64,000 bases of DNA, taken from Verrucomicrobiales bacterium (lineage in GTDB: Bacteria; Verrucomicrobiota; Verrucomicrobiia; Verrucomicrobiales; DEV007). Shown piece after piece: positions 1-64,000 of this stretch. Position 1 is the stretch's first letter. The number at the start of each line of letters is the position of its first letter. The DNA lies in NCBI GenBank assembly GCA_002698785.1, contig PAAG01000014.1:62001-126000 (forward strand), in the 5' to 3' direction. The position numbers were made by a program, and so were the translations under genes. The notes under the pieces are model-generated. The model saw only the letters and a program-made list of their open reading frames with translations. It was not told the DNA's origin and searched no databases.

Positions 1-1389
1 CGGAAAACTGGCGTCACTTCCAGCCGTTATCGAGTCAATCTGCAGCACCGAGTCTACTTCCCTGGGTCGGACGACGAGACCTTTTATCTCGATTTCGATC
101 TGAACAAGCTCAGTGACGCATACATTTACGAAGACTTTTTCCCCGCTGAATATCGGATCGACCCCCGCCCCGATAACTTGATCAATCTGACCAAGCTGTT
201 CGATCGCGGAGAAATCTCTCTAACCGGTCGCTTTCAGTTGAATGAGTTCTTCCAGACAGACACGCGCTCTCCTGAATTAGCTATCGACATCATACGCACT
301 CCGATTGGCGAAACGGGCTTTTATTACGATGGGCTCACCAGCTACGGCGTAATCGACGAAGAACTCTCCCGCGAGGACACTCTCGCTGGTCTGATCGAGC
401 CAAGCGGATACAATCGCTTCCACACCTACCACGAATTTCTCTTTCCCACCCAGTTGAACGGCATTCTGAATGTCGTCCCCCGAGCCGGTGTCGGTTACAC
501 CAATTATTCGGATTTCGACATGCCTGGTTTGAATACCTTCGAGAGCTCGATTTTCCACACCGGAGTCGATCTTTCATTCAAGATGTCGAAGCGTTCTCCC
601 AATATTGTGAATCGCGCTCTAGGTCTGAACGGAATTTTGCATGTCGTGCAGCCCTACTTGAATTACTCCTTTGTCAGCACGGACGAAATCAACGGACGCT
701 TCACTCCGATCGATCGCCTCACTCCATCCACCCGTCTTCGCCCGATCGACATGCCTCTCTTCACCTCGATCGACGATATCAACAATTGGCAGATCGTCAG
801 GGCAGGTGTTCACAACCGCTGGTTGACCAAGAGAAACGGACAGAGCTATGAATGGCTCTCTGTTAACAACTATTTCGATGCCTACATTCAGGATCCCGAA
901 TATGGACGGGACTTTTCCAACTTCTTCACCGACGTCGAGTGGCGACCACTCCCCTGGCTTTCAGCAAACACCACCGCACAGGTCCCACTGCTGGACGACA
1001 CGCTTGAATTCTCAGAACTCACCACCTCCGTCAGCTTTATGCCAACGGATTGGTTCGAATTTGGTGTAGGACACTACTATCTGAACGACCACCCGTTCTT
1101 CCGAGATTCCGACCTCTACTCTCTTACGACCTACACTCGCCTCAGCGATCAATGGGGATTCAGCACGGCTCACCGATTTGAAGCAGACGACCAGACACTC
1201 GAGTATCAGCAATACTCTATTCACCGCGATCTACCGAGTTGGACCCTCAGTGTAGGCGGTATCGTTCGTGACAATCGTCGCGGTGACAATGAATACGGAG
1301 TTCTCCTCAGCCTGACTCTGAAGGCATTTCCGAAGGTTAGCCTACCAGTCGACTTCCAGCCAGGAAGCCTTGGATTCGAAGACGAGTAG
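1..1389 (+). CDS. lptD: LptD-like outer-membrane LPS-assembly protein, C-terminal part (5' end outside window)
   Basis: The frame is open from the first base, so the gene starts before the window; about 462 C-terminal residues are visible. The stretch is rich in alternating aromatic and polar residues typical of beta strands. It carries a segment like that of LptD barrels just before the barrel body (SDAYIYEDFFPAEYR then DPRPDNLINLTKL). LptD family proteins form the outer-membrane translocon that inserts lipopolysaccharide into the outer leaflet, together with the lipoprotein LptE. The end (LKAFPKVSLPVDFQPGSLGF) is a plausible final strand and tail. No neighbour in the window supports the call; the next gene is convergent. 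Another large outer-membrane beta-barrel is possible. An internal TTG at 178 is not needed as a start because the upstream codons continue the same homologous-looking sequence. Confidence 0.7.
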   Translation, partial: RKTGVTSSRYRVNLQHRVYFPGSDDETFYLDFDLNKLSDAYIYEDFFPAEYRIDPRPDNLINLTKLFDRGEISLTGRFQLNEFFQTDTRSPELAIDIIRTPIGETGFYYDGLTSYGVIDEELSREDTLAGLIEPSGYNRFHTYHEFLFPTQLNGILNVVPRAGVGYTNYSDFDMPGLNTFESSIFHTGVDLSFKMSKRSPNIVNRALGLNGILHVVQPYLNYSFVSTDEINGRFTPIDRLTPSTRLRPIDMPLFTSIDDINNWQIVRAGVHNRWLTKRNGQSYEWLSVNNYFDAYIQDPEYGRDFSNFFTDVEWRPLPWLSANTTAQVPLLDDTLEFSELTTSVSFMPTDWFEFGVGHYYLNDHPFFRDSDLYSLTTYTRLSDQWGFSTAHRFEADDQTLEYQQYSIHRDLPSWTLSVGGIVRDNRRGDNEYGVLLSLTLKAFPKVSLPVDFQPGSLGFEDE

Positions 1390-1468
1390 GACTTGGGTTG
1401 GAAGAGCCGACTGAACCTAGGAGTAGGTTGATCCTGCTACTTTTCCTTTTCTAGACTTCGAAAGCGAT

Positions 1469-3382
1469 TCACTCTTCGCTTCGCCTATTTGAATGGCTCC
1501 CGACTTGCTGAGCCAATTTTGATCCAGTAACGCGCACTGCCGCTACCCCTTTTACAGCCAGTTTCGAAACATTCTCGGTTAAAGATTTGGCATTTCTCTT
1601 TACCTGTTTAAGGCGAGGCGAAGATTTTGCACGGTTCTTTTTTCGAGGATTTGAGCGTGCCCATGTATCACTGGTGTCTTCAGACGAAGAGTAAATGGGC
1701 GGTGGAAGAGGAATCCCAGGTGCAGGAACTTGACCAGAAGAACCACAGTCCTCTTTAGATCCTTGAACTCCGCCATGCTCCGCTGGTGTCGAGTCTTGAA
1801 TAGGTGTTGCTCTCTTCTCCATAGGGACTTTTGCCGAATCCTCTCGATGGGATTCGCGAACAACAGGTTCTCTAGCAACCCGGGAGGAGGCCTCCCCGGT
1901 CTCGTCGAATCCAGTTGCGTTCAGCACCTCTGCACGGGCTCTCTCCTCCGCCTCCATGATTGCTCTCACATGAGAACGCTCATCCGTGTTCACATAATTC
2001 TGGGCCTCTTCAATTGCCTGGCGCCTTGCTCGTTCTTCTGCTTTCGCAATTGCTTCCTCAAACGATTCTGAGTCAGCTTTCAACAGTCGCTCGACTTCTT
2101 CCGTCACTTTTTTCCTGACTCTTACCTCTGCGTCCTTGATGGCTTTTCGATTTTCGACCTCTATTCTCTGCATCAAATCTGCTGCTTCACGAAGAGCGCT
2201 CTCTTTCGTCGCCTTTTCAACCTTTGCCACTTCCTCTCGGTGAGACCGTTCGATCTCTTTTAATCTCTGATCAGTCTCTTCTTCAATCTTTTCCCGGATC
2301 TGCTTTTCGACATCCACTATTGCCTGAGTCTTTCCAACTTCCGCGGCGTCAATCTTTTCTCTTGAGGAAGCCAGCGCCTCCGCCCGAGCCCTCTTTTCTG
2401 CCTTCTCGATAGTAGCATCACGAACAGCTGCGTCGCCACGAATCAATTTCTCCGTTTCAGCGGCAACCTCTTTGCGTACGCGTTCGACCGCTTCTACAAG
2501 CGCCGCCTTGGAAGCTCTTTCGTGAGCCCGAATTAACTTCCACCCCTCCTCCAGAGCTTCGTTGCGTGCCTGTTCCTTCGCAGCACTCACAGCACGAACC
2601 GTTTCTTCTTTCTCTCTCCGAATTCTTTCCTCTACTTCACTTTCCACCTCAGCTTTCACTCGCTGTTTCGCTGTCTCGAGAACTTGATTCCGGAGTTCGA
2701 TCTCCATCTCGACCTCCTTTTCCGCACGGGCTCGACATTGCAATCGAACTTTCTCTTCCACCGCAGCAATCTCTTCCTCAAACTTTCTTCGCATCTCTCC
2801 GATTCGTGCTCTTAACCGCTCTTCCTCTCGCAACCGAATCTTGCGCTCTGCTTCTTCTAGTTTGGATTCGTGAACTCTTTCCATCTGCCTCCTTTGCTTT
2901 TCTTCGGCTTCACTATCAGTTATCTCAGTTGGCTCACGAGGCACAACTCCACTTTTCAAGAATGCCCAACCACTGGTGGACCTCAATACAGATTCAACGG
3001 ACTTTTCGGCCGGCACTTCGCTAGCCTTCATCGATAAATTTTCGAAGGCCTGGACAGCAGGAGGTAACGGTGGAGGCTGCTTCGAACCGGGGCAAGGTGG
3101 TAATCCTTCTTCATTTTTCTCTTCATCCCCTGTAGATTGCACATGATCCACACACGCTTCGGTTGGCCTTTTCTTTCCTGAAAGTAAGGAAAACGAAATA
3201 AATTTGCGCTGACCAGAGCTTCGGGAAGGTGCCTTTCTTTCTTTCGAGTTAGTCACACTTTCTTCCGCTGCTGGACCCTGATTCTGGTCAAACGCTTTGG
3301 GGTACACTGGGAACGATTGAGAAGCGCTACTTTCATCTCCTAACTCTCCTGCCTTTTTCCACGTCGATGCGTTTCCACTCAT
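1469..3382 (-). CDS. Large coiled-coil protein with eleven exact 30-residue tandem repeats, function unknown
   Basis: I do not recognise a named family. The 637-residue product has no signal peptide or membrane span. Residues 1-176 are low-complexity and polar, with a Pro-rich patch near 95-110. Residues 177-506 consist of eleven consecutive 30-residue units with no insertions. Each begins with a variant of x-A-E-[EK]-[RK]-[AVI]-R and is rich in Glu, Arg, Lys and Ala. The last unit is degenerate. This is expected to form one very long alpha-helix or coiled coil of roughly 330 residues. Residues 507-570 are again disordered and Pro-rich. The last 65 residues are strongly basic (SNPRKKNRAKSSPRLKQVKR) and end in a short amphipathic stretch. 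A structural or scaffold role, with the basic tail binding DNA or membrane, is an inference. The gene diverges from the DUF4407 gene at 4004, and a perfect hairpin lies 38 bases upstream of its ATG. Confidence 0.75.
   Translation of the reverse strand: MSGNASTWKKAGELGDESSASQSFPVYPKAFDQNQGPAAEESVTNSKERKAPSRSSGQRKFISFSLLSGKKRPTEACVDHVQSTGDEEKNEEGLPPCPGSKQPPPLPPAVQAFENLSMKASEVPAEKSVESVLRSTSGWAFLKSGVVPREPTEITDSEAEEKQRRQMERVHESKLEEAERKIRLREEERLRARIGEMRRKFEEEIAAVEEKVRLQCRARAEKEVEMEIELRNQVLETAKQRVKAEVESEVEERIRREKEETVRAVSAAKEQARNEALEEGWKLIRAHERASKAALVEAVERVRKEVAAETEKLIRGDAAVRDATIEKAEKRARAEALASSREKIDAAEVGKTQAIVDVEKQIREKIEEETDQRLKEIERSHREEVAKVEKATKESALREAADLMQRIEVENRKAIKDAEVRVRKKVTEEVERLLKADSESFEEAIAKAEERARRQAIEEAQNYVNTDERSHVRAIMEAEERARAEVLNATGFDETGEASSRVAREPVVRESHREDSAKVPMEKRATPIQDSTPAEHGGVQGSKEDCGSSGQVPAPGIPLPPPIYSSSEDTSDTWARSNPRKKNRAKSSPRLKQVKRNAKSLTENVSKLAVKGVAAVRVTGSKLAQQVGSHSNRRSEE
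1865..2854 (-). repeat. Eleven tandem 90-bp coding repeats (30-residue units)
   Basis: Within the coiled-coil gene the protein repeats every 30 residues from residue 177 to 506. Aligned unit starts read EAERKIR, AVEEKVR, TAKQRVK, AAKEQAR, EAVERVR, KAEKRAR, DVEKQIR, KVEKATK, DAEVRVR, KAEERAR and EAEERAR. The register never slips, so the unit length is under constraint even though the sequence has drifted. A hydrophobic position recurs near unit residues 17-18 (LIR or similar in several units). Confidence 0.85.
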
Positions 3383-4003
3383 GCCTTTGCTGTTTGAATT
3401 TGAGAAGCAACTCTCCTCTGGAGATCTTTGTCAGCCAAAGATCTCCCCCTCACACAACGATACTCGACTTCCACGGATCAACTGAAGACAGTCATTACCA
3501 TGATCCATCGAAAACAAACGTTTTGATGTGAATGAGTAGATCGCGTCATAAGGAGAAGAGAATCGACAATCTGCGCAAGTGTTTCACGAATTGAAACGGA
3601 GAGTCTATCCTAATCTGAACTTTATTTAGTCCCGTATCTTCAGGCGCTAATCCCAGGCTCAAATCCACACGATTTAAAAACGGCAATTTCAGATTAATTC
3701 CCTCTAATTAAAATTTTATTAAACTTTTATTATTTTAATAACATTATTTCCGGGATGCAGTCTAGCCATTCAGGGCTCGTAACAGCCCTCGAATTTTCGT
3801 GATCATTTCCAGATTCTTTGTTGCTGGTCGGAAGCAGCCCGGTAGCCCAAAAGAACTAGGATTGCAGCCTTGTGTGCGGGAATATCAAGGTTTACAAATA
3901 GTCAAGGAAACTTAAGCATTTTCTTGAAATTCGAATTCCTGGAGTAGGTCAGAGGTAACAGCTCCACCCACCTCCAGATTGTTCACCACTCGATCTATGT
4001 GCC
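3383..4003. other. 620-bp intergenic region between divergent genes
   Basis: No convincing reading frame or RNA gene was found. It holds the perfect hairpin at 3420-3446 and an AT-rich block around 3665-3755 (runs of A and T such as TTTAATAACATTATTT). That block is the most likely place for the promoter(s) of the divergent coiled-coil and DUF4407 genes. Unusually long for this densely packed window. Confidence 0.6.
3420..3446. promoter_or_regulatory. Perfect 11-bp inverted repeat upstream of the coiled-coil gene
   Basis: GGAGATCTTTG, a 5-base loop (TCAGC), then CAAAGATCTCC gives a perfect 11-base-pair stem. It lies 38 bases upstream of the minus-strand ATG at 3382. No run of U follows on either strand, so it is not a typical intrinsic terminator. 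It could be an operator for a dimeric repressor or a structured 5' leader; the sequence does not decide between them. Confidence 0.55.
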
Positions 4004-5758
4004 ATGAATACCACCTACCCTTATTCCTCGAATCCACCCAAACCGGGACCGATTAAGCGCCTCTTCTTCTGGCTTTCAGGAGCCGGAACGGACACTCTTG
4101 AGCAGTGCCCCGGATGGGAGCAGCGAAAATACGTCGCCTTCGGAGCTACCGTTCTCGTCCCAACGGTATTCGCATTCATCGCCTGCGGATACGCACTTTC
4201 CACATTGACGGACAACTGGAAAATCATTGTCCCCATTGCCCTCGCTTGGGGGCTCATCATTATGACAATCGATAGGGCTCTGCTATCAATCTATCGATCC
4301 TACCAGAAGTTTCACCGCAAGGTGGGACAGTTCTTTCTCCGGATCGTTGTAGCGGCCCTTATGGGAATCACGATTTCTCATCCCCTCACCCTCTTGCTCT
4401 TCAATGATACAATCGTCAGCGTAATCGAAGAAGACCGCCAGACTGAAATTGAGGAGGTCCGAGTTGCTGCCAATGGAGAGAAAGCAACTGTTGAGAGCAA
4501 AGTATCAGAACTCGAAGCAGAAATTGGCCTTCAGCGGCAAAAGTTTGAAGATACATTTGCTGCCGAATTCCTCGTTGAAGATGCCTCAGTAGCGGAAACA
4601 GACCCAACCGCCGATCTTGACGTTGAACTCCGGGCTCAAATGGACGCTCAAATTGAAAGCGACACAACTCCCTACCGAACCAAGATCGAAGCACTTGATA
4701 CGAACTTCAACGAGACTCAAGCAAAGTATGCCGAACTCCAGACTGACCTGGATCACTGGCAACGGGAGTTCGAGCGGGAAGTGAACGGTCAGAGAAGTGG
4801 AATCGTCGGTTTAGGGCCACGAGCAAAGAGCATTCGCGACGATCAGCTCGCCTGGCGTCGTGAAGAGGCCAAACGTATCGCCGAGTCACTTGAATACATG
4901 ACCGAACAGCGCAACGACTTCTCAACGCAGTTGAAGAACACCGAGGAAAGCATCAAGGCAGAATTCCTCGGCATCGCAGCAGCGAAAGCCGAACGGCTGA
5001 TTGCTGAAAGAGAAAGGGTGGCAGACCTCAAGCGGCAGGTTCAGCAGTCACAAGCGGATCAGTTTGTCGAACAGCAAAATACGATTCGCTCGACCATCAC
5101 AGCACAGATTGACACCCGGCTAGAAGAGTTAGGACGTCTCCAGAGTGAGCTGGAGGATATTGGGGAACAGGAAAAAGCACGTATCGCCGCCATCAATGCC
5201 GAACCCCGCAGGGATATCCTCACCCAGACTCTCGCATTGCACAGGCTGTTTGACACAGGAACAGAAGGCGGAAAGTTTGCCATGATCGCCTACTTCGTCC
5301 TGGCCGGTCTATTTCTGCTGATCGATACGATTCCCCTTGTCGTGAAGTTCTTTTCACAACCTGGCCCCTACGATGCTCTCGTCGACTGCGAGGAAGTTCG
5401 CTTTGCTCGCGAACGGGAAGCCTGGTTGAAGAGTTACCACAAATATATGGACGACCTGTCGGACGGACGCCTCCTTCACTTGACTCAGAACAAACCTCTT
5501 GAGAAGGCAGTTATCGAAGGTATAGACAGCTCACGCGCAGCGAAGGAGTTTGTCGAAAATTTAATCGATCTCGAAACAGCTTTTGAAGACCGCATAGAGA
5601 CCGAGAAGCAGAAACTTGCTGACGAGAAAAATACACGTGGAGCTAGCCGAGCCAAGAGATTGGAACAGTTCTCAGAAACCTTCTATGAGGATCTGAATCG
5701 AAAGATGGAATCATTTTTCGACCCCGAGAAAGCAAGAGCTGCCGCTCGAGTAGCCTAG
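4004..5758 (+). CDS. DUF4407 domain membrane protein
   Basis: A 584-residue protein matching the DUF4407 pattern as I know it. The N-terminus FFWLSGAGTDTLEQCPGWEQRKY is followed by two closely spaced membrane spans (about residues 47-90), the conserved TIDRALLS segment, and another span with ISHPLTLLLFND (about 112-135). A long Glu/Gln-rich coiled coil follows (about 140-400), then a fourth hydrophobic span near residues 425-447 and a charged cytoplasmic tail. The family's function is not established. The layout suggests an inner-membrane protein with a large coiled-coil domain between spans 3 and 4. The start ATG at 4004 matches where family members begin. It diverges from another coiled-coil gene (start 3382), so a shared promoter region and shared job are possible but unproven. 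Confidence 0.85.
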   Translation: MNTTYPYSSNPPKPGPIKRLFFWLSGAGTDTLEQCPGWEQRKYVAFGATVLVPTVFAFIACGYALSTLTDNWKIIVPIALAWGLIIMTIDRALLSIYRSYQKFHRKVGQFFLRIVVAALMGITISHPLTLLLFNDTIVSVIEEDRQTEIEEVRVAANGEKATVESKVSELEAEIGLQRQKFEDTFAAEFLVEDASVAETDPTADLDVELRAQMDAQIESDTTPYRTKIEALDTNFNETQAKYAELQTDLDHWQREFEREVNGQRSGIVGLGPRAKSIRDDQLAWRREEAKRIAESLEYMTEQRNDFSTQLKNTEESIKAEFLGIAAAKAERLIAERERVADLKRQVQQSQADQFVEQQNTIRSTITAQIDTRLEELGRLQSELEDIGEQEKARIAAINAEPRRDILTQTLALHRLFDTGTEGGKFAMIAYFVLAGLFLLIDTIPLVVKFFSQPGPYDALVDCEEVRFAREREAWLKSYHKYMDDLSDGRLLHLTQNKPLEKAVIEGIDSSRAAKEFVENLIDLETAFEDRIETEKQKLADEKNTRGASRAKRLEQFSETFYEDLNRKMESFFDPEKARAAARVA

Positions 5759-5890
5759 AATTCCCAAACAAGAAAACGGAAAAAACGAAGTATCGGTCAC
5801 CTGAGAAGACAATATACGGCATGTTTTTGCTGTCACCTTTCCCGGATTGATGGAACAGAATCTGCACACGATGGTGTTGGGAAATAACTT

Positions 5891-7339
5891 ATGGATCTCG
5901 ATACCCGGGCAGAAGCACAACGTCAAATCGGATTGTTCCAGCGAAAGCTGGCACGCGGGATTGCGAAGGTCGCAATCGCGGTCTTGGTGTCATTCCTCGT
6001 TGTCCTGATCCCAGATTGGATTGGCTGGTCTGCATTCAAAGAATTGGATGCAGACGGGCGATTTACCTTGGGGCTTTTGGCATTCGCCGCGTTCCTGTGG
6101 ATCACGGAGGCCATTCCTGCCTTTGCTGTCGCAGTTCTTGTTATTGGGCTCGAAGTCGTCGTCCTTGGAATGCCCGGTGGTTTCTTCGCCTCGACGGGCG
6201 ATACTAAGGCCTGGCAGCAATTCGTCGAGCCATGGGCTTCGCCTTTGATGTGGCTCTTTCTAGGCGGTTTCGTGCTTGCTTCGGGAACAGAGAAGACTGG
6301 ATTGGATCGGTGGGTTGCGGCTTCCGTGCTGAGCAAGGCTTCTGGAAGTCCTGTAGCGATTCTAGCTACCTCGATGGGGATCACCTTTCTCCTCAGCATG
6401 TTCATGTCGAACACCGCTACAGCAACGATGATGATCGCTGTTCTGGCTCCTCTCGTTGCCACCGGGGCTGGAGGCAAACAATTCGCAACTGCACTCTATC
6501 TCGCCATACCCATTGCAGCAAACGTGGGTGGCATGGCTACAATTATCGGAACCCCTCCCAATGCCCTGGCATCTACCGAGCTGGGTGAACAGGGTTTCAA
6601 GGATATCGCGAGTTTCGCGGGGTGGATGAAGATTGGTGTTGTTCCCTCACTGTTTCTCGGTGGATTCTCGTTCCTCTATCTGTGGATCAGGTATTTGAGA
6701 AAGGCCCCGGATTCGTCTCCTCCTGCACTCACCCATGAACCGCGGGATCCGACGCCTGAAGAACGCATCCAGTTCTTCGTAGTCGTCATCGTTTTTCTCA
6801 CCACGGTAGTTCTCTGGATGACAGAGAGCCTGCATGGGATCCCGGCTCCTGTCACGGCATTCTTTCCGATGGTTGCCTTTGCTGCCACTGGCGTTCTGGG
6901 CCCCCACGACGTCCGCAAACTACCTTGGGACATCCTCTTACTCCTCGGAGGCGGACTGGCCTTAGGCAAAGCCGTTCAGGTCACTGGGTTGGCGGAGTGG
7001 ATGGGAAATCTGATTCCAGACACGTGGACCGGGCTTCCCCTGATGATCGGGTTCGGACTTCTTGCCGTTTTGCTTTCTAATCTTATGAGCAATACGGCAA
7101 CAGCTAGTCTTCTTATCCCTCTTGGTGTCGGCCTTGCAGGCGAGTCAGAATTGGCCGCTCTTCTTGCCTTAATCGCGATGTCCTGTTCCAGCGCCATGGC
7201 TCTGCCTATCTCCACTCCCCCGAATGCCGTCGCTTACTCTACTGGAAAGGTACGAAGCCAGGATTTCCTGGAAATTGGTTTGATCATGGCCATCCTGGGG
7301 CCCGCCATCTCCATCATCTGGATCAACATTGTGACCTGA
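5891..7339 (+). CDS. DASS-family (SLC13) sodium:dicarboxylate symporter
   Basis: 482 residues with about 11-12 hydrophobic spans. Both inverted-repeat signature motifs of the divalent anion:Na+ symporter family are visible: SNTATATMM with IGTPPNALA in the first half, and SNLMSNTATASLL with ISTPPNAVAYSTGKV in the second. The SNT motifs bind sodium and substrate carboxylates in characterised members such as VcINDY. It should import C4-dicarboxylates or related small carboxylates across the inner membrane. The gene sits 70 bases before a glycerate kinase on the same strand, so the physiological substrate could be a C3/C4 hydroxy acid such as glycerate or tartrate; this is inference. The first 30 residues are a cytoplasmic charged extension. 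Confidence 0.93.
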   Translation: MDLDTRAEAQRQIGLFQRKLARGIAKVAIAVLVSFLVVLIPDWIGWSAFKELDADGRFTLGLLAFAAFLWITEAIPAFAVAVLVIGLEVVVLGMPGGFFASTGDTKAWQQFVEPWASPLMWLFLGGFVLASGTEKTGLDRWVAASVLSKASGSPVAILATSMGITFLLSMFMSNTATATMMIAVLAPLVATGAGGKQFATALYLAIPIAANVGGMATIIGTPPNALASTELGEQGFKDIASFAGWMKIGVVPSLFLGGFSFLYLWIRYLRKAPDSSPPALTHEPRDPTPEERIQFFVVVIVFLTTVVLWMTESLHGIPAPVTAFFPMVAFAATGVLGPHDVRKLPWDILLLLGGGLALGKAVQVTGLAEWMGNLIPDTWTGLPLMIGFGLLAVLLSNLMSNTATASLLIPLGVGLAGESELAALLALIAMSCSSAMALPISTPPNAVAYSTGKVRSQDFLEIGLIMAILGPAISIIWINIVT

Positions 7340-7409
7340 GTCACGCACTGCCGAACCTTGATTCTTTCATTCGGGTGTCTATGCTCAGTGGCTTGTGCTT
7401 CAGGCTACC

Positions 7410-8546
7410 ATGAAGTTCCTAATCATACCCGACAAATTCAAAGGCTCCCTCACCGCACAAGAGGTCAGTGCAGCAATCGAAGCCGGGATCGGAAAGGCAC
7501 TTCCTGACGCTGAATCCATCATCATTACTGCGTCCGATGGCGGTGACGGTTTCCTGAACAGCGTCGCTGAAAATGTTAACGCAGAGGAAGCTGGCGAAGT
7601 TACGGTGGATGCGTTAGGTGATTCTACCTTCTACGGTTCATTTCTTTTTGATCGTGCCGCGGAGACCGCATACATCGAAATGGCTGTCGCCTCAGGCATG
7701 GCGAATTTGCCAGAGGAGAAGCGCAATCCTCTACACACAACAACCCTCGGGACGGGAATTCTTGCGAGCACAGCAATCAGCCACGGAGCGAAAAAGATCT
7801 ATGTGGGATTGGGCGGCAGCGCAACGAATGATGGTGGGATTGGATTCGCCGCCGCTTTGGGATACTCGTTTCATGACTGCGATGGAAATGAGATTCCACT
7901 CACGGGAGAAGGCTTGTCTCAGCTTGCCCGAATTGAGTACGATAAGGAAGGAGGGCAACTTGAAGGTATTGAGTTTTTCGCTGTAAACGATGTGCGGAAT
8001 CCCCTTTTCGGCCCAGAAGGTGCCGCGTATGTCTATGCTCCACAGAAAGGGGCAAGTCCAGAGATTGTGGCACAGCTTGACAAAGGCTTGAGGAATCTCG
8101 ATACGGTTGTCCAGAGTGAACTTGGCCAGTCCGAAGCAAACACTCCCGGCGCTGGAGCTGCTGGTGGCCTCGGCTACGGACTACGAGTCTTCTGTGGTGC
8201 GGAATTTGTCTCTGGAGTGGATTTTATTCTCAGCCTCTCAGGAATCGAGGAGATTCTATCCTCCGGCGAGATTGATTGCATCATCACCGGGGAAGGTAAA
8301 ATCGATGACCAAACCGCCTACGGGAAACTCGTGGACGGAGTCGCAAAAGCCGGTCAGCGCCACCGGGTTCCGGTCTACGCAATCTGTGGTTCCTTACAAC
8401 TAACGGATACTACCACGCAGGAGCTTGGTCTGGAAGACGCGATACCAATCCACAGCGAAGGTGACGATCTTTCATTCACCATCAAAAACGCAGCGAACCT
8501 TGTTGAGCAGAAAGCCGAGCAGTTGGCATCAAGGCTGGCTAGCTAG
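7410..8546 (+). CDS. glxK: Glycerate kinase (GlxK/GarK, glycerate 2-kinase family)
   Basis: 378 residues from the ATG at 7410; a GTG five codons upstream is in frame, but MKFLIIPDKFKGSLTAQEV is the usual family N-terminus. Family motifs seen: PDKFKGSLTA (1-17), SDGGDGFL, the glycine-rich GLGGSATNDGG, GAGAAGGLGYGL and TGEGKIDDQTAYGK near the C-terminus. The enzyme phosphorylates D-glycerate with ATP, giving 2-phosphoglycerate in type I kinases, and feeds photorespiratory-type, glucarate or tartronate catabolism into glycolysis. Length fits the family (about 380). Upstream, 70 bases away on the same strand, is a dicarboxylate-type transporter; together they could take up and activate glycerate. 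The 3' end is only 10 bases from the convergent efflux gene. Confidence 0.93.
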   Translation: MKFLIIPDKFKGSLTAQEVSAAIEAGIGKALPDAESIIITASDGGDGFLNSVAENVNAEEAGEVTVDALGDSTFYGSFLFDRAAETAYIEMAVASGMANLPEEKRNPLHTTTLGTGILASTAISHGAKKIYVGLGGSATNDGGIGFAAALGYSFHDCDGNEIPLTGEGLSQLARIEYDKEGGQLEGIEFFAVNDVRNPLFGPEGAAYVYAPQKGASPEIVAQLDKGLRNLDTVVQSELGQSEANTPGAGAAGGLGYGLRVFCGAEFVSGVDFILSLSGIEEILSSGEIDCIITGEGKIDDQTAYGKLVDGVAKAGQRHRVPVYAICGSLQLTDTTTQELGLEDAIPIHSEGDDLSFTIKNAANLVEQKAEQLASRLAS

Positions 8547-8556
8547 CTCCTCGGTA

Positions 8557-10116
8557 TTATTGTTCTTTTGGCTTCGCTGTTGCAACGGGAACGGGCTTAA
8601 TGGTCGCGCCATTCGGTGTTGTGAAAGGCTCCAGCTCCTTCTTGCGCTTGCCCATCATGAATCCCTGGGCTTTCATCTGCGGCTCTTTCACTGGGATTAA
8701 GTCGACCTCGCTCCCGCCGCCAAGCGCTTTGTAGAGAGCAATGTAGAAGACAGCGATTTGGCCTTTCGACACGACAGCGCTGTCTTCATTAGTAAATTTG
8801 GTCCGTTCCGTGTCGATCACCCGCTGAAAGTCCACTAGACCTCCTTTGAAGTTTTCCTTAACCAGACCGACAGCTTCGTTGGAAGCCGACACAGCCCGCC
8901 GTAACGCATTCAGGCGATCTCGTTCGTTCGCAATGCCGGCCATACTGTTCTCGACTTCCTCAACGGCGAGAAGGACTGTTTTCTCATAGGCTGCAAGAGC
9001 CGCTTCCGCCTGCGCCTCCTCGATTCGGACAGAATTCCGAATCCGCCCGGCGCTGAAGATCTGCCAGTTTATTGAAGGACCAAAAGAGTAGGCAATGCTG
9101 CTGGCATCGAACAGATTGGAAGCACTCATTGACTGCAGATTGAACTGCCCGAACAGGTTGAACTTGGGATACAGATCCGACTCCGCCACTCCGATTTGTG
9201 CGACAGCAGACGCGAAGTCCCTTTCGGCGCGGCGAATGTCGGGTCGAGACCGTATCAAATCACAAGGTAGCCCAGCGGAAAAGCCAGCTTTCGGCAAAGG
9301 GATCGGTCGTGATTGCGACAATAGTCCCTGCACGGAATTCGGGTATCCACCGGTTAGAGTCGCGATTCGGTTTCTCGCCGTAGCCAACTGCGTCCGCAAC
9401 TGGGGGACCTGAGCGCGGGTAGCTTCGAGGTTTGCCTTTGCCTGACTCAAATCGATCTGCGACCCAAGGCCCGCGTCGAGCCTGCTCTGGGCAAGTTCCA
9501 CTGAGTCTCGCTGATTCTCAATGTTCCTAGCAGCGACCTGCAGCCGCTCCTCAATCGTTCGATAGTCTACGTAATTCGTTGCCGTTTCAGCGAAAAGAGA
9601 GACCAGAACATCGCGATAATCTTCCACCGACGCATCCAGCGCAGCATCCGCCGCCTCCAGTTGGCGTCTCAACCCTCCGAAGAAATCAAGCTCCCATGAG
9701 GTATCGAATCCGGTGATGTATGAATCAAAAGGTCCTGAATTCAGGCGGAAACTTGAGGTGTTCCGACTTGTGCGATTTCTCGAGTACTCGGCGCCTAGGG
9801 CAGCATTCGGAAAAAGTGCGCTCTCGCTCACATTGCGCTGAGCTCTTGCTTCTGAAATTGCCTGCGCCGCAATCTTCAGGTCAGGATTTTCCCGACATGC
9901 CCGCTCGATCAGCTGATTCAGAACGGGATCATTGAAACCCTGCCACCATTTCTGCAAAGAAGCGCTATTATTGGAAAGATGCCCCTCCACGCTAACTGTC
10001 CAAGCGTCAGGAACATTTGTTTTCGGAGAAAAATAGTTCACACCTACCGTCTTGCAGCCGGTGAGCCCCACAATTGCCACGGCCCCGAAGGCCAAAATAA
10101 AATGCTTAAAATTCAT
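8557..10116 (-). CDS. RND efflux outer-membrane lipoprotein, NodT/OprM family
   Basis: 519 residues. The N-terminus MNFKHFILAFGAVAIVGLTGC is a lipoprotein signal with lipobox LTGC. The body shows the two repeated outer-membrane efflux (OEP) halves, with NPDLKIAAQAISEARAQRN, SWELDFFGGLRRQLEAADA, LPCDLIRSRPDIRRAERDFASAVAQIGVAESDLYPKFNL split over the second repeat, and SYFGP-type strand segments. Such proteins form trimeric TolC-like channels that partner with an RND pump and a membrane fusion protein. No pump or adaptor gene is adjacent, so the partner must be elsewhere. The tail beyond about residue 470 (KEPQMKAQGFMMGKRKKELEP) is a lysine-rich extension not typical of the family. Confidence 0.92.
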   Translation of the reverse strand: MNFKHFILAFGAVAIVGLTGCKTVGVNYFSPKTNVPDAWTVSVEGHLSNNSASLQKWWQGFNDPVLNQLIERACRENPDLKIAAQAISEARAQRNVSESALFPNAALGAEYSRNRTSRNTSSFRLNSGPFDSYITGFDTSWELDFFGGLRRQLEAADAALDASVEDYRDVLVSLFAETATNYVDYRTIEERLQVAARNIENQRDSVELAQSRLDAGLGSQIDLSQAKANLEATRAQVPQLRTQLATARNRIATLTGGYPNSVQGLLSQSRPIPLPKAGFSAGLPCDLIRSRPDIRRAERDFASAVAQIGVAESDLYPKFNLFGQFNLQSMSASNLFDASSIAYSFGPSINWQIFSAGRIRNSVRIEEAQAEAALAAYEKTVLLAVEEVENSMAGIANERDRLNALRRAVSASNEAVGLVKENFKGGLVDFQRVIDTERTKFTNEDSAVVSKGQIAVFYIALYKALGGGSEVDLIPVKEPQMKAQGFMMGKRKKELEPFTTPNGATIKPVPVATAKPKEQ

Positions 10117-10184
10117 ACCACCTGTGGGACCAGAAACAGTCAGGTCACCAAAGCGAGACCAACGACGCTGTAAAGCCTTTTTCC

Positions 10185-10661
10185 TTACATACCAACGCCG
10201 ATTTGCTCTGTCGAAAAAGCTGACTCGATTACGTTAATCTCCGGAGTTTTCCCCTCGACGAGCAATACTTCAATCACATCGAATCTGAAGATGATCTCCG
10301 GATGGTTGAGCTCTCTCAGCCATGCGTTCCCCCCTCGAATGACAAGCCGCTGCTTGGCCTTATTTACGGCCTCGGCAGGCCGCCCGAACGTATCGCTTGT
10401 GCGTGTTTTTACCTCGCCAAAAACCAAAATCTCCCGGTCTCGATACACGATATCCACCTCGCCACCGCCCTTTGGACGGAAATTACGATAGAGCACCTTG
10501 CACCCGCCACGGGATAGAAACTTCGCAGAAAGCCGTTCTCCAGTTGCTCCCACCCACGCATTCCACTCCGCAGACTCCATCGAGTCGCGGTCCGGATGAA
10601 CCACAGGACGAACCAATTCCCGATCAAACACTTGATACCAGATCTGACGAAACCACTTCAC
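10185..10661 (-). CDS. yraN: UPF0102 / YraN family nuclease-like protein
   Basis: 158 residues. Core UPF0102 motifs: WVGATGERLSAKFLSRGGCKVLYRNFR, GGGEVDIVYRD and LVFGEVKTRTSDTFGRPAEAVNKAKQ. The E-V-D and E-V-K residues form the PD-(D/E)XK-like active site; the family is widespread and its cellular role is unsettled. A roughly 30-residue N-terminal extension (MKWFRQIWYQVFDREL) precedes the domain. The GTG start at 10661 overlaps the TGA stop of rnhB by four bases, a common rnhB-yraN arrangement that supports co-translation and this start. Confidence 0.92.
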   Translation of the reverse strand: MKWFRQIWYQVFDRELVRPVVHPDRDSMESAEWNAWVGATGERLSAKFLSRGGCKVLYRNFRPKGGGEVDIVYRDREILVFGEVKTRTSDTFGRPAEAVNKAKQRLVIRGGNAWLRELNHPEIIFRFDVIEVLLVEGKTPEINVIESAFSTEQIGVGM

Positions 10662-11275
10662 TCCAGCCCCAGTTGCATTTGCGATACGGGTGCAAAACTC
10701 CGCCGGTGGATTGGACAGGGCCCATGGAGCCGGAGCGCTTGCCGATGAAACTCCGTTCCATATCCTTTATGTCTTTCAAATCCGTATTCCGGATATTTGT
10801 TCGCATACTCTATCATCAGCCGATCACGCTCGACCTTGGCAATAATACTTGCTGCGGCGATCGATAGACTCAGCGAATCCCCTTTGACCAGAGCCCGGTG
10901 CTCACCAGGAAAATCTTTTACTGGCTTACCATCGATCAATGCAACGTCAGGGCGAGGAAACAGCTTCTCATACGCCCGCCCCATTCCAAGCCAGGTAGCC
11001 CGGAGAATGTTGACTTTGTCAATCTCGTCCGCTTCCACCGCAACCGAAGCCCAGCAGATATTCGAGTCGTTGGTTATTTCGGAATAAAGCTCCTCTCGCT
11101 TCTTTTCTGTCAGCTTTTTAGAGTCTGTTAATACGCTGTGACTAAAATCACCAGGCAGAACTACCGCAGCAACCATGACAGGCCCCGCAAGCGGCCCCCT
11201 GCCCGCCTCATCAATTCCAGCCACGATGCTGAAACCTTCCCGCTTTAATTTCAATTCATGGGAAAGATCGGGCAT
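10658..11275 (-). CDS. rnhB: Ribonuclease HII
   Basis: 205 residues with the RNase HII signature AGIDEAGRGPLAGPVMVAAVVLP near residue 18, including the catalytic D-E pair. The later motifs ALIDGKPV, GDSLSLSIAAASIIAKVERD and YPEYGFERHKGYGTEFH supply the remaining acidic residues and the conserved tail. The enzyme removes ribonucleotides embedded in DNA by cutting RNA-DNA hybrids. It is translationally coupled to yraN downstream (GTGA overlap) and lies 7 bases after the LOG gene on the same strand, so LOG, rnhB and yraN probably form one transcript. Confidence 0.96.
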   Translation of the reverse strand: MPDLSHELKLKREGFSIVAGIDEAGRGPLAGPVMVAAVVLPGDFSHSVLTDSKKLTEKKREELYSEITNDSNICWASVAVEADEIDKVNILRATWLGMGRAYEKLFPRPDVALIDGKPVKDFPGEHRALVKGDSLSLSIAAASIIAKVERDRLMIEYANKYPEYGFERHKGYGTEFHRQALRLHGPCPIHRRSFAPVSQMQLGLE

Positions 11276-11282
11276 GGAAAAG

Positions 11283-12377
11283 TCAGAATGTATTGATCAC
11301 ATCGATTACCTGACGGAAACGCCCAGCCAACCCCCGCTTTTTCGTGCAAATGATTCTAGGGAGCGCCTTCAAGTGCGGTTCATCAGCTTCTTCGGGAAGA
11401 GCTTCGCATTTCTCATATTCCCCCTCCATCAACAAATCGAGATATTCCTCATTGAGAACCTTCAACAATTCAGGTGTGACCTCATGCTGAAGACGAAGCA
11501 CCACTGACTTACCTACATAGCGATAGCTGTGGAAATTTTGGTAAAAGCTAGTGATCTCTTCAACAGCCTCGTCGAGGTTGGAGGTTCGTTTGAAAAGGTG
11601 GAAATCCTCCTCTGAGATCAGCCCAAGTCGAAACAGGTGGTCTTTCACAAATTGGAGCCATGTCTTCCAGTAGGTTCCTCCCTCGGCATCGACCAGAACT
11701 ATGGGCACGACCTGCGCCTTTCCCGTCTGGATAAGGGTCAGCACCTCGAATAGTTCATCCATTGTGCCAAATCCACCAGGGAACGCAGCGATCGCATCGC
11801 TTTCCTTCACAAAGGCCAACTTGCGAGTGAAGAAGTAATTGAAGTTCACCAGCTTCTCATCGCCATCGATCGTGGGATTCGCACTCTGCTCAAAAGGCAG
11901 TCGAATGTTCAGGCCGAAACTGTTATTTCGTCCTGAACCAGCTTGAGCTGCCTCCATGATTCCCGGTCCGGCCCCTGTGATCGACATGAAGCCTGATTCC
12001 TGCATTTTCTTTGCGAAAGCCTCTGCAGCCTTGAATTCTGCTTCATCAGGCTTGGTGCGTGCGCTCCCGAATATCGAAATTTTTCGTTCATCGTTGTAGG
12101 GACCGAAAACTCGGCTCGCATATCGCATTTCTTTCAGCGCCCGATTGTAGAGCTTGAGGTCACCGTCCGGCAGGCAATCTTTTCCCATCTTGAGGGCAGT
12201 GACGATCAGTTCCTGTATCAATTCGTTGGAACTATCGCATGCCCAGTCTTTTACGAGAGCTTCGATGCGTTCATCAAAGTCCTTGTTTCCTGTGGAACGA
12301 TGGGTTCGAGGAAGCCCAAAAATGCCTCCTCCAGTGAAGTCTCTGGGATCTTTTCGAAGATGCCTTCTTTTGCTCAT
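11283..12377 (-). CDS. LOG family protein (putative nucleotide 5'-monophosphate phosphoribohydrolase)
   Basis: 364 residues from the ATG at 12377; the reading frame extends upstream only to a TTG at 12476 that would leave 25 bases to the divergent aroG. The Rossmann-type lysine decarboxylase-like fold is shown by FGSARTKPDE, TGAGPGIMEAAQAG and the signature PGGFGTMDELFEVLTLIQTGK. LOG proteins in plants and bacteria release free cytokinins or hydrolyse nucleotide monophosphates; many bacterial members have unknown roles. This one belongs to the longer class, with about 100 residues on each side of the core. The C-terminal part (about 250-364) is specific to this subgroup. It heads a probable transcript with rnhB and yraN. 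Confidence 0.88.
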   Translation of the reverse strand: MSKRRHLRKDPRDFTGGGIFGLPRTHRSTGNKDFDERIEALVKDWACDSSNELIQELIVTALKMGKDCLPDGDLKLYNRALKEMRYASRVFGPYNDERKISIFGSARTKPDEAEFKAAEAFAKKMQESGFMSITGAGPGIMEAAQAGSGRNNSFGLNIRLPFEQSANPTIDGDEKLVNFNYFFTRKLAFVKESDAIAAFPGGFGTMDELFEVLTLIQTGKAQVVPIVLVDAEGGTYWKTWLQFVKDHLFRLGLISEEDFHLFKRTSNLDEAVEEITSFYQNFHSYRYVGKSVVLRLQHEVTPELLKVLNEEYLDLLMEGEYEKCEALPEEADEPHLKALPRIICTKKRGLAGRFRQVIDVINTF

Positions 12378-12501
12378 TGAGGCTGAGGCTAAGGGAGAAA
12401 CCGACTCTCCACAATCCCCGAAAATGTCAGGAAAACGGAAAAGCCCATTTTTTCCTTTCCTGACGGGTGATTCCAAGGCTTATTCCCCGCCCCAAACCCC
12501 T

Positions 12502-13569
12502 ATGAAACTCGACGATCTTCGCATTGCCAGCATTCGCCAACTTATTGCTCCCACCATCCTGATGGAGGAAGTGCCGGTTTCCGATGCTGCAGCTCAAGTT
12601 GTTTCCACTGCCAGGCAGGAAGCCGCAGATATTCTCGCCGGACGAGACAAGCGACTTCTAGTGGTCGTTGGTCCTTGCTCCATTCACGATCCTGCGGCTG
12701 CTCTAGATTATGCCGATCGACTTGCTGCCATCAAAGGCCAATTTTCCGAAGATCTACTTCTTGTCATGCGAGTGTACTTTGAGAAGCCTCGGACTACAGT
12801 CGGTTGGAAAGGTTTGATCAATGACCCCCACCTCGATGAGTCATATGACATTAATGAAGGCCTCTCAATTGCGCGAAAGCTATTGCTCGGTATCGCCGAG
12901 AAAGGAATATCTGCAGGGACAGAGTTTCTAGACACGATCAGCCCACAATTCTATGCCGATTTGATCGCCTGGGGTGCTATCGGTGCGCGGACAACTGAGT
13001 GCCAATTGCACCGTGAACTAGCATCTGGCCTCAGCATGCCCGTGGGTTTCAAAAACGGGACAAGCGGGAACTTCCAGATCGCAATCGATGCGATTCAGGC
13101 AGCGCAGCAGCCCCATCATTTTCTTTCAGTCACAAAGTCAGGCGACAGCGCTATCGTAGCCACCAAAGGCAACGAGACCTGCCACATCATCCTTCGCGGC
13201 GGAAAGATCTCCGGTCCAAATTACGATCAGGAAAGCGTTCGGGAAGTGCGCAAGGCGATGGAGGGGAAAGAACTCGATCCATCTATCATGATCGACTGCA
13301 GCCACGCCAACAGCGAAAAAGATTACAGAAACCAGCCCAAGGTTTGCGCGGAGATCGGAGCTCAAATTGCAAATGGAGACACTTCCATTCGCTCCATCAT
13401 GATCGAGAGTCACCTGAATGAGGGAGCGCAAAAGATTGATTCCGATCTTTCGAAACTTGAGTATGGAGTCAGCGTAACTGATTCCTGCGTGGGTTGGGAC
13501 ACCACGGTCAAGATGCTTGAGCAGCTTGCTACCGATGTAAGGAAGCGACGAGCTACTTTCTTAGCCTAG
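12502..13569 (+). CDS. aroG: 3-deoxy-7-phosphoheptulonate (DAHP) synthase, class I AroG/AroF type
   Basis: 355 residues from the ATG at 12502 (the longer open frame upstream overlaps the divergent LOG gene and lacks family sequence). Motifs of the Escherichia coli-type class I enzyme: VVGPCSIHDPAAALDYADRL, MRVYFEKPRTTVGWKG, then ND, DINEGL, GTEFLD, IGARTTE, GFKNGT and IMIDCSHANS. These include the metal- and PEP-binding Cys, Lys, Arg, His and Asp residues. It condenses phosphoenolpyruvate with erythrose 4-phosphate, the first step to aromatic amino acids. The N-terminal segment (LDDLRIASIRQLIAPTILMEE) is the feedback-regulatory arm, so inhibition by Phe or Tyr is expected. A trpE or leader peptide is not visible nearby. 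Confidence 0.95.
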   Translation: MKLDDLRIASIRQLIAPTILMEEVPVSDAAAQVVSTARQEAADILAGRDKRLLVVVGPCSIHDPAAALDYADRLAAIKGQFSEDLLLVMRVYFEKPRTTVGWKGLINDPHLDESYDINEGLSIARKLLLGIAEKGISAGTEFLDTISPQFYADLIAWGAIGARTTECQLHRELASGLSMPVGFKNGTSGNFQIAIDAIQAAQQPHHFLSVTKSGDSAIVATKGNETCHIILRGGKISGPNYDQESVREVRKAMEGKELDPSIMIDCSHANSEKDYRNQPKVCAEIGAQIANGDTSIRSIMIESHLNEGAQKIDSDLSKLEYGVSVTDSCVGWDTTVKMLEQLATDVRKRRATFLA

Positions 13570-13599
13570 CCTCTACAACAAATCTCAGATTGCTGCCCT

Positions 13600-14784
13600 C
13601 TACTCGTTCGTCCCAAAATACAGGACCGTAGCTGTACTACCGTTGCTCTCCGGATTCTTTTCCTCGGCAACGCGAATTGCAGCTTGGTGAAATGATCCTT
13701 CCAGCCCGTCTGCCAGAACTACCGTTCGCGGGTAGTTCAGCCCTTTGCTGTGCTTGTGATAGAGGTCCACGGTTTTCCAGTCACCACTGTCAATACTCAC
13801 TTCGAGCTTTCCAGCATCAGGTCCAGCCAGAACGAATGCCGTGAGAGCTGAACCGGTAAACGTGTAATACAGATAGTCCCCGGCCGATTCAGATCGGAGA
13901 GCCTTGTATTCGGTGTAGTCGGAGCGGATCTGCCCCACGGGAAGTAGCTCCTTCGATACTTGCTCGAACTGCCAGCCACCAAGCCAGTTCAATTTCTGCG
14001 GGTCGACGATTCGAGCTCCCGCATAGGAGTATTCATCGATTGGTTTCGGCATCCCAATAGTCTGCAGTGTTTCGCCTGAAATCGTATCGTCGATGATTTT
14101 TGTGATCAGTCCTGTGGCGAAAGCGTATCCCTCGTCATTTGGATGGGTTCCTCCGTAGTTCTCATCCCACGTCATTTTTCCTGCTTCAATCTCATTCGCA
14201 AGAGCCTGACCGACATCCACGATAGGAAGGTCGTAGTGCCTGGCGACTTTCTTGTGGGCCGCTACGCTAATTGCTTCCTCGCCCGCCTGCTTCTTTGCGA
14301 GAATTTCGGGATTCACAAACTGAACGGAGATAATATCTCCGGTAGGATTTGCCTCGAAGTACTGCCTGACAATTCCTTCCAGGCCACGAATCGCCGTCTC
14401 TCGATCATACATCGCGTCTTGATCGTCATTCACCGCAAACTCCAGCACTAGCAGGTCAACCTGCCCCTGCGAAAGCACATCTCGATCTACACGAAAAGCA
14501 CCAGTCACAGAGCAGGTAGAACTGAGCCCGGCATTCGTGAAGGTAAAATCGACATCAGACCAGTTCTGTTTCAACCAGTCAGCCACCATTTGACTGTGTC
14601 CTGTCGCCTTTTGCGTAATGGACCCGCCGAGAAAGGCGACATGCGCCTTTCGCTCCTTCTCCATACGGGCAATAAAGTTCGAAACTCCCCTGCTTCCCAT
14701 TTCGATAGGAGCAGGCGGCTCTGCCCGCACTGCACAACAAAATAGCAAGATGGCGAATATCGGGACCGTGGTTTTTGGAATCAT
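13600..14784 (-). CDS. Secreted SGNH/GDSL-type hydrolase (carbohydrate esterase-like)
   Basis: 394 residues with a signal peptide (MIPKTTVPIFAILLFCCAVRA). SGNH blocks seen: AFLGGSITQ (nucleophile Ser, block I), TNAGLSST (block II Gly), LEFAVNDDQD (Asn, block III) and GGTHPNDEGYAFATGLI (catalytic Asp-His, block V; here written T-H-P-N-D). The C-terminal 150 residues look like a beta-sandwich with a YTFTGSALTAFVL segment. Such proteins de-esterify acetylated polysaccharides in the periplasm or outside. It diverges from the sulfatase at 14824, which suggests shared induction by a sulfated, acylated glycan. Confidence 0.85.
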   Translation of the reverse strand: MIPKTTVPIFAILLFCCAVRAEPPAPIEMGSRGVSNFIARMEKERKAHVAFLGGSITQKATGHSQMVADWLKQNWSDVDFTFTNAGLSSTCSVTGAFRVDRDVLSQGQVDLLVLEFAVNDDQDAMYDRETAIRGLEGIVRQYFEANPTGDIISVQFVNPEILAKKQAGEEAISVAAHKKVARHYDLPIVDVGQALANEIEAGKMTWDENYGGTHPNDEGYAFATGLITKIIDDTISGETLQTIGMPKPIDEYSYAGARIVDPQKLNWLGGWQFEQVSKELLPVGQIRSDYTEYKALRSESAGDYLYYTFTGSALTAFVLAGPDAGKLEVSIDSGDWKTVDLYHKHSKGLNYPRTVVLADGLEGSFHQAAIRVAEEKNPESNGSTATVLYFGTNE

Positions 14785-14823
14785 GTCTTGAGCGGAAGCA
14801 TTTAAAACGACAAGACTAGGTGC

Positions 14824-16185
14824 ATGAAATTCTTTTCTGCCCTTTTTGCGCTAAGCCTCCTGATCGCCCCCACGATGCAGGCGGAGAACGAGAAGCCGAA
14901 TTTCCTCGTCATTATGGTCGATGACCTGGGATACGGTGACCTGTCCTGCTACGGAGCACCTGACCTGAAGTCACCAAATATCGACGGCCTGTTCGCCTCG
15001 GGAATGCGGTTTGATTCATTCTACGCCAACTGCCCGGTATGCTCACCAACTCGAGCCTCGTTGATCACCGGCCTCTACCCTGACAACGCCGGTGTCCCCG
15101 GAGTCATTCGCACTCCACTCCCAGACCGCGCCACCAGTTGGGGAAACCTTCGCAATGATGTCACAACATTACCATCGCACTTGAAAACGGCAGGGTATGA
15201 CACCGCCATTGTCGGGAAATGGCACCTGGGCCTCGAAGCTCCTGACCGACCGAATGATGTAGGCTTCGATTTCTTTCACGGATTCCTTGGAGATATGATG
15301 GACGACTACTACACCCATCTCCGCCACGACCAGCACTACATGAGAAAGAACGAGGAGAAGGTCGACCCCGAAGGACACGCAACGGACATTTTCACCGACT
15401 GGGCTACCGATTACATCAAGTCTCGAAAGGATGAAGAATCCCCCTTCTTTCTCTACCTCGCCTACAACGCTCCTCACACTCCCATCCAGCCGCCAGAAGA
15501 TTGGTTGGAGAAAGTTATCGCCCGCGAAAAGGGAATCGATAAAAAGCGTGCGGCTCTGGTCGCGTTGATAGAGCACCTGGACCATGGGGTTGGCAGAGTC
15601 CTTTCTTGCCTGGAGGAAGAAGGGCTCCGCGAGAATACAGTTGTTCTGTTTACGAGTGACAACGGCGGACAAGTGAGTGTCGGGGCAAGGAATGCTCCTC
15701 TGCACGGAGGAAAACAAGACATGTGGGAAGGCGGCATTCGAGTCGGGACCTGCGTTTCCTGGCCAGGCAAGATCGAAGCTGGCAGTGTTCAGGAAGACCA
15801 TATCTCGTTGACGATGGATATTTATCCAACCCTTGCCGAAATAGCAGGTGCACCGGTGAAACATGAAATGGACGGCCGCAGTTTCCTTCCGGTGCTCTTG
15901 GGGCAGCCATTCGAAGAAGAATCACGACCACTTTTCTGGGTACGGTTGGAAGGCAACGCCAGATACGGAGGATTACCCTATCACGCAGCCAGAGTGGGCG
16001 ATTGGAAGCTGCTGCGTAATACCCCGTTCGAACCTTATCAGATGTTCAATATGGCCGAAGATCCAGCCGAAGAGAATCCGATTCAAAGAGGAAAAGCACC
16101 TCGCCGCTACGATGAGCTTTTTCAGTCGCTCCTCAATCACATCAACGAAGCGGGAAAATACCCTTGGCAACGTGAGAATCCATAA
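14824..16185 (+). CDS. Secreted arylsulfatase-type sulfatase (S1 family)
   Basis: 453 residues with a signal peptide (MKFFSALFALSLLIAPTMQA). The alkaline-phosphatase-like N-terminus NFLVIMVDDLGYGDLSCYGA carries the metal-binding Asp pair. The maturation motif is CSPTRASLITG, whose Cys should become formylglycine; Thr replaces the commoner Ser in C-x-P-S-R. Further motifs are GKWHLG, APHTPIQPP and FTSDNGG. It should hydrolyse sulfate esters on polysaccharides in the periplasm. No sulfatase-maturating enzyme is clearly encoded in the window. The M14 peptidase gene starts 6 bases after its stop. Confidence 0.93.
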   Translation: MKFFSALFALSLLIAPTMQAENEKPNFLVIMVDDLGYGDLSCYGAPDLKSPNIDGLFASGMRFDSFYANCPVCSPTRASLITGLYPDNAGVPGVIRTPLPDRATSWGNLRNDVTTLPSHLKTAGYDTAIVGKWHLGLEAPDRPNDVGFDFFHGFLGDMMDDYYTHLRHDQHYMRKNEEKVDPEGHATDIFTDWATDYIKSRKDEESPFFLYLAYNAPHTPIQPPEDWLEKVIAREKGIDKKRAALVALIEHLDHGVGRVLSCLEEEGLRENTVVLFTSDNGGQVSVGARNAPLHGGKQDMWEGGIRVGTCVSWPGKIEAGSVQEDHISLTMDIYPTLAEIAGAPVKHEMDGRSFLPVLLGQPFEEESRPLFWVRLEGNARYGGLPYHAARVGDWKLLRNTPFEPYQMFNMAEDPAEENPIQRGKAPRRYDELFQSLLNHINEAGKYPWQRENP

Positions 16186-16191
16186 ACGCGA

Positions 16192-16884
16192 ATGAGTCGC
16201 CGAGTCGACCATACCAACGCCTTTGAGTCATACGGCAAGTCGCTGTCTGGAGTTCCACTGCAATGGATTCCAAGCAGAGCGAAATGTGAATTGCTTATTG
16301 TCGCCGGGATACACGGAGAAGAACCTGAAACCACGGTCTCTCTTTCGCGAGCCTATCGCTCCATTCCGAGCGACATGGTCGACGGTAAGATCGCCTCAGT
16401 GCTCTGTGCGAATCCGGATGGAGTCCATATGGGGACTCGTGGCAATAGTAACGGTGTCGATCTGAATCGCAATTTTCCGACCGTAAACTGGCAAGCGGAA
16501 CCGACCAGATGCCGCTGGCACGCCGACGAGGAAGAAGAGCTTCCGATCCTCACAGGCTCCCACCCTGGATCGGAGCCCGAAACCAAGGCACTTGTCCAAC
16601 TTATTGGAGCGATTGCCCCATCCATGATCCTGTCTCTCCACGGTCCCCTTGCATGTGTAGATGATCCACTTACAACATCACTTGGAAAGTGGATAGCCAA
16701 ACGAACCGGCCTCCCACTCGTACCGGATGTAGGTTATCCTACTCCGGGATCGATGGGAACCTGGGCAGCAGAATGCAGTATTCCTATCGTAACCTGGGAG
16801 TTCCCCCCGGAAGGGATTGAAATTCTCAGTCGGTCACAGGTGCCGACATTGATAGACATTCTCAAAGGGAATTCGCCGCTATAA
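16192..16884 (+). CDS. mpaA: M14-family zinc carboxypeptidase, MpaA (murein peptide amidase A)-like
   Basis: 230 residues without a signal peptide. The zinc ligands are in AGIHGEEPET (H-x-x-E) and LSLHGP (second His); the substrate-binding ANPDGVHMGTRGNSNGVDLNRNFP and the catalytic Glu in TWEFPPEG are also present. MpaA cleaves the gamma-D-glutamyl-diaminopimelate bond of murein tripeptide in the cytoplasm during cell-wall recycling. The short length fits MpaA rather than digestive carboxypeptidases. It begins 6 bases after the sulfatase, so may be co-transcribed, though a functional link is not obvious. Confidence 0.87.
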   Translation: MSRRVDHTNAFESYGKSLSGVPLQWIPSRAKCELLIVAGIHGEEPETTVSLSRAYRSIPSDMVDGKIASVLCANPDGVHMGTRGNSNGVDLNRNFPTVNWQAEPTRCRWHADEEEELPILTGSHPGSEPETKALVQLIGAIAPSMILSLHGPLACVDDPLTTSLGKWIAKRTGLPLVPDVGYPTPGSMGTWAAECSIPIVTWEFPPEGIEILSRSQVPTLIDILKGNSPL

Positions 16885-16932
16885 CGAACAAAATTCGAAC
16901 GCCTACCGTCCTTCAAAAGTCATCAATACCAA

Positions 16933-17457
16933 ATGAAAGCATTTCTCTTTACCCTGAGTATCACTCTACTGACTGCAATTGGAGTTGCAGGAGAACCAGT
17001 CGTTCAGAAAGTTGCTGAAGTTGAAATTTTTGTGTCAGTGGACTGCCCAATCGCAAACAGCTACGTCCCGCTTTTAGACCGACTGGAAAAGCAATACCAG
17101 GCCAAAGGGATCCAGTTTCTTTTGGTTTATCCAGAATCCGGCCTCACTGGCTCGGATCTTCAAAAACACCGCAGCGAATTCGATATCTCAATCAAGGGAA
17201 CTCTCGACCCGAATCACGAACATGTGAAACGCGCTGGCGCCACTGTGACTCCGGAAGTGGTAGTTTATGACAACCATGGAAAACTGGCTTACCGAGGTAT
17301 GATTGACAATTTATACACCGACTTTGGAGACCGGAGGAAAGTCGCGACCATCCATTACCTACGCGATGTCCTGGACGCACTTGTTGAAGGAGCCGAAATT
17401 CCGCACTCCTCGACTACTCCAGTCGGGTGCTTCATCGAAGAGATTGATGCTGACTAG
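16933..17457 (+). CDS. Secreted thioredoxin-fold (redoxin-like) protein
   Basis: 174 residues with a signal peptide (MKAFLFTLSITLLTAIGVAG). The fold is suggested by EIFVSVDCPIANSYVPLLDRL, where a single Cys sits at the usual active-site position with no CXXC partner. A cis-Pro-like loop follows (ATVTPEVVVYD), then a strand YDNHGKLAYRG. It resembles the redoxin-type modules common in Planctomycetes and Verrucomicrobia with a DCPIAN motif. A second Cys near the C-terminus (TPVGCFIEE) could serve as resolving residue. A periplasmic peroxidase or reductase role is inferred. Confidence 0.7.
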   Translation: MKAFLFTLSITLLTAIGVAGEPVVQKVAEVEIFVSVDCPIANSYVPLLDRLEKQYQAKGIQFLLVYPESGLTGSDLQKHRSEFDISIKGTLDPNHEHVKRAGATVTPEVVVYDNHGKLAYRGMIDNLYTDFGDRRKVATIHYLRDVLDALVEGAEIPHSSTTPVGCFIEEIDAD

Positions 17458-17507
17458 AATATCTCCTTTCGGCTTGCGTTGGAATATTTGACAAATACGT
17501 TCTCCTC

Positions 17508-17708
17508 ATGAGCCGTGCATTGTTTGCCTTGGGAGTATTCTTGGGATTTGCTGCTCTATCCGGTTGTCAGAGCAGTTCTCCCGATTACAAAGCGTCTCCC
17601 GAGGGAACTGCCTACTATTCCAGGGAACCCGTATCTCAGATCGACCGGGCAGTGTCACTTCAGGAGGGAATGGGCAGAATCTCGCGCTCTCAGTTAGGAT
17701 GGTATTAA
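17508..17708 (+). CDS. Small lipoprotein, function unknown
   Basis: 66 residues: MSRALFALGVFLGFAALSGC is a lipoprotein signal peptide with lipobox LSGC, leaving a mature peptide of about 47 residues. The mature part is polar and ends with the short basic-aromatic tail GRISRSQLGWY. No family recognised. It lies between the redoxin gene and the histidine kinase on the same strand. The presence of a clear lipobox makes it a real gene rather than a chance frame. Confidence 0.65.
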   Translation: MSRALFALGVFLGFAALSGCQSSSPDYKASPEGTAYYSREPVSQIDRAVSLQEGMGRISRSQLGWY

Positions 17709-17787
17709 AGGTTTTGTCATAGCAGGACATTTCTACTCTTCCTCAAACCGTGGAAATTTGGTATTCCTGACTCACTTCCCGTGAGTT

Positions 17788-19035
17788 ATGGACAAACAAA
17801 GCCTCGTTGAATCGGTCCTCGACAACCTCCCTGTGGCTGTCTTTGTAAAGGACGCTACTGATGACTTTCGTTTCGTCCTGTGGAACAAAAAACAGGAGGA
17901 AGTAACGACACTCCGAGCCGAAAAGGCTCTTGGAAGAGATGACTACGATCTCTTTTCTGAAGAATCTGCAGACTACTTTCGCAGTGTAGACAAGGCGGTG
18001 ATCAAACGCGGGACCTTGATGAAGGTTCCTGAAGAAATCATCGAAACCAAGAAAGGCGGAGAGATCCATCTGCGCACAGTCAAGATTCCAGTCCAAGACA
18101 ACGAGACCGGTCGGCTCCTCGTCGTCGGCATCAGCGAAGATATTACAGAGCAAGTTCAGTCACGCCAGAAAATGGAGAGTTTGAACAAAAACCTACTTGC
18201 GACGAACCGAGAGCTTCAAGAAACCCAGATGCAACTAATTCAGGCGGAGAAAATGGAGTCCATAGGAAGGCTCGCCGCCGGTGTCGCTCATGAGGTCAAG
18301 AATCCTCTAGCGCTGCTCCTACTGGGCGTAGACTATCTCTCACAAGGGATCGATCCCGACGACAGCAATGTTGAGAAGATTCTCACACAGATGAGAGAGG
18401 CTGTTGCTCGAGCGGATCGCATCGTAAGGGGGCTTGTCGACTTCTCTTCTCAGAGAGCTCTTAGCCGCGAACCGGTGAGTTTAAAAACGATCGTGGACGA
18501 AGTCCTGCTCCTCGTAAAACACGAGCTTACTCGCTCGACGACAACGGTTTCTGTCGACATTCCGGAAAACTTGCCTCACGTCTTCCTGGATATGTCGAAG
18601 TTTGAGCAGGTTCTCATCAACCTTGTTATCAATGCAATCCACGCAATGGGTGAGACAGACGAGCCTCAACTTGAGATAAAGGCCAGGGCGGAATCCCTTG
18701 CCGCTGTCTCAAAGAATGAGGGTGCCAGAAAGATAGAAGTTTTTAGATCCGGTGATCGAGTCGTCATTCTCGAACTGATGGACAATGGCATTGGAATCGA
18801 TAAAAAGGATTCCAATCGGGTTTTCGATCCATTTTTCACGACGAAAGCGACCGGGAAAGGAACCGGCCTTGGGCTCTCGGTGGCTCGAAAAATCGTCGAA
18901 TTGCACGGCGGAGAGATCAGTCTCTTGAATCGTCCGGAATCTCAGGGCGCCATTGCCCGTCTTATTCTCCCCACAAAAATTGAAACTGGGAAAGTCACGA
19001 CAAGTGCAAAAAAGTCGAAAGAGATTGACAGATAA
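17788..19035 (+). CDS. PAS-domain sensor histidine kinase
   Basis: 415 residues, no membrane span, so a soluble sensor. Residues about 1-130 form a PAS domain with PAC motif (LVVGISEDITEQVQ). A coiled-coil linker follows, then the H-box GVAHEVKNPLALLLLG with the phospho-acceptor His. The HATPase domain shows N-box INLVINAIHAM, G1 LMDNGIGID, F-box FDPFFTTK and G2 GKGTGLGLSVARKIVELHGG. It should autophosphorylate in response to an internal cue and pass phosphate to the response regulator 90 bases downstream. A short inverted repeat (ACTCAC/GTGAGT) sits just before its ATG. Confidence 0.93.
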   Translation: MDKQSLVESVLDNLPVAVFVKDATDDFRFVLWNKKQEEVTTLRAEKALGRDDYDLFSEESADYFRSVDKAVIKRGTLMKVPEEIIETKKGGEIHLRTVKIPVQDNETGRLLVVGISEDITEQVQSRQKMESLNKNLLATNRELQETQMQLIQAEKMESIGRLAAGVAHEVKNPLALLLLGVDYLSQGIDPDDSNVEKILTQMREAVARADRIVRGLVDFSSQRALSREPVSLKTIVDEVLLLVKHELTRSTTTVSVDIPENLPHVFLDMSKFEQVLINLVINAIHAMGETDEPQLEIKARAESLAAVSKNEGARKIEVFRSGDRVVILELMDNGIGIDKKDSNRVFDPFFTTKATGKGTGLGLSVARKIVELHGGEISLLNRPESQGAIARLILPTKIETGKVTTSAKKSKEIDR

Positions 19036-19124
19036 ACGGTGAAATTGGCACTGTGTAAGGAAGTCAGTGTGATTGAATTCGATACAGATCCAATCCTTCT
19101 AACTTTATCCAAATCCCCCCCGCC

Positions 19125-19505
19125 ATGGCACGAAAGGTCCTACTGATTGACGACGAATCGGGATTCACTGAACTCCTGAAGATGAATCTCGAAAAGTCCG
19201 GTGCGTACGAGGTCCAGATCGAAAACGACTCGACCAAGGCAGTCACCAAAGCCCTTTCTTTTCTGCCCGATGTGATCCTCTTAGATGTCGTGATGCCAGG
19301 AATGGATGGAGGCGACGTACAAGCCCAGTTGCAAAGCAACCCGACACTCTCAAAAGTTCCGGTTATCATGCTGACGGCACTGGTCGATTCGGCCGAGTTG
19401 TCAGAGGGTGCAGTGGCCCAGAGTGGCAGTTCCATCGTCTTGCCGAAGCCCGTTGACCTCGATCTTTTGATGCGTGTCCTCGAGGAGTCTACCACGGCCG
19501 CCTGA
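19125..19505 (+). CDS. Single-domain response regulator (CheY-like receiver)
   Basis: 126 residues comprising only a receiver domain. The acidic pocket is in KVLLIDDES, the phospho-acceptor Asp in VILLDVVMPGMDGG, the conserved Thr in IMLTAL and the Lys in LPKPVDLD. With no output domain it must act by protein contact or phosphorelay. It follows the PAS histidine kinase on the same strand and is its likely partner. Confidence 0.93.
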   Translation: MARKVLLIDDESGFTELLKMNLEKSGAYEVQIENDSTKAVTKALSFLPDVILLDVVMPGMDGGDVQAQLQSNPTLSKVPVIMLTALVDSAELSEGAVAQSGSSIVLPKPVDLDLLMRVLEESTTAA

Positions 19506-19546
19506 TAGTCGTTCGGTTCGGTAAGAGGCAAAAACTTAACATTTCT

Positions 19547-19578
19547 GAAGTGGTTACCACCACACTTCACGGTGAAGT
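19547..19578. promoter_or_regulatory. Cluster of GTGAAGT-like half-sites before the LMW phosphatase gene
   Basis: ACTTCAC-G-GTGAAGT (19564-19578) is a 7-bp inverted repeat with a one-base centre. A further TGAAGTG half-site lies just upstream at about 19547. The block ends 9 bases before the GTG start at 19588. It may be an operator or a structure covering the ribosome-binding region; nothing else supports a function. Confidence 0.35.
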
Positions 19579-19587
19579 ATTGTTCCC

Positions 19588-20064
19588 GTGAAAGCTCGAC
19601 AAACCCTCCTGTTCCTCTGCACGGGCAACTTCTACCGGAGTCGGTATGCAGAAGCCTACTTCAATCACCAGGCGCGAAATCTTGACCTCCTCTGGACCGC
19701 CGAATCACGCGGGTTTCGCCCGCACCTTGCCCAAGAAGACTTTTCTCATTTGGCCGCAAAGAGACTCAGCGAGTTGGAGATCCCCTTCTCAATTGCTGGC
19801 AAAAAGCCGACGCGGGTTGAATTGAACGACCTGACCGAAGCTTCGCTCGTTGTCGCTTTGTATGAATCGGAGCATCGGCCTATGTTTCAGAGTCAATTTC
19901 CCGAATGGCTTGAGCGAGTCCGATACTGGAATATCCCGGATATCGATGAGGCACCATCTGAGGTCGCTCTGCCAATGATAGAATCTGAAGTGGACCGCTT
20001 GGTACGCTCTCTGCATTCAGGGCATGCACTGGGAGTGCTCGAGGATGTCCTCGTTGAATTTTAA
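19588..20064 (+). CDS. Low-molecular-weight protein tyrosine phosphatase-like protein
   Basis: 158 residues. The N-terminus TLLFLCTGNFYRSRYAEAYF contains the C-x5-R phosphate loop of low-molecular-weight phosphatases, normally C-x-x-N-x-C-R-S; here the second Cys is Tyr. The general-acid Asp may be in NIPDIDEAP instead of the usual DP motif. The fold could also act on arginine phosphate or as an arsenate-reductase-like protein. A GTG start is used because no ATG or better start lies nearby. It follows the response regulator on the same strand at 82 bases. Confidence 0.75.
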   Translation: MKARQTLLFLCTGNFYRSRYAEAYFNHQARNLDLLWTAESRGFRPHLAQEDFSHLAAKRLSELEIPFSIAGKKPTRVELNDLTEASLVVALYESEHRPMFQSQFPEWLERVRYWNIPDIDEAPSEVALPMIESEVDRLVRSLHSGHALGVLEDVLVEF

Positions 20065-20162
20065 TTTCCTATATTTTTTGACAACCTTAATTAATGTGTC
20101 CATGCTTTGGACCATACATGTTCGCTTTTTGGGTCAACAAATGATTCCGGCGAACCGCTGCT

Positions 20163-21731
20163 ATGAGTGATCTGCAATCTGATACGGGTGCAGGAGGAAC
20201 ATCTTCCGAAGGGACCATCCAGGTCGAGATGTTCAATGGGAGTGTCGCGAACCCGTCGCGAAATCAACGCTCCGCGAAAAAGCCGAAATACGGCGACGGT
20301 TTGAAGGCCCCCTCTCCCCTGGGGAAGAACTTCGTTCTCGATACCAACGTGCTTTTGCACGATCCAGAATGCCTGAGTCGGTTTGCAGACAACCACATCT
20401 GTATTCCACTGGAGGTTCTTTGCGAACTGGATCGTTTCAAAAGCGAGCAGTCAGAGAGAGGCGCTAGCGCGCGGGCGGTTCACAGGTCTCTTGCGAATCT
20501 TTTTTCAAACAGGCCCGAGGACGCAACGGTCGGGATTCCTACCTCGACTGGTGGCTCAATTCGCCTTGTTCCCGCCCAGCCTTCAACTGCATCTAAGGGT
20601 GCTGGAATCGAAGAATTGGTAGATCTCTTTCGCGGCCAAGATACGAATGATAACCGCATCCTGCTCTGCACTCGCATGATCGCGAGCAAAAATGCGGGAC
20701 CCACCATTCTTGTTACAAAGGACCTGAACCTGCAACTCAAGGCCCATGCCATTGGAATTCCTTGCGAAGATTACCAAAACGACAAAGTCGATAGTGCGCA
20801 GGTGGGCGAATCCACTCCTAGGATTGTAGACCTGAAACCAAACGACCTCCAGCGATTCGCCAGCACAGGTTCGATCGAACTTCCTCCGCACGTGAAGAAG
20901 ATTTCTCCGAACGAATACGTCCTGCTAAAAGCGGGAGAAAAACGCACCATGCCCGCGCGAATGGGGCCCGACGGACTCCTCCACAAGCTTATGATCCCTG
21001 ATCAAGTTCGCATTCAGAAAGGCACCTCGATCCGCCCTCTCAACCTCGGGCAACAGTGCTTCATGGACGCGCTATTGAATCCGGAGATCAGTCTTGTCAC
21101 CTGTTATGGCCAGGCGGGAACCGGAAAAACGCTTCTTGCGGTTGCGTCTGCCCTTCATTCCACCTTCACTGGGGAGTACAACGGCGTTACGGTCAGTCGC
21201 CCGGTTATTCCACTTGGGGATACTCTTGGTTTCCTACCAGGAACGCTAGAGGAGAAACTCGACCCTTGGCTGAAGCCAGTCTTCGATGCTCTCGAATTCA
21301 TTCTGACACCAGATCAGGGGCGCAAGGGACAACGACAGACAGGTCGTGGTAAACGTGGAAATCAGGATTCTCCGATGAATTCCGGCAGTGGTAAAAAGAT
21401 CTACGACCCACTTCTCGACTCGGGCGTGGTGGAAATTGAAGCTTTGTGCTACATCCGAGGGCGCTCAATTCCCAACCGATTCTTTATCCTCGACGAAGCG
21501 CAGCAGTTGACGCCGCTTGAAGCCAAAACGATCGTCACCCGCATGGCGCGCGGATCAAAACTCGTCCTCGTCGGCGACCCAGCCCAGATAGACAACCCTT
21601 ATGTGGATCGACTTAGCAACGGCCTTGTGTATACTCGCGACCGCCTTCGCGACGAACCCTGCAGCGCACACGTTTCGCTGGAGCGCGGGGAAAGGAGTCA
21701 ATTGGCGGAAGCAGCCGCAAAGAAAATGTAA
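20163..21731 (+). CDS. PIN-PhoH family ATPase (YlaK-type)
   Basis: 522 residues. After a disordered 55-residue N-terminus comes a PIN nuclease domain (FVLDTNVLLHDPECLSRF; conserved acidic residues in LEVLCELDRFK and RGQDTNDNRILLCTR). The PhoH ATPase domain follows, with Walker A YGQAGTGKTLLAV, SRPVIPLGDTLGFLPGTLEEKLDPW and Walker B FFILDEAQQLTPLEAKTI then GDPAQIDNPYVD. PIN-PhoH fusions are thought to be RNA helicase-nucleases. Between Walker A and B there is a basic, Gly-rich insertion of about 35 residues (GRKGQRQTGRGKRGNQD) that looks disordered. The gene is 66 bases ahead of the UvrD-type helicase. Confidence 0.93.
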   Translation: MSDLQSDTGAGGTSSEGTIQVEMFNGSVANPSRNQRSAKKPKYGDGLKAPSPLGKNFVLDTNVLLHDPECLSRFADNHICIPLEVLCELDRFKSEQSERGASARAVHRSLANLFSNRPEDATVGIPTSTGGSIRLVPAQPSTASKGAGIEELVDLFRGQDTNDNRILLCTRMIASKNAGPTILVTKDLNLQLKAHAIGIPCEDYQNDKVDSAQVGESTPRIVDLKPNDLQRFASTGSIELPPHVKKISPNEYVLLKAGEKRTMPARMGPDGLLHKLMIPDQVRIQKGTSIRPLNLGQQCFMDALLNPEISLVTCYGQAGTGKTLLAVASALHSTFTGEYNGVTVSRPVIPLGDTLGFLPGTLEEKLDPWLKPVFDALEFILTPDQGRKGQRQTGRGKRGNQDSPMNSGSGKKIYDPLLDSGVVEIEALCYIRGRSIPNRFFILDEAQQLTPLEAKTIVTRMARGSKLVLVGDPAQIDNPYVDRLSNGLVYTRDRLRDEPCSAHVSLERGERSQLAEAAAKKM

Positions 21732-21796
21732 ATCCGCCGATCCGGGCTCATTTTATTTGCGCAAGGGTTGTGTTCGGAGGATAGACTCCTCCGAAG

Positions 21797-23818
21797 ATGG
21801 CTCGTGACTACACAATCCATCGCGTTCCCAAGAACGCTAAATCAGAGATCGATTACGCCAAGGAGCTGAACGAGAAGCAGCTCGCTGCCGTGACGGCACC
21901 TCCTGGTCCGTCGCTCGTAATCGCGGGTGCCGGTAGCGGCAAAACTCGCACGCTCACGTATCGCGTCGCCTATCTTCTCGACAATGGTATCGCAGCAAAG
22001 AACATCCTATTGCTGACTTTCACCAATAAGGCAGCGCGCGAAATGCTCGACCGTGTCGAGGAACTCGTGCCCTACGACACCAGCGAACTCTGGGGCGGAA
22101 CCTTCCACTCGATCGGAAACCGAATCCTTCGGCGACATGCAAACCTTCTCGGCTGGGAAAGAAATTTCTCCATTATGGACCGGGAGGATCAGAAAGAAAT
22201 CCTGAAAGCTGTGATAGGCGAAAGCGACATCGACACGAAGGCGATGCGTTTCCCGAAGCCTGAAGTCCTCGCAGATATCTTCAGTCTAGCCAAGAACACG
22301 GGAACGGAAATCGAAGAGATCCTGCACACTCGATATCCGTATTTTGAGCATTTGAGTTCATCCATCGTGAAGCTCGAAGAGGGATACGAGGAGAAAAAGA
22401 AGGCCACGAATTCGATGGATTTCGATGACCTTCTCGAAAAGACGTTACTCCTTTTTGAAGAAAATCGAGGCGTTCGCGAAAGCTATCAGCACCAGTTCGA
22501 GTGGGTCCTTGTCGACGAGTATCAGGATACCAATGAACTGCAGGCAGAACTGATCGACATTCTGGGAGAACCACAGCGGAACGTCATGGTCGTCGGAGAT
22601 GACGCCCAGTCGATCTACTCGTGGCGCGGTGCCGACTTCAGAAACATTCTCGACTTTCCGGAAAAATACGAGGGCGCTGCGAAATACGTCATCGAAACGA
22701 ATTATCGCTCTGTTCCCGAGATCCTTAGCCTGGCAAACGCAGCCATCGCACCGAACACCAAACAGTTTCGCAAAGACCTCGCTCCCTGGCGTCCAGACAG
22801 GGAGGAACTCCCTGCCCTTGCCCCTTTACAGGATCCGAATACGCAGGCCGCATTCGTAGCACAACGAATTCTTGAGCTGCGCGACGAAGGCATCGAACTG
22901 GATGAAATCGCCGTTCTTTACCGTGCGCACTACCACGCAATGGAGATCCAGATGGAACTAACGAATCGCGGGATTCCCTTCGTGATCACGAGCGGTCTTC
23001 GCTTTTTCGAGCAGGCCCACATCAAGGACGTAGCAGCCTTCATGAAATTCGTCTGCAACCGTCGAGACGAAGTCGCATTTAAGCGTATCGCAAAAATGCT
23101 TCCCGGCATCGGAGCGAAAAGCGCAGACAACCTCTGGCTCGCCTGGTTGCAGTGTGAGGGTAGCCGTAGTGAGATCGTTCATTCGTTTTCCGAGTACATG
23201 CTCGAATTCAAGACTCCCTCGAAAGCGAAAGCTTCATGGGATCAGCTCGCGTATACACTCGACGAACTCGTAGACGGTGATGGTCGCCCCAAAGCGCCCG
23301 CCCCAATGATGCCGTCAATCATGGGAGGCGTCTACGAGGACTACATGCGGAGCAAGTTCAGCAACTTCGACAACCGCCGCCAAGACCTGCTTCAGTTGGA
23401 GCGCTACGCCGAGAGATTCGACGATCTGGAAGAGTTTCTCAGCCAACTTAGCCTTCTCGCCGGGCAGGACGCGGTAGGAGCAACACAGCAGGAGCAGGAC
23501 AAAGAATCCGTCTGCCTCAGCTCCGTCCACCAAGCAAAAGGCCTCGAATGGCGTGCTGTTTTCGTTGTCTGGCTGGCAGATGGGATGTTTCCCAACAATC
23601 GAGTCATCGACGAAGACGACGAGGATCAGAGCGGCCTCGAAGAGGAGCGCCGACTTTTCTACGTGGCGGTAACGAGAGCCAAGGACGAACTCTACCTCAC
23701 CTATCCCCTAATCTGGCACGGAGGCTTCAACGGCGATGTGATCCAGCAGCCCTCCCGTTTTCTTCAGGATATCCCCACCGAAATGGTGGAGGAGTGGAAC
23801 GTGGGAGCAGCGTGGTAA
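21797..23818 (+). CDS. UvrD/PcrA-type superfamily 1 DNA helicase
   Basis: 673 residues with the complete SF1A helicase motif set: Q-motif LNEKQLAAV, motif I AGAGSGKTRTLTYR, Ia LTFTNKAAREML, II VDEYQDTN, III VVGDDAQSIYSWRGAD, IV ETNYRS, V SSVHQAKGLEWRAVFV and VI EERRLFYVAVTRAKDELYL. It is slightly shorter than UvrD (about 720) and ends soon after motif VI. It unwinds DNA 3' to 5' in repair or replication restart. The stop is 3 bases from the convergent lipoprotein gene. Rep or PcrA would be equally acceptable names. Confidence 0.95.
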   Translation: MARDYTIHRVPKNAKSEIDYAKELNEKQLAAVTAPPGPSLVIAGAGSGKTRTLTYRVAYLLDNGIAAKNILLLTFTNKAAREMLDRVEELVPYDTSELWGGTFHSIGNRILRRHANLLGWERNFSIMDREDQKEILKAVIGESDIDTKAMRFPKPEVLADIFSLAKNTGTEIEEILHTRYPYFEHLSSSIVKLEEGYEEKKKATNSMDFDDLLEKTLLLFEENRGVRESYQHQFEWVLVDEYQDTNELQAELIDILGEPQRNVMVVGDDAQSIYSWRGADFRNILDFPEKYEGAAKYVIETNYRSVPEILSLANAAIAPNTKQFRKDLAPWRPDREELPALAPLQDPNTQAAFVAQRILELRDEGIELDEIAVLYRAHYHAMEIQMELTNRGIPFVITSGLRFFEQAHIKDVAAFMKFVCNRRDEVAFKRIAKMLPGIGAKSADNLWLAWLQCEGSRSEIVHSFSEYMLEFKTPSKAKASWDQLAYTLDELVDGDGRPKAPAPMMPSIMGGVYEDYMRSKFSNFDNRRQDLLQLERYAERFDDLEEFLSQLSLLAGQDAVGATQQEQDKESVCLSSVHQAKGLEWRAVFVVWLADGMFPNNRVIDEDDEDQSGLEEERRLFYVAVTRAKDELYLTYPLIWHGGFNGDVIQQPSRFLQDIPTEMVEEWNVGAAW

Positions 23819-23821
23819 TTT

Positions 23822-24310
23822 CTACCGCAGATAAAAGCGCGCTTTGTCCCACTCACGGATCGAAGTCTCAACTACCGTCACTCGAACCCGATACCGCTCG
23901 CGAAATCCAATTGCTGGCTGACCTTTGGCCCAGAAATACTGGTCGAACTCCCCTTCTCCTGTTAGACGCCAAGTATTGAGACGAAACGTCTTCGACGCTA
24001 GAACTGCTCGGGAAGAGTAATCGAGAATCTCGACTTTCAAGCGAGCGGTTTCAAAAGGAGTGGAAGCAATGTAGTCACTGGGACCTTTTCGCGTTTCGAT
24101 CCGAACTTTGTACGGGTATGCCCGTTCTTTCAGGCCTGAAACGGTAAATTCCTGAGTCGTCGGAGTGCCGATTGAGAAAAACGGCAGTTTCGTTGTCTTG
24201 AAATTCCCTTGTCCGTAGGTGATCGCCTCACCACGAGGCGAACTCGATGTGCACCCAAGCGCCAGAACAGACGCAAGAAACAGGGGCACCATTCTACAGA
24301 TCAATTTCAT
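23822..24310 (-). CDS. Lipoprotein of unknown function
   Basis: 162 residues with an N-terminal lipoprotein signal (RMVPLFLASVLALGC). The mature part is beta-rich and polar, with no family I recognise. The motifs PYKVRIETRKGPSDY and the C-terminal RVRVTVVETSIREW suggest an immunoglobulin-like sandwich. The gene is convergent with the helicase and lies downstream of kbl on the same strand (61 bases), so it could be the last gene of that transcript. Confidence 0.6.
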   Translation of the reverse strand: MKLICRMVPLFLASVLALGCTSSSPRGEAITYGQGNFKTTKLPFFSIGTPTTQEFTVSGLKERAYPYKVRIETRKGPSDYIASTPFETARLKVEILDYSSRAVLASKTFRLNTWRLTGEGEFDQYFWAKGQPAIGFRERYRVRVTVVETSIREWDKARFYLR

Positions 24311-24371
24311 CTTTCGTCCGTTGCGGCTCGGATACCGATTTAGACGATTGGACGAAGCTGATCAGTCGAAA

Positions 24372-25553
24372 TTACGCCAATTCACTCCAGACATCCGCAA
24401 AGCTCTCGACAGCCAAAGCCAGATCCTCTTTTTCGTGGGCTGCGGAAATTTGCGTACGTATCCGGGCCTTTCCTTCGGGAACTACTGGGTACGAGAAACC
24501 GATCACGTAGATGCCGAGTTCCAGGAGCCGGTCTGCCATTTTCGCTGCCAGCTTCGCATCTCCCAGCATGATCGGAACAATCGGGTGCTCTCCGGGAAGC
24601 ACTTCGAGGCCTGCTTTCGTGATTCTCTTTCGGAAAAATGCCGTGTTCTCACGCAATTTCTCCAGTAGCTCAGTAGACTCAGTAAGCAAATCGATCGCCT
24701 TCAGGGAGGCCGCGACGATTGCGGGTGCAACGGAATTCGAAAACAGATACGGACGGGAGCGCTGCCGAAGCAGTTCGATAATCTCCTTTCTTCCGCTCGT
24801 GTACCCCCCACTCGCTCCACCCAGGGCTTTTCCCAGCGTCCCGGTGATGATGTCGACTCTGTCCATCACCCCGCAGTGTTCGTGCGTCCCTCGCCCTCTC
24901 TCTCCCAGCACACCTACCGAATGTGAATCGTCAACCATGACGAGGGCGTTGTATCGTTCGGCCAGGTCACAAATAGCGGAGAGGTTCGCAATCAAACCAT
25001 CCATCGAGAAAACTCCGTCCGTTGCGATTAGGCGGAACCGAGCATTCTGCGATTCTTGGAGTTTCGACTCCAAGTCTGCCATGTCGTTGTTTTTGTAACG
25101 AAAGCGCTGCGCCTTACAGAGTCGTATTCCATCAATGATCGAGGCATGATTCAACTCGTCCGAGATAACGGCATCTTCCGGCCCGAGAATTGTTTCGAAC
25201 AGCCCCCCATTCGCATCGAAACACGAAGAATAGAGAATGGTATCGTCAGTGCCCAGAAAACTACTGAGCTTTTCTTCCAGCTCTTTATGGATCCCCTGAG
25301 TGCCGCAGATAAATCGAACGGAAGAGAGACCAAATCCCCAGCGATCGATTGCCTTTTTCGCTGCCTTCTCGACCTCAGGATGATCAGCGAGCCCGAGATA
25401 GTTGTTGGCGCAAAGATTCAGAACTTCAGCGCCAGTGCTTACCGAAATATGTGACGACTGAGGTGAAGTGATCACTCGCTCGGACTTGTAGAGCCCCGCC
25501 TCCCGAATGGATTGGAGGGTTTGCTGGAGGTGGTCTTTGTATTCAGAAATCAT
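24372..25553 (-). CDS. kbl: 2-amino-3-ketobutyrate coenzyme A ligase (glycine C-acetyltransferase)
   Basis: 393 residues, full length. Class II PLP-dependent alpha-oxoamine synthase motifs: [69 protein letters not shown] and the PLP lysine in [15 protein letters not shown]. It splits 2-amino-3-ketobutyrate with CoA into glycine and acetyl-CoA, the second step of threonine breakdown. The tdh gene lies 12 bases upstream on the same strand, which confirms the assignment over related 8-amino-7-oxononanoate synthases. Confidence 0.96.
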
Positions 25554-25565
25554 TTCGATGAAATT

Positions 25566-26588
25566 CTACCATTTCAAAATCACTTTCCCACTCTGCCCGC
25601 TCTTCATCACCTCGAAGCCTTTTTCGAATTCGGTGTAATCGAAGTGATGCGTGATCACCGGAGAAATATCGAGACCTCCCTGGAGCATGACTGTCATTTT
25701 ATACCAGGTCTCATACATCCGTCTCCCGTATATTCCCGCGATGGTAAGCATATTGAAAACGACCGTGTTCCAGTCGATCGCGATCTCTTCGCTGGGAATT
25801 CCTAACATCGCTATCTTTCCCCCGTGACACATGTTGTCGAGCATTTCACGAAAGGCATCGGCATTCCCCGACATCTCCAGTCCCACATCGAATCCCTCAT
25901 GCATTCCGAGCTCCTTCTGGACATGAGCAATACGCTCTGTCCGCACATCGACAACACGGGTGGCGCCCATCTTCTTGGCCAACTCAAGCCGCCACGGATT
26001 CACATCGGTCACTACCACATATCGCGCACCGGCATACTGGCACACGGAAGCCGCCATACACCCTATCGGCCCTGCACCAGTGATCAGGACATCTTCTCCC
26101 AGAACATCAAAGGTCAACGCAGTATGCACCGCATTTCCAAAAGGATCGAATATGGAAGCCACATCGCGATCGATATCATCGGCGTGATGCCAGACGTTCG
26201 TCATCGGCAGTGAGATATACTCTGCAAAAGCCCCGGGCCGATTCACTCCGATCCCCTTGGTGTCCGCACAGAGGTGGCGTCGCCCGGCCATGCAGTTTCG
26301 GCAACGACCACAGACGACATGGCCTTCTCCGCTGACAATGTCACCAACTCGAAAATCAGAGACGTTTGATCCCATTTCGACTATCTCTCCAACAAACTCA
26401 TGGCCGACGACCATGGGAACGGGCACTGTTTTTCGCGCCCACGCGTCCCAGTTGTGAATGTGTACGTCAGTGCCGCAGATACCAGTACGATCGATTTTTA
26501 TGAGCACGTCGTTAATTCCTGTTTCCGGTTCAGGAACATCTTCGAGCCATAGGCCCGGTTCATCGTGGAGTTTGACGAGCGCTTTCAT
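25566..26588 (-). CDS. tdh: L-threonine 3-dehydrogenase
   Basis: 340 residues of the zinc-dependent medium-chain dehydrogenase family. Catalytic zinc site: [13 protein letters not shown] and [14 protein letters not shown]. Structural zinc loop: [15 protein letters not shown]. Nucleotide binding: [10 protein letters not shown]. It oxidises L-threonine to 2-amino-3-ketobutyrate with NAD+. With kbl immediately downstream it forms the usual threonine-to-glycine operon. Confidence 0.96.
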
Positions 26589-26716
26589 TTCGATTCAACG
26601 AGAGATTGCGCGATGAAAGTGACGAGGTCGATAAGCGAGTTCGTCATACAACGTCCTCTTTTGCGCAGGGGGATTTCTCTTGAGGCAAGGGTGTCGGATT
26701 TCCTACCCTTCTGTCA

Positions 26717-28822
26717 ATGATACGGTCCACTTGCCTTTTTCTATTCATCTCAGCCGCCAGCTTTCTCCCGGCTGCCGACTTTCGAGACATCCCCACCGAA
26801 CCCAATGTCGGAGATGTCATGCTCGATGAGTATTTCGAGCGAGAGACCAGGCGGGTCTCCCAGCGATCTGCGGCACTTCTCGAAAACGCCGAGGACTGGT
26901 CACGTCAGAAAAGCATCTTACGAAGGCAACTGTTCGAAATGCTTGGCTTGCAGCCTCTACCGGCGCGATCGGACCTGAAGGCCAAAGTAACCGGAACCAT
27001 CGAGCGAGACGGAATAGTAGTGGAGAATATCCAGTTTCAATCCCGCCCTGGTCTGTATGTTACGGCTAACTTCTACCGCCCTGCCGAACAGGAAGGTCCT
27101 CTCCCCACCATTCTCTACGTCTGCGGACACGGCAGGGTGAAAATCGATGGCGTCAGTTACGGGAACAAGACGCACTATCAGCACCATGGAACTTGGTTTG
27201 CAAAGAATGGATACACCTGCCTGACGATCGATACCCTGCAACTTGGAGAGATCGAAGGCGAACACCACGGAACTCACAATCTCGGTAAGTGGTGGTGGAA
27301 TGCCCGAGGTTACACTCCGGCCGGAGTCGAGGCATGGAACTGTATCCGAGCTTTAGACTACCTCGAGTCTCGTGAAGAAGTCGACAAAGACAAATTCGGA
27401 GTCACAGGTCGATCCGGAGGTGGAGCCTATACCTACTGGGTCTCCGCGCTTGATGATCGGGTAAAGGTCTGCGCCCCTGTCGCAGGGATCACGTCCATGC
27501 AGAACCATGTCGTCGATGGGTGCATCGAAGGACATTGCGACTGCATGTTCATGGTCAACACCTACCGGTGGGATTTTCCTCTTCTGGCATCATTGATAGC
27601 ACCCCGCCCCATGTTGATTCTGAATACGGATAAAGACCGAATCTTCCCTCTCGATGGCGTGGTCGATGTGTATGAAAAAACCAGAGGTGTTTATGAGAAG
27701 CTGGATGCCCTCGATCACATTGGCCTCTCAATGTATGAGGGCCCTCACAAAGACACCCAGCCACTCCGGGTTGCCGCATTCCACTGGTTCGACCGATTTT
27801 TGAAAGACGCATCGATTGACGATGAATTGGAAAAGACCACTGCCCCGAAGATCTTCGAGCCACAGGAACTGAAAGTTCTCGCTAGCACTCCCGAGAACGA
27901 GAGGAACACCTTCATCGACGACTACTTTACTCGCCGTGTCCCAAGAACGCAGAAACTCCCGGACAGCAAATCGGACTGGGCTTCAGAGATCGCATTGATC
28001 AAAAACAGATTAGAATCTCGATGCTTTCGGGGATGGCCGGGCGGAAATGAACCGCTCGACATTTCCGAAGACTACCGAACAGAGCTAGATGGCGTTGCCT
28101 TCAGCCGTTTCACCTTCGACTCCCAAACAGGTGTTCGTCTACCTCTCTATCTCGCCGCACCAGCAAAGACTCCCCTAAGTGACTTAGACCTGGTTGTTCT
28201 CAATGTCCTCGACGAGCAGACCTGGCAGGATTTCCTTACTTCTCCGGGAGCAGCCTTTCCTGAGGCCTTTCCGGGAATGGAACTTCCCGAATTGGACGAA
28301 GAGGCCTTCGAAGCGGAGAAGGGTATGCACACTTCCATGAAATGGGGAATGCTCTACCTCCCACCGCGGGGCATTGGACCGACAGCATGGACAACCGATG
28401 AGAAAGAGAGCACTCATATTCGCCGACGTTTTGCCCTTCTAGGACAGACGATCGATGGAATGCGCGTCTGGGATATTCGACGCGCCATCCAGAGTTTGCG
28501 GAAACTCGACGGAGGTGATGAACCGAAACTCTGGATCCAGTCCAGCGGCATCATGGGAGGGAACGCCCTGTATGCCGCCCTGTATGAACCGGATATTCAT
28601 CGAATCGACCTCCACAATCCACCTACCACTCACCGAGAGGGCCCCACTTATTTAAACGTTCTTCGGTTCACCGACATTCCGCAGATTGCCGCCATCGTCG
28701 GAGGTGATAGCCAACTCCGTTTTTACACCGGAAAGCCTAAGGAATGGGACTACCTCACCAAGTTCTCCGAGAAATTCGAATGGCCCGAGAAGCAACTCCA
28801 GCTCCGGGATCCCGTTGAATAG
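26717..28822 (+). CDS. Large secreted alpha/beta hydrolase (acetyl xylan esterase-like)
   Basis: 701 residues with a signal peptide (MIRSTCLFLFISAASFLPAA). The first domain (about 60-370) is an alpha/beta hydrolase: YVCGHGRVK for the oxyanion region, the nucleophile elbow GVTGRSGGGAYTYW, an Asp in LILNTDKDRIFPLDG and a His in YEGPHKDTQP. The second half (about 390-700) has a similar overall layout, with VVLNVLDEQTW and IQSSGIMGGNALYAAL, but no obvious Ser elbow, as if it were a degenerate second hydrolase domain. Such proteins are common in Verrucomicrobia and Planctomycetes and probably remove acyl groups from plant or algal glycans. Confidence 0.8.
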   Translation: MIRSTCLFLFISAASFLPAADFRDIPTEPNVGDVMLDEYFERETRRVSQRSAALLENAEDWSRQKSILRRQLFEMLGLQPLPARSDLKAKVTGTIERDGIVVENIQFQSRPGLYVTANFYRPAEQEGPLPTILYVCGHGRVKIDGVSYGNKTHYQHHGTWFAKNGYTCLTIDTLQLGEIEGEHHGTHNLGKWWWNARGYTPAGVEAWNCIRALDYLESREEVDKDKFGVTGRSGGGAYTYWVSALDDRVKVCAPVAGITSMQNHVVDGCIEGHCDCMFMVNTYRWDFPLLASLIAPRPMLILNTDKDRIFPLDGVVDVYEKTRGVYEKLDALDHIGLSMYEGPHKDTQPLRVAAFHWFDRFLKDASIDDELEKTTAPKIFEPQELKVLASTPENERNTFIDDYFTRRVPRTQKLPDSKSDWASEIALIKNRLESRCFRGWPGGNEPLDISEDYRTELDGVAFSRFTFDSQTGVRLPLYLAAPAKTPLSDLDLVVLNVLDEQTWQDFLTSPGAAFPEAFPGMELPELDEEAFEAEKGMHTSMKWGMLYLPPRGIGPTAWTTDEKESTHIRRRFALLGQTIDGMRVWDIRRAIQSLRKLDGGDEPKLWIQSSGIMGGNALYAALYEPDIHRIDLHNPPTTHREGPTYLNVLRFTDIPQIAAIVGGDSQLRFYTGKPKEWDYLTKFSEKFEWPEKQLQLRDPVE

Positions 28823-28884
28823 CCTTCCTCGAAATCACGCGATCTTCCATTGACCAATCGGCTGATTGCGGCACTTTCCCCGCA

Positions 28885-30240
28885 ATGAGCGTTCGCACTC
28901 GATTTGCCCCCTCTCCCACCGGTTTCCTCCACATTGGAGGAGCCCGCACGGCCTTGTATAATTGGCTCTACGCCCGTAAGAACGGCGGAAGCTTCGTGCT
29001 CCGTGTCGAAGACACCGACGCCGAGCGCAGCACGGGCGAATCCATGGAGATCATCCTTGAGGGAATGAAATGGCTCGGCCTCGACTGGGACGAAGGTCCA
29101 GGAAAAGGCGGCGACTTCGGCCCTTACAATCAAAGCGAACGCGTCGAGATCTATGATGCTTACCTGAAAAAACTACAGGATGCTGATCTGGTTTACGAAG
29201 ACGAAGGCGCCATCCGGTTTCGTGTTCCCGACAAGACCATCGTCGTCAACGACACCGTCTGTGGTGAAGTTGCAGTGAACTTAAAAGAACAAGGCTCCAA
29301 GCGTTTCGACCAGGAAACGAAACAGGAAGTCGAAGCAAATCCTGACATCGTGATTCGGCGTCCGAATGGCGGATACATCTTCCACTTTGTAAATGTCGTG
29401 GATGACATCGAAATGGGAATCACTCACGTCATTCGAGGGGAAGACCATCTATCTAATACACCAAAGCACCTGGCCCTTTTCGAGGCCTTTGGCGCGACGC
29501 CTCCCACTTTCGCCCACATCCCTCTGAACCTGAATCCAAACGGCTCCAAAATGAGTAAGCGGGACGAAGGCGCCCTCATTCATGAGTATCGGGAGAAAGG
29601 GTTTCTTCCTGAAGCCGTGAACAACTACATGGCACTTCTCGGATGGTCAGCAAAAGACGACCAGGAGATTTTCACCATGGAAGAACTCACCAAGCGTTTC
29701 GACTTGAGCGGAGTGACCAAGTCGAACTCCAAGTTCGATTACGCGAAGTGCCTCTGGGTGAACGCTGAGCATATCAAGCAGCTATCACCTGGCGCTCTTG
29801 CTGCCGGCGCGGCGCCTTTCCTCGACGCGGCTGGTATTCCTTCTGACGATGACCGAGTCCCAGCTGCCTTGGAACTCGCCCGCGAGCGTGTTCAGATTTT
29901 CGAAGAAATCCCCAAAATCATCGGAACGATCTTCACCGAAGAAGTCACTTACGATCCTGCCTCCGTCGCCAAAGTCAGCGGTCGCGATGATCTTCCACAA
30001 GTGCTCGAAGCTCTCGCCACTGGTCTCGAAAAGGTCGAAGACTGGACCGCCGAAAATATTAAGCCAGCAATCGCAGCGGCAGCCGAATCCATCGGAGCAA
30101 AAATGGGAGCTCTCATGCTCCCCTGCCGGATTGGTGTAACCGGGAGCACGGCTGGTGCCGATCTAGTTCCCGTGCTCGAACTCCTTGGCAAAGTTGAAGT
30201 GGTGAAGCGACTCAAGATTTTCGCAGAAATGCAGAAGTAG
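28885..30240 (+). CDS. gltX: Glutamate--tRNA ligase
   Basis: 451 residues. Class I synthetase signatures: FAPSPTGFLHIGGARTALYNWLYAR (HIGH-type motif) and GSKMSKRDEGALIHEY (KMSKS-type motif). The glutamyl-specific VIRGEDHLSNTPKHLALFEAFG is present. It charges tRNA-Glu and, in organisms without GlnRS, also tRNA-Gln. Length matches the shorter bacterial GltX class. The stop is six bases from the convergent helicase-nuclease gene, with no terminator hairpin between. Confidence 0.96.
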   Translation: MSVRTRFAPSPTGFLHIGGARTALYNWLYARKNGGSFVLRVEDTDAERSTGESMEIILEGMKWLGLDWDEGPGKGGDFGPYNQSERVEIYDAYLKKLQDADLVYEDEGAIRFRVPDKTIVVNDTVCGEVAVNLKEQGSKRFDQETKQEVEANPDIVIRRPNGGYIFHFVNVVDDIEMGITHVIRGEDHLSNTPKHLALFEAFGATPPTFAHIPLNLNPNGSKMSKRDEGALIHEYREKGFLPEAVNNYMALLGWSAKDDQEIFTMEELTKRFDLSGVTKSNSKFDYAKCLWVNAEHIKQLSPGALAAGAAPFLDAAGIPSDDDRVPAALELARERVQIFEEIPKIIGTIFTEEVTYDPASVAKVSGRDDLPQVLEALATGLEKVEDWTAENIKPAIAAAAESIGAKMGALMLPCRIGVTGSTAGADLVPVLELLGKVEVVKRLKIFAEMQK

Positions 30241-30246
30241 AAGATT

Positions 30247-32988
30247 CTACTTCAACCAATTCTCCAACTCTCGCAAAACCTTATCTTTCTTCGTTTCCCA
30301 CTCGACCAAGCTTAATGGGAAAAGTCGAATGCCTGCTCTACGCAGCATAAGGTGCTGCTGTAGATTGATGGCTTCAAATCCGTGCCCCGGAAATCCAACA
30401 AGATCCACGCCCACCGATTTTCCATCCTTGAGGCAGAGCAGATCAACCGGGTAGCTACCGACAGAAAAGCCACGGACCACTTCGCATCCCAGCGATTGAA
30501 TCGCTGCTCGGACATCATAGATCTTACCTGACGGCATTTCCGCCGAAGGTTTCTCAGCCTCGCCTGTCTCCACGCCAGTCTCGGCAAACTCAAGGTAGCG
30601 AGATACGAGAGGACCGGGTCGAGATGTCCTGTCGAATGAGATAAAAACCCGATTCTCGAGGCGAGCCCTTGTGATAGAAACATTGAAAACATCCTGCTTC
30701 TCCAAATAGCGGAAACTGGCCGATGGACTTTCTTCATCGAGTGCAAAAGAAAGCAGCATAATATCTCGCTCCTCTCCCTGAAACGAATGCGCCGTTCCAA
30801 TCAGTAGGTCGTGACGTTCGAGGAGAAAGTTCAAATTCTCCGTCTTCTCGAATCGTTTGATGATGGCATCGACTTGGGCTCGAAACGGAGAGAGAATTCC
30901 TATGCTCAGAGGGGCACCCTCTTTCTCCGCAATCTCCGCCACCTCGGTAACCAGGCGCTCAATCTCTTCTACATTCACTCCAGATGAACTTCTCTTGCCC
31001 TCTACATGGCACAACGACAAAGGCCTCGCACCGTGCCGATCAATCGGGCGGTGGCCTGTCATGATCGACAACCGGTCCGAATAGAACTCGCGATTACTGA
31101 ATCGAATAATCTCCGGGCGACTGCGAAAGTGCTCGTCGAGAAAAGTAACGGCTGACTGATCCTTGATCGCATCCGACACGAGATCGATCAAACTCACTGA
31201 GCGAAAATGATACTTTTCGCAATCATCCTCATCGACACCAAACTGGCGGGCAAACTCCTTCTGTCTCGCTATTGAGAGAAAAGAGACGTGTCGCAGCTGT
31301 CTGGGATCTCCTGTGATTACTGCCCTACATCCCCGGTGTAATGCCGGCATCGCAGAGGCAATATCACACTGGGAAGCCTCATCAATGATCACCATGGAGA
31401 ACAGGCCTTTCTCAGGCGGAATTACTCGATGAAGGTCACTCAAATTGACCAGCCAGATCGGCAACGCATTCAACAACGGCTTCCACTGCACGTTCTCCAA
31501 ATACTCCTCTTTCTTGTGTGCTGCACGGGCCCGGATCCACTTGGAGAATGCCTGAAATGTAGGGCGATGTTTCGTCAATGCCTCCTGCAAATAGAAGCTT
31601 CTCGTCAGTTTGAGAAACGAGACGGTTTCTTCCACCTGCTCATCCATAAGTTCCGTCACCCTCGAGGCAAGCGCCGCGACGCTCTCTCTATCGGGGGCTT
31701 TGCCGCGAATCCTGTTGATTCGCCAACGGGAAAACCAACCTGGATCAGGATCCGAAAGTAGAGATCCATATTTCTCTTCTCGATTCAGTTGCCTCTCCAA
31801 TTCTTCCTCTGCCTTCGCGATTGCTCCTGCGCGTTTCTCCAACCGCTTACGCCCCTCTTTTACACGTGCAGGTTTAATCTCTTCGCGAGTGTGCAATCCC
31901 GAAAGAAGATCTTCGAGGAACTGCTTCAAATCATTGAAATAGCTTTTCCTCCCTCCTCGGACACAAACTCCTGGGAGCCCCAAAGCACTCTCGATCTTGT
32001 CAGCCACGACATCGACGGCATGATCCATTTTTGAGGCTATGAGAACGGATTCTCCACGACTCATCGCCTCTATAGCGAGAGCGGCAATGGTGAACGATTT
32101 CCCCGTCCCGGGGGGGCCTACTGCAAGCGTGAGAGCATTCTCGCGTGCGGATGCGGTGATCTTGTTTTGCGCCTCACTGAGAAAGGCAGGAATACTTCCT
32201 TCCGGCGCCTGATAGACAGGCATAACGTCACTCCCGCTTTTCCCTAGCAGTGCTCCCACAGGTGCCGCAATCTTCCCCGAATCATTCGCCATCAATTCGA
32301 GATCGTTCAACACACCTCGCATCTCGGTCGATTTATCCGCGAGAAATATAACGGCCCCCGGAACCAGGTGCATCCCGCTCGAATCGCCATCTTCAACCGA
32401 CGTTAAAACACTTCGCAATTCCCTGCTCTTCAGTAGATAGGGATACTTCAACAACTCATCTGTCGCGCAATCAGTGAACTCCGTCGTGAAAAGTCGCCTC
32501 AGCTCTCCTACACATCCCTCGGAGTGACCGGATATATCCACCGCAGCTTCCACTTTACGAATGAATTCATCATCCCCAAGATTCTCCAGCAACGCATAGT
32601 TCAAGATTCGCCGGCCTGTATCGACCGCGAACTCCGCCCCGGAGTCCTCCATCACTTTTTCCACCTCGACGGGATATAGAATCAGAGGGGCGAATGCTGG
32701 CTTCCGACGAGAGTCATCCTTCTCCAGGTTCCCTATCAAAAACACCGCGCCGTAGAACAGTTCCCTGTCTTTCTCATACAGGCGCGCCTGATTTGCGAGA
32801 TTGGCTGCCTTTTTCCCGGGGATGAAATGCTGCCCATCCAGCACCGAGTCCGAAACAATCAGGTCCTCTCCTTCAACAAAGATGTGCTGCCGCACCCTGC
32901 TACTTTCAATACTCGTGATCCCCACCCGACTACCATTTTCCCGATAGCACTCTGCGAGATACTTCAAAATTGCGCTCGAACTGCTCAT
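30247..32988 (-). CDS. Superfamily 1 helicase fused to a C-terminal restriction-endonuclease-like domain
   Basis: 913 residues. Residues about 1-270 are an N-terminal region of unknown type. The SF1B (Dna2/Upf1-like) helicase core has Walker A GPPGTGKSFTIAAL near residue 289 and Walker B VIIDEASQCDIASAMPAL near 532. These are followed by ITGDPRQLRHVSF, LDEHFRSRPEII, SIGILSPFRAQVDAI, GTAHSFQGEERDIMLLSFA and NVSITRARLENRVFI. A coiled-coil insertion lies between motifs I and II (REEIKPARVKEGRKRLEKR). The last 90 residues (SLGCEVVRGFSVGSYPVDLL then SVGVDLVGFPG) look like a Vsr/DUF559-type PD-(D/E)XK nuclease fold. This architecture recurs in anti-phage helicase-nucleases. Its ATG overlaps the stop of the NnrS gene by four bases. 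Confidence 0.85.
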   Translation of the reverse strand: MSSSSAILKYLAECYRENGSRVGITSIESSRVRQHIFVEGEDLIVSDSVLDGQHFIPGKKAANLANQARLYEKDRELFYGAVFLIGNLEKDDSRRKPAFAPLILYPVEVEKVMEDSGAEFAVDTGRRILNYALLENLGDDEFIRKVEAAVDISGHSEGCVGELRRLFTTEFTDCATDELLKYPYLLKSRELRSVLTSVEDGDSSGMHLVPGAVIFLADKSTEMRGVLNDLELMANDSGKIAAPVGALLGKSGSDVMPVYQAPEGSIPAFLSEAQNKITASARENALTLAVGPPGTGKSFTIAALAIEAMSRGESVLIASKMDHAVDVVADKIESALGLPGVCVRGGRKSYFNDLKQFLEDLLSGLHTREEIKPARVKEGRKRLEKRAGAIAKAEEELERQLNREEKYGSLLSDPDPGWFSRWRINRIRGKAPDRESVAALASRVTELMDEQVEETVSFLKLTRSFYLQEALTKHRPTFQAFSKWIRARAAHKKEEYLENVQWKPLLNALPIWLVNLSDLHRVIPPEKGLFSMVIIDEASQCDIASAMPALHRGCRAVITGDPRQLRHVSFLSIARQKEFARQFGVDEDDCEKYHFRSVSLIDLVSDAIKDQSAVTFLDEHFRSRPEIIRFSNREFYSDRLSIMTGHRPIDRHGARPLSLCHVEGKRSSSGVNVEEIERLVTEVAEIAEKEGAPLSIGILSPFRAQVDAIIKRFEKTENLNFLLERHDLLIGTAHSFQGEERDIMLLSFALDEESPSASFRYLEKQDVFNVSITRARLENRVFISFDRTSRPGPLVSRYLEFAETGVETGEAEKPSAEMPSGKIYDVRAAIQSLGCEVVRGFSVGSYPVDLLCLKDGKSVGVDLVGFPGHGFEAINLQQHLMLRRAGIRLFPLSLVEWETKKDKVLRELENWLK

Positions 32989-34166
32989 GACTCCTCCTCC
33001 TTCCGAAAAGTGAGTAACCGTTTTCCATTATCAGCCCACCAAATCAGAAATAACACGACTAGAAGAACTGCGGCATAAATGTGGTGCGATACCCGAGTCG
33101 TCGGAACAAGGTCGGCGGTCGCTCGAGTCGCGGCTGTCAGGATCAAAAGCCAGACAAACCATCGCCAGCGGATGCTCTTTGGTTTTGCTTCTTCGGCCAC
33201 CACGGAATGACCAGTAGCGACTCGATCGGCCACAAGAAGAATGACCTGAGTAAATCCCCCTAGAAACAAAAAATGCTCAAAGGCGAATACCTGGAGTGGC
33301 CAGATCGCCCTACAAATAAAGGCTACACAGATCATCGCCATGCCGATCCGTAGAGCCCACGGGCGGGTTCCCGGTGCTCGGCCTTTCACCAAAACAGGGA
33401 CAGCACCAACCGCCCAGCCTAACACCGCTACAGTCCGGACCGAATTTCCGATCCAGATTGAAACGTATGCCTCCAACCAGAATGAAAGGACGACAAGAGC
33501 TGCAACACTCCAAACCACCTTTCCCCTTTGACCTGGGGAAACCGGCTTTCCATTGGCTCCCGGAAAAAATCTTGGGACGAGGTAGGAGCCTATCCCAAGT
33601 ATAGGCAGCAGGAGAAATCCCTGATACCCACACAACCTCAAAAAATGATCCCACTCCGGACTCCGCAGATTCCATTGAAATCCGAATGCCAGCAAAACGA
33701 ATGCAGCAAAAGCCACGGCGAGGAATGCAAGGCTAAACCCCGGCGGCGGTAGCTCATCTCCTTTCTGAAAGAGGCGACGCACGAGAGATCCCATAAGCCA
33801 GAGACAAGCACCAGCAGCCAGATGGTCTCCCACTGCAATGCTGCCCAACCAGTAGACAACCTGAGAAGCCAACCACAGTAATAGCAAAACGAAGACTTCT
33901 GCAGGAGACAGGACTCTTGATTCTAGAAATCGAGGCCACGCCGTCCCGAGGAACCCGAAAACAAAGGCCGCGCCGAATCCGAAGATCATGATCCTCGGGT
34001 GTTGGATTGCAGGATATACCTCCCACCAACCCAAATAGTGCAACGGCCACAGTAAAAGCCCCACAGTAGCGGCCAAAATCCCTGCCGGGAAAAATACCCG
34101 ATACGGCTCGGATGCCCAAAGAGGAACCCCATCGTCTTCGGCTTCGTAATTCGGAACTCTGGCCAT
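32985..34166 (-). CDS. nnrS: NnrS family haem/copper membrane protein
   Basis: 393 residues with about 12 hydrophobic spans. Typical NnrS start: ASEPYRVFFPAGILAATVGLLLW. The first conserved His is in YPAIQHPRIMIFGFGAAFVFGFLGTAWPRFLES; a further His occurs in TTRVSHHIYAAVLL near the C-terminus. NnrS proteins protect against nitric oxide and nitrosative stress in denitrifiers, by an unclear mechanism. The usual NnrR or nitrite reductase neighbours are absent. It is translationally coupled (ATGA overlap) to the helicase-nuclease gene. The start codon is five bases from a terminator hairpin of the gene upstream. Confidence 0.85.
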   Translation of the reverse strand: MARVPNYEAEDDGVPLWASEPYRVFFPAGILAATVGLLLWPLHYLGWWEVYPAIQHPRIMIFGFGAAFVFGFLGTAWPRFLESRVLSPAEVFVLLLLWLASQVVYWLGSIAVGDHLAAGACLWLMGSLVRRLFQKGDELPPPGFSLAFLAVAFAAFVLLAFGFQWNLRSPEWDHFLRLCGYQGFLLLPILGIGSYLVPRFFPGANGKPVSPGQRGKVVWSVAALVVLSFWLEAYVSIWIGNSVRTVAVLGWAVGAVPVLVKGRAPGTRPWALRIGMAMICVAFICRAIWPLQVFAFEHFLFLGGFTQVILLVADRVATGHSVVAEEAKPKSIRWRWFVWLLILTAATRATADLVPTTRVSHHIYAAVLLVVLFLIWWADNGKRLLTFRKEEES

Positions 34167-34171
34167 ACAGC

Positions 34172-34199
34172 AAAAAGCCCGCCCGAACTAGGGGCGGGC
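34172..34199 (-). terminator. Intrinsic terminator after the Gfo/Idh/MocA gene at 34237
   Basis: GCCCGCCC, a 7-base loop, then GGGCGGGC forms a perfect 8-bp GC-rich stem. On the minus strand it is followed by five U (complement of AAAAA at 34172-34176). It ends 37 bases after the stop of the minus-strand oxidoreductase and just before the ATG of nnrS. Confidence 0.85.
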
Positions 34200-34236
34200 C
34201 GCGAATTCACGTATCATTCCTACGTAAAAGAAAAAA

Positions 34237-35400
34237 TCAGATCGCCGGGAACTTTACCCATTTCTGATCCGAAGCGGAGCTTTCCACACATGCCTTGATG
34301 AAGGCTACACCGGCGACACCATCATCGACGTTTGGAAAGTCGTATCCACCTTCTGGAGCAGCATTGCCATCGATCTTGTCTGCGATTGCCTGAGCCGCCG
34401 CCAGATAGATGTTCGCGAACGCTTCAATGAATCCCTCTGGGTGCGCAAACGGCGTACGAGTGAACCCATGCCCTGCAGCTTCTTCGCTGATGTAGTCGTT
34501 ACCGCGTCGATAAATCCTGCGTGGGGCATTCGCATATTTTACGATGAGCTCATTAGGATCTTCCTGGTGCCACTCGATGGACGCTTTTGTTCCGTATACT
34601 CGAATGTTCAGCGCGTTCTCGTCTCCATTCGAAATCTGAGAAGCGTAGATAATTCCTTTAGCTCCATCGGTGAATCGCACCAGGTTGTTCCCATCGTCGT
34701 CCAGTTCACGACCAGGAATGAAAGCAGTCAGTTCGGAGCAGATCTCATCCACTTCCAGTCCTGTGATATAGCGGACAAGGTTATGCGCATGAGTTCCGAT
34801 ATCTCCCATGCAGTTGGAAATACCGGCAACCTTGGGATCGGCACGCCAGTTGTTGATTTTCCCCTGCCCGTCTCCTTCGACATCACCAACAGCGTATCCC
34901 TGCGGATACTCGGCTACGATTTTCAGAATACGACCAAGTTCACCATCTTCGACCATCCGCTTGGCCTCTTTCACCATCGGATACCCGGTGTAGTTGTGAG
35001 TCAGGGCAAATACGCAGTCGCTTTTGTTTACGATTTCACGAAGCTCAAGGGCCTGTTCGTAGGTCTGCGTCATCGGCTTATCGCAAACGACATTGATGCC
35101 AGCTTCAATAAACGTTTTTGCCACATCGAAGTGGAGATTATTCTGAACCACGATCGAGACGAAATCGATACCATCTTCCCGAGCGGCTTCTTTCTCGGCC
35201 ATTTCCTGGTAAGAACCGTAAACGCGATCGGGATCGAGGAAGAAATCTTCTCCGGAAAGCTTCGACTTTTCCGGGTCGGAAGAAAAGCAGCCCGAAACGA
35301 GTTCAATCTTCCCATCAAGATTGGCCGCCATGCGGTGCACCTGTCCGATGAATGCTCCTCGGCCGCCTCCGACCATTCCCATGCGTAGTTTACGATTCAT
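34237..35400 (-). CDS. Gfo/Idh/MocA family oxidoreductase
   Basis: 387 residues. N-terminal Rossmann fold MGMVGGGRGAFIGQVHRMAANLDG. The family's dinucleotide-side motif is VVCDKPMTQTYEQALEL (the EKP/DKP Lys). A C-terminal alpha/beta domain has GDIGTHAHNLVRYITG, where G-D-I-G-T-H-A-H supplies the substrate-side Asp and His. It probably oxidises or reduces a sugar or inositol derivative with NAD(P). These enzymes abound in Verrucomicrobia that degrade complex glycans. It ends 37 bases before a strong terminator. Confidence 0.9.
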   Translation of the reverse strand: MNRKLRMGMVGGGRGAFIGQVHRMAANLDGKIELVSGCFSSDPEKSKLSGEDFFLDPDRVYGSYQEMAEKEAAREDGIDFVSIVVQNNLHFDVAKTFIEAGINVVCDKPMTQTYEQALELREIVNKSDCVFALTHNYTGYPMVKEAKRMVEDGELGRILKIVAEYPQGYAVGDVEGDGQGKINNWRADPKVAGISNCMGDIGTHAHNLVRYITGLEVDEICSELTAFIPGRELDDDGNNLVRFTDGAKGIIYASQISNGDENALNIRVYGTKASIEWHQEDPNELIVKYANAPRRIYRRGNDYISEEAAGHGFTRTPFAHPEGFIEAFANIYLAAAQAIADKIDGNAAPEGGYDFPNVDDGVAGVAFIKACVESSASDQKWVKFPAI

Positions 35401-35586
35401 AAAAGGGGGTATTGTGATGCCTGGTTGTTCTTAGAATAGCGATACAATAAATTGAGTATCGAGCCTAGCAAAGTGAGCCGGAAAAGCAACCCACGTGGAT
35501 GCTTCCTGTCCCCGAGATGAGTTGCAATAAAACTCGAAATCGTGTGAATTGTGCAACCAATCTTCATCTGATCAGTTTCATCCCCA

Positions 35587-36849
35587 ATGAATTCCCGGAC
35601 ACTAACTGCCATTGCCTTTTCGATCATTCTTTCCACATCGGCCATGGCCGATTGGACTCAATACCGGGGACCAAATGCATCGGGTATCAGCAACGAATCC
35701 GTCCCTACAACCTGGAGCAAGACGGAAAACATGAAGTGGACGACTGAGCTTCCGGGTGAAGGTAGCTCGTCCCCCATCGTGTCAGGCGATTCCGTTTTCT
35801 TGACTTCATACACAGGCGACGGGGAAAGCATGATGAGGCACCTCATTAAAATCGACCTGAATTCAGGTGAAATCGAATGGCAGAAATCAGTGGGCGTCGG
35901 CTTTCCTGAAGATCCAGCTGACGGCTTTATCACAGAGCACGGCTATGCAAGCAATACTCCAGTGACAGACGGCGAAAAGGTCTACTGCTTTTTCGGTAAG
36001 GCCGGTGTCTATGCCTTCGACTTCGAAGGTAACGAGGTGTGGAGCGTAGAGACCGGCCCTCAGTATTCACAGAAACGTTGGGGTTCCGCCTCGAGCCCCA
36101 TTCTGTATGAAGATAAACTCATCGTTCCCGCCGGGGACGAAATGAGGGCTATCATTGCTTTGGACAAAGCCGACGGCTCCCCCATATGGAAAGCCGAAGG
36201 AACCAGCATGGAACAAACCTACGGCACTCCCATCGTTGTTAAAGTCGATGATGAACGCACAGATATCGTCTTCGCGTCAACGCAGGAGTGGTGGGGACTG
36301 AATCCTGATACTGGCAAGCTTCGTTGGTTTGCCGAATACAATCTGCCCGGAAACATGTCGAATACGTCGCACCTCAGCGGAGACATCTTAACAATTTCCG
36401 GCGGCTTCCCGCGGACGGCACGCGTCGCCCTGAAGGTTGGCGGCAAAGGAGATCTCACCGGCGAGCTCCTCTACGATACGCAAAAACCTGCGACATACAT
36501 GACAGCACCCGTCGAGCACAAAGGAACGCTCTACTGGGTATCTGACAGCGGCATCGCCGCGGCAGCAAAGCCCGGCGAAGAAGATGCCATCTGGGAAGAG
36601 CGTGTCCCAGGCCTTGAAGGAGGAAAAGGGAAGCCCTTCTACGCCTCTCCAGTTCTGGCCGATGGAAAAATCTATGCGGTGAGCCGGTCGAACGGTACAT
36701 TTGTGATCGAACCGTCGTCGGACGGCCTCAAGGTTCTCGCGCAGAACAAAATCGAAGGCGACGATACGATTTTTAATGCCACCCCTGCAGTCTCTGGAGG
36801 GAAGCTGCTCATCCGCTCTCAGAATCGGCTTTACTGTATCGGAGAATAA
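35587..36849 (+). CDS. Secreted PQQ-like beta-propeller repeat protein
   Basis: 420 residues with a signal peptide (MNSRTLTAIAFSIILSTSAMA). It begins DWTQYRGPNASGISNESVPTTW, the hallmark start of Planctomycetes/Verrucomicrobia PQQ-like propellers, and shows repeated strands such as YCFFGKAGVYAFDFEGNEVW and LIVPAGDEMRAIIALDKADG. There is no C-terminal haem motif, so it is probably not a quinoprotein dehydrogenase. A binding or structural periplasmic role is likely. Confidence 0.85.
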   Translation: MNSRTLTAIAFSIILSTSAMADWTQYRGPNASGISNESVPTTWSKTENMKWTTELPGEGSSSPIVSGDSVFLTSYTGDGESMMRHLIKIDLNSGEIEWQKSVGVGFPEDPADGFITEHGYASNTPVTDGEKVYCFFGKAGVYAFDFEGNEVWSVETGPQYSQKRWGSASSPILYEDKLIVPAGDEMRAIIALDKADGSPIWKAEGTSMEQTYGTPIVVKVDDERTDIVFASTQEWWGLNPDTGKLRWFAEYNLPGNMSNTSHLSGDILTISGGFPRTARVALKVGGKGDLTGELLYDTQKPATYMTAPVEHKGTLYWVSDSGIAAAAKPGEEDAIWEERVPGLEGGKGKPFYASPVLADGKIYAVSRSNGTFVIEPSSDGLKVLAQNKIEGDDTIFNATPAVSGGKLLIRSQNRLYCIGE

Positions 36850-36956
36850 CTTCGCCAACTTACGATAGAAAAATCCGTGATCTCGCCATCTCGGAACGTG
36901 ATTTCGCAGATTGTGTTTCCAGTCTCGAATCGGTAAGAACAAAGGGCTAACATTCC

Positions 36957-38348
36957 ATGAAAATTGCCCCCTTATTTCTTCTTCTCGCACTTTCTGTGGT
37001 CACACGAGTCGAAGCGTCAGATCACCCTGACATTCTTTTCATCGCGATAGACGACCTCAATGATTGGACGAGCGGGCTTGGCGGTCATCCGCAGGCAGAT
37101 ACCCCAAACATCGATCGCCTCATGGCACGCGGAGTGACGTTTACCAACGCCCACTGCGCGGCACCCGCCTGCAACCCGTCACGAGCCGCATTAATGAGTG
37201 GACTCCGGCCTTTCGAGACCGGTATCTACACCAACAGTGACAACGCGGCTCCTGTCTTGAAAAACACCCTGACGATCAATCGTCATTTTCTCGCGAATGG
37301 ATATCGTGTCCTGGGCGGTGGTAAAATTTATCACGGTGGAGGCAGTGAAGGCCGCAATGACACCTGGACGGAATGGAAGGGAAACTTTCCGACAACAGGA
37401 AAAAAAATCTCAAATGTAAACGGCCTGAAAAAATCCCACTTCGACTGGGGTCCGCTCGATGTCGAAACCGAAGACATGGGTGATACCAAACTCACCGACT
37501 GGGCAATCAGCGAACTACAAAAGTCTTCCGACGTCCCAATCTTTCTGGCTGTCGGATACGTAAAGCCTCACCTTCCTTGGTATGTGCCACGTGAGTATTT
37601 CGAAAGATTCCCCCTCGACAAGGTCTCCCTCCCCGCTTTCGAAGATGGAGACCTAAACGACATTCCACCTGCAGGAGTGAAGATGGCGAAACCAGAGGGT
37701 GATCACGCGGCCGTGGTAAAAGGCGACCAATGGCACAAAGCCGTTCAAGGGTATCTCGCCACCGTCTCCTACCTCGACGATCAGGTTGGAAGGCTACTGA
37801 CAGCCTTAGAGGAAAGCCCGAGAAACGAAGACACTATTGTCGTTCTATGGAGTGATCATGGATGGCACCTAGGTGAGAAAGAGCATTGGAGGAAGTTTGC
37901 ACTTTGGGAAGAAGCGACACGAACAGTTTTCGCGATTTCCGTTCCCGGGATGACCAAGGCTGACACACGGTGTTCTGCACCTGTCGACTTCATGAGCGTA
38001 TACCCCACAGTGTGTGTGCTTTCAGGACTTCCGATTCCGGAGCACGTAAAAGGCCCATCTCTCCTACCTCTGCTGAAAGACGTCAATGCCCCTTGGAACC
38101 ATTTGGCGCTTTGCACCCATGGAAGAGGAAATCACGGTATCCGCGGTCCACGCTATCGCTACATCCGTTACGCAAACGGTGATGAAGAGCTCTACGACCA
38201 CAAAACCGATCCCATGGAATATGTGAATCTCGCAGATCGACCAGATCTATCTGCAGTAAAGGCTCAACTCGCCAGAGCGATCCCTGAAAAGGAAGTTCCC
38301 GCACCACCAACCAAGTCGAAGAACAAAACAAAGAAGAGCAAAAAGTGA
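36957..38348 (+). CDS. Secreted sulfatase, iduronate-2-sulfatase-like (S1 family)
   Basis: 463 residues with a signal peptide (MKIAPLFLLLALSVVTRVEA). Metal-binding start HPDILFIAIDDLNDW; maturation motif APACNPSRAALMSGLRP, where Cys should become formylglycine (C-x-P-S-R). Later motifs VGYVKPHLPWYVP and VLWSDHGWHLGEKEHWRKF are characteristic of the iduronate-2-sulfatase group. The C-terminal tail is Lys-rich (KSKNKTKKSKK). It desulfates polysaccharide outside the cytoplasm and follows the PQQ-like gene at 107 bases. Confidence 0.93.
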   Translation: MKIAPLFLLLALSVVTRVEASDHPDILFIAIDDLNDWTSGLGGHPQADTPNIDRLMARGVTFTNAHCAAPACNPSRAALMSGLRPFETGIYTNSDNAAPVLKNTLTINRHFLANGYRVLGGGKIYHGGGSEGRNDTWTEWKGNFPTTGKKISNVNGLKKSHFDWGPLDVETEDMGDTKLTDWAISELQKSSDVPIFLAVGYVKPHLPWYVPREYFERFPLDKVSLPAFEDGDLNDIPPAGVKMAKPEGDHAAVVKGDQWHKAVQGYLATVSYLDDQVGRLLTALEESPRNEDTIVVLWSDHGWHLGEKEHWRKFALWEEATRTVFAISVPGMTKADTRCSAPVDFMSVYPTVCVLSGLPIPEHVKGPSLLPLLKDVNAPWNHLALCTHGRGNHGIRGPRYRYIRYANGDEELYDHKTDPMEYVNLADRPDLSAVKAQLARAIPEKEVPAPPTKSKNKTKKSKK

Positions 38349-38467
38349 GCGAAATTGGGTTCGCAACGTTCAAATTTCTGCTACTTTCCCCACGGTCATC
38401 TAAGGAAAATCGACAGATGCCGATTCACTGATCAGCCAACAGGTTTCATTCTCGTCGTAAAAATTCC

Positions 38468-39739
38468 ATGCATTCAAGGTTCGTCGCCTGCGGAGGTAAG
38501 CCGCCTGCGTTCCTCTACTGTAGTAGATCCCTCTCCTTCCGTGACACGGTAAGGTTATTTCTCATTGCCTTTTTTGTTTCCAGCTATTCAGCCCATGGAA
38601 ACGGAATCGACGATATAGTTATTTCGAACTCTGTTCGTCAAGAGTCGCTACATCGCGAGTTTTCCGGTACATGGGGAGTGTTGGAGGTTCGTGAGCGAAT
38701 CCTCGAGCTGCCACAATCAAATGTCACTCGCGTTCTGAAAACGTTCGACCCCGGAACCGAGGTGACATGGGAGTTTCCCAACTCGCTACAGGAAGTTCGA
38801 AACATCTTTCAACATTCGGGACTGGACGAGCGCATGGTCCATCAATTGACGTCCGAACCTGCACTTCGATCATCTCAAAACCCAGTAGTGATCCGCCCAC
38901 CAGCGACACTTCTTCTCGCCCTGACACCGGAACAACGAGGGAAGTTGTATCCCAATATCGGGTACGATTTCAAAAACAATTTCTACCGCTATCCTCTCGA
39001 TTTAATGCCCGGGGGAATCGAGCGAATGAAGACTTCAACCTCGAAGGTTTCTCACACAATTCTGGAGCAAATGGAACGGCTTCAGTATAAATCGCCGGAC
39101 GGAAGAGATGTCTTCGCTGATATTGTCCTTGTTCTGCTCGAAGCGAAAACCGAAGAGGAGCGGAAGGCTCTAATCCACTTCATTTCTCGTGAACCGGTGC
39201 AAGAAGCATGGCTCGACTTGGAGAAGTCCAAAGCGTCTCTAGAAAGTGTCATTTCTTACTGGAGCGCGAATGGCCAAAATCAAAGAGCAGTCGATCTATT
39301 AACGTCGGCTTTTGATAATCCTACGGTTACCAAGATCGACGTCTCGATGCTCCTGCCCACCAATCCGGGCCGGATGGTGAACACATTTCCATCAGACGAC
39401 GATTCAAACGGCTCGTCACATCCGGATTGCGTCGCTACTGCAATGTCATTCTTCGAAGAAGAGATTCCATTTCGCTTGGTCGACATTTGGGAACCAGGAA
39501 TGCTTCTGGGCTACGAACCTGCCGTCCCGCCCTATCGCCTTGGAGATGTCTTTTTTGTGATAGATGGTAAGGGCTTCTGTGTTCATGCATTCAATAGCGT
39601 CGCAGGCCCGCTCGTGTTTACCAAAAATGGTATCAGCCGTGACCGATGCTGGAGTTTCCAACTTTTCGAAGATGTCCTGAAGGCCTACCCAGTCGAGCCC
39701 CCTGCATCACTTGAGTGCTACCGCAAAGTCCTCCGGTAA
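38468..39739 (+). CDS. Secreted NlpC/P60-like protein, copy 1 of three paralogues
   Basis: 423 residues from ATG 38468; a hydrophobic stretch (VRLFLIAFFVSSYSAHG, about 28-44) is a signal peptide after an unusually long n-region, so the true start may be later. No named family recognised. The region 64-260 is shared with the next two genes (FSGTWG, P-x-x-L-L-x-x near residue 145, LMPGGIERM, FISREP, YWSANG). The C-terminus looks like a papain-fold cysteine hydrolase: Cys321 in SHPDCVATAMSFFEE, GD at 359-360 and His373 in FCVHAFNSVAGPLVFTKNG. That order (Cys, GD, His) matches NlpC/P60 peptidases. A cell-wall or secreted amidase role is inferred. Confidence 0.65.
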   Translation: MHSRFVACGGKPPAFLYCSRSLSFRDTVRLFLIAFFVSSYSAHGNGIDDIVISNSVRQESLHREFSGTWGVLEVRERILELPQSNVTRVLKTFDPGTEVTWEFPNSLQEVRNIFQHSGLDERMVHQLTSEPALRSSQNPVVIRPPATLLLALTPEQRGKLYPNIGYDFKNNFYRYPLDLMPGGIERMKTSTSKVSHTILEQMERLQYKSPDGRDVFADIVLVLLEAKTEEERKALIHFISREPVQEAWLDLEKSKASLESVISYWSANGQNQRAVDLLTSAFDNPTVTKIDVSMLLPTNPGRMVNTFPSDDDSNGSSHPDCVATAMSFFEEEIPFRLVDIWEPGMLLGYEPAVPPYRLGDVFFVIDGKGFCVHAFNSVAGPLVFTKNGISRDRCWSFQLFEDVLKAYPVEPPASLECYRKVLR

Positions 39740-39808
39740 CTCCCCGCGAACAGAGTCCCCGCATATCACATCCCGAAAAGCTGTTCTCCACACAGCTTGC
39801 CCGGTTTC

Positions 39809-41032
39809 ATGAGAAGCTCTTTGCAAAAATTCCCTCTAATCCTGCTGTCTCTCATCCTCTTCGGAGAGATCGATCTCGTATTGGCTCAAAACGCCAACGG
39901 ATCTGGAGAGTCGAGGGTAGTAGTGCCAGGTCAAAACCGGGATGCGACGAAAACCTTTTCGGGGCCTTGGGGAACTATATCATTCCGTGAGGCTATCATA
40001 GAAGCACCCGAGTGGGCCATTTCAGACGGGCGGTGGCTGGCGAACTGGCAAGAAGGTACGGTATGGAGGTTTCAGGGGAATATTCCACAATTCCGCCAAG
40101 TGCTTGAAACCGCTCGCTTCTCCCTCTCCGAGATTGGAGTTCTTACAAACCCACCCACCCTACGAAATTTTGGTACCCACCTCGAGATTTATCCCCCGGA
40201 AAACATTCTTCTCAATATCCCGAGACAGAGTCGCGGATATCTTTACTCAAAGCTGAAGACAAAAGGCGAACGAGACCTGTATGAAGTGCCGATTCAACTA
40301 GCTCCGGGCGGTGTCAGTCGTATCTCGAACTCGAAGACATCCATCTCCCCCGACATCGTCGACCTGATCACTCAGTTAACCTACACAAGACGCACGGGAA
40401 TCCTCTATATCTCCGATCTTCACTACATCGCTGGGAAAGCAAAATCCGATGAAGAACGACTGCGGATTGCGCAGTTTATTTCACGGGAACCGACCGGAAC
40501 AGCGACGCTAAGCCTCGATATCCCTCAGGAAGAGCGCTCAAACCTTCTCTCCTACTGGTCGGCGCGAGGAAAGAATACAACAGCAGAAACCATTCTCTCG
40601 TCCTCCCTTGAAAATCCAGAGATCACATCGCTGGACCTTTCCCACATCCTACCTTCTCTTCCTAAGAGGCTACTAAACACATACGCCAATCAGCATTCGA
40701 GTATTGGCATCCGCCATCCAAATTGCTACGCGACAGCGCTCTCCTTCTTTGAAGATGAGCTGTCTCCCCAGCTGGTCGAAACACTTCAACCTGATATTTC
40801 CAATCGATACTCGCCAGCGTCTCGTCCGTGGCAATTTGGAGATCTTGTCGTAATCCTCAGCAGTTCAGGACAATGGCTCCATACCTGCAATTACATCGCA
40901 GGAGAGATTCTGTTTACGAAAAATGGCAAAAATCCAGAACGCCCCTGGGTGATTCAAACAATGGACGACGTCTTTGCTTCATACCTTCGAGAAGACTCCG
41001 TCACTGTCGCCTTCTTTCGTCTCCGAGAGTAA
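39809..41032 (+). CDS. Secreted NlpC/P60-like protein, copy 2 of three paralogues
   Basis: 407 residues from the ATG at 39809 (the frame also has a TTG at 39797). Signal peptide MRSSLQKFPLILLSLILF, cleaved near LVLAQ. The N-terminal block matches the other two copies (FSGPWGTISFREAIIEAPE, LAPGGVSRI, AQFISREPTG, LSYWSARGKN). The presumed catalytic residues are kept: Cys306 in RHPNCYATALSFFED, GD at 344-345 and His358 in QWLHTCNYIAGEILFTKNG. Active hydrolase predicted. It starts about 70 bases after copy 1 and ends 31 bases before copy 3, so all three are probably one transcript. Confidence 0.68.
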   Translation: MRSSLQKFPLILLSLILFGEIDLVLAQNANGSGESRVVVPGQNRDATKTFSGPWGTISFREAIIEAPEWAISDGRWLANWQEGTVWRFQGNIPQFRQVLETARFSLSEIGVLTNPPTLRNFGTHLEIYPPENILLNIPRQSRGYLYSKLKTKGERDLYEVPIQLAPGGVSRISNSKTSISPDIVDLITQLTYTRRTGILYISDLHYIAGKAKSDEERLRIAQFISREPTGTATLSLDIPQEERSNLLSYWSARGKNTTAETILSSSLENPEITSLDLSHILPSLPKRLLNTYANQHSSIGIRHPNCYATALSFFEDELSPQLVETLQPDISNRYSPASRPWQFGDLVVILSSSGQWLHTCNYIAGEILFTKNGKNPERPWVIQTMDDVFASYLREDSVTVAFFRLRE

Positions 41033-41062
41033 AGCAACTCCGCGATCCCCCATTTCACCCCC

Positions 41063-42220
41063 ATGATATTTCAAAAGTCATTCCTTACCCTGACATTTAC
41101 GCTTTTTTCTTTCCTCCCCCCCATCAGCCAGTCAGAGGATTTATCTCCATGGGGAAACATGTCACCAAAGAAAATTTACCTCGAAGCTCCCTCTGCCTCA
41201 CTCTCGTATTTTCCCCGCCCGTCATACCGACCGGTCTGGAAGTTTCCCGAATCGCAGTCAGAGGAGATCAAAGCATTTCTCCTGACGATCCTGACGCCGG
41301 AAGAGGTCAAATACCTGGAGAACAGTGAGGTAGGAATACAGCAGTTGGAAGGCGAAGTACGAGTGTACCCAACTGTTTCCTTTATTCGCCAACTCTCCCG
41401 GGAGAAAAAGCGAAAGATCTACCAGAAGCTCGCCCAATACAGGGCCAATCCTTTTCACTATCAGCCCGTCTTTCTGCATGCAGATTCGGTCGAAGAATGG
41501 TTCGGAAACAACAGGCTACCCGCTTCTTCCATCGCTTTGCTGAAGGAACTGGCATATCCCATTGGGTCCTCATTGGCCTTTTCCGACGTCTCGGCCTTCC
41601 TTTCTATCTCCGGTTCGGTCGCGCAAGAGGAGAGCTATTGGAAAGCGCTGTCTCGAAACTATAGCATGATCATCGAACTCGCTGTCGACGAAGGCACCGA
41701 TCTCGAAGCACTAAAGAACTACTGGACGATTGATGGCAGGCTAGAATCCGCTACCATCATTTTCGAAACCTTCACTCGAGACGGCGGCAAAACCACCTTT
41801 GATATCAATCAAATGCTCCCCTCCATACCGAGAAAATACTACAATTCATTTCCTACGTTGCGATCAGGGGCGGCAGGGACTTTTCCGAATGGGTTCTGGA
41901 CGAGCCTGAATTTCTTTTCCTTTCTTCCTGACCCGGCATTTTCCGATTGGACGGAAGTCATCCCCTACCTCAAGAAACGCTACTCTCCCGCAGAAGAGCC
42001 ATATCGGTACGGCGATCTCATTCTCTTTAGAAGCCCGTCGATGGATCGCCCAGTCCACGCATGTGTCTACTTGGCGGACGACTTGGTATTCACAAAAAAC
42101 GGCATCTCGATTCTCGAGCCGTGGGTGATCATGCACCTTCCTCATGTCATCGATCGATTTTCCGTTCGAGAGCTGCCGGAAGTGCAAGTTTGGAGACGTA
42201 ATCCGCCAAGTCAGCAGTAA
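41063..42220 (+). CDS. Secreted NlpC/P60-like protein, copy 3; predicted catalytic Cys missing
   Basis: 385 residues with a clear signal peptide (MIFQKSFLTLTFTLFSFLPP). The same C-terminal module is present: GD at 317-318, His332 in RPVHACVYLADDLVFTKNG, and the FTKNG motif at 343-347. At the Cys position the sequence is FPNGFWTSLNFFSF, so Gly277 replaces Cys. It also lacks the FISREP block. The frame is intact, so it is a maintained gene that is probably a pseudoenzyme, regulator or binding protein. It ends 6 bases before the convergent ClC gene. Confidence 0.65.
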   Translation: MIFQKSFLTLTFTLFSFLPPISQSEDLSPWGNMSPKKIYLEAPSASLSYFPRPSYRPVWKFPESQSEEIKAFLLTILTPEEVKYLENSEVGIQQLEGEVRVYPTVSFIRQLSREKKRKIYQKLAQYRANPFHYQPVFLHADSVEEWFGNNRLPASSIALLKELAYPIGSSLAFSDVSAFLSISGSVAQEESYWKALSRNYSMIIELAVDEGTDLEALKNYWTIDGRLESATIIFETFTRDGGKTTFDINQMLPSIPRKYYNSFPTLRSGAAGTFPNGFWTSLNFFSFLPDPAFSDWTEVIPYLKKRYSPAEEPYRYGDLILFRSPSMDRPVHACVYLADDLVFTKNGISILEPWVIMHLPHVIDRFSVRELPEVQVWRRNPPSQQ

Positions 42221-42225
42221 CGATT

Positions 42226-44130
42226 CTATTCCCGTCCCAAGTGGCCAATCATCGCATTTTGCTGTCGAGCAATATCGTTAAGCGTAATGATACCAAACAG
42301 ACGATAAGGCGGATTCACACTCACGACAGGCAACTGGTGAATATCCGATTTCACCATCTGCATCGCCGCATCTCGTATCGTCGTCTCCGGCGTTACCGTG
42401 TACACCTTCCTGCCCTCTACGAATTCGCCGACAGTGCATGAGTCGTCGTTCTCCGACATAGCCAGCTCCTCCAACTCTCTCAGCAAGATCATTCCCGCAA
42501 ATCCAAGCCGAGATTCTGCGTCTCCCTGAATGACAGGATAGCTTCTTCGTAACAAATTCGGTGTCGCTTTAAGTCTTTCAAGCGCCTGCCCGGCTGTCTC
42601 GTCGCTTGATACGGTGATCAGGTCGTGCTGCATGATCGCGCTCACCGGAAGATGCCTGTAATCTCGTGCCCCCTGATACTGTGGCATCTTCCGCAGAGAA
42701 ACACGGTCCTGAATCAGGATCGCATCGTAGATCGGCACTTTCCGCAACCAAGCCGAAAGTGTAAATGCCAGGATATTTCCAATCATTAAAGGAAGAATCA
42801 GGGAGTAGTTCCCCGTCATTTCGAAAATGATGAACAGCGAAGTGAACGGGCAACGAATCACCGAAGCAAACATCGCACCCATCCCGAGAAGGACACAGGC
42901 TCCAACCAAGCTGGAACTTTCTGTGGAGGTTTCCAGCCCTGTAGCACCGGCAAACTTCAAGATAAGAAGTCCCCAAAGCGCTCCAAGCATTCCCCCAAAA
43001 TACAATGTCGGTGAAAAAAGACCACCACTCCCCTTGCTTCCATAGCACAAGACAACCGCAATGATCTTTGCGATCAGCAAGATAACAATCGCCCAGAACG
43101 CGAGGTTCGACTCGAAAGCCAACTCAAGACTTTCATAACCGATACTGAAAATACTGTTTTGAGGATCCCCTACCAGTCCGGTCGCGAATACGGCACCAGT
43201 TCCCAGTATTCCCAGCAAAAGCCCACCGAGTGCTGGCTTGAGGAAATCAGGCAGCCGAAGTGTCTCTCCAAACCACTGCCGCACCCCTAACACTGACCCG
43301 ACAAATGCATGCCCGATCAGTGCAGCAGAAACACCCAAAGGAATGGCGACAAGCATCCACCATTGCACTCCATACCTGTCACCAAGTTGAGCATGGAGAA
43401 TGGGGTCCTCCCCTATCAAGCTCCGCGCGATAGCCTCGGACACCACCACGGCAATCACGATGCCACTAAGAGCCTTCGTACTGAAATCATCGAGAATCTC
43501 CTCGAAAACGAAAAAGATAGCGGAAATCGGTGCATTGAATGCGGCAGCAATACCTGCTGCGACCCCCACCGGAACCATCGCCTGTACCCGCGCCTTGGCC
43601 AAGCCAAACGCACGCCCTAAAGAAGACGCGATGGCAGCACACATGTGCACAGTAGGTCCCTCCCGGCCCAGACTATTTCCGCCTCCGACATAAATCGTCG
43701 TCAGAATCAGGCGTGAAAAGGCAGTCTTGAGTGGGATGCGGCCAAAATCATTGTAAAACGACGCTTTGGTCTGAGGAATTCCACTACCCTCAGCACCTGG
43801 TGCCCATTTTTGAATCGAATACCCGACAATAAGTCCCGCCAGCGCCGGAACAAAAGGCATCACCGTCCACCATGGGATTCCATACTGTTCGACTTTGTGA
43901 CAGAGCTCCCAAACCGTTTCGAAGGTCCAGTGAATGGAAATATGAATTCCCACAGCAGCCAGTCCACAGAGGCATCCAGCAAGCAGGCAAAGAATAATAA
44001 ACCGCTGGCCTTCCGAAAACCGAGTCCGTAGCCATTCGGATAAAGACTGCTTCTCGAACGGAAGCTTTACCGGATCTGAATCGCCAGGCGGCGAATCTAC
44101 CGTTTTGTCTTTTTCTGAATTTGGCTCCAT
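42226..44130 (-). CDS. ClC-family chloride/proton antiporter with two C-terminal CBS domains
   Basis: 634 residues from the ATG at 44130; the frame extends 10 codons to a TTG at 44160. ClC anion-pathway motifs are [14 protein letters not shown] (with the gating Glu) and [11 protein letters not shown]. The internal proton Glu of antiporters is kept in [16 protein letters not shown]. Ten or more membrane spans are followed by two CBS domains from about residue 490 ([15 protein letters not shown] and [22 protein letters not shown]), which usually sense adenine nucleotides. Likely a 2Cl-/H+ exchanger for acid tolerance or ion balance. Confidence 0.92.
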
Positions 44131-44332
44131 CTCGAACTGAATGCTTCCCACTCTTCGCAAAAAGTTTGGATGCGATTCAAATCCTCGAAAATCGAGCCGG
44201 CACGATCAAAGGGCAAATCCCGGCAGCACGATTGCGGGTTTCGCGCTTCATTTTCGCCCTGCGGCGAGGGAAAAGGAAAGCCTCTTACATTCGAGAGATC
44301 AAAGGCTTCGTCAAGAAGGATCACGAAATCAC

Positions 44333-44827
44333 TTATTTCACCAGCAAGACTTCGTCTCCGATTCGAATCTCTCCTTCACATAAGACCCGTGCCGTAATTC
44401 CTCCATGACCTCGGACGGCATTGTATCCGCCCTCTCCAAAGATCTCCTGCATCCGGGAACAGGGATGACATTGTCCAGTTCCCTCAAACCGGGCATCCCC
44501 GATCGAAAACTTACGCCCGTTCAAACTGAGCAAATTTACCCCGCTGATGCCGATATTTCGCCTCAGCACTCCCGGAGCGATGTGATCCAATCCGAGATAG
44601 GATGCAATTGCAGGCAAATGCTCCCACTGGAAAAATGTCACGTGCCGCTTTCCATTCGAATCGGGCTTTCTGTTCATTCTGTGGTCACCTTCGAGACCGA
44701 CAGACTCTATCGTTCGAACCGAATCCAATTCGACCAGATCCCTTCTCCTTTCAGGCCGGACTCCTATCCATTCGACACTACCATTTCGAGCCTGTGGTGA
44801 AGTCAGTAGTTCCCGGATCGTTTTCAT
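44333..44827 (-). CDS. MOSC domain protein
   Basis: 164 residues. MOSC features: VGLEGDHRMNRKP, RHVTFFQWEHLPAIASYLG, GVLRRNIGISGVNLLSLNG, FEGTGQCHPCSRM (conserved Cys) and AVRGHGGITARVLCEG. MOSC domains carry molybdenum cofactor sulfur or bind substrates in YiiM/YuaD-type proteins that reduce hydroxylated compounds. The annotated ATG at 44825-44827 lies right against the U-run of a terminator with no Shine-Dalgarno nearby, so the mRNA may be nearly leaderless, or translation may begin downstream, for example at the GTG of SVEWIGV (residue 18). Confidence 0.85.
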   Translation of the reverse strand: MKTIRELLTSPQARNGSVEWIGVRPERRRDLVELDSVRTIESVGLEGDHRMNRKPDSNGKRHVTFFQWEHLPAIASYLGLDHIAPGVLRRNIGISGVNLLSLNGRKFSIGDARFEGTGQCHPCSRMQEIFGEGGYNAVRGHGGITARVLCEGEIRIGDEVLLVK

Positions 44828-44861
44828 AAAAAAAGGCGGAGAGTCACCCCTCCGCCTTTTT
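44828..44861 (-). terminator. Intrinsic terminator after the Gfo/Idh/MocA gene at 44892
   Basis: GGCGGAG (44835-44841) pairs with CTCCGCC (44850-44856), flanked by A7 on the left and T5 on the right that extend the stem. On the minus strand the stem is followed by a run of U, directly downstream of the oxidoreductase stop at 44892. The plus-strand side also ends in T5, so it could work in both directions. Confidence 0.85.
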
Positions 44862-44891
44862 GAAACTTTGTCTAACCGTATCGGCTAACTA

Positions 44892-45968
44892 TCAGATTTC
44901 GACCGGCTTTCCGCTCTCTGCCGATTGATAAACGGCGTCAATGATCTGCATCAAGGCAAGCCCCTGTTCCGCATTGTTCAGCGGCTCGGATCGCCCTTCA
45001 AGTGCTTCAATGAAATTGGCAGCAGAATCGATGCGGCCCATATCTTCACACTCTTCTACCTCGATCTTCTTGTCGACCGACTTTCCGTCTTCCTGAACGT
45101 AAATCTCACAGGTATCTATTGCTGTTTCGTCGACGCCATCCTCACCGAAAAGTCGCTCGACTTTTCCGCCCATCGTAACGCCTTGGAAAACAACCGAAAC
45201 TTCTTCGCGCTTCACCATTTCTGCCCAGGACATTTGGAAACTCAGTGTCTGACCAGTCTCAAAAGTAACAAAACCGTGAGCCGCAGCTTCAACATCCGTA
45301 ACGCCACCTTCCCGGTCTGGAATGCCCCAGGGCCCCTTGAAGCCCTTGTCCGTGATGTGATCGTCAAAAGTCTGACCGATTACGTAGCTGGGCTTGGGGT
45401 TACCCATGAAATACATGGCCAAATCGAGCATGTGCAGGAGATCGATTACAGGACCACCGCCAGAAAGCTCCTTGGTAGTGAACCAGCCACCGAAACCAGG
45501 AATCCCCGTACGTCGGCACCACTTCGCTTGAGCGGAGTTAATCTTTCCTGCTTCACCTGCGCTGATCATCTTCATCATCTCGCGTGACTCGGGACGAGCG
45601 CGGTTGTTGAAGTTGAACATGAGGAATTTGCCTGCCTTATCTCGGGCAGCGATCATTTCTTCCACCTGAGAAGCCTTCAGTGCCGGCGGCTTTTCGCAGA
45701 ATACGTGCTTGCCTGCTTCAAGAACCTGGATTGAGAGCGGTGCGTGAAACTTGTTCGGAACAATAATCGACACTGCGTCAACATCGCTCTCGAGCAGCTC
45801 CTCTACACTCCCGTAAACGTTCGGAATGTCGTGCTTTTCCGCAAATGCTTTGGCAGCCTCAACGTTCACATCCGCCATGGCAACGACTTCCGCACCCGCC
45901 TTGCGGAAACCCTGGATGTGATAGTGGGCCATACCGCCCGCTCCAATAACTCCTACTTTTGTGGACAT
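44892..45968 (-). CDS. Gfo/Idh/MocA family oxidoreductase
   Basis: 358 residues with the Rossmann start KVGVIGAGGMAHYHIQGFRKAG and the family motif VFCEKPPALKASQVEEMI. The C-terminal domain includes GGGPVIDLLHMLDLAMYFMG. Likely NAD(P)-dependent oxidation or reduction of a sugar, as for the paralogue at 34237, from which it differs strongly in sequence. The ATG is 45 bases from the OmpH stop on the same strand. An intrinsic terminator follows. Confidence 0.9.
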   Translation of the reverse strand: MSTKVGVIGAGGMAHYHIQGFRKAGAEVVAMADVNVEAAKAFAEKHDIPNVYGSVEELLESDVDAVSIIVPNKFHAPLSIQVLEAGKHVFCEKPPALKASQVEEMIAARDKAGKFLMFNFNNRARPESREMMKMISAGEAGKINSAQAKWCRRTGIPGFGGWFTTKELSGGGPVIDLLHMLDLAMYFMGNPKPSYVIGQTFDDHITDKGFKGPWGIPDREGGVTDVEAAAHGFVTFETGQTLSFQMSWAEMVKREEVSVVFQGVTMGGKVERLFGEDGVDETAIDTCEIYVQEDGKSVDKKIEVEECEDMGRIDSAANFIEALEGRSEPLNNAEQGLALMQIIDAVYQSAESGKPVEI

Positions 45969-46013
45969 ATATTCAGCGTTCTCCTGTTCTTACTTATCTT
46001 TTTTGTGAAAATA

Positions 46014-46628
46014 CTACTCTTTCGCTTTTCCTTTTTCCTCAGAAGCTCCTTCTCCTTCAGCAGGTGTCGCCGGAGTTGCCTGCGCTGGCGCTGCAGGTGG
46101 ATCGATCTTCATTCCCGCATCGATTGCAGCCTTGGTCGTATCTGCAGTGATGTCGACTTCGTTCGAGTAAGTGAAAACAGGAGGGGTAACTTTCATGAGA
46201 ACAACATCAAGTCCCTTTGCCCTGGCAGCTTCCAAAGCGATTGGCTCGAGCTGAATACGGAACTCATTGATGAGACGAACGCGCTCCTGTGCAAGCGACT
46301 GCTGTGCCTGAGACTTCAGACGGTTAAACTCTGAGTTCAGTTGCTGGTTGGTAGCAACGATCTGACGACGTTGCTCCTCCGAGGGGTTTTCCCCGGCAGC
46401 TTTCTCCACGCCGACCATCTGATTTTGCAGGCTGGCTTGAGTCTTCTGCAGCTCCGCATTGAGATTGTTCTGCATCGTAAGCAGCTCAACACGAACGTTT
46501 TCTTCTACGCCAAGGTCACGGGCAACCTGGTCAATATCCAATACTGCAACGCCGCCGCTTTGAGCCATGGCAGAACCGACAACAACAAATGCCGCCAAAG
46601 TGGTGGCAAGGAGGGTTTTCATAGTCAT
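46014..46628 (-). CDS. OmpH/Skp family periplasmic chaperone
   Basis: 204 residues with a signal peptide (MKTLLATTLAAFVVVGSAMA; ATG at 46628 or 46622). The OmpH core begins SGGVAVLDIDQVARDLG and continues through a long coiled coil (LQKTQASLQNQMVGVE, QSLAQERVRLINEFRIQLEPIALEAARAKGLDVVLMK). Skp-type trimers hold unfolded outer-membrane proteins. The tail is Ala/Pro/Glu-rich (PPAAPAQATPATPAEGEG), an extension not found in Skp. No bamA or lpxD lies next to it, which is unusual. Confidence 0.87.
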   Translation of the reverse strand: MTMKTLLATTLAAFVVVGSAMAQSGGVAVLDIDQVARDLGVEENVRVELLTMQNNLNAELQKTQASLQNQMVGVEKAAGENPSEEQRRQIVATNQQLNSEFNRLKSQAQQSLAQERVRLINEFRIQLEPIALEAARAKGLDVVLMKVTPPVFTYSNEVDITADTTKAAIDAGMKIDPPAAPAQATPATPAEGEGASEEKGKAKE

Positions 46629-46840
46629 AAAATCTGGTTTTCTGAGAAACCGGAGAGACTAGAACAGTTCATCGGGGTGTGTCCAGAGTTTTTCACGCCT
46701 TTCCGCGCCCTCTTTTCCCCTTCTCTCAGGAGGGCCATTTACTAAGCGGGAATGCATAGATGCTCATGCTGTTTCGTCTCTCATGAAAGGGGTTTCCGCT
46801 TTTGGGATTCCCGTCATCCTGATACCTTTGTTCGGAATCC

Positions 46841-48049
46841 ATGAGCAGTGAAATACAGAACGTTTCCGCCTCCTGTCTAATTGCCTCTTCCTTTGACGAG
46901 GACCTTCTCTCCGATGCCGCACGTGGATGCCTGGAGCGATTGGGTGAAAATCCAGATCTGGTCATCGCTCTCGTCAGTTCAGACTACCGTCCACATATCG
47001 ATAAGCTTGTCGAGATACTGCAAATTGACGGTCACGCTCGAACAATTGCAGGTGCATCCGCCGGAGGAATTTTCGGAGTTGGAACACAGCAGGAGAATAT
47101 TACAGGTATCTCGCTCCTCTTCCTGAAACTTCCAGGAGTGAAAGTGAAGGTAGACATTCCTGAAGGAAAAAAGATTTCTACCAAGTTCACTCTCAACGAG
47201 GAGCAAATATCCCCGAAGGCCACAATCCTACTCGGAAATCCAGTTTCAACTGACTTGTCCGAGATCCTTGAGAAGTTCAATACCAAACTACCGAAGACCC
47301 CTGTCGTAGGTGGTCTCATCACCGGAGGCCCGGAAGAAGAAGACCTTTTCCTATTCACAGAAAATGGAAAACGGTCAGTCGACACCATGGCGATTCACCT
47401 CTTTGGACGTGTCCATATGGAGACGCTTGTCAGCCAAACCTGCCGTCCTATCGGGGAGCCCTTTGTAATTACCGAAGCCCTCGAAGACGAAGTCATGACA
47501 ATTGGTCGTCGACCGGCCTATGAAGTTCTCAAAGAGGCCTTTGAATCTCTAAAGACTCTCGACCAGGAGCTTGCCGACGGAAACGTTTTTGCCGGCATTG
47601 CTGCTAAAGAGGACGTGGAAGAGTTCAAGACAGGAGACTTTCTCATCCGACGAATCACGAGCACCGATCTAGATCATGGGAGCCTGACACTCGACTCTCC
47701 CGTTCGCTCGGGACAGACCATTCAATTCCAACTACGCGATCCGGAAATGGCTAATCAGAACCTTTCCAAACACTGTGGTGCAATCAAATCAGAACACGGC
47801 GACCCTCTTGCGATATTTGTTGCCAGCGATGTTCAAAGGAGCTTGGCATTCTACGAAGAGACAAACGAAGACGCCACCATTATCCACTCTCACTTCGGTG
47901 AGTCACCAGTCGCTGGCCTGTTCGCCAATCGCGAAATTGCACCCATCGGAGAAGAAAATCGAAGGCTCTCGCTATCGCTTGCCGCAGGGTTTATTTATCT
48001 TGATTCTCCCGAAGCGCTGCCAGAGCCGTCTTCAACTGAAACGGAGTGA
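46841..48049 (+). CDS. FIST domain sensory protein
   Basis: 402 residues containing an N-terminal FIST domain (about 10-215; GASAGGIFGVGTQQENITGISLLFLKL, PVVGGLITGGPEEEDLFLF) and a C-terminal FIST_C domain (EVLKEAFESLKTL, FLIRRITSTDLDHGSL, FVASDVQRSLAFYEET). FIST is a ligand-sensing domain that may bind small molecules such as amino acids. No kinase or cyclase is adjacent, so it probably acts through a distant partner. The last 59 bases overlap the convergent subtilase gene. Confidence 0.88.
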   Translation: MSSEIQNVSASCLIASSFDEDLLSDAARGCLERLGENPDLVIALVSSDYRPHIDKLVEILQIDGHARTIAGASAGGIFGVGTQQENITGISLLFLKLPGVKVKVDIPEGKKISTKFTLNEEQISPKATILLGNPVSTDLSEILEKFNTKLPKTPVVGGLITGGPEEEDLFLFTENGKRSVDTMAIHLFGRVHMETLVSQTCRPIGEPFVITEALEDEVMTIGRRPAYEVLKEAFESLKTLDQELADGNVFAGIAAKEDVEEFKTGDFLIRRITSTDLDHGSLTLDSPVRSGQTIQFQLRDPEMANQNLSKHCGAIKSEHGDPLAIFVASDVQRSLAFYEETNEDATIIHSHFGESPVAGLFANREIAPIGEENRRLSLSLAAGFIYLDSPEALPEPSSTETE

Positions 48050-48752
48050 GATCGGGAAAGTGCTCCCGAAGTCGTGCAGCAATACCAGCGACCTGCGGAC
48101 ACGCAAAACTCGTCCCCGTGAATTGCTGCCAACCTCCATCCGGAGTCGGTGCATCCACGTAGACCCCACAGGCTTCGACCTCGGTCACTTTGCCAGGGTA
48201 AAAACGGAATGAGAGCGGGTCCTCAAAATAGTCCATGTCGACGCCGACGACCGATGCCAACCCGGCAGGGTACCCTACTTTGTTCCGCTTGTTATCTTTC
48301 GCGGCCACCCAGATCATTCCCTGGTAGTAGGCCTTGTCCGCCAGGCGAGCGAGATTCTCGTAGTTCGACTCCGTTCCCAGGCTGAGATTGAGGATATCCC
48401 AGCCCTGATCGACCGCGAATTCGAGAGCAGCAAGAAGCCGCTGCGACGTCGAACTGTGCGTCCGCCCGATTACCCTGACACTGTGCAGTTCCGCATCTGG
48501 AGCATGTGTGTGGATTACATAAGCGCAAGCTGTTCCGTGTTCGATCACGTCTTCACCTGCACTTAGGCTGACGACTCGGGGTCTCCCCCGACCGACCTCT
48601 ACCACTTCATGGTTGCTGATTACTTTCCCCCCTAACTCTGGAAGCGAGGACGCCACGCCGGAGTCGAGGATACCTACCTTCACACCCTTTCCGGTGCCGG
48701 TAGCCAGGCATTCGCGAAGACGCCCCTGATCTACCACGTCATCAAAGGTCAT
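47991..48752 (-). CDS. Cytoplasmic subtilisin-like serine peptidase (S8 family)
   Basis: 253 residues from the ATG at 48752; the open frame reaches a TTG at 48803. Catalytic triad: Asp in VGILDSGVASSLPEL, His in VIEHGTACAYVIH and Ser in FTGTSFACPQVAGIAA; the oxyanion Asn may be in AAKDNKRNKVGYPA. There is no signal peptide or propeptide, so it should act inside the cell and be controlled by another partner. Its start overlaps the end of the GAF protein gene by 11 bases, a translationally coupled pair. The 3' end overlaps the convergent FIST gene by 59 bases. Confidence 0.85.
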   Translation of the reverse strand: MTFDDVVDQGRLRECLATGTGKGVKVGILDSGVASSLPELGGKVISNHEVVEVGRGRPRVVSLSAGEDVIEHGTACAYVIHTHAPDAELHSVRVIGRTHSSTSQRLLAALEFAVDQGWDILNLSLGTESNYENLARLADKAYYQGMIWVAAKDNKRNKVGYPAGLASVVGVDMDYFEDPLSFRFYPGKVTEVEACGVYVDAPTPDGGWQQFTGTSFACPQVAGIAARLREHFPDLTPFQLKTALAALRENQDK

Positions 48753-49479
48753 AGCTTTCTTCGTCGGCTTCTTCGATCGCGTATTCGTCGAGGATATCGG
48801 CAAACCTCAGCAGCATTTCCCTCTCCTTCTCCGGCAGGGTCATCGACTTTTCAGCCAGCAGAGCGGGTAGCTTGTACTTTTGTATCCGATTCGTCGTTTC
48901 GCTAATGTCATCGAATCCATCCAGTCCGAATTCACAGGCATGATCGCAGATCTCGAGGTATGCCATTCCTGTACTGAACTCGATTTTGCGATACAACTTC
49001 ATTGCCGTTGCATAAATCTCCCCAAACGCCTGAGCCGTTTTTAAATCCTTCACGGAAAATGGGGTATCCTCATTCTCACCTTTTCGGTTTACGAATGTGG
49101 CGACTCCGTAGACGCGATCGTCGTCGACGATCGGAACAGCAAGAAGATACTTCGTCTCAATATTTGCTGCCTTGTCCACTTTGGACTGGCCGGGACTGTC
49201 CGGGTGAATCTTTGCCATAGCCTGCCTCGAGCTGAAAACGTAGCCACTGACAGAGCCATCCACCGGCACTGTGATATCTGAAGGATCCAGTGCCGGGTTG
49301 ATCGACACAAGGAATCGCAACACGGTCATGTCGTCGGAAGCAACAAGGATAGATCCCTCAGCTGCCGAAATCTCATCACACGTATCCCTCACGAGTTGTC
49401 GTAGCATTTCCGCTGCGTCAGCAAGGATCCCCTCCCCGTGACTGCGGATTCTCCGTAAAGCGGTCGCTAAATCGGACAT
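48742..49479 (-). CDS. GAF domain protein
   Basis: 245 residues from the ATG at 49479 (the frame extends to a GTG at 49515). GAF-like core about 25-180: AAEGSILVASDDMTVLRFLVSIN, then VDGSVSGYVFSSRQAM and YLLAVPIVDDDRVYGVATFVNRKG. This resembles the small-molecule sensory GAF module. A short helical C-terminus (LPALLAEKSMTLPEKEREMLLRFADILDEYAIEE) follows, which may contact a partner. The overlap with the subtilase gene suggests it senses a signal for that protease. No output domain is seen. Confidence 0.83.
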   Translation of the reverse strand: MSDLATALRRIRSHGEGILADAAEMLRQLVRDTCDEISAAEGSILVASDDMTVLRFLVSINPALDPSDITVPVDGSVSGYVFSSRQAMAKIHPDSPGQSKVDKAANIETKYLLAVPIVDDDRVYGVATFVNRKGENEDTPFSVKDLKTAQAFGEIYATAMKLYRKIEFSTGMAYLEICDHACEFGLDGFDDISETTNRIQKYKLPALLAEKSMTLPEKEREMLLRFADILDEYAIEEADEESYDL

Positions 49480-49593
49480 AACGTGAAGTAGAACACAGCC
49501 TGAGAGAAAACGCACCTTCGATTTCGCAAGAAAGCGGAATGAGAAGACAGACGGCCAGCCCTTCTATTCAGGAGAATGCCCAAACGACCCGGA

Positions 49594-51138
49594 CTACCGT
49601 CGAGAGCGTTCCCTCGACAGTTCATTGATACTCCAAACCCCGGACCTGGAGACCGACTTGGCTGGGACTACCGCCATAATCCAATCCTCATTCGGCCCAA
49701 TGAGCCAGGTGAACGAGAGAGCACCTTCAAGGGCATGGGCAAACTCGCTCTGCTCTTCCCATTTCCCTTGATCATCTGCAACTGAGAGGAAAAATGACCC
49801 ATCACTCCTCAATGCCGCAAATCGACGGGAAACTGAAAATACCGACTTTGGCCTCCGCCCTGCCTCATCCAGCAAATCTGCCGAAATCGCCCCCCACGAA
49901 AAAAGCTTGCCTGACCTGTTCTCTCCAATGCCATTCGCATGAAGCTTTTCAACTTCTCCTTTTCCAGCCGCCTCGGAAGCCGAACCATTTGAAATCGAAA
50001 TTACAGAACCATCAGATTTCAAGACAGATGCAAACGCAGCCCCTGCAAATTCGACTTCCTTTACGTCAGACATCCCTGCCATAAAGGCAGGGGTTGGCAC
50101 GGCTTTTCTTGTGCCGATGACTTGAATTGATCCATCCTTTTTAATCAAGGAGATGACTCCCGACGTCGCCCGCAGATGAACTACATCCGTTGCAGAGCTA
50201 AGAGCATCCGTAAACTCCGGACTTCCATCATCCGTAAAGGACACAGTCCCGTCGCTGTTGAGGCCAGCGAGAGGAGAATCATAACTTTGATCACAATAGA
50301 TCACACTCCCAGGGACAACGTCCGGGTGTTCCTGGCCTTCCTTCCAGTAAACAAGCGAACCATCCCTACGGAACATACCCAGATTTGGGAATAAGGTCCT
50401 TCCGACGCCCACAATATCGGTCATATCAGCTGTTTGTACGTTAGAAAATGTGGAAGGCGCAGTAGAGCCTTCCTTCAATGGCACAAAAACAACCCGAGTC
50501 GCCTCACCACCTGCCCCACCATCAAAATGACCAGATGTGTCAAAACCCGCCCCTGCTTCCGAGCCGAAAGCAATAGCGAGAGCATCTCGCACTTTACGAT
50601 TCGCTGATTGCCCACCGCTCACGGCGTCAAGAAACCCATCCCCCTCACGAAATTCCTTCACCAGCACAGCATCTTCAACCCGGGCGTTCCGGGTCAAATC
50701 GCTCTGCAATCCAACCAATGCGTCGCTCAACTTTTTACCGAAAGACTGACGTAGTTCAAACTCCTTGCGATCGACTTTACTGGATTGGTCTATATAGATA
50801 CTTACAAGACTTTTCAACTTGGGCGAGGAATACTCTTTGGTCAAAACCTCCCCTTCTTCTATCCGACCAATCTCGTCCTTTATTTCGAGTGCTGCATCCA
50901 AATCCCCCGCCTGCGAGACTTCCGAAAAGGCATTCTCTAAGGCTGCCATGTACTTGGACGAGAGTGACTCCCTCTGCTCGGAGATTGGCAGATCAATCTC
51001 CTCCTTCCGAAGACTTGCTGATTTCTCAAGTAGAACCTTCAATTCTTCAGGAGAAGAAGGAAACTCTTGAGAATTCAAGTGACTAACTACTACAAATGCA
51101 ACACATGCAAATGCCGTCGCCCGTACCAAACTATACAT
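49594..51138 (-). CDS. Secreted protein with N-terminal helical region and RCC1-like repeats
   Basis: 514 residues from the ATG at 51138, chosen because GGAG lies 7 bases upstream and a signal peptide begins there (MYSLVRATAFACVAFVVVSHLNSQ). Residues about 25-180 are alpha-helical with many Glu/Lys. The second half shows RCC1-like repeat strands ending in [LM]-x-x-D-G-[ST]-[VIF] (RRDGSLVYW, LNSDGTVSF, KKDGSIQVIG, LKSDGSVISI, LRSDGSFFL). A beta-propeller of about seven blades is likely. Related proteins occur widely in Verrucomicrobia, sometimes linked to kinase domains; this one has none. Confidence 0.7.
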   Translation of the reverse strand: MYSLVRATAFACVAFVVVSHLNSQEFPSSPEELKVLLEKSASLRKEEIDLPISEQRESLSSKYMAALENAFSEVSQAGDLDAALEIKDEIGRIEEGEVLTKEYSSPKLKSLVSIYIDQSSKVDRKEFELRQSFGKKLSDALVGLQSDLTRNARVEDAVLVKEFREGDGFLDAVSGGQSANRKVRDALAIAFGSEAGAGFDTSGHFDGGAGGEATRVVFVPLKEGSTAPSTFSNVQTADMTDIVGVGRTLFPNLGMFRRDGSLVYWKEGQEHPDVVPGSVIYCDQSYDSPLAGLNSDGTVSFTDDGSPEFTDALSSATDVVHLRATSGVISLIKKDGSIQVIGTRKAVPTPAFMAGMSDVKEVEFAGAAFASVLKSDGSVISISNGSASEAAGKGEVEKLHANGIGENRSGKLFSWGAISADLLDEAGRRPKSVFSVSRRFAALRSDGSFFLSVADDQGKWEEQSEFAHALEGALSFTWLIGPNEDWIMAVVPAKSVSRSGVWSINELSRERSRR

Positions 51139-51484
51139 GTAGTAGCTCCACATCCCCTCCATAGAATTGGAAACTATGGCCAGCGAATTGAAATTCAAGG
51201 TCGAAATTGAATAGCGAATTTATTCGCCTGGAGACAGCAACCGATAGTAGCGACTTACAGGAAACAGGATCTCGCCTGGCACCCCGTTCGTGCTGAGAAA
51301 TCCGATCTCGCTCTGAGCGCATCGCCGTCGCAAAACCAGTTTCCCGACATGGCCGAAACGAAGATCAGAATAGAATCCTGGAGAGCGCACCCCGGATTTC
51401 GTAAGATCCCGTTAAAAAATGCGACTCAGATAGACCAACCCATCCAGCACCCTCGTAAACTATTTCGTTCAACTGAATCCATTC

Positions 51485-52135
51485 ATGAAGATCCAAACCT
51501 ATCCTATTGCCGCAGCCGCAATCGCTGGCCTGTTCATCGTTAGCTGTGCTGAAAACCCAGCAGACAACACCCCCTCTGCAGAAGTAAGCGACCCAACAGA
51601 GGAATCAGCCTCTACCACCGAGCCTGCTCCAGCAGGTGAAACCACTTCTTATGAATTCACGGAAGAATCGACGATTGGATTTGTCGGCTCCAAAGTGACA
51701 GGAAGCCACGAGGGTGGTTTCAAGAAGTTCTCAGGATCTTTTTCCGTTGCTGACGGAAAACCGGGACCCGGTCCTCACAAGATCGAAATTGATATGACAT
51801 CCACATGGTCAGATGCAGAAAAACTGACCGGTCACTTAAAGAGCCCAGACTTCTTCGATGTTGAGAAGTTCCCAACGTCGGCATTCAAAGTAACGAATGT
51901 CGAAGAGGCAGAAGGAGAAAACGCCTACACCCTCAGTGGGGATTTCACTCTCCATGGGGTCACCAAAAAGATTTCCTTCCCGGCTACAGTGAAGAATGCC
52001 GACGGCAAGGTGATGCTCGATGCCGAGTTCGACATCAACCGGAAAGACTTCGGTATCGTGTATCCCGGAAAACCTGACGACCTGATCCGCGACGAGGTCG
52101 TGATCAAACTGGCGATGGTTGCTGAAGCTGAGTAG
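51485..52135 (+). CDS. YceI family lipoprotein
   Basis: 216 residues. The start MKIQTYPIAAAAIAGLFIVSC is a lipoprotein signal with a C at the lipobox, then a Ser/Thr/Glu/Pro linker of about 35 residues. The YceI beta-barrel follows: YEFTEESTIGFVGSKVTGSHEGGFKKFSG (split over two strands), LTGHLKSPDFFDVEKFPTSAFK and LHGVTKKISFPATV. YceI proteins bind long polyprenyl lipids or fatty amides in the periplasm. A strong terminator follows 30 bases after the stop. Confidence 0.9.
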   Translation: MKIQTYPIAAAAIAGLFIVSCAENPADNTPSAEVSDPTEESASTTEPAPAGETTSYEFTEESTIGFVGSKVTGSHEGGFKKFSGSFSVADGKPGPGPHKIEIDMTSTWSDAEKLTGHLKSPDFFDVEKFPTSAFKVTNVEEAEGENAYTLSGDFTLHGVTKKISFPATVKNADGKVMLDAEFDINRKDFGIVYPGKPDDLIRDEVVIKLAMVAEAE

Positions 52136-52166
52136 TTGTCTCCAACAAACCGAATCTACTTTTTAT

Positions 52167-52201
52167 AAGCCTTTCCGGGATGTTACCGGGAAGGCTTTTT
52201 C
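52167..52201 (+). terminator. Intrinsic terminator of the YceI gene
   Basis: AAGCCTTTCCGG pairs with CCGGGAAGGCTT (one G-U), loop of 7, followed by TTTTT. Stem about 12 bp. It sits 30 bases after the stop at 52135. Confidence 0.85.
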
Positions 52202-52290
52202 ATTTGGGTATTGAATGGGGAAAATGATAAGTTTTTGCAAGGCTTCCCAGCGTTTTATCAAATCACCACCATTCCCATAATTATGGAGTA

Positions 52291-52695
52291 TTAGTGCTCC
52301 GGAATTTCGAATTTGCGGGTGTATTTGATCTTGGGAGGTCCGAATTGATTCATAACTTCGAAATAGCCATGAATTTGTTTCGGGGTGATTTCGGGTTCCA
52401 TGCTGATGCGAAACATGGGGTCGTCTTGGGCGATTTTGGTGGCATCGTAGTATCTTACGAGAATCTCTTTGAACTCGTTTTTGTCGACCGACTCTCCGTT
52501 GATACGGACGTCTTTCCGATAGAATGTGACGGCGAGGGTGTCTATGTTACGCTCGGCTTCCTGTATCGATTCGAGATAGACTGCCTGGATTTTCTCATCA
52601 CTGTTTCCCATGCGGATGAAAAATGGGTTTCCCCCATTGAATTGCAGGAATCTTTCACCATCTGTAAGATACCATGAGCGGAGGCGGAGGCCCAT
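52291..52695 (-). CDS. Small protein, possibly the C-terminal part of a frameshifted lipoprotein
   Basis: 134 residues in this frame. Content such as LAVTFYRKDVRINGESVDKNEFKEILVRYYD and the end FGPPKIKYTRKFEIPEH resembles the ExbD-like C-terminal domain or a similar alpha/beta fold, but I cannot name it. The upstream overlapping frame (52542..52844) supplies a lipoprotein signal peptide in the -1/+1 frame, so a one-base shift near 52650-52700 could have split a single gene of about 180 residues. The region has a lower G+C content than neighbouring genes. Located just downstream of the propeller-ATPase gene on the same strand. Confidence 0.5.
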   Translation of the reverse strand: MGLRLRSWYLTDGERFLQFNGGNPFFIRMGNSDEKIQAVYLESIQEAERNIDTLAVTFYRKDVRINGESVDKNEFKEILVRYYDATKIAQDDPMFRISMEPEITPKQIHGYFEVMNQFGPPKIKYTRKFEIPEH

Positions 52696-52844
52696 CGGTT
52701 CTCGGGGAGAACGATTGTGATTCCCTCGTTTTCCCTTTCCTGATTTAAGGGCGGATCACTTCTACATCCATGACAGCCTCCCAGCGCCAGCAGCATTGCA
52801 AAGCGGAGAAGTAATGAGGGCCTTGAGCAATGCGCCATGGTCAC
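52542..52844 (-). CDS. Lipoprotein N-terminus overlapping the downstream frame
   Basis: 100 residues. MTMAHCSRPSLLLRFAMLLALGGC is a lipoprotein signal with lipobox LGGC, followed by a polar stretch (ERENEGITIVLPENRW). After about residue 50 the sequence looks like noise, while the other frame (52291..52695) looks protein-like from there on. Either two overlapping genes or one gene with a frameshift. It starts 52 bases after the stop of the propeller-ATPase gene. Confidence 0.5.
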   Translation of the reverse strand: MTMAHCSRPSLLLRFAMLLALGGCHGCRSDPPLNQERENEGITIVLPENRWASASAHGILQMVKDSCNSMGETHFSSAWETVMRKSRQSISNRYRKPSVT

Positions 52845-52896
52845 TCTATGCTACCTTCCGGATATCTGAGGTCGAGGCTATACTGTCACTGTCGTT

Positions 52897-55800
52897 CTAC
52901 TCTTCGGTCAGGTGACTTTCGCCTTCGGAAATGTCTTTGAGGATTCTTTCGATGACTTTTTGGGGCTCTCTCTCCAGGACAGTTTCCCGGAGCAGCAGGA
53001 CCGACCACTCGAATCGACTGTCGGCACGTCTGATGAAACCGGAAAGAGTCAGTTGAATCGTAATCGAATCAGACATCTGCTGGGTTAGTCTCCGGGGAGA
53101 GATGGCGTCTCCCAAGAGCCGGTCGAGTTCTTCGTTTGTGAAGTTTTCCCTGTCGGCCATCAGGCAGGCAGCTATTCGTGCGAGAGGCGTGGTGTTGTCT
53201 CGAAAGACAGCGTCCAATTCGTCCTTCATTTGCCGAAGCGCTTCTGCAATCGTCGACTTCTGTATCGTTAGAAATTCTGAGGGATCGGAATTGGCAGGTG
53301 CCTGGCGAAGGATTTCCAACATCCTGATACAGGCTCCCTGGATAAGGCTGGGATTGTTTCCGAGTGGAGTCGTCAATTCCGGCACCAAGTCGCTGTCGTG
53401 GTATTCAACTCCCAGTCGCTGCATGGGCTCCCGAGCCAGCTCGATGGCTGCGTTCGAGTCCAGGGCACCGAGGACTTCACAATTGGCAAAGTTGAAGAGC
53501 GGAGATTTCTGGTTGAGTGTTTCCCGGTAGAGATTTCGGAAGCCTGCCAGGACAAACGAGCAAACGCGATCCTGTTGCAACGAGCGCAAGGCCGTCAGGA
53601 TTCGATACTCGTTGCCGCGGTCGGCGGACACCAATCCGTCTGCCTCGTCGATCAATACGAGGCCGTGTTTTCCAGATGGAAGAGACCTGGCCCATTTCTC
53701 GACGGCTTCCCCCAGGGTTACGCCACTGTCTCCGGTCCAATTCACGGCCTTCTGAAAGGAGCGGATGGCGCGCCGTTCGTTACTGATACCCATCATGTCG
53801 ACAAACACAGGAATAACGTTCTTTCGTTCCTCTTTTGTCCTTTCTTCCAATCGTCGGAGGAGCGAAGTTTTTCCCATACGTCGGGGGCCGACGACGATAC
53901 GACCGAGGCGCTCCGCGTGAAGCAGGGTGCGGAGCAACTCCTTACGACCGTAGAACATTTCGGAATCGGCCACTTCGCCGGACACGGAGTAGGGTGACCA
54001 TTGCAGCAAACCCTGTCCGTGAAGTAGACCGAGTAGTGTATTCTGTGGGAGTGGGGCCAGCAGGAGGGTAGACACCTCGCTGCGACGAAGCTCCAGGAAA
54101 TCCGGTGCGAGCCAGCGCTTTGCGGAATCTCCCTCGCCGGAATCCAAATAGAGATATGGCGTTGTGGGGTCCCTCCCCAGTTCAGTAAGAATGGCCCTGA
54201 CTTTTCGCTTTCTCTCCTCTGGCTCGATTCCTTCGATCGGGTTTGACGCAATGAGGACAAGTGAACCGCGTTGCAAGGGAGTAGGCAGCCCTTTTCGACA
54301 GGCAACTCCTGACAACCCCATCTCGCGGTCTTCGACTGCGTGCTCGATCTCGGTGGAAAGGAGAGAGGCGAGCGCCGCCAGTCTCGCTTCCATCTCCACG
54401 TCCCTGAGCAAGATCTGGCCGACCTCTCCCTCCTTCACCTTGCTTAGCCTACCGAGTGTCCGGAATGCCAGTCCCGCGAGCCTGGGAAGGACGGAGTTAC
54501 CGACCAAGGGGCGAAGCCAGTCGTTGCGATTTTCAGACAGCCCGTTCCGAACCCAGACCGATTTCGCAGTCCGCTCCCGCATCATGGCGATCACAAAAAC
54601 CGACTGAACCGGTTTCCATTGATAGGCAAGTGACGGATCTCGATTGAGTTTCTGCGTCTCCAAGTTCCACCAGAAGACAAAGGTCGCGACGAACGCTACC
54701 AACAGCACAGCGAGATAAAAAAACAGGCTATGCGGGGATTGTCCGCCGAAAACGGGAGCTGCCGCCGTGGCGTAGAGATAACGCCCACGATTCAGAAACA
54801 GTCGGCCATCCGGATGTATCGAAAGATCGTGAACCACCTCGGGCAGGTTTTTGGTTCGATCCCAAATGAAGGATTCCCCGGAGGAGGGATCCCAGCCAAT
54901 CACAGTTGGGTCGGGGCTTTCCTTCGTACCGGCGGTGAGGAGATACAATCGACCTTCCCCATCCGCCTCCACCTTCTCGATCGAACGCCCCGCGAGAAGT
55001 CCTTCTGCGGTTTCCAAACGGACTGTCTCCTGCCCGTCCTCGACTACGAACAGGCCTCGGGGTGTCGCCACCCACAGTCTGCCTGATGTCCAGACAATGT
55101 TGTTGATTTTTGTTTCCGCGAAACCGACACCGGCCTCGGTCGAAATTCTTTTGATTCTTCCGTCTCCGGTATATTGCAGGATCTTCGTTTCCGAACGCAG
55201 CTTGGCCTGTTCTTCGCTGTGAAACAGGACCGGTGAGATGGAATTGTATCCCAGAAAAGCTCCTCCATCGGGCGTTGCGGCAATCGCGTCGACGGGTCCG
55301 CTGGGGATGTTGTCAGGATTTTCTTTCGACCATTGAATGAGTTTCGAGACGGAGAGGTTCTCCTGGCTGACGAGTGCCGCTCCGGCTCCGGTTCCCACCC
55401 AGGCATCCCCACCACGACCGACCGAGAGGGATACAACGTGGTTTGAGGGTATTGAATCGACTTTCGTTATTTTATAGTCGGAAACGAATGAAAGCCCTTT
55501 TTGTTCCGAACCAACCCAGAGTTTCGGTTCTTTCGGCCAGCCAGCCCACGCCGCTACTGCAGATCCACCCGTTGGAACCAGTGTCTTCTCCATGACCTTG
55601 TCGCTCCACCCCTGAATGTGAATGCCATTGGGCCGATGGAGCGCCATCCTCGACTCGTTTAGTGCTATTGAATAAGAATTCTCTGAGGAGAAAGGGAAGT
55701 GCTGAGAGTCCCCACCTGAGGCTTTCTCCTTCGGTTGTATTTTAGAAACTCCTCCTGCCGTTCCAAACCACAAATTCCCCTCTCCACCTTCTACTACACA

Positions 55801-57660
55801 GCTAACATGATTATTTGCGAGACCTTCCGCTACTGTAAATACAGACCATTCGCCAAGTTTCGGTGAGTAGCGACTTACCCCCTTTGATGTTCCAAACCAA
55901 AGATTTCCCTCACTGTCTTTTAGCGCGGTCTGTATGGCATTATCCAGAAGACCGTCCGACTCGGTGAAAACTTTCCACATCCCACTTCCCGGAGAAAAAC
56001 GACTCAATCCTCCCCCTACGGTTCCAAACCACAAATTACCTTCATTATCTTCCAACGCACTCTGCACACCGTAATCTCCCAGATTGCCCGTCACGATATA
56101 CGTTTTCCACTCACCACTCCCCGGACTAAAGCGTCCGACTCCTCCAGCGTAAGATCCAAACCACAAGTCACCCTTCCTATCTTCCAACACACATTGTATA
56201 CCATTATCCGGAAGACCGTCCGATACCATCAGAGTATCCCATTCATTACTTCCCTGAGTATACTTACTCACACCTCCCCTCCATAAACCAAACCACAAGT
56301 TTCCCTTTCTGTCTTCCAACGCACATTGCACGTATTTATCTCCCAGCTTGTTAAATGATAAAAACTTTTTCCACTCGCCGGTCCGTGGATCATAACGACT
56401 AACTCCCCCTCCCAACGTACCAAACCATAGATTCCCGTCACTGGTTTCCAACGAGCACTGCACGTCATTATCCCCGAGACCGTCCAATTCCGAATAGGTT
56501 TTCCACTCACCAATTCGTGGCTGATATCGGCTCAGCCCTCCACCCATTGTCCCGAACCATAGATTTCCTTCTCGATCGTTCACCCCACATAGAACCAAGC
56601 TCCCCTTCAAACGGCTCGATACCAAATATTTATGCCACTCTCCATTTCGCGGCTGATACTTGCTCACTCCTCCACCAAACGTCCCAAACCAAAGATCTCC
56701 ATCTCCGTCTACCACCCCGCATAGAACGCTGTTCGACGCGAGACAGTCCAATCCCTTGAACGTCTGCCACTCACCACTTGCAGGAATAAAGCGACTCACT
56801 CCTTCTGCATTTGTTCCAAACCACAAATTCCCATCTTCGTCTTCTAGTATACATCGAACATCATTATTCGCGATACCGTCTGAATCTTTATAAGTTTTCC
56901 ACTCATCTCTTTCGGGATTGTAGCAACTAACTCCCCCTCGAAATGTACCGAACCACAGATTACCTTCACTATCTTTCAGAGTGCATTGCACATCATTATC
57001 CTCAAGACCGTTCAGCTTCGAATAGTTTTTCCACCCGCCGTCTTCTTTATCATACCGACTTATTCCTCTTCCATTCGTTCCAAACCAAAGATTTCCTTCG
57101 TCGTCGTCCTCTACGCATTGAACTATATTCGAAGCGAGACCGTCAGATTCCGTAAACGTCTTCCATTTGCCTTTTTCCGGCACATACTGGCTCACTCCCT
57201 GACCATTTGTACCAAACCATAAAACCCCCTCTCTATCTTCCAACGCGCAGAGTACGATATTTGAAGCAAGACCGTCAGATTCCGTGAACGTCTTCCATCT
57301 GCCGCTCTCCGGTTCATAGCAACTAATTCCTTTCCCATGCGTTCCGAACCATAAATTCCCCTTCCTATCCTCTACAGCGCATCGGATATCGTTGTGAGAA
57401 AGCCCATCCGATTCCGTAAACGTCTCCCATTCGCCGCTTTCTGGATCATAGCGGCACAATCCCGCCTTGTAGGCCCCAAACCACAGGTTTCCTGAGCTAT
57501 CCAGCAATGTGCATTGCAAATCACTTGCACTAATCGAGCGCGAAGATAATGACAATTCGGGTATCCTCTTTAACTGATTCGCCCCTCCAGAATGCTGTTC
57601 GCAACTCCCAAGGGTTGCGAACAGCACACACAGAAACGCAATCTGAATCGACGCTTTCAC
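52897..57660 (-). CDS. Transmembrane reg_prop beta-propeller sensor with cytoplasmic P-loop ATPase
   Basis: 1587 residues. N-terminal export signal with a lipobox-like TLGSC near residue 20. Residues about 46-645 are 14 copies of a 44-residue two-component regulator propeller repeat (motif NLWFGT-x-GGG-[VL]-S-[RK]-[YF]). A second, more divergent propeller-like region (about 650-960) follows. One membrane span lies near residues 975-997 (LFFYLAVLLVAFVATFVFWW). Beyond it is a cytoplasmic ATPase of the AAA/STAND type: Walker A VVGPRRMGKTSLLRRLEE near 1257, Walker B LVLIDEADGL near 1333 and a C-terminal winged-helix-like region. There is no histidine kinase or HTH domain, as would be usual behind reg_prop repeats. 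The GTG start overlaps the stop of the TIR gene by four bases. A signal-sensing NTPase is the best reading. Confidence 0.85.
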   Translation of the reverse strand: MKASIQIAFLCVLFATLGSCEQHSGGANQLKRIPELSLSSRSISASDLQCTLLDSSGNLWFGAYKAGLCRYDPESGEWETFTESDGLSHNDIRCAVEDRKGNLWFGTHGKGISCYEPESGRWKTFTESDGLASNIVLCALEDREGVLWFGTNGQGVSQYVPEKGKWKTFTESDGLASNIVQCVEDDDEGNLWFGTNGRGISRYDKEDGGWKNYSKLNGLEDNDVQCTLKDSEGNLWFGTFRGGVSCYNPERDEWKTYKDSDGIANNDVRCILEDEDGNLWFGTNAEGVSRFIPASGEWQTFKGLDCLASNSVLCGVVDGDGDLWFGTFGGGVSKYQPRNGEWHKYLVSSRLKGSLVLCGVNDREGNLWFGTMGGGLSRYQPRIGEWKTYSELDGLGDNDVQCSLETSDGNLWFGTLGGGVSRYDPRTGEWKKFLSFNKLGDKYVQCALEDRKGNLWFGLWRGGVSKYTQGSNEWDTLMVSDGLPDNGIQCVLEDRKGDLWFGSYAGGVGRFSPGSGEWKTYIVTGNLGDYGVQSALEDNEGNLWFGTVGGGLSRFSPGSGMWKVFTESDGLLDNAIQTALKDSEGNLWFGTSKGVSRYSPKLGEWSVFTVAEGLANNHVSCVVEGGEGNLWFGTAGGVSKIQPKEKASGGDSQHFPFSSENSYSIALNESRMALHRPNGIHIQGWSDKVMEKTLVPTGGSAVAAWAGWPKEPKLWVGSEQKGLSFVSDYKITKVDSIPSNHVVSLSVGRGGDAWVGTGAGAALVSQENLSVSKLIQWSKENPDNIPSGPVDAIAATPDGGAFLGYNSISPVLFHSEEQAKLRSETKILQYTGDGRIKRISTEAGVGFAETKINNIVWTSGRLWVATPRGLFVVEDGQETVRLETAEGLLAGRSIEKVEADGEGRLYLLTAGTKESPDPTVIGWDPSSGESFIWDRTKNLPEVVHDLSIHPDGRLFLNRGRYLYATAAAPVFGGQSPHSLFFYLAVLLVAFVATFVFWWNLETQKLNRDPSLAYQWKPVQSVFVIAMMRERTAKSVWVRNGLSENRNDWLRPLVGNSVLPRLAGLAFRTLGRLSKVKEGEVGQILLRDVEMEARLAALASLLSTEIEHAVEDREMGLSGVACRKGLPTPLQRGSLVLIASNPIEGIEPEERKRKVRAILTELGRDPTTPYLYLDSGEGDSAKRWLAPDFLELRRSEVSTLLLAPLPQNTLLGLLHGQGLLQWSPYSVSGEVADSEMFYGRKELLRTLLHAERLGRIVVGPRRMGKTSLLRRLEERTKEERKNVIPVFVDMMGISNERRAIRSFQKAVNWTGDSGVTLGEAVEKWARSLPSGKHGLVLIDEADGLVSADRGNEYRILTALRSLQQDRVCSFVLAGFRNLYRETLNQKSPLFNFANCEVLGALDSNAAIELAREPMQRLGVEYHDSDLVPELTTPLGNNPSLIQGACIRMLEILRQAPANSDPSEFLTIQKSTIAEALRQMKDELDAVFRDNTTPLARIAACLMADRENFTNEELDRLLGDAISPRRLTQQMSDSITIQLTLSGFIRRADSRFEWSVLLLRETVLEREPQKVIERILKDISEGESHLTEE
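55725..57528 (-). repeat. Fourteen 132-bp reg_prop repeats
   Basis: Tandem coding repeats of 44 codons. Each has the core D-x-x-G-N-L-W-F-G, then G-x-S-x-Y, G-E-W-K-T-F and S-D-G-L. Repeats 2-12 are nearly regular; the thirteenth unit lost one codon. DNA identity between units is enough for unequal crossing-over, so repeat number may vary between strains. Confidence 0.85.
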
Positions 57661-59066
57661 TTGCCAAGTTCTTTCATTACGGGTGCAGTCCAGGACCAGT
57701 TCCGGGATTCTCGCTGCATGATGCCCAGCCAGACAAGGGCGCGATCTTCGGGGGTCTCTTCAATGCCTTGGGGGATTTCGGGCAAGGAACTGAACAAGTG
57801 CAGTCGCTGTTTCACTTTTTCGTCCATGCCTCCCAAGTGATCCCTCAAGCGTTCCATTTGGGGAGAACGAAGGAGATGGGCTCTAATAGAATCCTCGTCA
57901 TCCAGCGGGGTGCCGGCCTCTAACACACTCTCCACCAAGGCGGGATGTCCTCCGGTTTCGCTCATGATATGACCTGCCTTTGCCCGGGTGCCTATTTGTG
58001 CCGCCAGTTCTCGGACTTCTTCGTCGGTGAACGGCTCCATCTGGACGGGTTCGAGCCGATGGAAGACGGAAAAGTCGGCGTCGCCGGTGCGCTGGCGCAA
58101 CGCATCCAGTTCCTCCCGCCCCCACACGAGCAACTTGAGGCCGTGATTGCAGACGCGGTGCAGGAAGAACCCGAAGTCCCGAAGTCGTGCGGGCGACACT
58201 CTGCCTAATCCGCCAATTACCAAGAGTAGTCTCTTGTTCTGCCTCGAGGCGACCCGCTGCAGCAGGTCGACCAGTTCTTCGAACCGATAGGCATGGTCTT
58301 CTTCGTCTGCCACTTCGTCGAAGGGTGCCTGCCATTCCGACGGGAGCGGGTAACCAAATAGCTGCTCGATCCCCATTTGAACATCCCGTTCACAGGCTCG
58401 GTAGAGACGTTTGTCGTTGTCGGTCCTCGTATCGGGAACGATTTGTATCGGGAGGAGTGTATTCTTTTTTACGCGCAGGTGGTCCACGACTTTTTTAATC
58501 GAGTCGCTGGCCTTGAACCCGAATGGTTCCAGGATGGCTACGCCGGGCCTGGCTGAGTCGTGCAGAAAGTCGAGGATCTGGCGAACGACTTTCGGACGGA
58601 CCATGTGCAATTTGCCGTCGGGCCCGAGAGCGGGCGGTTCGAGGGTGTCCTGTCCGTCCCGTGAGTCCGCTGGAAGGCATCGATCGGCGAGTTGGTTGAG
58701 GATGGCCTCGTCGGGCTCTCGAAAATCGGCATACTTCAATGGCGCGAGGAGCGGTGGAATCTCGCAGTCTTCCAGCAGGAGCGGGATCAGTCGTCCTCTC
58801 TTGTTGGCAGGATCTTCGAATACGGTTCCCGACCTCTCTGCCTCGCTCCAGTCGGAAGCAAAGAACCGGAGGGACATGCAGAGGATGACGTGGCGCGAGT
58901 GGGTCAATCCTTTCTCGATTTCCGACGGAATGTTTCCGCCGATTTCGATCTCGGTTTCGTCGAACCAAACCCTGACTCCGCGACTGGCCAAGCCCTGTGC
59001 AATTTTTCGCACTATCTCTTTGTCGGATGAGGAATGACTCAAGAAGACATCGTATTCAAATTCCAT
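57657..59066 (-). CDS. TIR domain protein with degenerate STAND-like ATPase region
   Basis: 469 residues. Residues 1-130 are a TIR domain: YDVFLSHSSSDKEIVRKIAQGLASRGVRVWFDETEI, GLTHSRHVILCMS and RGRLIPLLLED. In SDWSEAER the Trp73-x3-Glu77 pattern matches the catalytic Glu of NAD+-cleaving TIRs. The rest resembles an ATPase with a degraded P-loop (AILEPFGFKASDSIKKVV, near 165-185) and a degraded Walker B (LLLVIGGLGRVS), so probably no longer an active NTPase. GTG/TGA overlap (4 bases) with the propeller-ATPase gene shows translational coupling. A TIR effector controlled by the membrane sensor is inferred; signalling scaffold is an alternative. Confidence 0.85.
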   Translation of the reverse strand: MEFEYDVFLSHSSSDKEIVRKIAQGLASRGVRVWFDETEIEIGGNIPSEIEKGLTHSRHVILCMSLRFFASDWSEAERSGTVFEDPANKRGRLIPLLLEDCEIPPLLAPLKYADFREPDEAILNQLADRCLPADSRDGQDTLEPPALGPDGKLHMVRPKVVRQILDFLHDSARPGVAILEPFGFKASDSIKKVVDHLRVKKNTLLPIQIVPDTRTDNDKRLYRACERDVQMGIEQLFGYPLPSEWQAPFDEVADEEDHAYRFEELVDLLQRVASRQNKRLLLVIGGLGRVSPARLRDFGFFLHRVCNHGLKLLVWGREELDALRQRTGDADFSVFHRLEPVQMEPFTDEEVRELAAQIGTRAKAGHIMSETGGHPALVESVLEAGTPLDDEDSIRAHLLRSPQMERLRDHLGGMDEKVKQRLHLFSSLPEIPQGIEETPEDRALVWLGIMQRESRNWSWTAPVMKELGK

Positions 59067-59275
59067 CGGTTGCAGCGGCCTCCCTCACAAGATCAAATGA
59101 GTGTAGGGAGCGCAACCGAAAACAGGTGGAACAGGTAGTGAAATGTCGAGGTGAGGGATGTAGGTAGTTGGTTGTTCGACCAGCAAAACCGGTAACTGGC
59201 GAAACTGTAGCCAGTTCCGCTCCACCTAGCTAACTGGTTTTCTCCACCTCGACTCGGGTTTTCAAATATGACGAT

Positions 59276-60478
59276 TCACCACTGGCCTTTCAATTGTTCG
59301 GCCCAGGCAGCCCATTCGCGCTTTTCGTATTCCTTAGCCACTTCCTCGTCTTCTTTCTGGAAGTAGTCCCAGGCGTCTTCGAAGTGGTGAACGAGCTGGC
59401 CGTCACAGTCGATCAGCTTTTGAAACCAATCGGGATCGGTAACGTCGTATTTCTTTACGGCTTCCGGGGCGTTCGCAAGGAATTCCTCGCGAAACTGCGG
59501 GCTCGTGATGCGTCCCATAAGGGCACGCTGGTAGCTGCGCATTCCTGCAAATTCGGGAGCGAGAGGATCGGGTAGCTCACCCAGCCCATCGTTCACGTCG
59601 ACATCTTCGACAGGAGGTGCTTCCGTCGGACGATGGCTGTAGAAAATCTCGCGAGCCTTGCGGATGTCATGCATCACGGAACTGAAAGGCTTGAGTTTGC
59701 TGTCTCGCTCAAGAATCACGTTCCTGACATTCACGGAACGCTTTACCGCTTCATCGAAGAGTGGCCAGACTTGCTCCATCACAGGGGCGGAGTGACTGTC
59801 TTCCCAGCGTCCATCGGGAAGCTGATGCCCGCCGGCGAGGTGCATTTGTGAGACGCGCTCCATGGGCAACTTGTCGAAGAACTCGATGGGGTCGTATCCG
59901 TGGTTGTGTGCGTTGTTGAAAACGTTTGTCACATCGAGCAACAAGGTGCAGTCGGTTTCCTCACAAATACGCCGAAGGAAATCGGCTTCGCTTAGTGAAC
60001 TATGTGGAGCGGGAAAGGAATACGTCACATTCTCCAACGCGAAAGGGCGCCCCAGGATACGACGAACAGCATAATAATTCTGCTTGATCCATTGAACAGC
60101 AACCTCCTCGAACGGAATAGCGAGAAACATCGTCAGGTCGTTTCCGTCGACGCTATGGAAAGCAAGGTGCTCACTGAAAACATTGAGACCGTTCTCCTCC
60201 ATAAAACGCTTCGTGGAGTTCAGGTAAGTCTGGTTGAGTTCCCCTACTGTTCCGATCGAGAGACTGAGACCATGGGCAACGCACGGAAATTTCTGTAGGG
60301 CATCTTTCAGATATCGCTCTTCCGGGTCGCTGTAGGTCCTGCGCTCGCGGACAATGTAGTCCTCCGTAGAAATTTCGAGAAGGTCGATCTCTGAACGATT
60401 CGCGACAGCTTCGTTGTGAACGTTAAAACGGTAAGCGAGTCCGACGCCGTAGGGATGCTGATGATGCTCTGGGTGCAT
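59276..60478 (-). CDS. MNIO (DUF692) family multinuclear iron oxidase with C-terminal extension
   Basis: 400 residues. The DUF692 TIM barrel occupies about 10-290. Putative iron ligands and conserved residues are His69 (VAHGLSLSIG), Glu103/His104 (FSEHLAFHS), Glu149 (ALENVTYSFP), Asp182 (LLLDVTNVFNNAHNHGYDP), His213/His217 (MHLAGGHQL), Asp227/His229 (DSH) and Glu257 (ILERD). MNIOs such as MbnB modify Cys, Asp or Asn in peptide precursors using iron and O2. A roughly 95-residue tail (305-400; SYQRALMGRITSPQFREEFLANAPE) is not part of the canonical domain. It could be a leader-binding or partner module. Downstream of the precursor gene on the same strand. Confidence 0.9.
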   Translation of the reverse strand: MHPEHHQHPYGVGLAYRFNVHNEAVANRSEIDLLEISTEDYIVRERRTYSDPEERYLKDALQKFPCVAHGLSLSIGTVGELNQTYLNSTKRFMEENGLNVFSEHLAFHSVDGNDLTMFLAIPFEEVAVQWIKQNYYAVRRILGRPFALENVTYSFPAPHSSLSEADFLRRICEETDCTLLLDVTNVFNNAHNHGYDPIEFFDKLPMERVSQMHLAGGHQLPDGRWEDSHSAPVMEQVWPLFDEAVKRSVNVRNVILERDSKLKPFSSVMHDIRKAREIFYSHRPTEAPPVEDVDVNDGLGELPDPLAPEFAGMRSYQRALMGRITSPQFREEFLANAPEAVKKYDVTDPDWFQKLIDCDGQLVHHFEDAWDYFQKEDEEVAKEYEKREWAAWAEQLKGQW

Positions 60479-60521
60479 AGGAAAAAGAATGTTTGGGAGT
60501 GTCCGAATTTTCAGGATTCTC

Positions 60522-60567
60522 CCCTCACGGCTTCTGCTTCAGTTTGCAGTAGAAGAAATCGTGAGGG
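60522..60567 (-). promoter_or_regulatory. Intercistronic hairpin between precursor and MNIO genes
   Basis: CCCTCACG (60522-60529) pairs with CGTGAGGG (60560-60567). An inner stem CTTCTGCT with AGTAGAAG (one G-U) extends it after a small bulge. No U-run follows on the minus strand, so it is more likely an RNA-stabilising or processing element that keeps the precursor mRNA more abundant than the downstream enzyme mRNA. Confidence 0.5.
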
Positions 60568-60646
60568 TGTTGACTCCCCGATCGGCCGGGCCACCGCCGA
60601 AGCGAGGCCCGACCATCGGAGATTCATGTCAACGACATGCTACCGA

Positions 60647-60988
60647 TCAATGGTAGCAGTGGTTGCGCCAGCAGTTACGACGCCAGTGGTTGCAGAAGTA
60701 GTTACGACGCCAGCACCATCCGTGTGCTTCTACATCGCCTTCTGCTTCACCTTCAGGTGCAGGTCCATATCCGCCAGCTTCTGCGCCAGAGGTATAGATC
60801 TGGATTACAACCTGACCGCCTGTTCCGGGAACAGTCATTTCAGGTCCAGGTCCGACAGGCCCGGGAGCCGGTCCAACACCTACTTCATCGAGACGTTCTT
60901 TGATTTGCTCAGCTGGGATCATCTTGTCTTCAAGCTGATCGTCTGCAACATCGTAGAACTTTCCGTCACTACTTCTAAGTATAGCCAT
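60647..60988 (-). CDS. Candidate RiPP precursor peptide (113 residues)
   Basis: Layout: residues 1-37 are a structured-looking leader (MAILRSSDGKFYDV, then DDQLEDKMIPAEQIKERLDE). A Gly/Pro spacer (GVGPAPGPVGPGPEMTV) is followed by an acidic Gly-rich stretch. The C-terminal 23 residues (91-113) are rich in Trp, Arg, Asn, His and Cys. They include a nine-residue tandem repeat, W-R-R-N-x3-N-H at 93-101 and 102-110, plus four Cys (92, 99, 106, 111). Between a radical SAM gene upstream and an MNIO gene downstream on the same strand, the role as the shared substrate is very likely. AAGGA is at a good distance from the ATG at 60988. Confidence 0.85.
   Translation of the reverse strand: MAILRSSDGKFYDVADDQLEDKMIPAEQIKERLDEVGVGPAPGPVGPGPEMTVPGTGGQVVIQIYTSGAEAGGYGPAPEGEAEGDVEAHGWCWRRNYFCNHWRRNCWRNHCYH
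60659..60712 (-). repeat. Tandem 27-bp repeat encoding the duplicated core of the precursor
   Basis: Two 27-base units encode W93-H101 and W102-H110. The TGGCGTCGTAAC segment (WRRN) is identical in both. Only the three middle codons differ (Y-F-C in the first, C-W-R in the second). This indicates recent in-frame duplication. Confidence 0.8.
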
Positions 60989-61083
60989 TTTATTTTCCTT
61001 GGTTTGGTTTTGGTTTTAGTTGATGGCGCGCTGAGTGAGTTTTTCAGTCAGCAGCAGCCAACAAAGTTTTTTTGTGTATTGTG

Positions 61084-62358
61084 TTAGTTTTGGGGAGCGG
61101 GCATTTCGATGAGGGGAGCTACCTTGTCGGTAATCCCAAGATCGTTTTCCAGATCCTCCAAAATGATTTCCATGGGCATCTGCACTGTAGATTTGCACTG
61201 GTGCGTCTGCGCCGAGTCGAAAGAGCCATTCTCGTAGTATTTATTCGAGGGTGAGGCACCTCCGCAGTATTGCCAGAACTGACAGGTCTCGGCACACTTC
61301 TTGTTACCGGCCTCAATGTCAGCCAGGACATGTTGGAAAGCTTCATTCACCGTGGCGTCGAATACGGAACCGTTGATTAGGTTTCCAAAGCTGAAGCTTC
61401 CGTATTTTTCTGTCGGCTGCCCCAGGAGCTCCGGAGAGAAGCTGGAGAAGTTGCCGAAGCAGTCCACGTTGATCATCCCGAAAGGATCGGCCTCCATATT
61501 GTAGTAGTCGCCGTCAGGCTTATGAGACCATCCTGGTTCGAGGATGTTGCGCTCGGCGTTCTGAAACTCCCGCACGTTGATCGGGAATCCATCGGCTTTG
61601 TTGCGCAGATAAAATCTTTTCAGGAAAGAGCGAATTCGGTCGAGCCCACCCTCCATCTTGTCGAGTGAGGAGCTTGCGTTCGCGCCCTCTACTTCTTCGA
61701 TGTTGAACCCGAGTCCGGTGATATCGTGTTCCCGGTAGAATTCATACATTTCATCGGGGTGATCGACAGATATGTCAGAGATCACGGAGATCACGCCAAA
61801 GGGCACGTTGTTCTTCCTTAGAGTTTCCATGCCGCGCATGGCTTTCTGGAAAGTGCCTTCCCCTTTTCGGGTCTTGCGATGGTGATCGTGGATGTGCTCT
61901 GGACCATCGATACTGATTCCGACTTCCACCTGGTGCTCGTTCAGGAATGCACACCACTTATCGTTTACGAGCGTGCCATTGGTCTGAACGGAGTGGATCA
62001 CATAATCTTTTGCCTTTGGGAAACGATTGATGATCTCGAACGCCTGCTCATACCACTTAATCGGCACCGCGAGAGGCTCTCCAGCGTGCCAGAGAAGGCT
62101 GAAAGGAGAAATGACCAGTCCGCTATTCCAGATTTTGTCCATGACCTTCTCAAGAACATCGAAGTCCATCCGGCGAGTATCAGTGCGATTCGGCAGGTAG
62201 CAGTAGTCGCAGTTGATGTTGCAGAAAGGGCTCGGCTGGATCACGAGGAGTCCCATTGCAAGCCGATCCGAGTTCATTGGAGTCAGCTTCGGGATCTCGA
62301 GAGCAGCGTTCTGACTGGGAGCGCTCTGGGTTTGGGAAGCGGAAATGGTCGTTGTCAT
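61084..62358 (-). CDS. Radical SAM/SPASM peptide maturase, GrrM/triceptide type
   Basis: 424 residues. After a disordered 30-residue N-terminus the radical SAM cluster motif is Cys46-x3-Cys50-x2-Cys53 (PSPFCNINCDYCYLPNR), with HAGEP (91-95) as the SAM-binding GGEP-like loop. The SPASM region has Cys300, Cys355, Cys359, Cys365 and Cys388 (CAETCQFWQYCGGASPSNKYY...). The sequence around the cluster and the ESGSF/ENGSF-NKYY segment match the GRRM-system maturases as I know them. Those enzymes crosslink aromatic residues to a residue two positions on (three-residue cyclophanes). An anaerobic sulfatase-maturating enzyme is the main alternative, because two sulfatases are present, but the gene context favours a RiPP. 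Confidence 0.87.
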   Translation of the reverse strand: MTTTISASQTQSAPSQNAALEIPKLTPMNSDRLAMGLLVIQPSPFCNINCDYCYLPNRTDTRRMDFDVLEKVMDKIWNSGLVISPFSLLWHAGEPLAVPIKWYEQAFEIINRFPKAKDYVIHSVQTNGTLVNDKWCAFLNEHQVEVGISIDGPEHIHDHHRKTRKGEGTFQKAMRGMETLRKNNVPFGVISVISDISVDHPDEMYEFYREHDITGLGFNIEEVEGANASSSLDKMEGGLDRIRSFLKRFYLRNKADGFPINVREFQNAERNILEPGWSHKPDGDYYNMEADPFGMINVDCFGNFSSFSPELLGQPTEKYGSFSFGNLINGSVFDATVNEAFQHVLADIEAGNKKCAETCQFWQYCGGASPSNKYYENGSFDSAQTHQCKSTVQMPMEIILEDLENDLGITDKVAPLIEMPAPQN

Positions 62359-62430
62359 GATGCAGGTCTGACGATTAGCTATTCTAATTTATGAACACTT
62401 TTTGAATCTTTTTTCCTAATAGAGGGAGAT

Positions 62431-62598
62431 TCACTTACGAAGGTCCACGGTAACCTTTTTACGTGCTGCCTTTTTAGCCTTGGCCTGAAACTCGCGAACT
62501 ACATCGATGCGGTGTTGCAAAGGCAGTGTTGCTCTCACACCCTGCCGAACGGCACGGATGCGGTCAAAAAGGGACCCTGTGTTCATGTTGCTATTCAT
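62431..62598 (-). CDS. 55-residue basic peptide upstream of the maturase
   Basis: MNSNMNTGSLFDRIRAVRQGV is followed by an amphipathic helix and the highly basic tail AKAKKAARKKVTVDLRK. The ATG at 62598 is preferred over a TTG at 62625. No family recognised. Possible roles are a second substrate or leader-like peptide, a small regulator binding the adjacent inverted repeat, or a partner of the maturase. It sits 72 bases upstream of the radical SAM gene on the same strand. Confidence 0.6.
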   Translation of the reverse strand: MNSNMNTGSLFDRIRAVRQGVRATLPLQHRIDVVREFQAKAKKAARKKVTVDLRK

Positions 62599-62669
62599 AT
62601 TGAAGATTTCTTTTCGTTGAGGCAAGAAAACGGTAGAGAAAAACTCGGCACTCAGTTCGCCTTGCCTTT

Positions 62670-62685
62670 AGCGCAATTTTGCGCT
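62670..62685. promoter_or_regulatory. Inverted repeat in the divergent promoter region
   Basis: AGCGCAA, TT, TTGCGCT: perfect 7-bp arms with a two-base spacer. It lies midway between the divergent basic-peptide gene (start 62598) and the ABC exporter gene (start 62758), where a shared operator would be expected. Confidence 0.4.
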
Positions 62686-62757
62686 CGGTTAGTAGAGAGA
62701 CGACTGCGAGCGGGATTTCATGCGAATCGGTTTCGAGTTTTCCGCGTCGAACTGAAG

Positions 62758-64000
62758 ATGGACCCGAATTCACAGACGCCACCACAGGATGAAGCATCAG
62801 CCATGCCGGGTGGACCTCCCCCTGACGGCATGGAGATGGGCCCGCCACCAGAAGGTGGCGGAGAAATGGGGCCTCCGCCTTCAGATATGGATCCACGCGA
62901 GATGAGGCACTTCTGCTTCAAGATGATTCGCGAAATCACCGGACGTCTCGGTTGGAAGTACAAGCTCTGGATTCCCGGCGCGGTCCTTCTCTCTTCTGTG
63001 TATCTGCTCCCGCCCCGGTTCTTTCAATATTTTACGGAAGGTCTCGATCGACTTTCGGAAACGACTGCACTCGATTTCATCAAGATGCTGGCGATCTTCG
63101 GTATTGGCATCGCGATTTGTCAGTGGATTGCCTTGATCTTTGAAAGCATCATCGGCCAGTGGTTGCGGCTTCGTGTTAGTATCGAATTGCGACAGGACGC
63201 GGTCCAAAGCCTGAATCGCACAAGAATTGACGCTCTGGACTCGGCAAAACGTGGCGACTGGATGACTCGAATGACGGGCGATTTGTTCAACGCGGAGGAA
63301 TTCATGACGACTTCCCTCCCCGATCAGATCACGAACCTGACAATGCTGGTGGGATCAGCAGCTCTATTTTTCTGGTATAGCGGCCCGATCGCTTTTATCC
63401 CGATCCTGGGGGCATTGCTTCTCGCTTGGGTAAACATCATTGTTCAGAAGAAAATGGGCCCGAAACTCGGCTATGCCCGAATGTTGGAAGGCGGAGTCTT
63501 CCAGACGATGATCGAGACGTTCGAGGGCTTGCGTACGATACGTAGCTACGGTGGAGAGAAATTCACCTTCGGACGCATCTCAGAACAGCTCAAAGATGTC
63601 TACAAGACGGGAATGAGCATCACCAAGTCCATGGCTTGGCTCATGGGAACGAATGAGTTCGTAGGCCAGCTTATCGTAACGGGTATTCTCACCCTGGTTG
63701 CTTTTCAGGTTCGCGGAAAAGAACTCACCGCCGCGGATGCGCTAATCTACCCCTTCTACATCAATATGTTCCTGGGGGCGGCAAAAACACTCGTTGGTTC
63801 CGCTTACGATTGGAACCGTTTCTTCTTTGAAGGGGGGCGCCTTGCTTCCCTACTCTACGACAAGGACAAACAGGAATCGGATCACGAAGAGATTTTCGGA
63901 GATTTCAAAAATGAGATCAAAGAGGTGGACTCCTTTCATGTGAAGGATGCCATCATTGCCTATGGAGACAATCCTCCAGTCATTCAGAACCAGGACCTGC
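62758..64000 (+). CDS. ABC exporter permease-ATPase, 5' part (truncated by window end)
   Basis: The frame is open to the end of the window, with 414 residues visible. The first 45 residues are rich in Pro, Gly, Met and Glu (PGGPPPDGMEM, GPPPEGGGEMGPPPSDM), not resembling a C39 peptidase domain. Then come six hydrophobic spans of an ABC type I exporter transmembrane domain (GAVLLSSVYLLP, FGIGIAICQWIALIF, with coupling helix and EGLRTIRSYGGEKF). The start of the nucleotide-binding domain (AIIAYGDNPPVIQNQDL) is at the end. Walker A is not reached. It probably exports the mature peptide; the divergent location next to the cluster supports this. Confidence 0.83.
   Translation, partial: MDPNSQTPPQDEASAMPGGPPPDGMEMGPPPEGGGEMGPPPSDMDPREMRHFCFKMIREITGRLGWKYKLWIPGAVLLSSVYLLPPRFFQYFTEGLDRLSETTALDFIKMLAIFGIGIAICQWIALIFESIIGQWLRLRVSIELRQDAVQSLNRTRIDALDSAKRGDWMTRMTGDLFNAEEFMTTSLPDQITNLTMLVGSAALFFWYSGPIAFIPILGALLLAWVNIIVQKKMGPKLGYARMLEGGVFQTMIETFEGLRTIRSYGGEKFTFGRISEQLKDVYKTGMSITKSMAWLMGTNEFVGQLIVTGILTLVAFQVRGKELTAADALIYPFYINMFLGAAKTLVGSAYDWNRFFFEGGRLASLLYDKDKQESDHEEIFGDFKNEIKEVDSFHVKDAIIAYGDNPPVIQNQDL

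Follow-up and report, generated by a model that had tools for sequence, protein, structure and literature searches.

An exact repeat at the end of a short ORF

The stretch of Verrucomicrobiales DNA analysed here, 64,000 nucleotides long and referred to below as the window, contains an ORF of 113 codons (60647..60988, minus strand) whose C-terminal end, AHGWCWRRNYFCNHWRRNCWRNHCYH, raises the question whether a nine-residue sequence found twice in it is a functional element, and what kind of product it would give rise to. A preliminary description of this DNA had reported the pattern W-R-R-N-x3-N-H as present exactly twice, at residues 93-101 and 102-110 (60659-60712). Pattern and coordinates agree exactly with the ORF translation, which reads WRRNYFCNH in unit 1 (60686..60712, minus strand) and WRRNCWRNH in unit 2 (60659..60685, minus strand). 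The core cysteines had been placed, correctly, at 92, 99 and 106, but Cys111 had been left out; from residue 89 onward, the window's sequence holds four Cys and four His. The core, with approximate limits drawn from column counts at residues 90-113 (60650..60721, minus strand), is separated by an acidic, glycine-rich spacer from a conserved region, residues 1-66 (60791..60988, minus strand), which ends with the conserved block QVVIQIYT of alignment A1 and is presumed to act as a leader.

The two units of the window are identical at 6/9 residues and 23/27 bases. A direct-repeat search over positions 46500-64000 (minimum length 25, seed 14) independently recovered a 27-nt pair, 60657-60683 and 60684-60710, 85% identical, as one of two families. 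When the 25-residue core was shuffled 20,000 times, 6/9 identities at period 9 were reached in 0.065% of the shuffles, and the same identity at some period between 5 and 12 in 3.0%. In the window's sequence taken singly, a chance origin of the repeat is improbable, not overwhelmingly so; the occurrence of two units in all 14 homologous precursors compared is stronger evidence than the shuffle statistics.

Conservation of the core

The search of sequenced genomes returned ten loci, all assigned to Verrucomicrobiales, Verrucomicrobiia or Akkermansiaceae. Alignment A1 was built from 14 distinct precursors of 13 genomes, all belonging to one uncultured Verrucomicrobiales genus, that of the window; genes retrieved twice were counted once in the precursor tallies, and the G026 precursor (retrieved as L013, L026 and L040), interrupted by a run of N, was left out. 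The other 13 precursors are 50-88% identical to that of the window. Thirteen core positions are invariant in 14/14 sequences: C92, W93, R94, N96, F98 and N100, followed by W102, R104, N105, C106, W107, R108 and N109. Synonymous codon changes occur at eight of them and three more are Trp, while C92 and N109 use a single codon in all 14 precursors. R95 is replaced once by His and R103 once by Gln. The remaining positions vary, with Y9 H2 C2 S1 at 97, S8 C5 N1 at 99, H6 C5 Y3 at 101, H6 S4 G2 K1 C1 at 110 and C11 Y3 at 111; cysteines other than C92 and C106 are thus found at 97, 99, 101, 110 or 111, or are absent. Within single precursors, the two units are identical at six of nine residues in 6/14 sequences and at five of nine in the other eight.

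The conserved unit is W-x-x-N-x-Ω-x-N-x, present twice, Ω being Phe in unit 1 and Trp in unit 2. Along the core, the distances from each aromatic residue to the following Asn are 3, 2, 3 and 2 in all 14 precursors, and an aromatic residue followed, after one or two residues, by Asn, four times per core, is a better description of the modification unit than W-R-R-N alone. The preliminary description had regarded the repeated W-R-R-N as a modification site, which holds in kind, W and N being invariant in 14/14 precursors beside a radical SAM enzyme gene, though not in several details. His had been expected to be conserved along with W and N, and varies at both 101 and 110. The copy number, expected to vary, is exactly two throughout the one genus compared. 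The middle residues do not change freely either, since every unit has an aromatic residue at its sixth position (F98, W107) and every precursor has the stretch C106-W107-R108. Loss of the repeat or of the frame in homologues, named there as grounds for abandoning the idea, was seen in none of the 14 precursors. The seven-residue spacing of cysteines was dropped as a feature, Cys99 being present in just 5/14 sequences and C92 and C106 in all.

One genome carries tandem precursor genes (L034:6001-6348 and L034:6497-6847) of two units each, with cores ending in GYGGYGY or GYGGGYRW and lacking Cys111.

Neither Pfam nor NCBIfam models recognise the precursor, as would be expected were the ORF spurious and its end of low complexity; the NCBIfam result, obtained with three precursors against the precursor models, is a weak test, since the ORFs beside grrM in Nostoc and Phaeobacter also lack meaningful matches. 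In-frame conservation, synonymous changes and the constant place between two RiPP maturase genes already contradict this explanation, which is hardly credible. That the repeat is a functionless remnant of a recent DNA duplication is also very improbable. The 23/27 base identity between the window's units, the highest among the 14 genes, would fit it, as would the third bases at the four shared codons, which agree at 0.75 within genes and at 0.61 between the units of different genes, a hint of conversion or codon bias. Both units are, however, present in all 14 genes, down to 50% precursor identity, with the same differences between units, so that any duplication must predate the genus; moreover, across genes unit 2 matches unit 2 at a mean of 23.7/27 bases and unit 1 matches unit 1 at 21.4, against 20.0 between the units of one gene. 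Recent duplication was rejected as the cause of the repeat, since the likeness of units across genes exceeds that within genes. The repeat is real and constrained, and the C-terminus of the ORF is very probably the core of a precursor peptide.

Two enzyme families beside the precursor

Upstream of the precursor, on the same strand, lies a gene for a GrrM/OscB-family radical SAM/SPASM enzyme of 424 aa (61084..62358, minus strand), which matches TIGR04261, the model for cyclophane-forming maturases of this family, at 436.8 bits, over a cut-off of 310. The CxxxCxxC motif (C46, C50, C53) and the SPASM cysteines C355, C359, C365 and C388 are invariant in a comparison of 14 rows, which takes in the GrrM proteins of Nostoc, Phaeobacter and Streptomyces. 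OscB, listed as IPR026357, joins C7 of Trp to the beta carbon of Asn or Asp at i+2, and C4 of Phe to the beta carbon of Asn at i+2, according to the sections of PMC11002830 that were available. F98-x-N100 and W107-R-N109 obey this Omega-x-N rule in 14/14 precursors. W93-R-R-N96 and W102-R-R-N105 are one residue longer than the i+2 Asn rule; at these W-x-x-N sites, Asn is found at i+3 in 28/28 cases and Arg at i+2 in 27/28, and for this reason the sequence does not choose between the two as link partner of W93 and W102. Two of the four other GrrM loci inspected have comparable arrays, the ORF before grrM ending in WDN, WND and WGN in Nostoc (L074) and in WLN, WSN, WNN, WSN, WHN, FSN and WGN in Phaeobacter (L075); no Omega-x-N array was found in the listed upstream ORFs of the other two, from Streptomyces (L076) and a viral contig (L100). 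The Phaeobacter ORF (L075:5633-5974, on a plasmid) encodes a 114-aa hypothetical protein ending in QWLNSWSNWNNWSNWYKPWHNFSNYSWGNW, where likely cyclophane sites are densely packed.

Downstream of the precursor is a gene for an MNIO (DUF692) enzyme of 400 aa (59276..60478, minus strand), which matches PF05114 at 243.8 bits, over a cut-off of 25. The PDB structures closest to its predicted fold (mean pLDDT 70.2) are TglH (8hci, 8hi7), 3bww and MbnB. H69, E149, D182, N185, H213, D227, H229 and E257, which we take to be candidate iron ligands, are invariant in alignment A2, and the surrounding blocks can be aligned with MNIOs of known structure. The enzyme is a divergent member of its family: the nearest NCBIfam models, HvfB (210 bits, cut-off 360) and BufB (197 bits, cut-off 310), both remain below cut-off, and PF05114 scores are 218-245 bits in the 15 relatives with the cluster, versus 348-374 for the other eight matches among the relatives; in the phylum sample, the others score 329-365 bits, save one of 124.9. 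It also carries a C-terminal extension of about 116 residues (285-400; 59279..59626, minus strand), predicted to be helical. Of four such sequences given to Pfam, two had a LigA match (E 0.014 and 0.17) and no other family came up; NCBIfam gave an NHLP-type match (2.4e-5, 24.3 bits, below the cut-off of 34) in one of three, and a low-confidence model (mean pLDDT 66.5) gave no PDB match below E 3.9. No separate DUF2063 or PME-type MNIO partner was detected by Pfam among the window's neighbours or the ORFs of L031 and L095 that were run, and the extension may stand in for such a protein.

Distribution of the cluster

The gene order radical SAM enzyme, precursor, MNIO is kept in 10/10 loci. Among 56 relatives, 15 match TIGR04261, all within one genus of 33 genomes, and the divergent MNIO was found in the same 15. 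The precursor was detected at E<=1e-30 in 14 of these 15 cluster genomes, all of the window's genus; in the remaining one (G024), both contigs end within the precursor interval. Weak precursor matches in ten further relatives (E 0.0098-0.089) were counted as chance. A survey of 25 of the 33 genomes of the genus took in every one of the 15 cluster genomes, along with 10 of the 18 lacking the cluster (completeness >= 90%; G017 was left out, though it qualified); a subtilisin-like S8 protease was found at E<=1e-40 in 13/15 genomes with the cluster versus 0/10 tested without it. In G009, one of the two cluster genomes without a hit, the MNIO gene is immediately followed by a more distantly related S8 gene. 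The genomes being related members of one genus, these conservation and co-occurrence counts do not represent many independent events.

Over 387 genomes of the phylum, both profile A1 and TIGR04261, the latter at E<=1e-60, detected the window's own genome only, and profile A1 found no precursor in viral contigs. No MNIO was found in six GrrM loci, three from plasmids (a sample of three of six records) and three from viral contigs, L102 being just 24% identical.

Other genes and intergenic sequences

The interval between precursor and MNIO (60479..60646, minus strand) forms strong hairpins at the RNA level, with a folding energy of -72.2 kcal/mol (z -5.16). When the corresponding intervals were folded in ten loci (60 shuffles each), z was below -3 in seven, including L036, where the folded stretch ends at another gene. 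Such hairpins would be the usual device by which more precursor than enzyme is produced. In one genome, an ORF judged by eye to be threonine dehydratase-like lies between precursor and MNIO (L036:3650-5230).

Upstream of the radical SAM gene, a small basic protein is encoded (62431..62625, minus strand), its conserved part probably starting from an inner Met. Relatives were found in 7/10 homologous loci and in L095, these eight loci including the most divergent one, and were not found in L037, L038 and L039; it is a possible accessory factor. The protein has a conserved RIxxVRxGxRxxxPLxxRI-like motif and matches no family. A divergent ABC exporter gene (62512..64000, plus strand; PF00664) runs past the end of the window; in a longer stretch its ORF, counted from the listed GTG, has 704 codons. 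An ABC gene is located upstream in 9/10 loci; in the tenth (L039), the contig starts too near.

About 10 kb from the MNIO gene, the window contains a subtilisin-like S8 protease gene (47991..48803, minus strand), whose product is 81% identical to the L031 protein matching PF00082 and is a candidate leader protease, and next to it a GAF-domain protein gene (48742..49515, minus strand), the product of which is 72% identical to the L031 protein matching PF01590. Downstream of the cluster in homologous loci, the protease was found in 7/9, the GAF protein in 6/9 and a FIST protein in 6/9, L038 being left out of the search as it ends inside the MNIO gene; L034 and L037 have none of the three within their flanks. 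In G001, G032 and G005 the S8 gene is on a different contig from the cluster, and the G005 contig ends inside the gene. Two further S8 genes of the window's genome are just 34% and 31% identical. S8 enzymes are known as leader proteases, examples named in the available portion of PMC10885120 being NisP, PatA and PatG. Together, the GAF, protease and FIST genes (46841-49515 in the window) make up a set seen again close to the cluster at homologous loci, suggesting that sensing is coupled with peptide processing.

Between MNIO and the GAF and S8 genes lie, on the minus strand, genes for a TIR plus AAA-like protein (57657-59066) and for a protein of 1587 residues that combines eleven Reg_prop stretches with an AAA-like ATPase (52897-57660). 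Neither the TIR nor the propeller gene had a match in the ten homologous loci, within flanks of up to 6 kb. The TIR part resembles PADLOC defence TIR proteins, PDC-S66 being the best (85.6 bits).

Proposed maturation and its alternatives

On the whole, the ORF is best read, with a probability of roughly 0.6, as the precursor of a doubly modified, triceptide-like RiPP, in which aromatic residues would be joined to nearby residues and the MNIO would act on Cys92 and Cys106. The sequences, gene order, enzyme families, conservation and co-occurrence were observed directly; from here on we infer the chemical steps, the order of the enzymes, the role of the protease and export. The leader (about residues 1-66) and the acidic, glycine-rich spacer would present the core (about 90-113) to the two enzymes. 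The radical SAM enzyme would act on all four conserved aromatic residues, connecting their rings to beta carbons close by in the chain: F98 to N100 and W107 to N109 would become three-residue cyclophanes according to the published OscB rule, and the partner of W93 and of W102 would be residue i+2, which is Arg save for one His, or else the Asn that never varies at i+3. The MNIO would oxidise C92 and C106, each immediately N-terminal to a conserved Trp and most likely its targets, being the only invariant cysteines. Cleavage by the subtilisin-like protease near the conserved A88-H89 would take off the leader, and the product would leave through the ABC exporter. Against this reading stands the fact that two of the four sites, those with W-R-R-N, have no direct precedent in the sections of PMC11002830 that were available. 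Also counting against it are the GrrM loci L076 and L100, whose listed upstream ORFs have no Omega-x-N array, the precursor's failure to match an NCBIfam precursor model, the lack of a separate DUF2063-type partner among the neighbours run, a core free of EGKCG, an S8 gene some 10 kb off or on a different contig, the six plasmid and viral GrrM loci in which no MNIO was found, and the restriction of all homologues to a single genus.

The MNIO target is the least certain step, since other MNIOs act on other residues, such as Phe. The same precursor and cyclophanes could be combined with oxidation by the MNIO of an aromatic residue (F98 or a Trp, for example) or of Asn, the cysteines forming a disulfide or binding metal. 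PbsC, an MNIO, ortho-hydroxylates Phe, after which a B12 radical SAM enzyme cross-links the products (PMC12257519, in the text accessible), F98 is invariant in 14/14 precursors, and the divergence of the MNIO in its PF05114 scores points the same way. Nevertheless, F98-x-N100 is already a standard cyclophane site, C92 and C106 never change while other cysteines shift or vanish, as expected of enzyme targets, and the nearest, if below cut-off, models are HvfB and BufB, HvfA-type products carrying Cys-derived thiooxazoles (PMC13097082, in the part available); a target other than Cys is therefore considered unlikely. Still less probable is a core that acts mainly as a metal-binding Cys/His peptide, with the repeat as a ligand scaffold rather than a set of modification sites. 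Its four Cys and four His in the window, the presence of H101 and H110 in all five sequences having C99, and the binding of copper by known MNIO products (PMC12452194 and PMC13097082, as far as their available text goes) would suit such a peptide. The Cys and His positions are nonetheless variable, many residues being accepted at 101 and 110 and only two Cys being left in the L034a core, while every invariant residue other than C92 and C106 is a W, R, N or F; in addition, no copper-handling protein was found among the neighbours run through Pfam.

Starting again from the doubly modified, triceptide-like peptide, a tentative extension can be formulated, possible though doubtful, in which the GrrM-type enzyme would alternate four-residue (W-x-x-N) and three-residue (Omega-x-N) rings, and the MNIO, with its fused extra domain, would convert the two Cys preceding Trp, to give an undescribed tetracyclic, Arg-rich peptide. 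Should the alternating spacing be read by a single enzyme, this would make the system a test of how a cyclophane-forming enzyme measures ring size, for which the natural variants WRHN and WQRN and the tandem precursor genes are ready-made substrates; if true, it would further supply small peptides that are rich in Arg and multiply locked.

Comparison with known systems

Among peptide-modifying enzymes, the GrrM/OscB family and the MNIOs are both versatile; their joint action on one precursor is unreported in the literature searched. A full-text search, with supplements and most subscription papers outside its reach, returned no report of a system combining GrrM and MNIO, and no paper joining Verrucomicrob with radical SAM, cyclophane and RiPP. 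In the available portion of the MNIO landscape paper (PMC12452194), the terms Verrucomicrob, GrrM, rSAM and triceptide are absent and radical SAM occurs in the references only; a term search of PMC12636315 gave no hits.

Bufferins and captophorins are 5-thiooxazole copper peptides made by MNIOs, and thiooxazole peptides have an EGKCG motif (PMC13097082, in the part available), which is missing from the precursor described here. HvfB and BufB are the nearest models of the present MNIO, below cut-off; the precursor has no Pfam match, of DUF2282 type or other, and its N-terminus, MAILRSSDGKFY, lacks by inspection a hydrophobic stretch, although a Sec signal peptide is expected of precursors in that group. 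In contrast to those systems, no DUF2063 or DoxX gene was found among the neighbours searched, and a radical SAM partner is present.

The biphenomycin-like pbs cluster also applies an MNIO and a radical SAM enzyme to one precursor; as far as the accessible text of PMC12257519 describes it, its radical SAM enzyme is of the B12 type, in contrast to the SPASM/GrrM type found here, and its arginase, separate partner gene and FRF motif were not seen in the present cluster.

The GrrM/OscB triceptides are similar in that the maturase scores above the TIGR04261 cut-off, that the precursor gene directly adjoins it, and that F98-x-N100 and W107-x-N109 fit the Omega-x-N rule. The present system differs from them by having W-x-x-N at two of its four conserved sites, a core rich in Arg and Cys, an MNIO gene in the cluster, and no match to an NCBIfam precursor model. 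The XncB triceptides are set apart by their enzyme: that of the window belongs to the GrrM/OscB family, and the NCBIfam model XyeB, presumably kin of XncB, scores just 80 bits. XncB links Trp to Arg or Asn at i+2, according to the available text of PMC11002830, and in this provides a precedent for linking W93 and W102 to Arg. The system is thus regarded as a variant of the triceptide kind to which an MNIO has been added, and both the combination of enzymes and the spacing of the sites look new.
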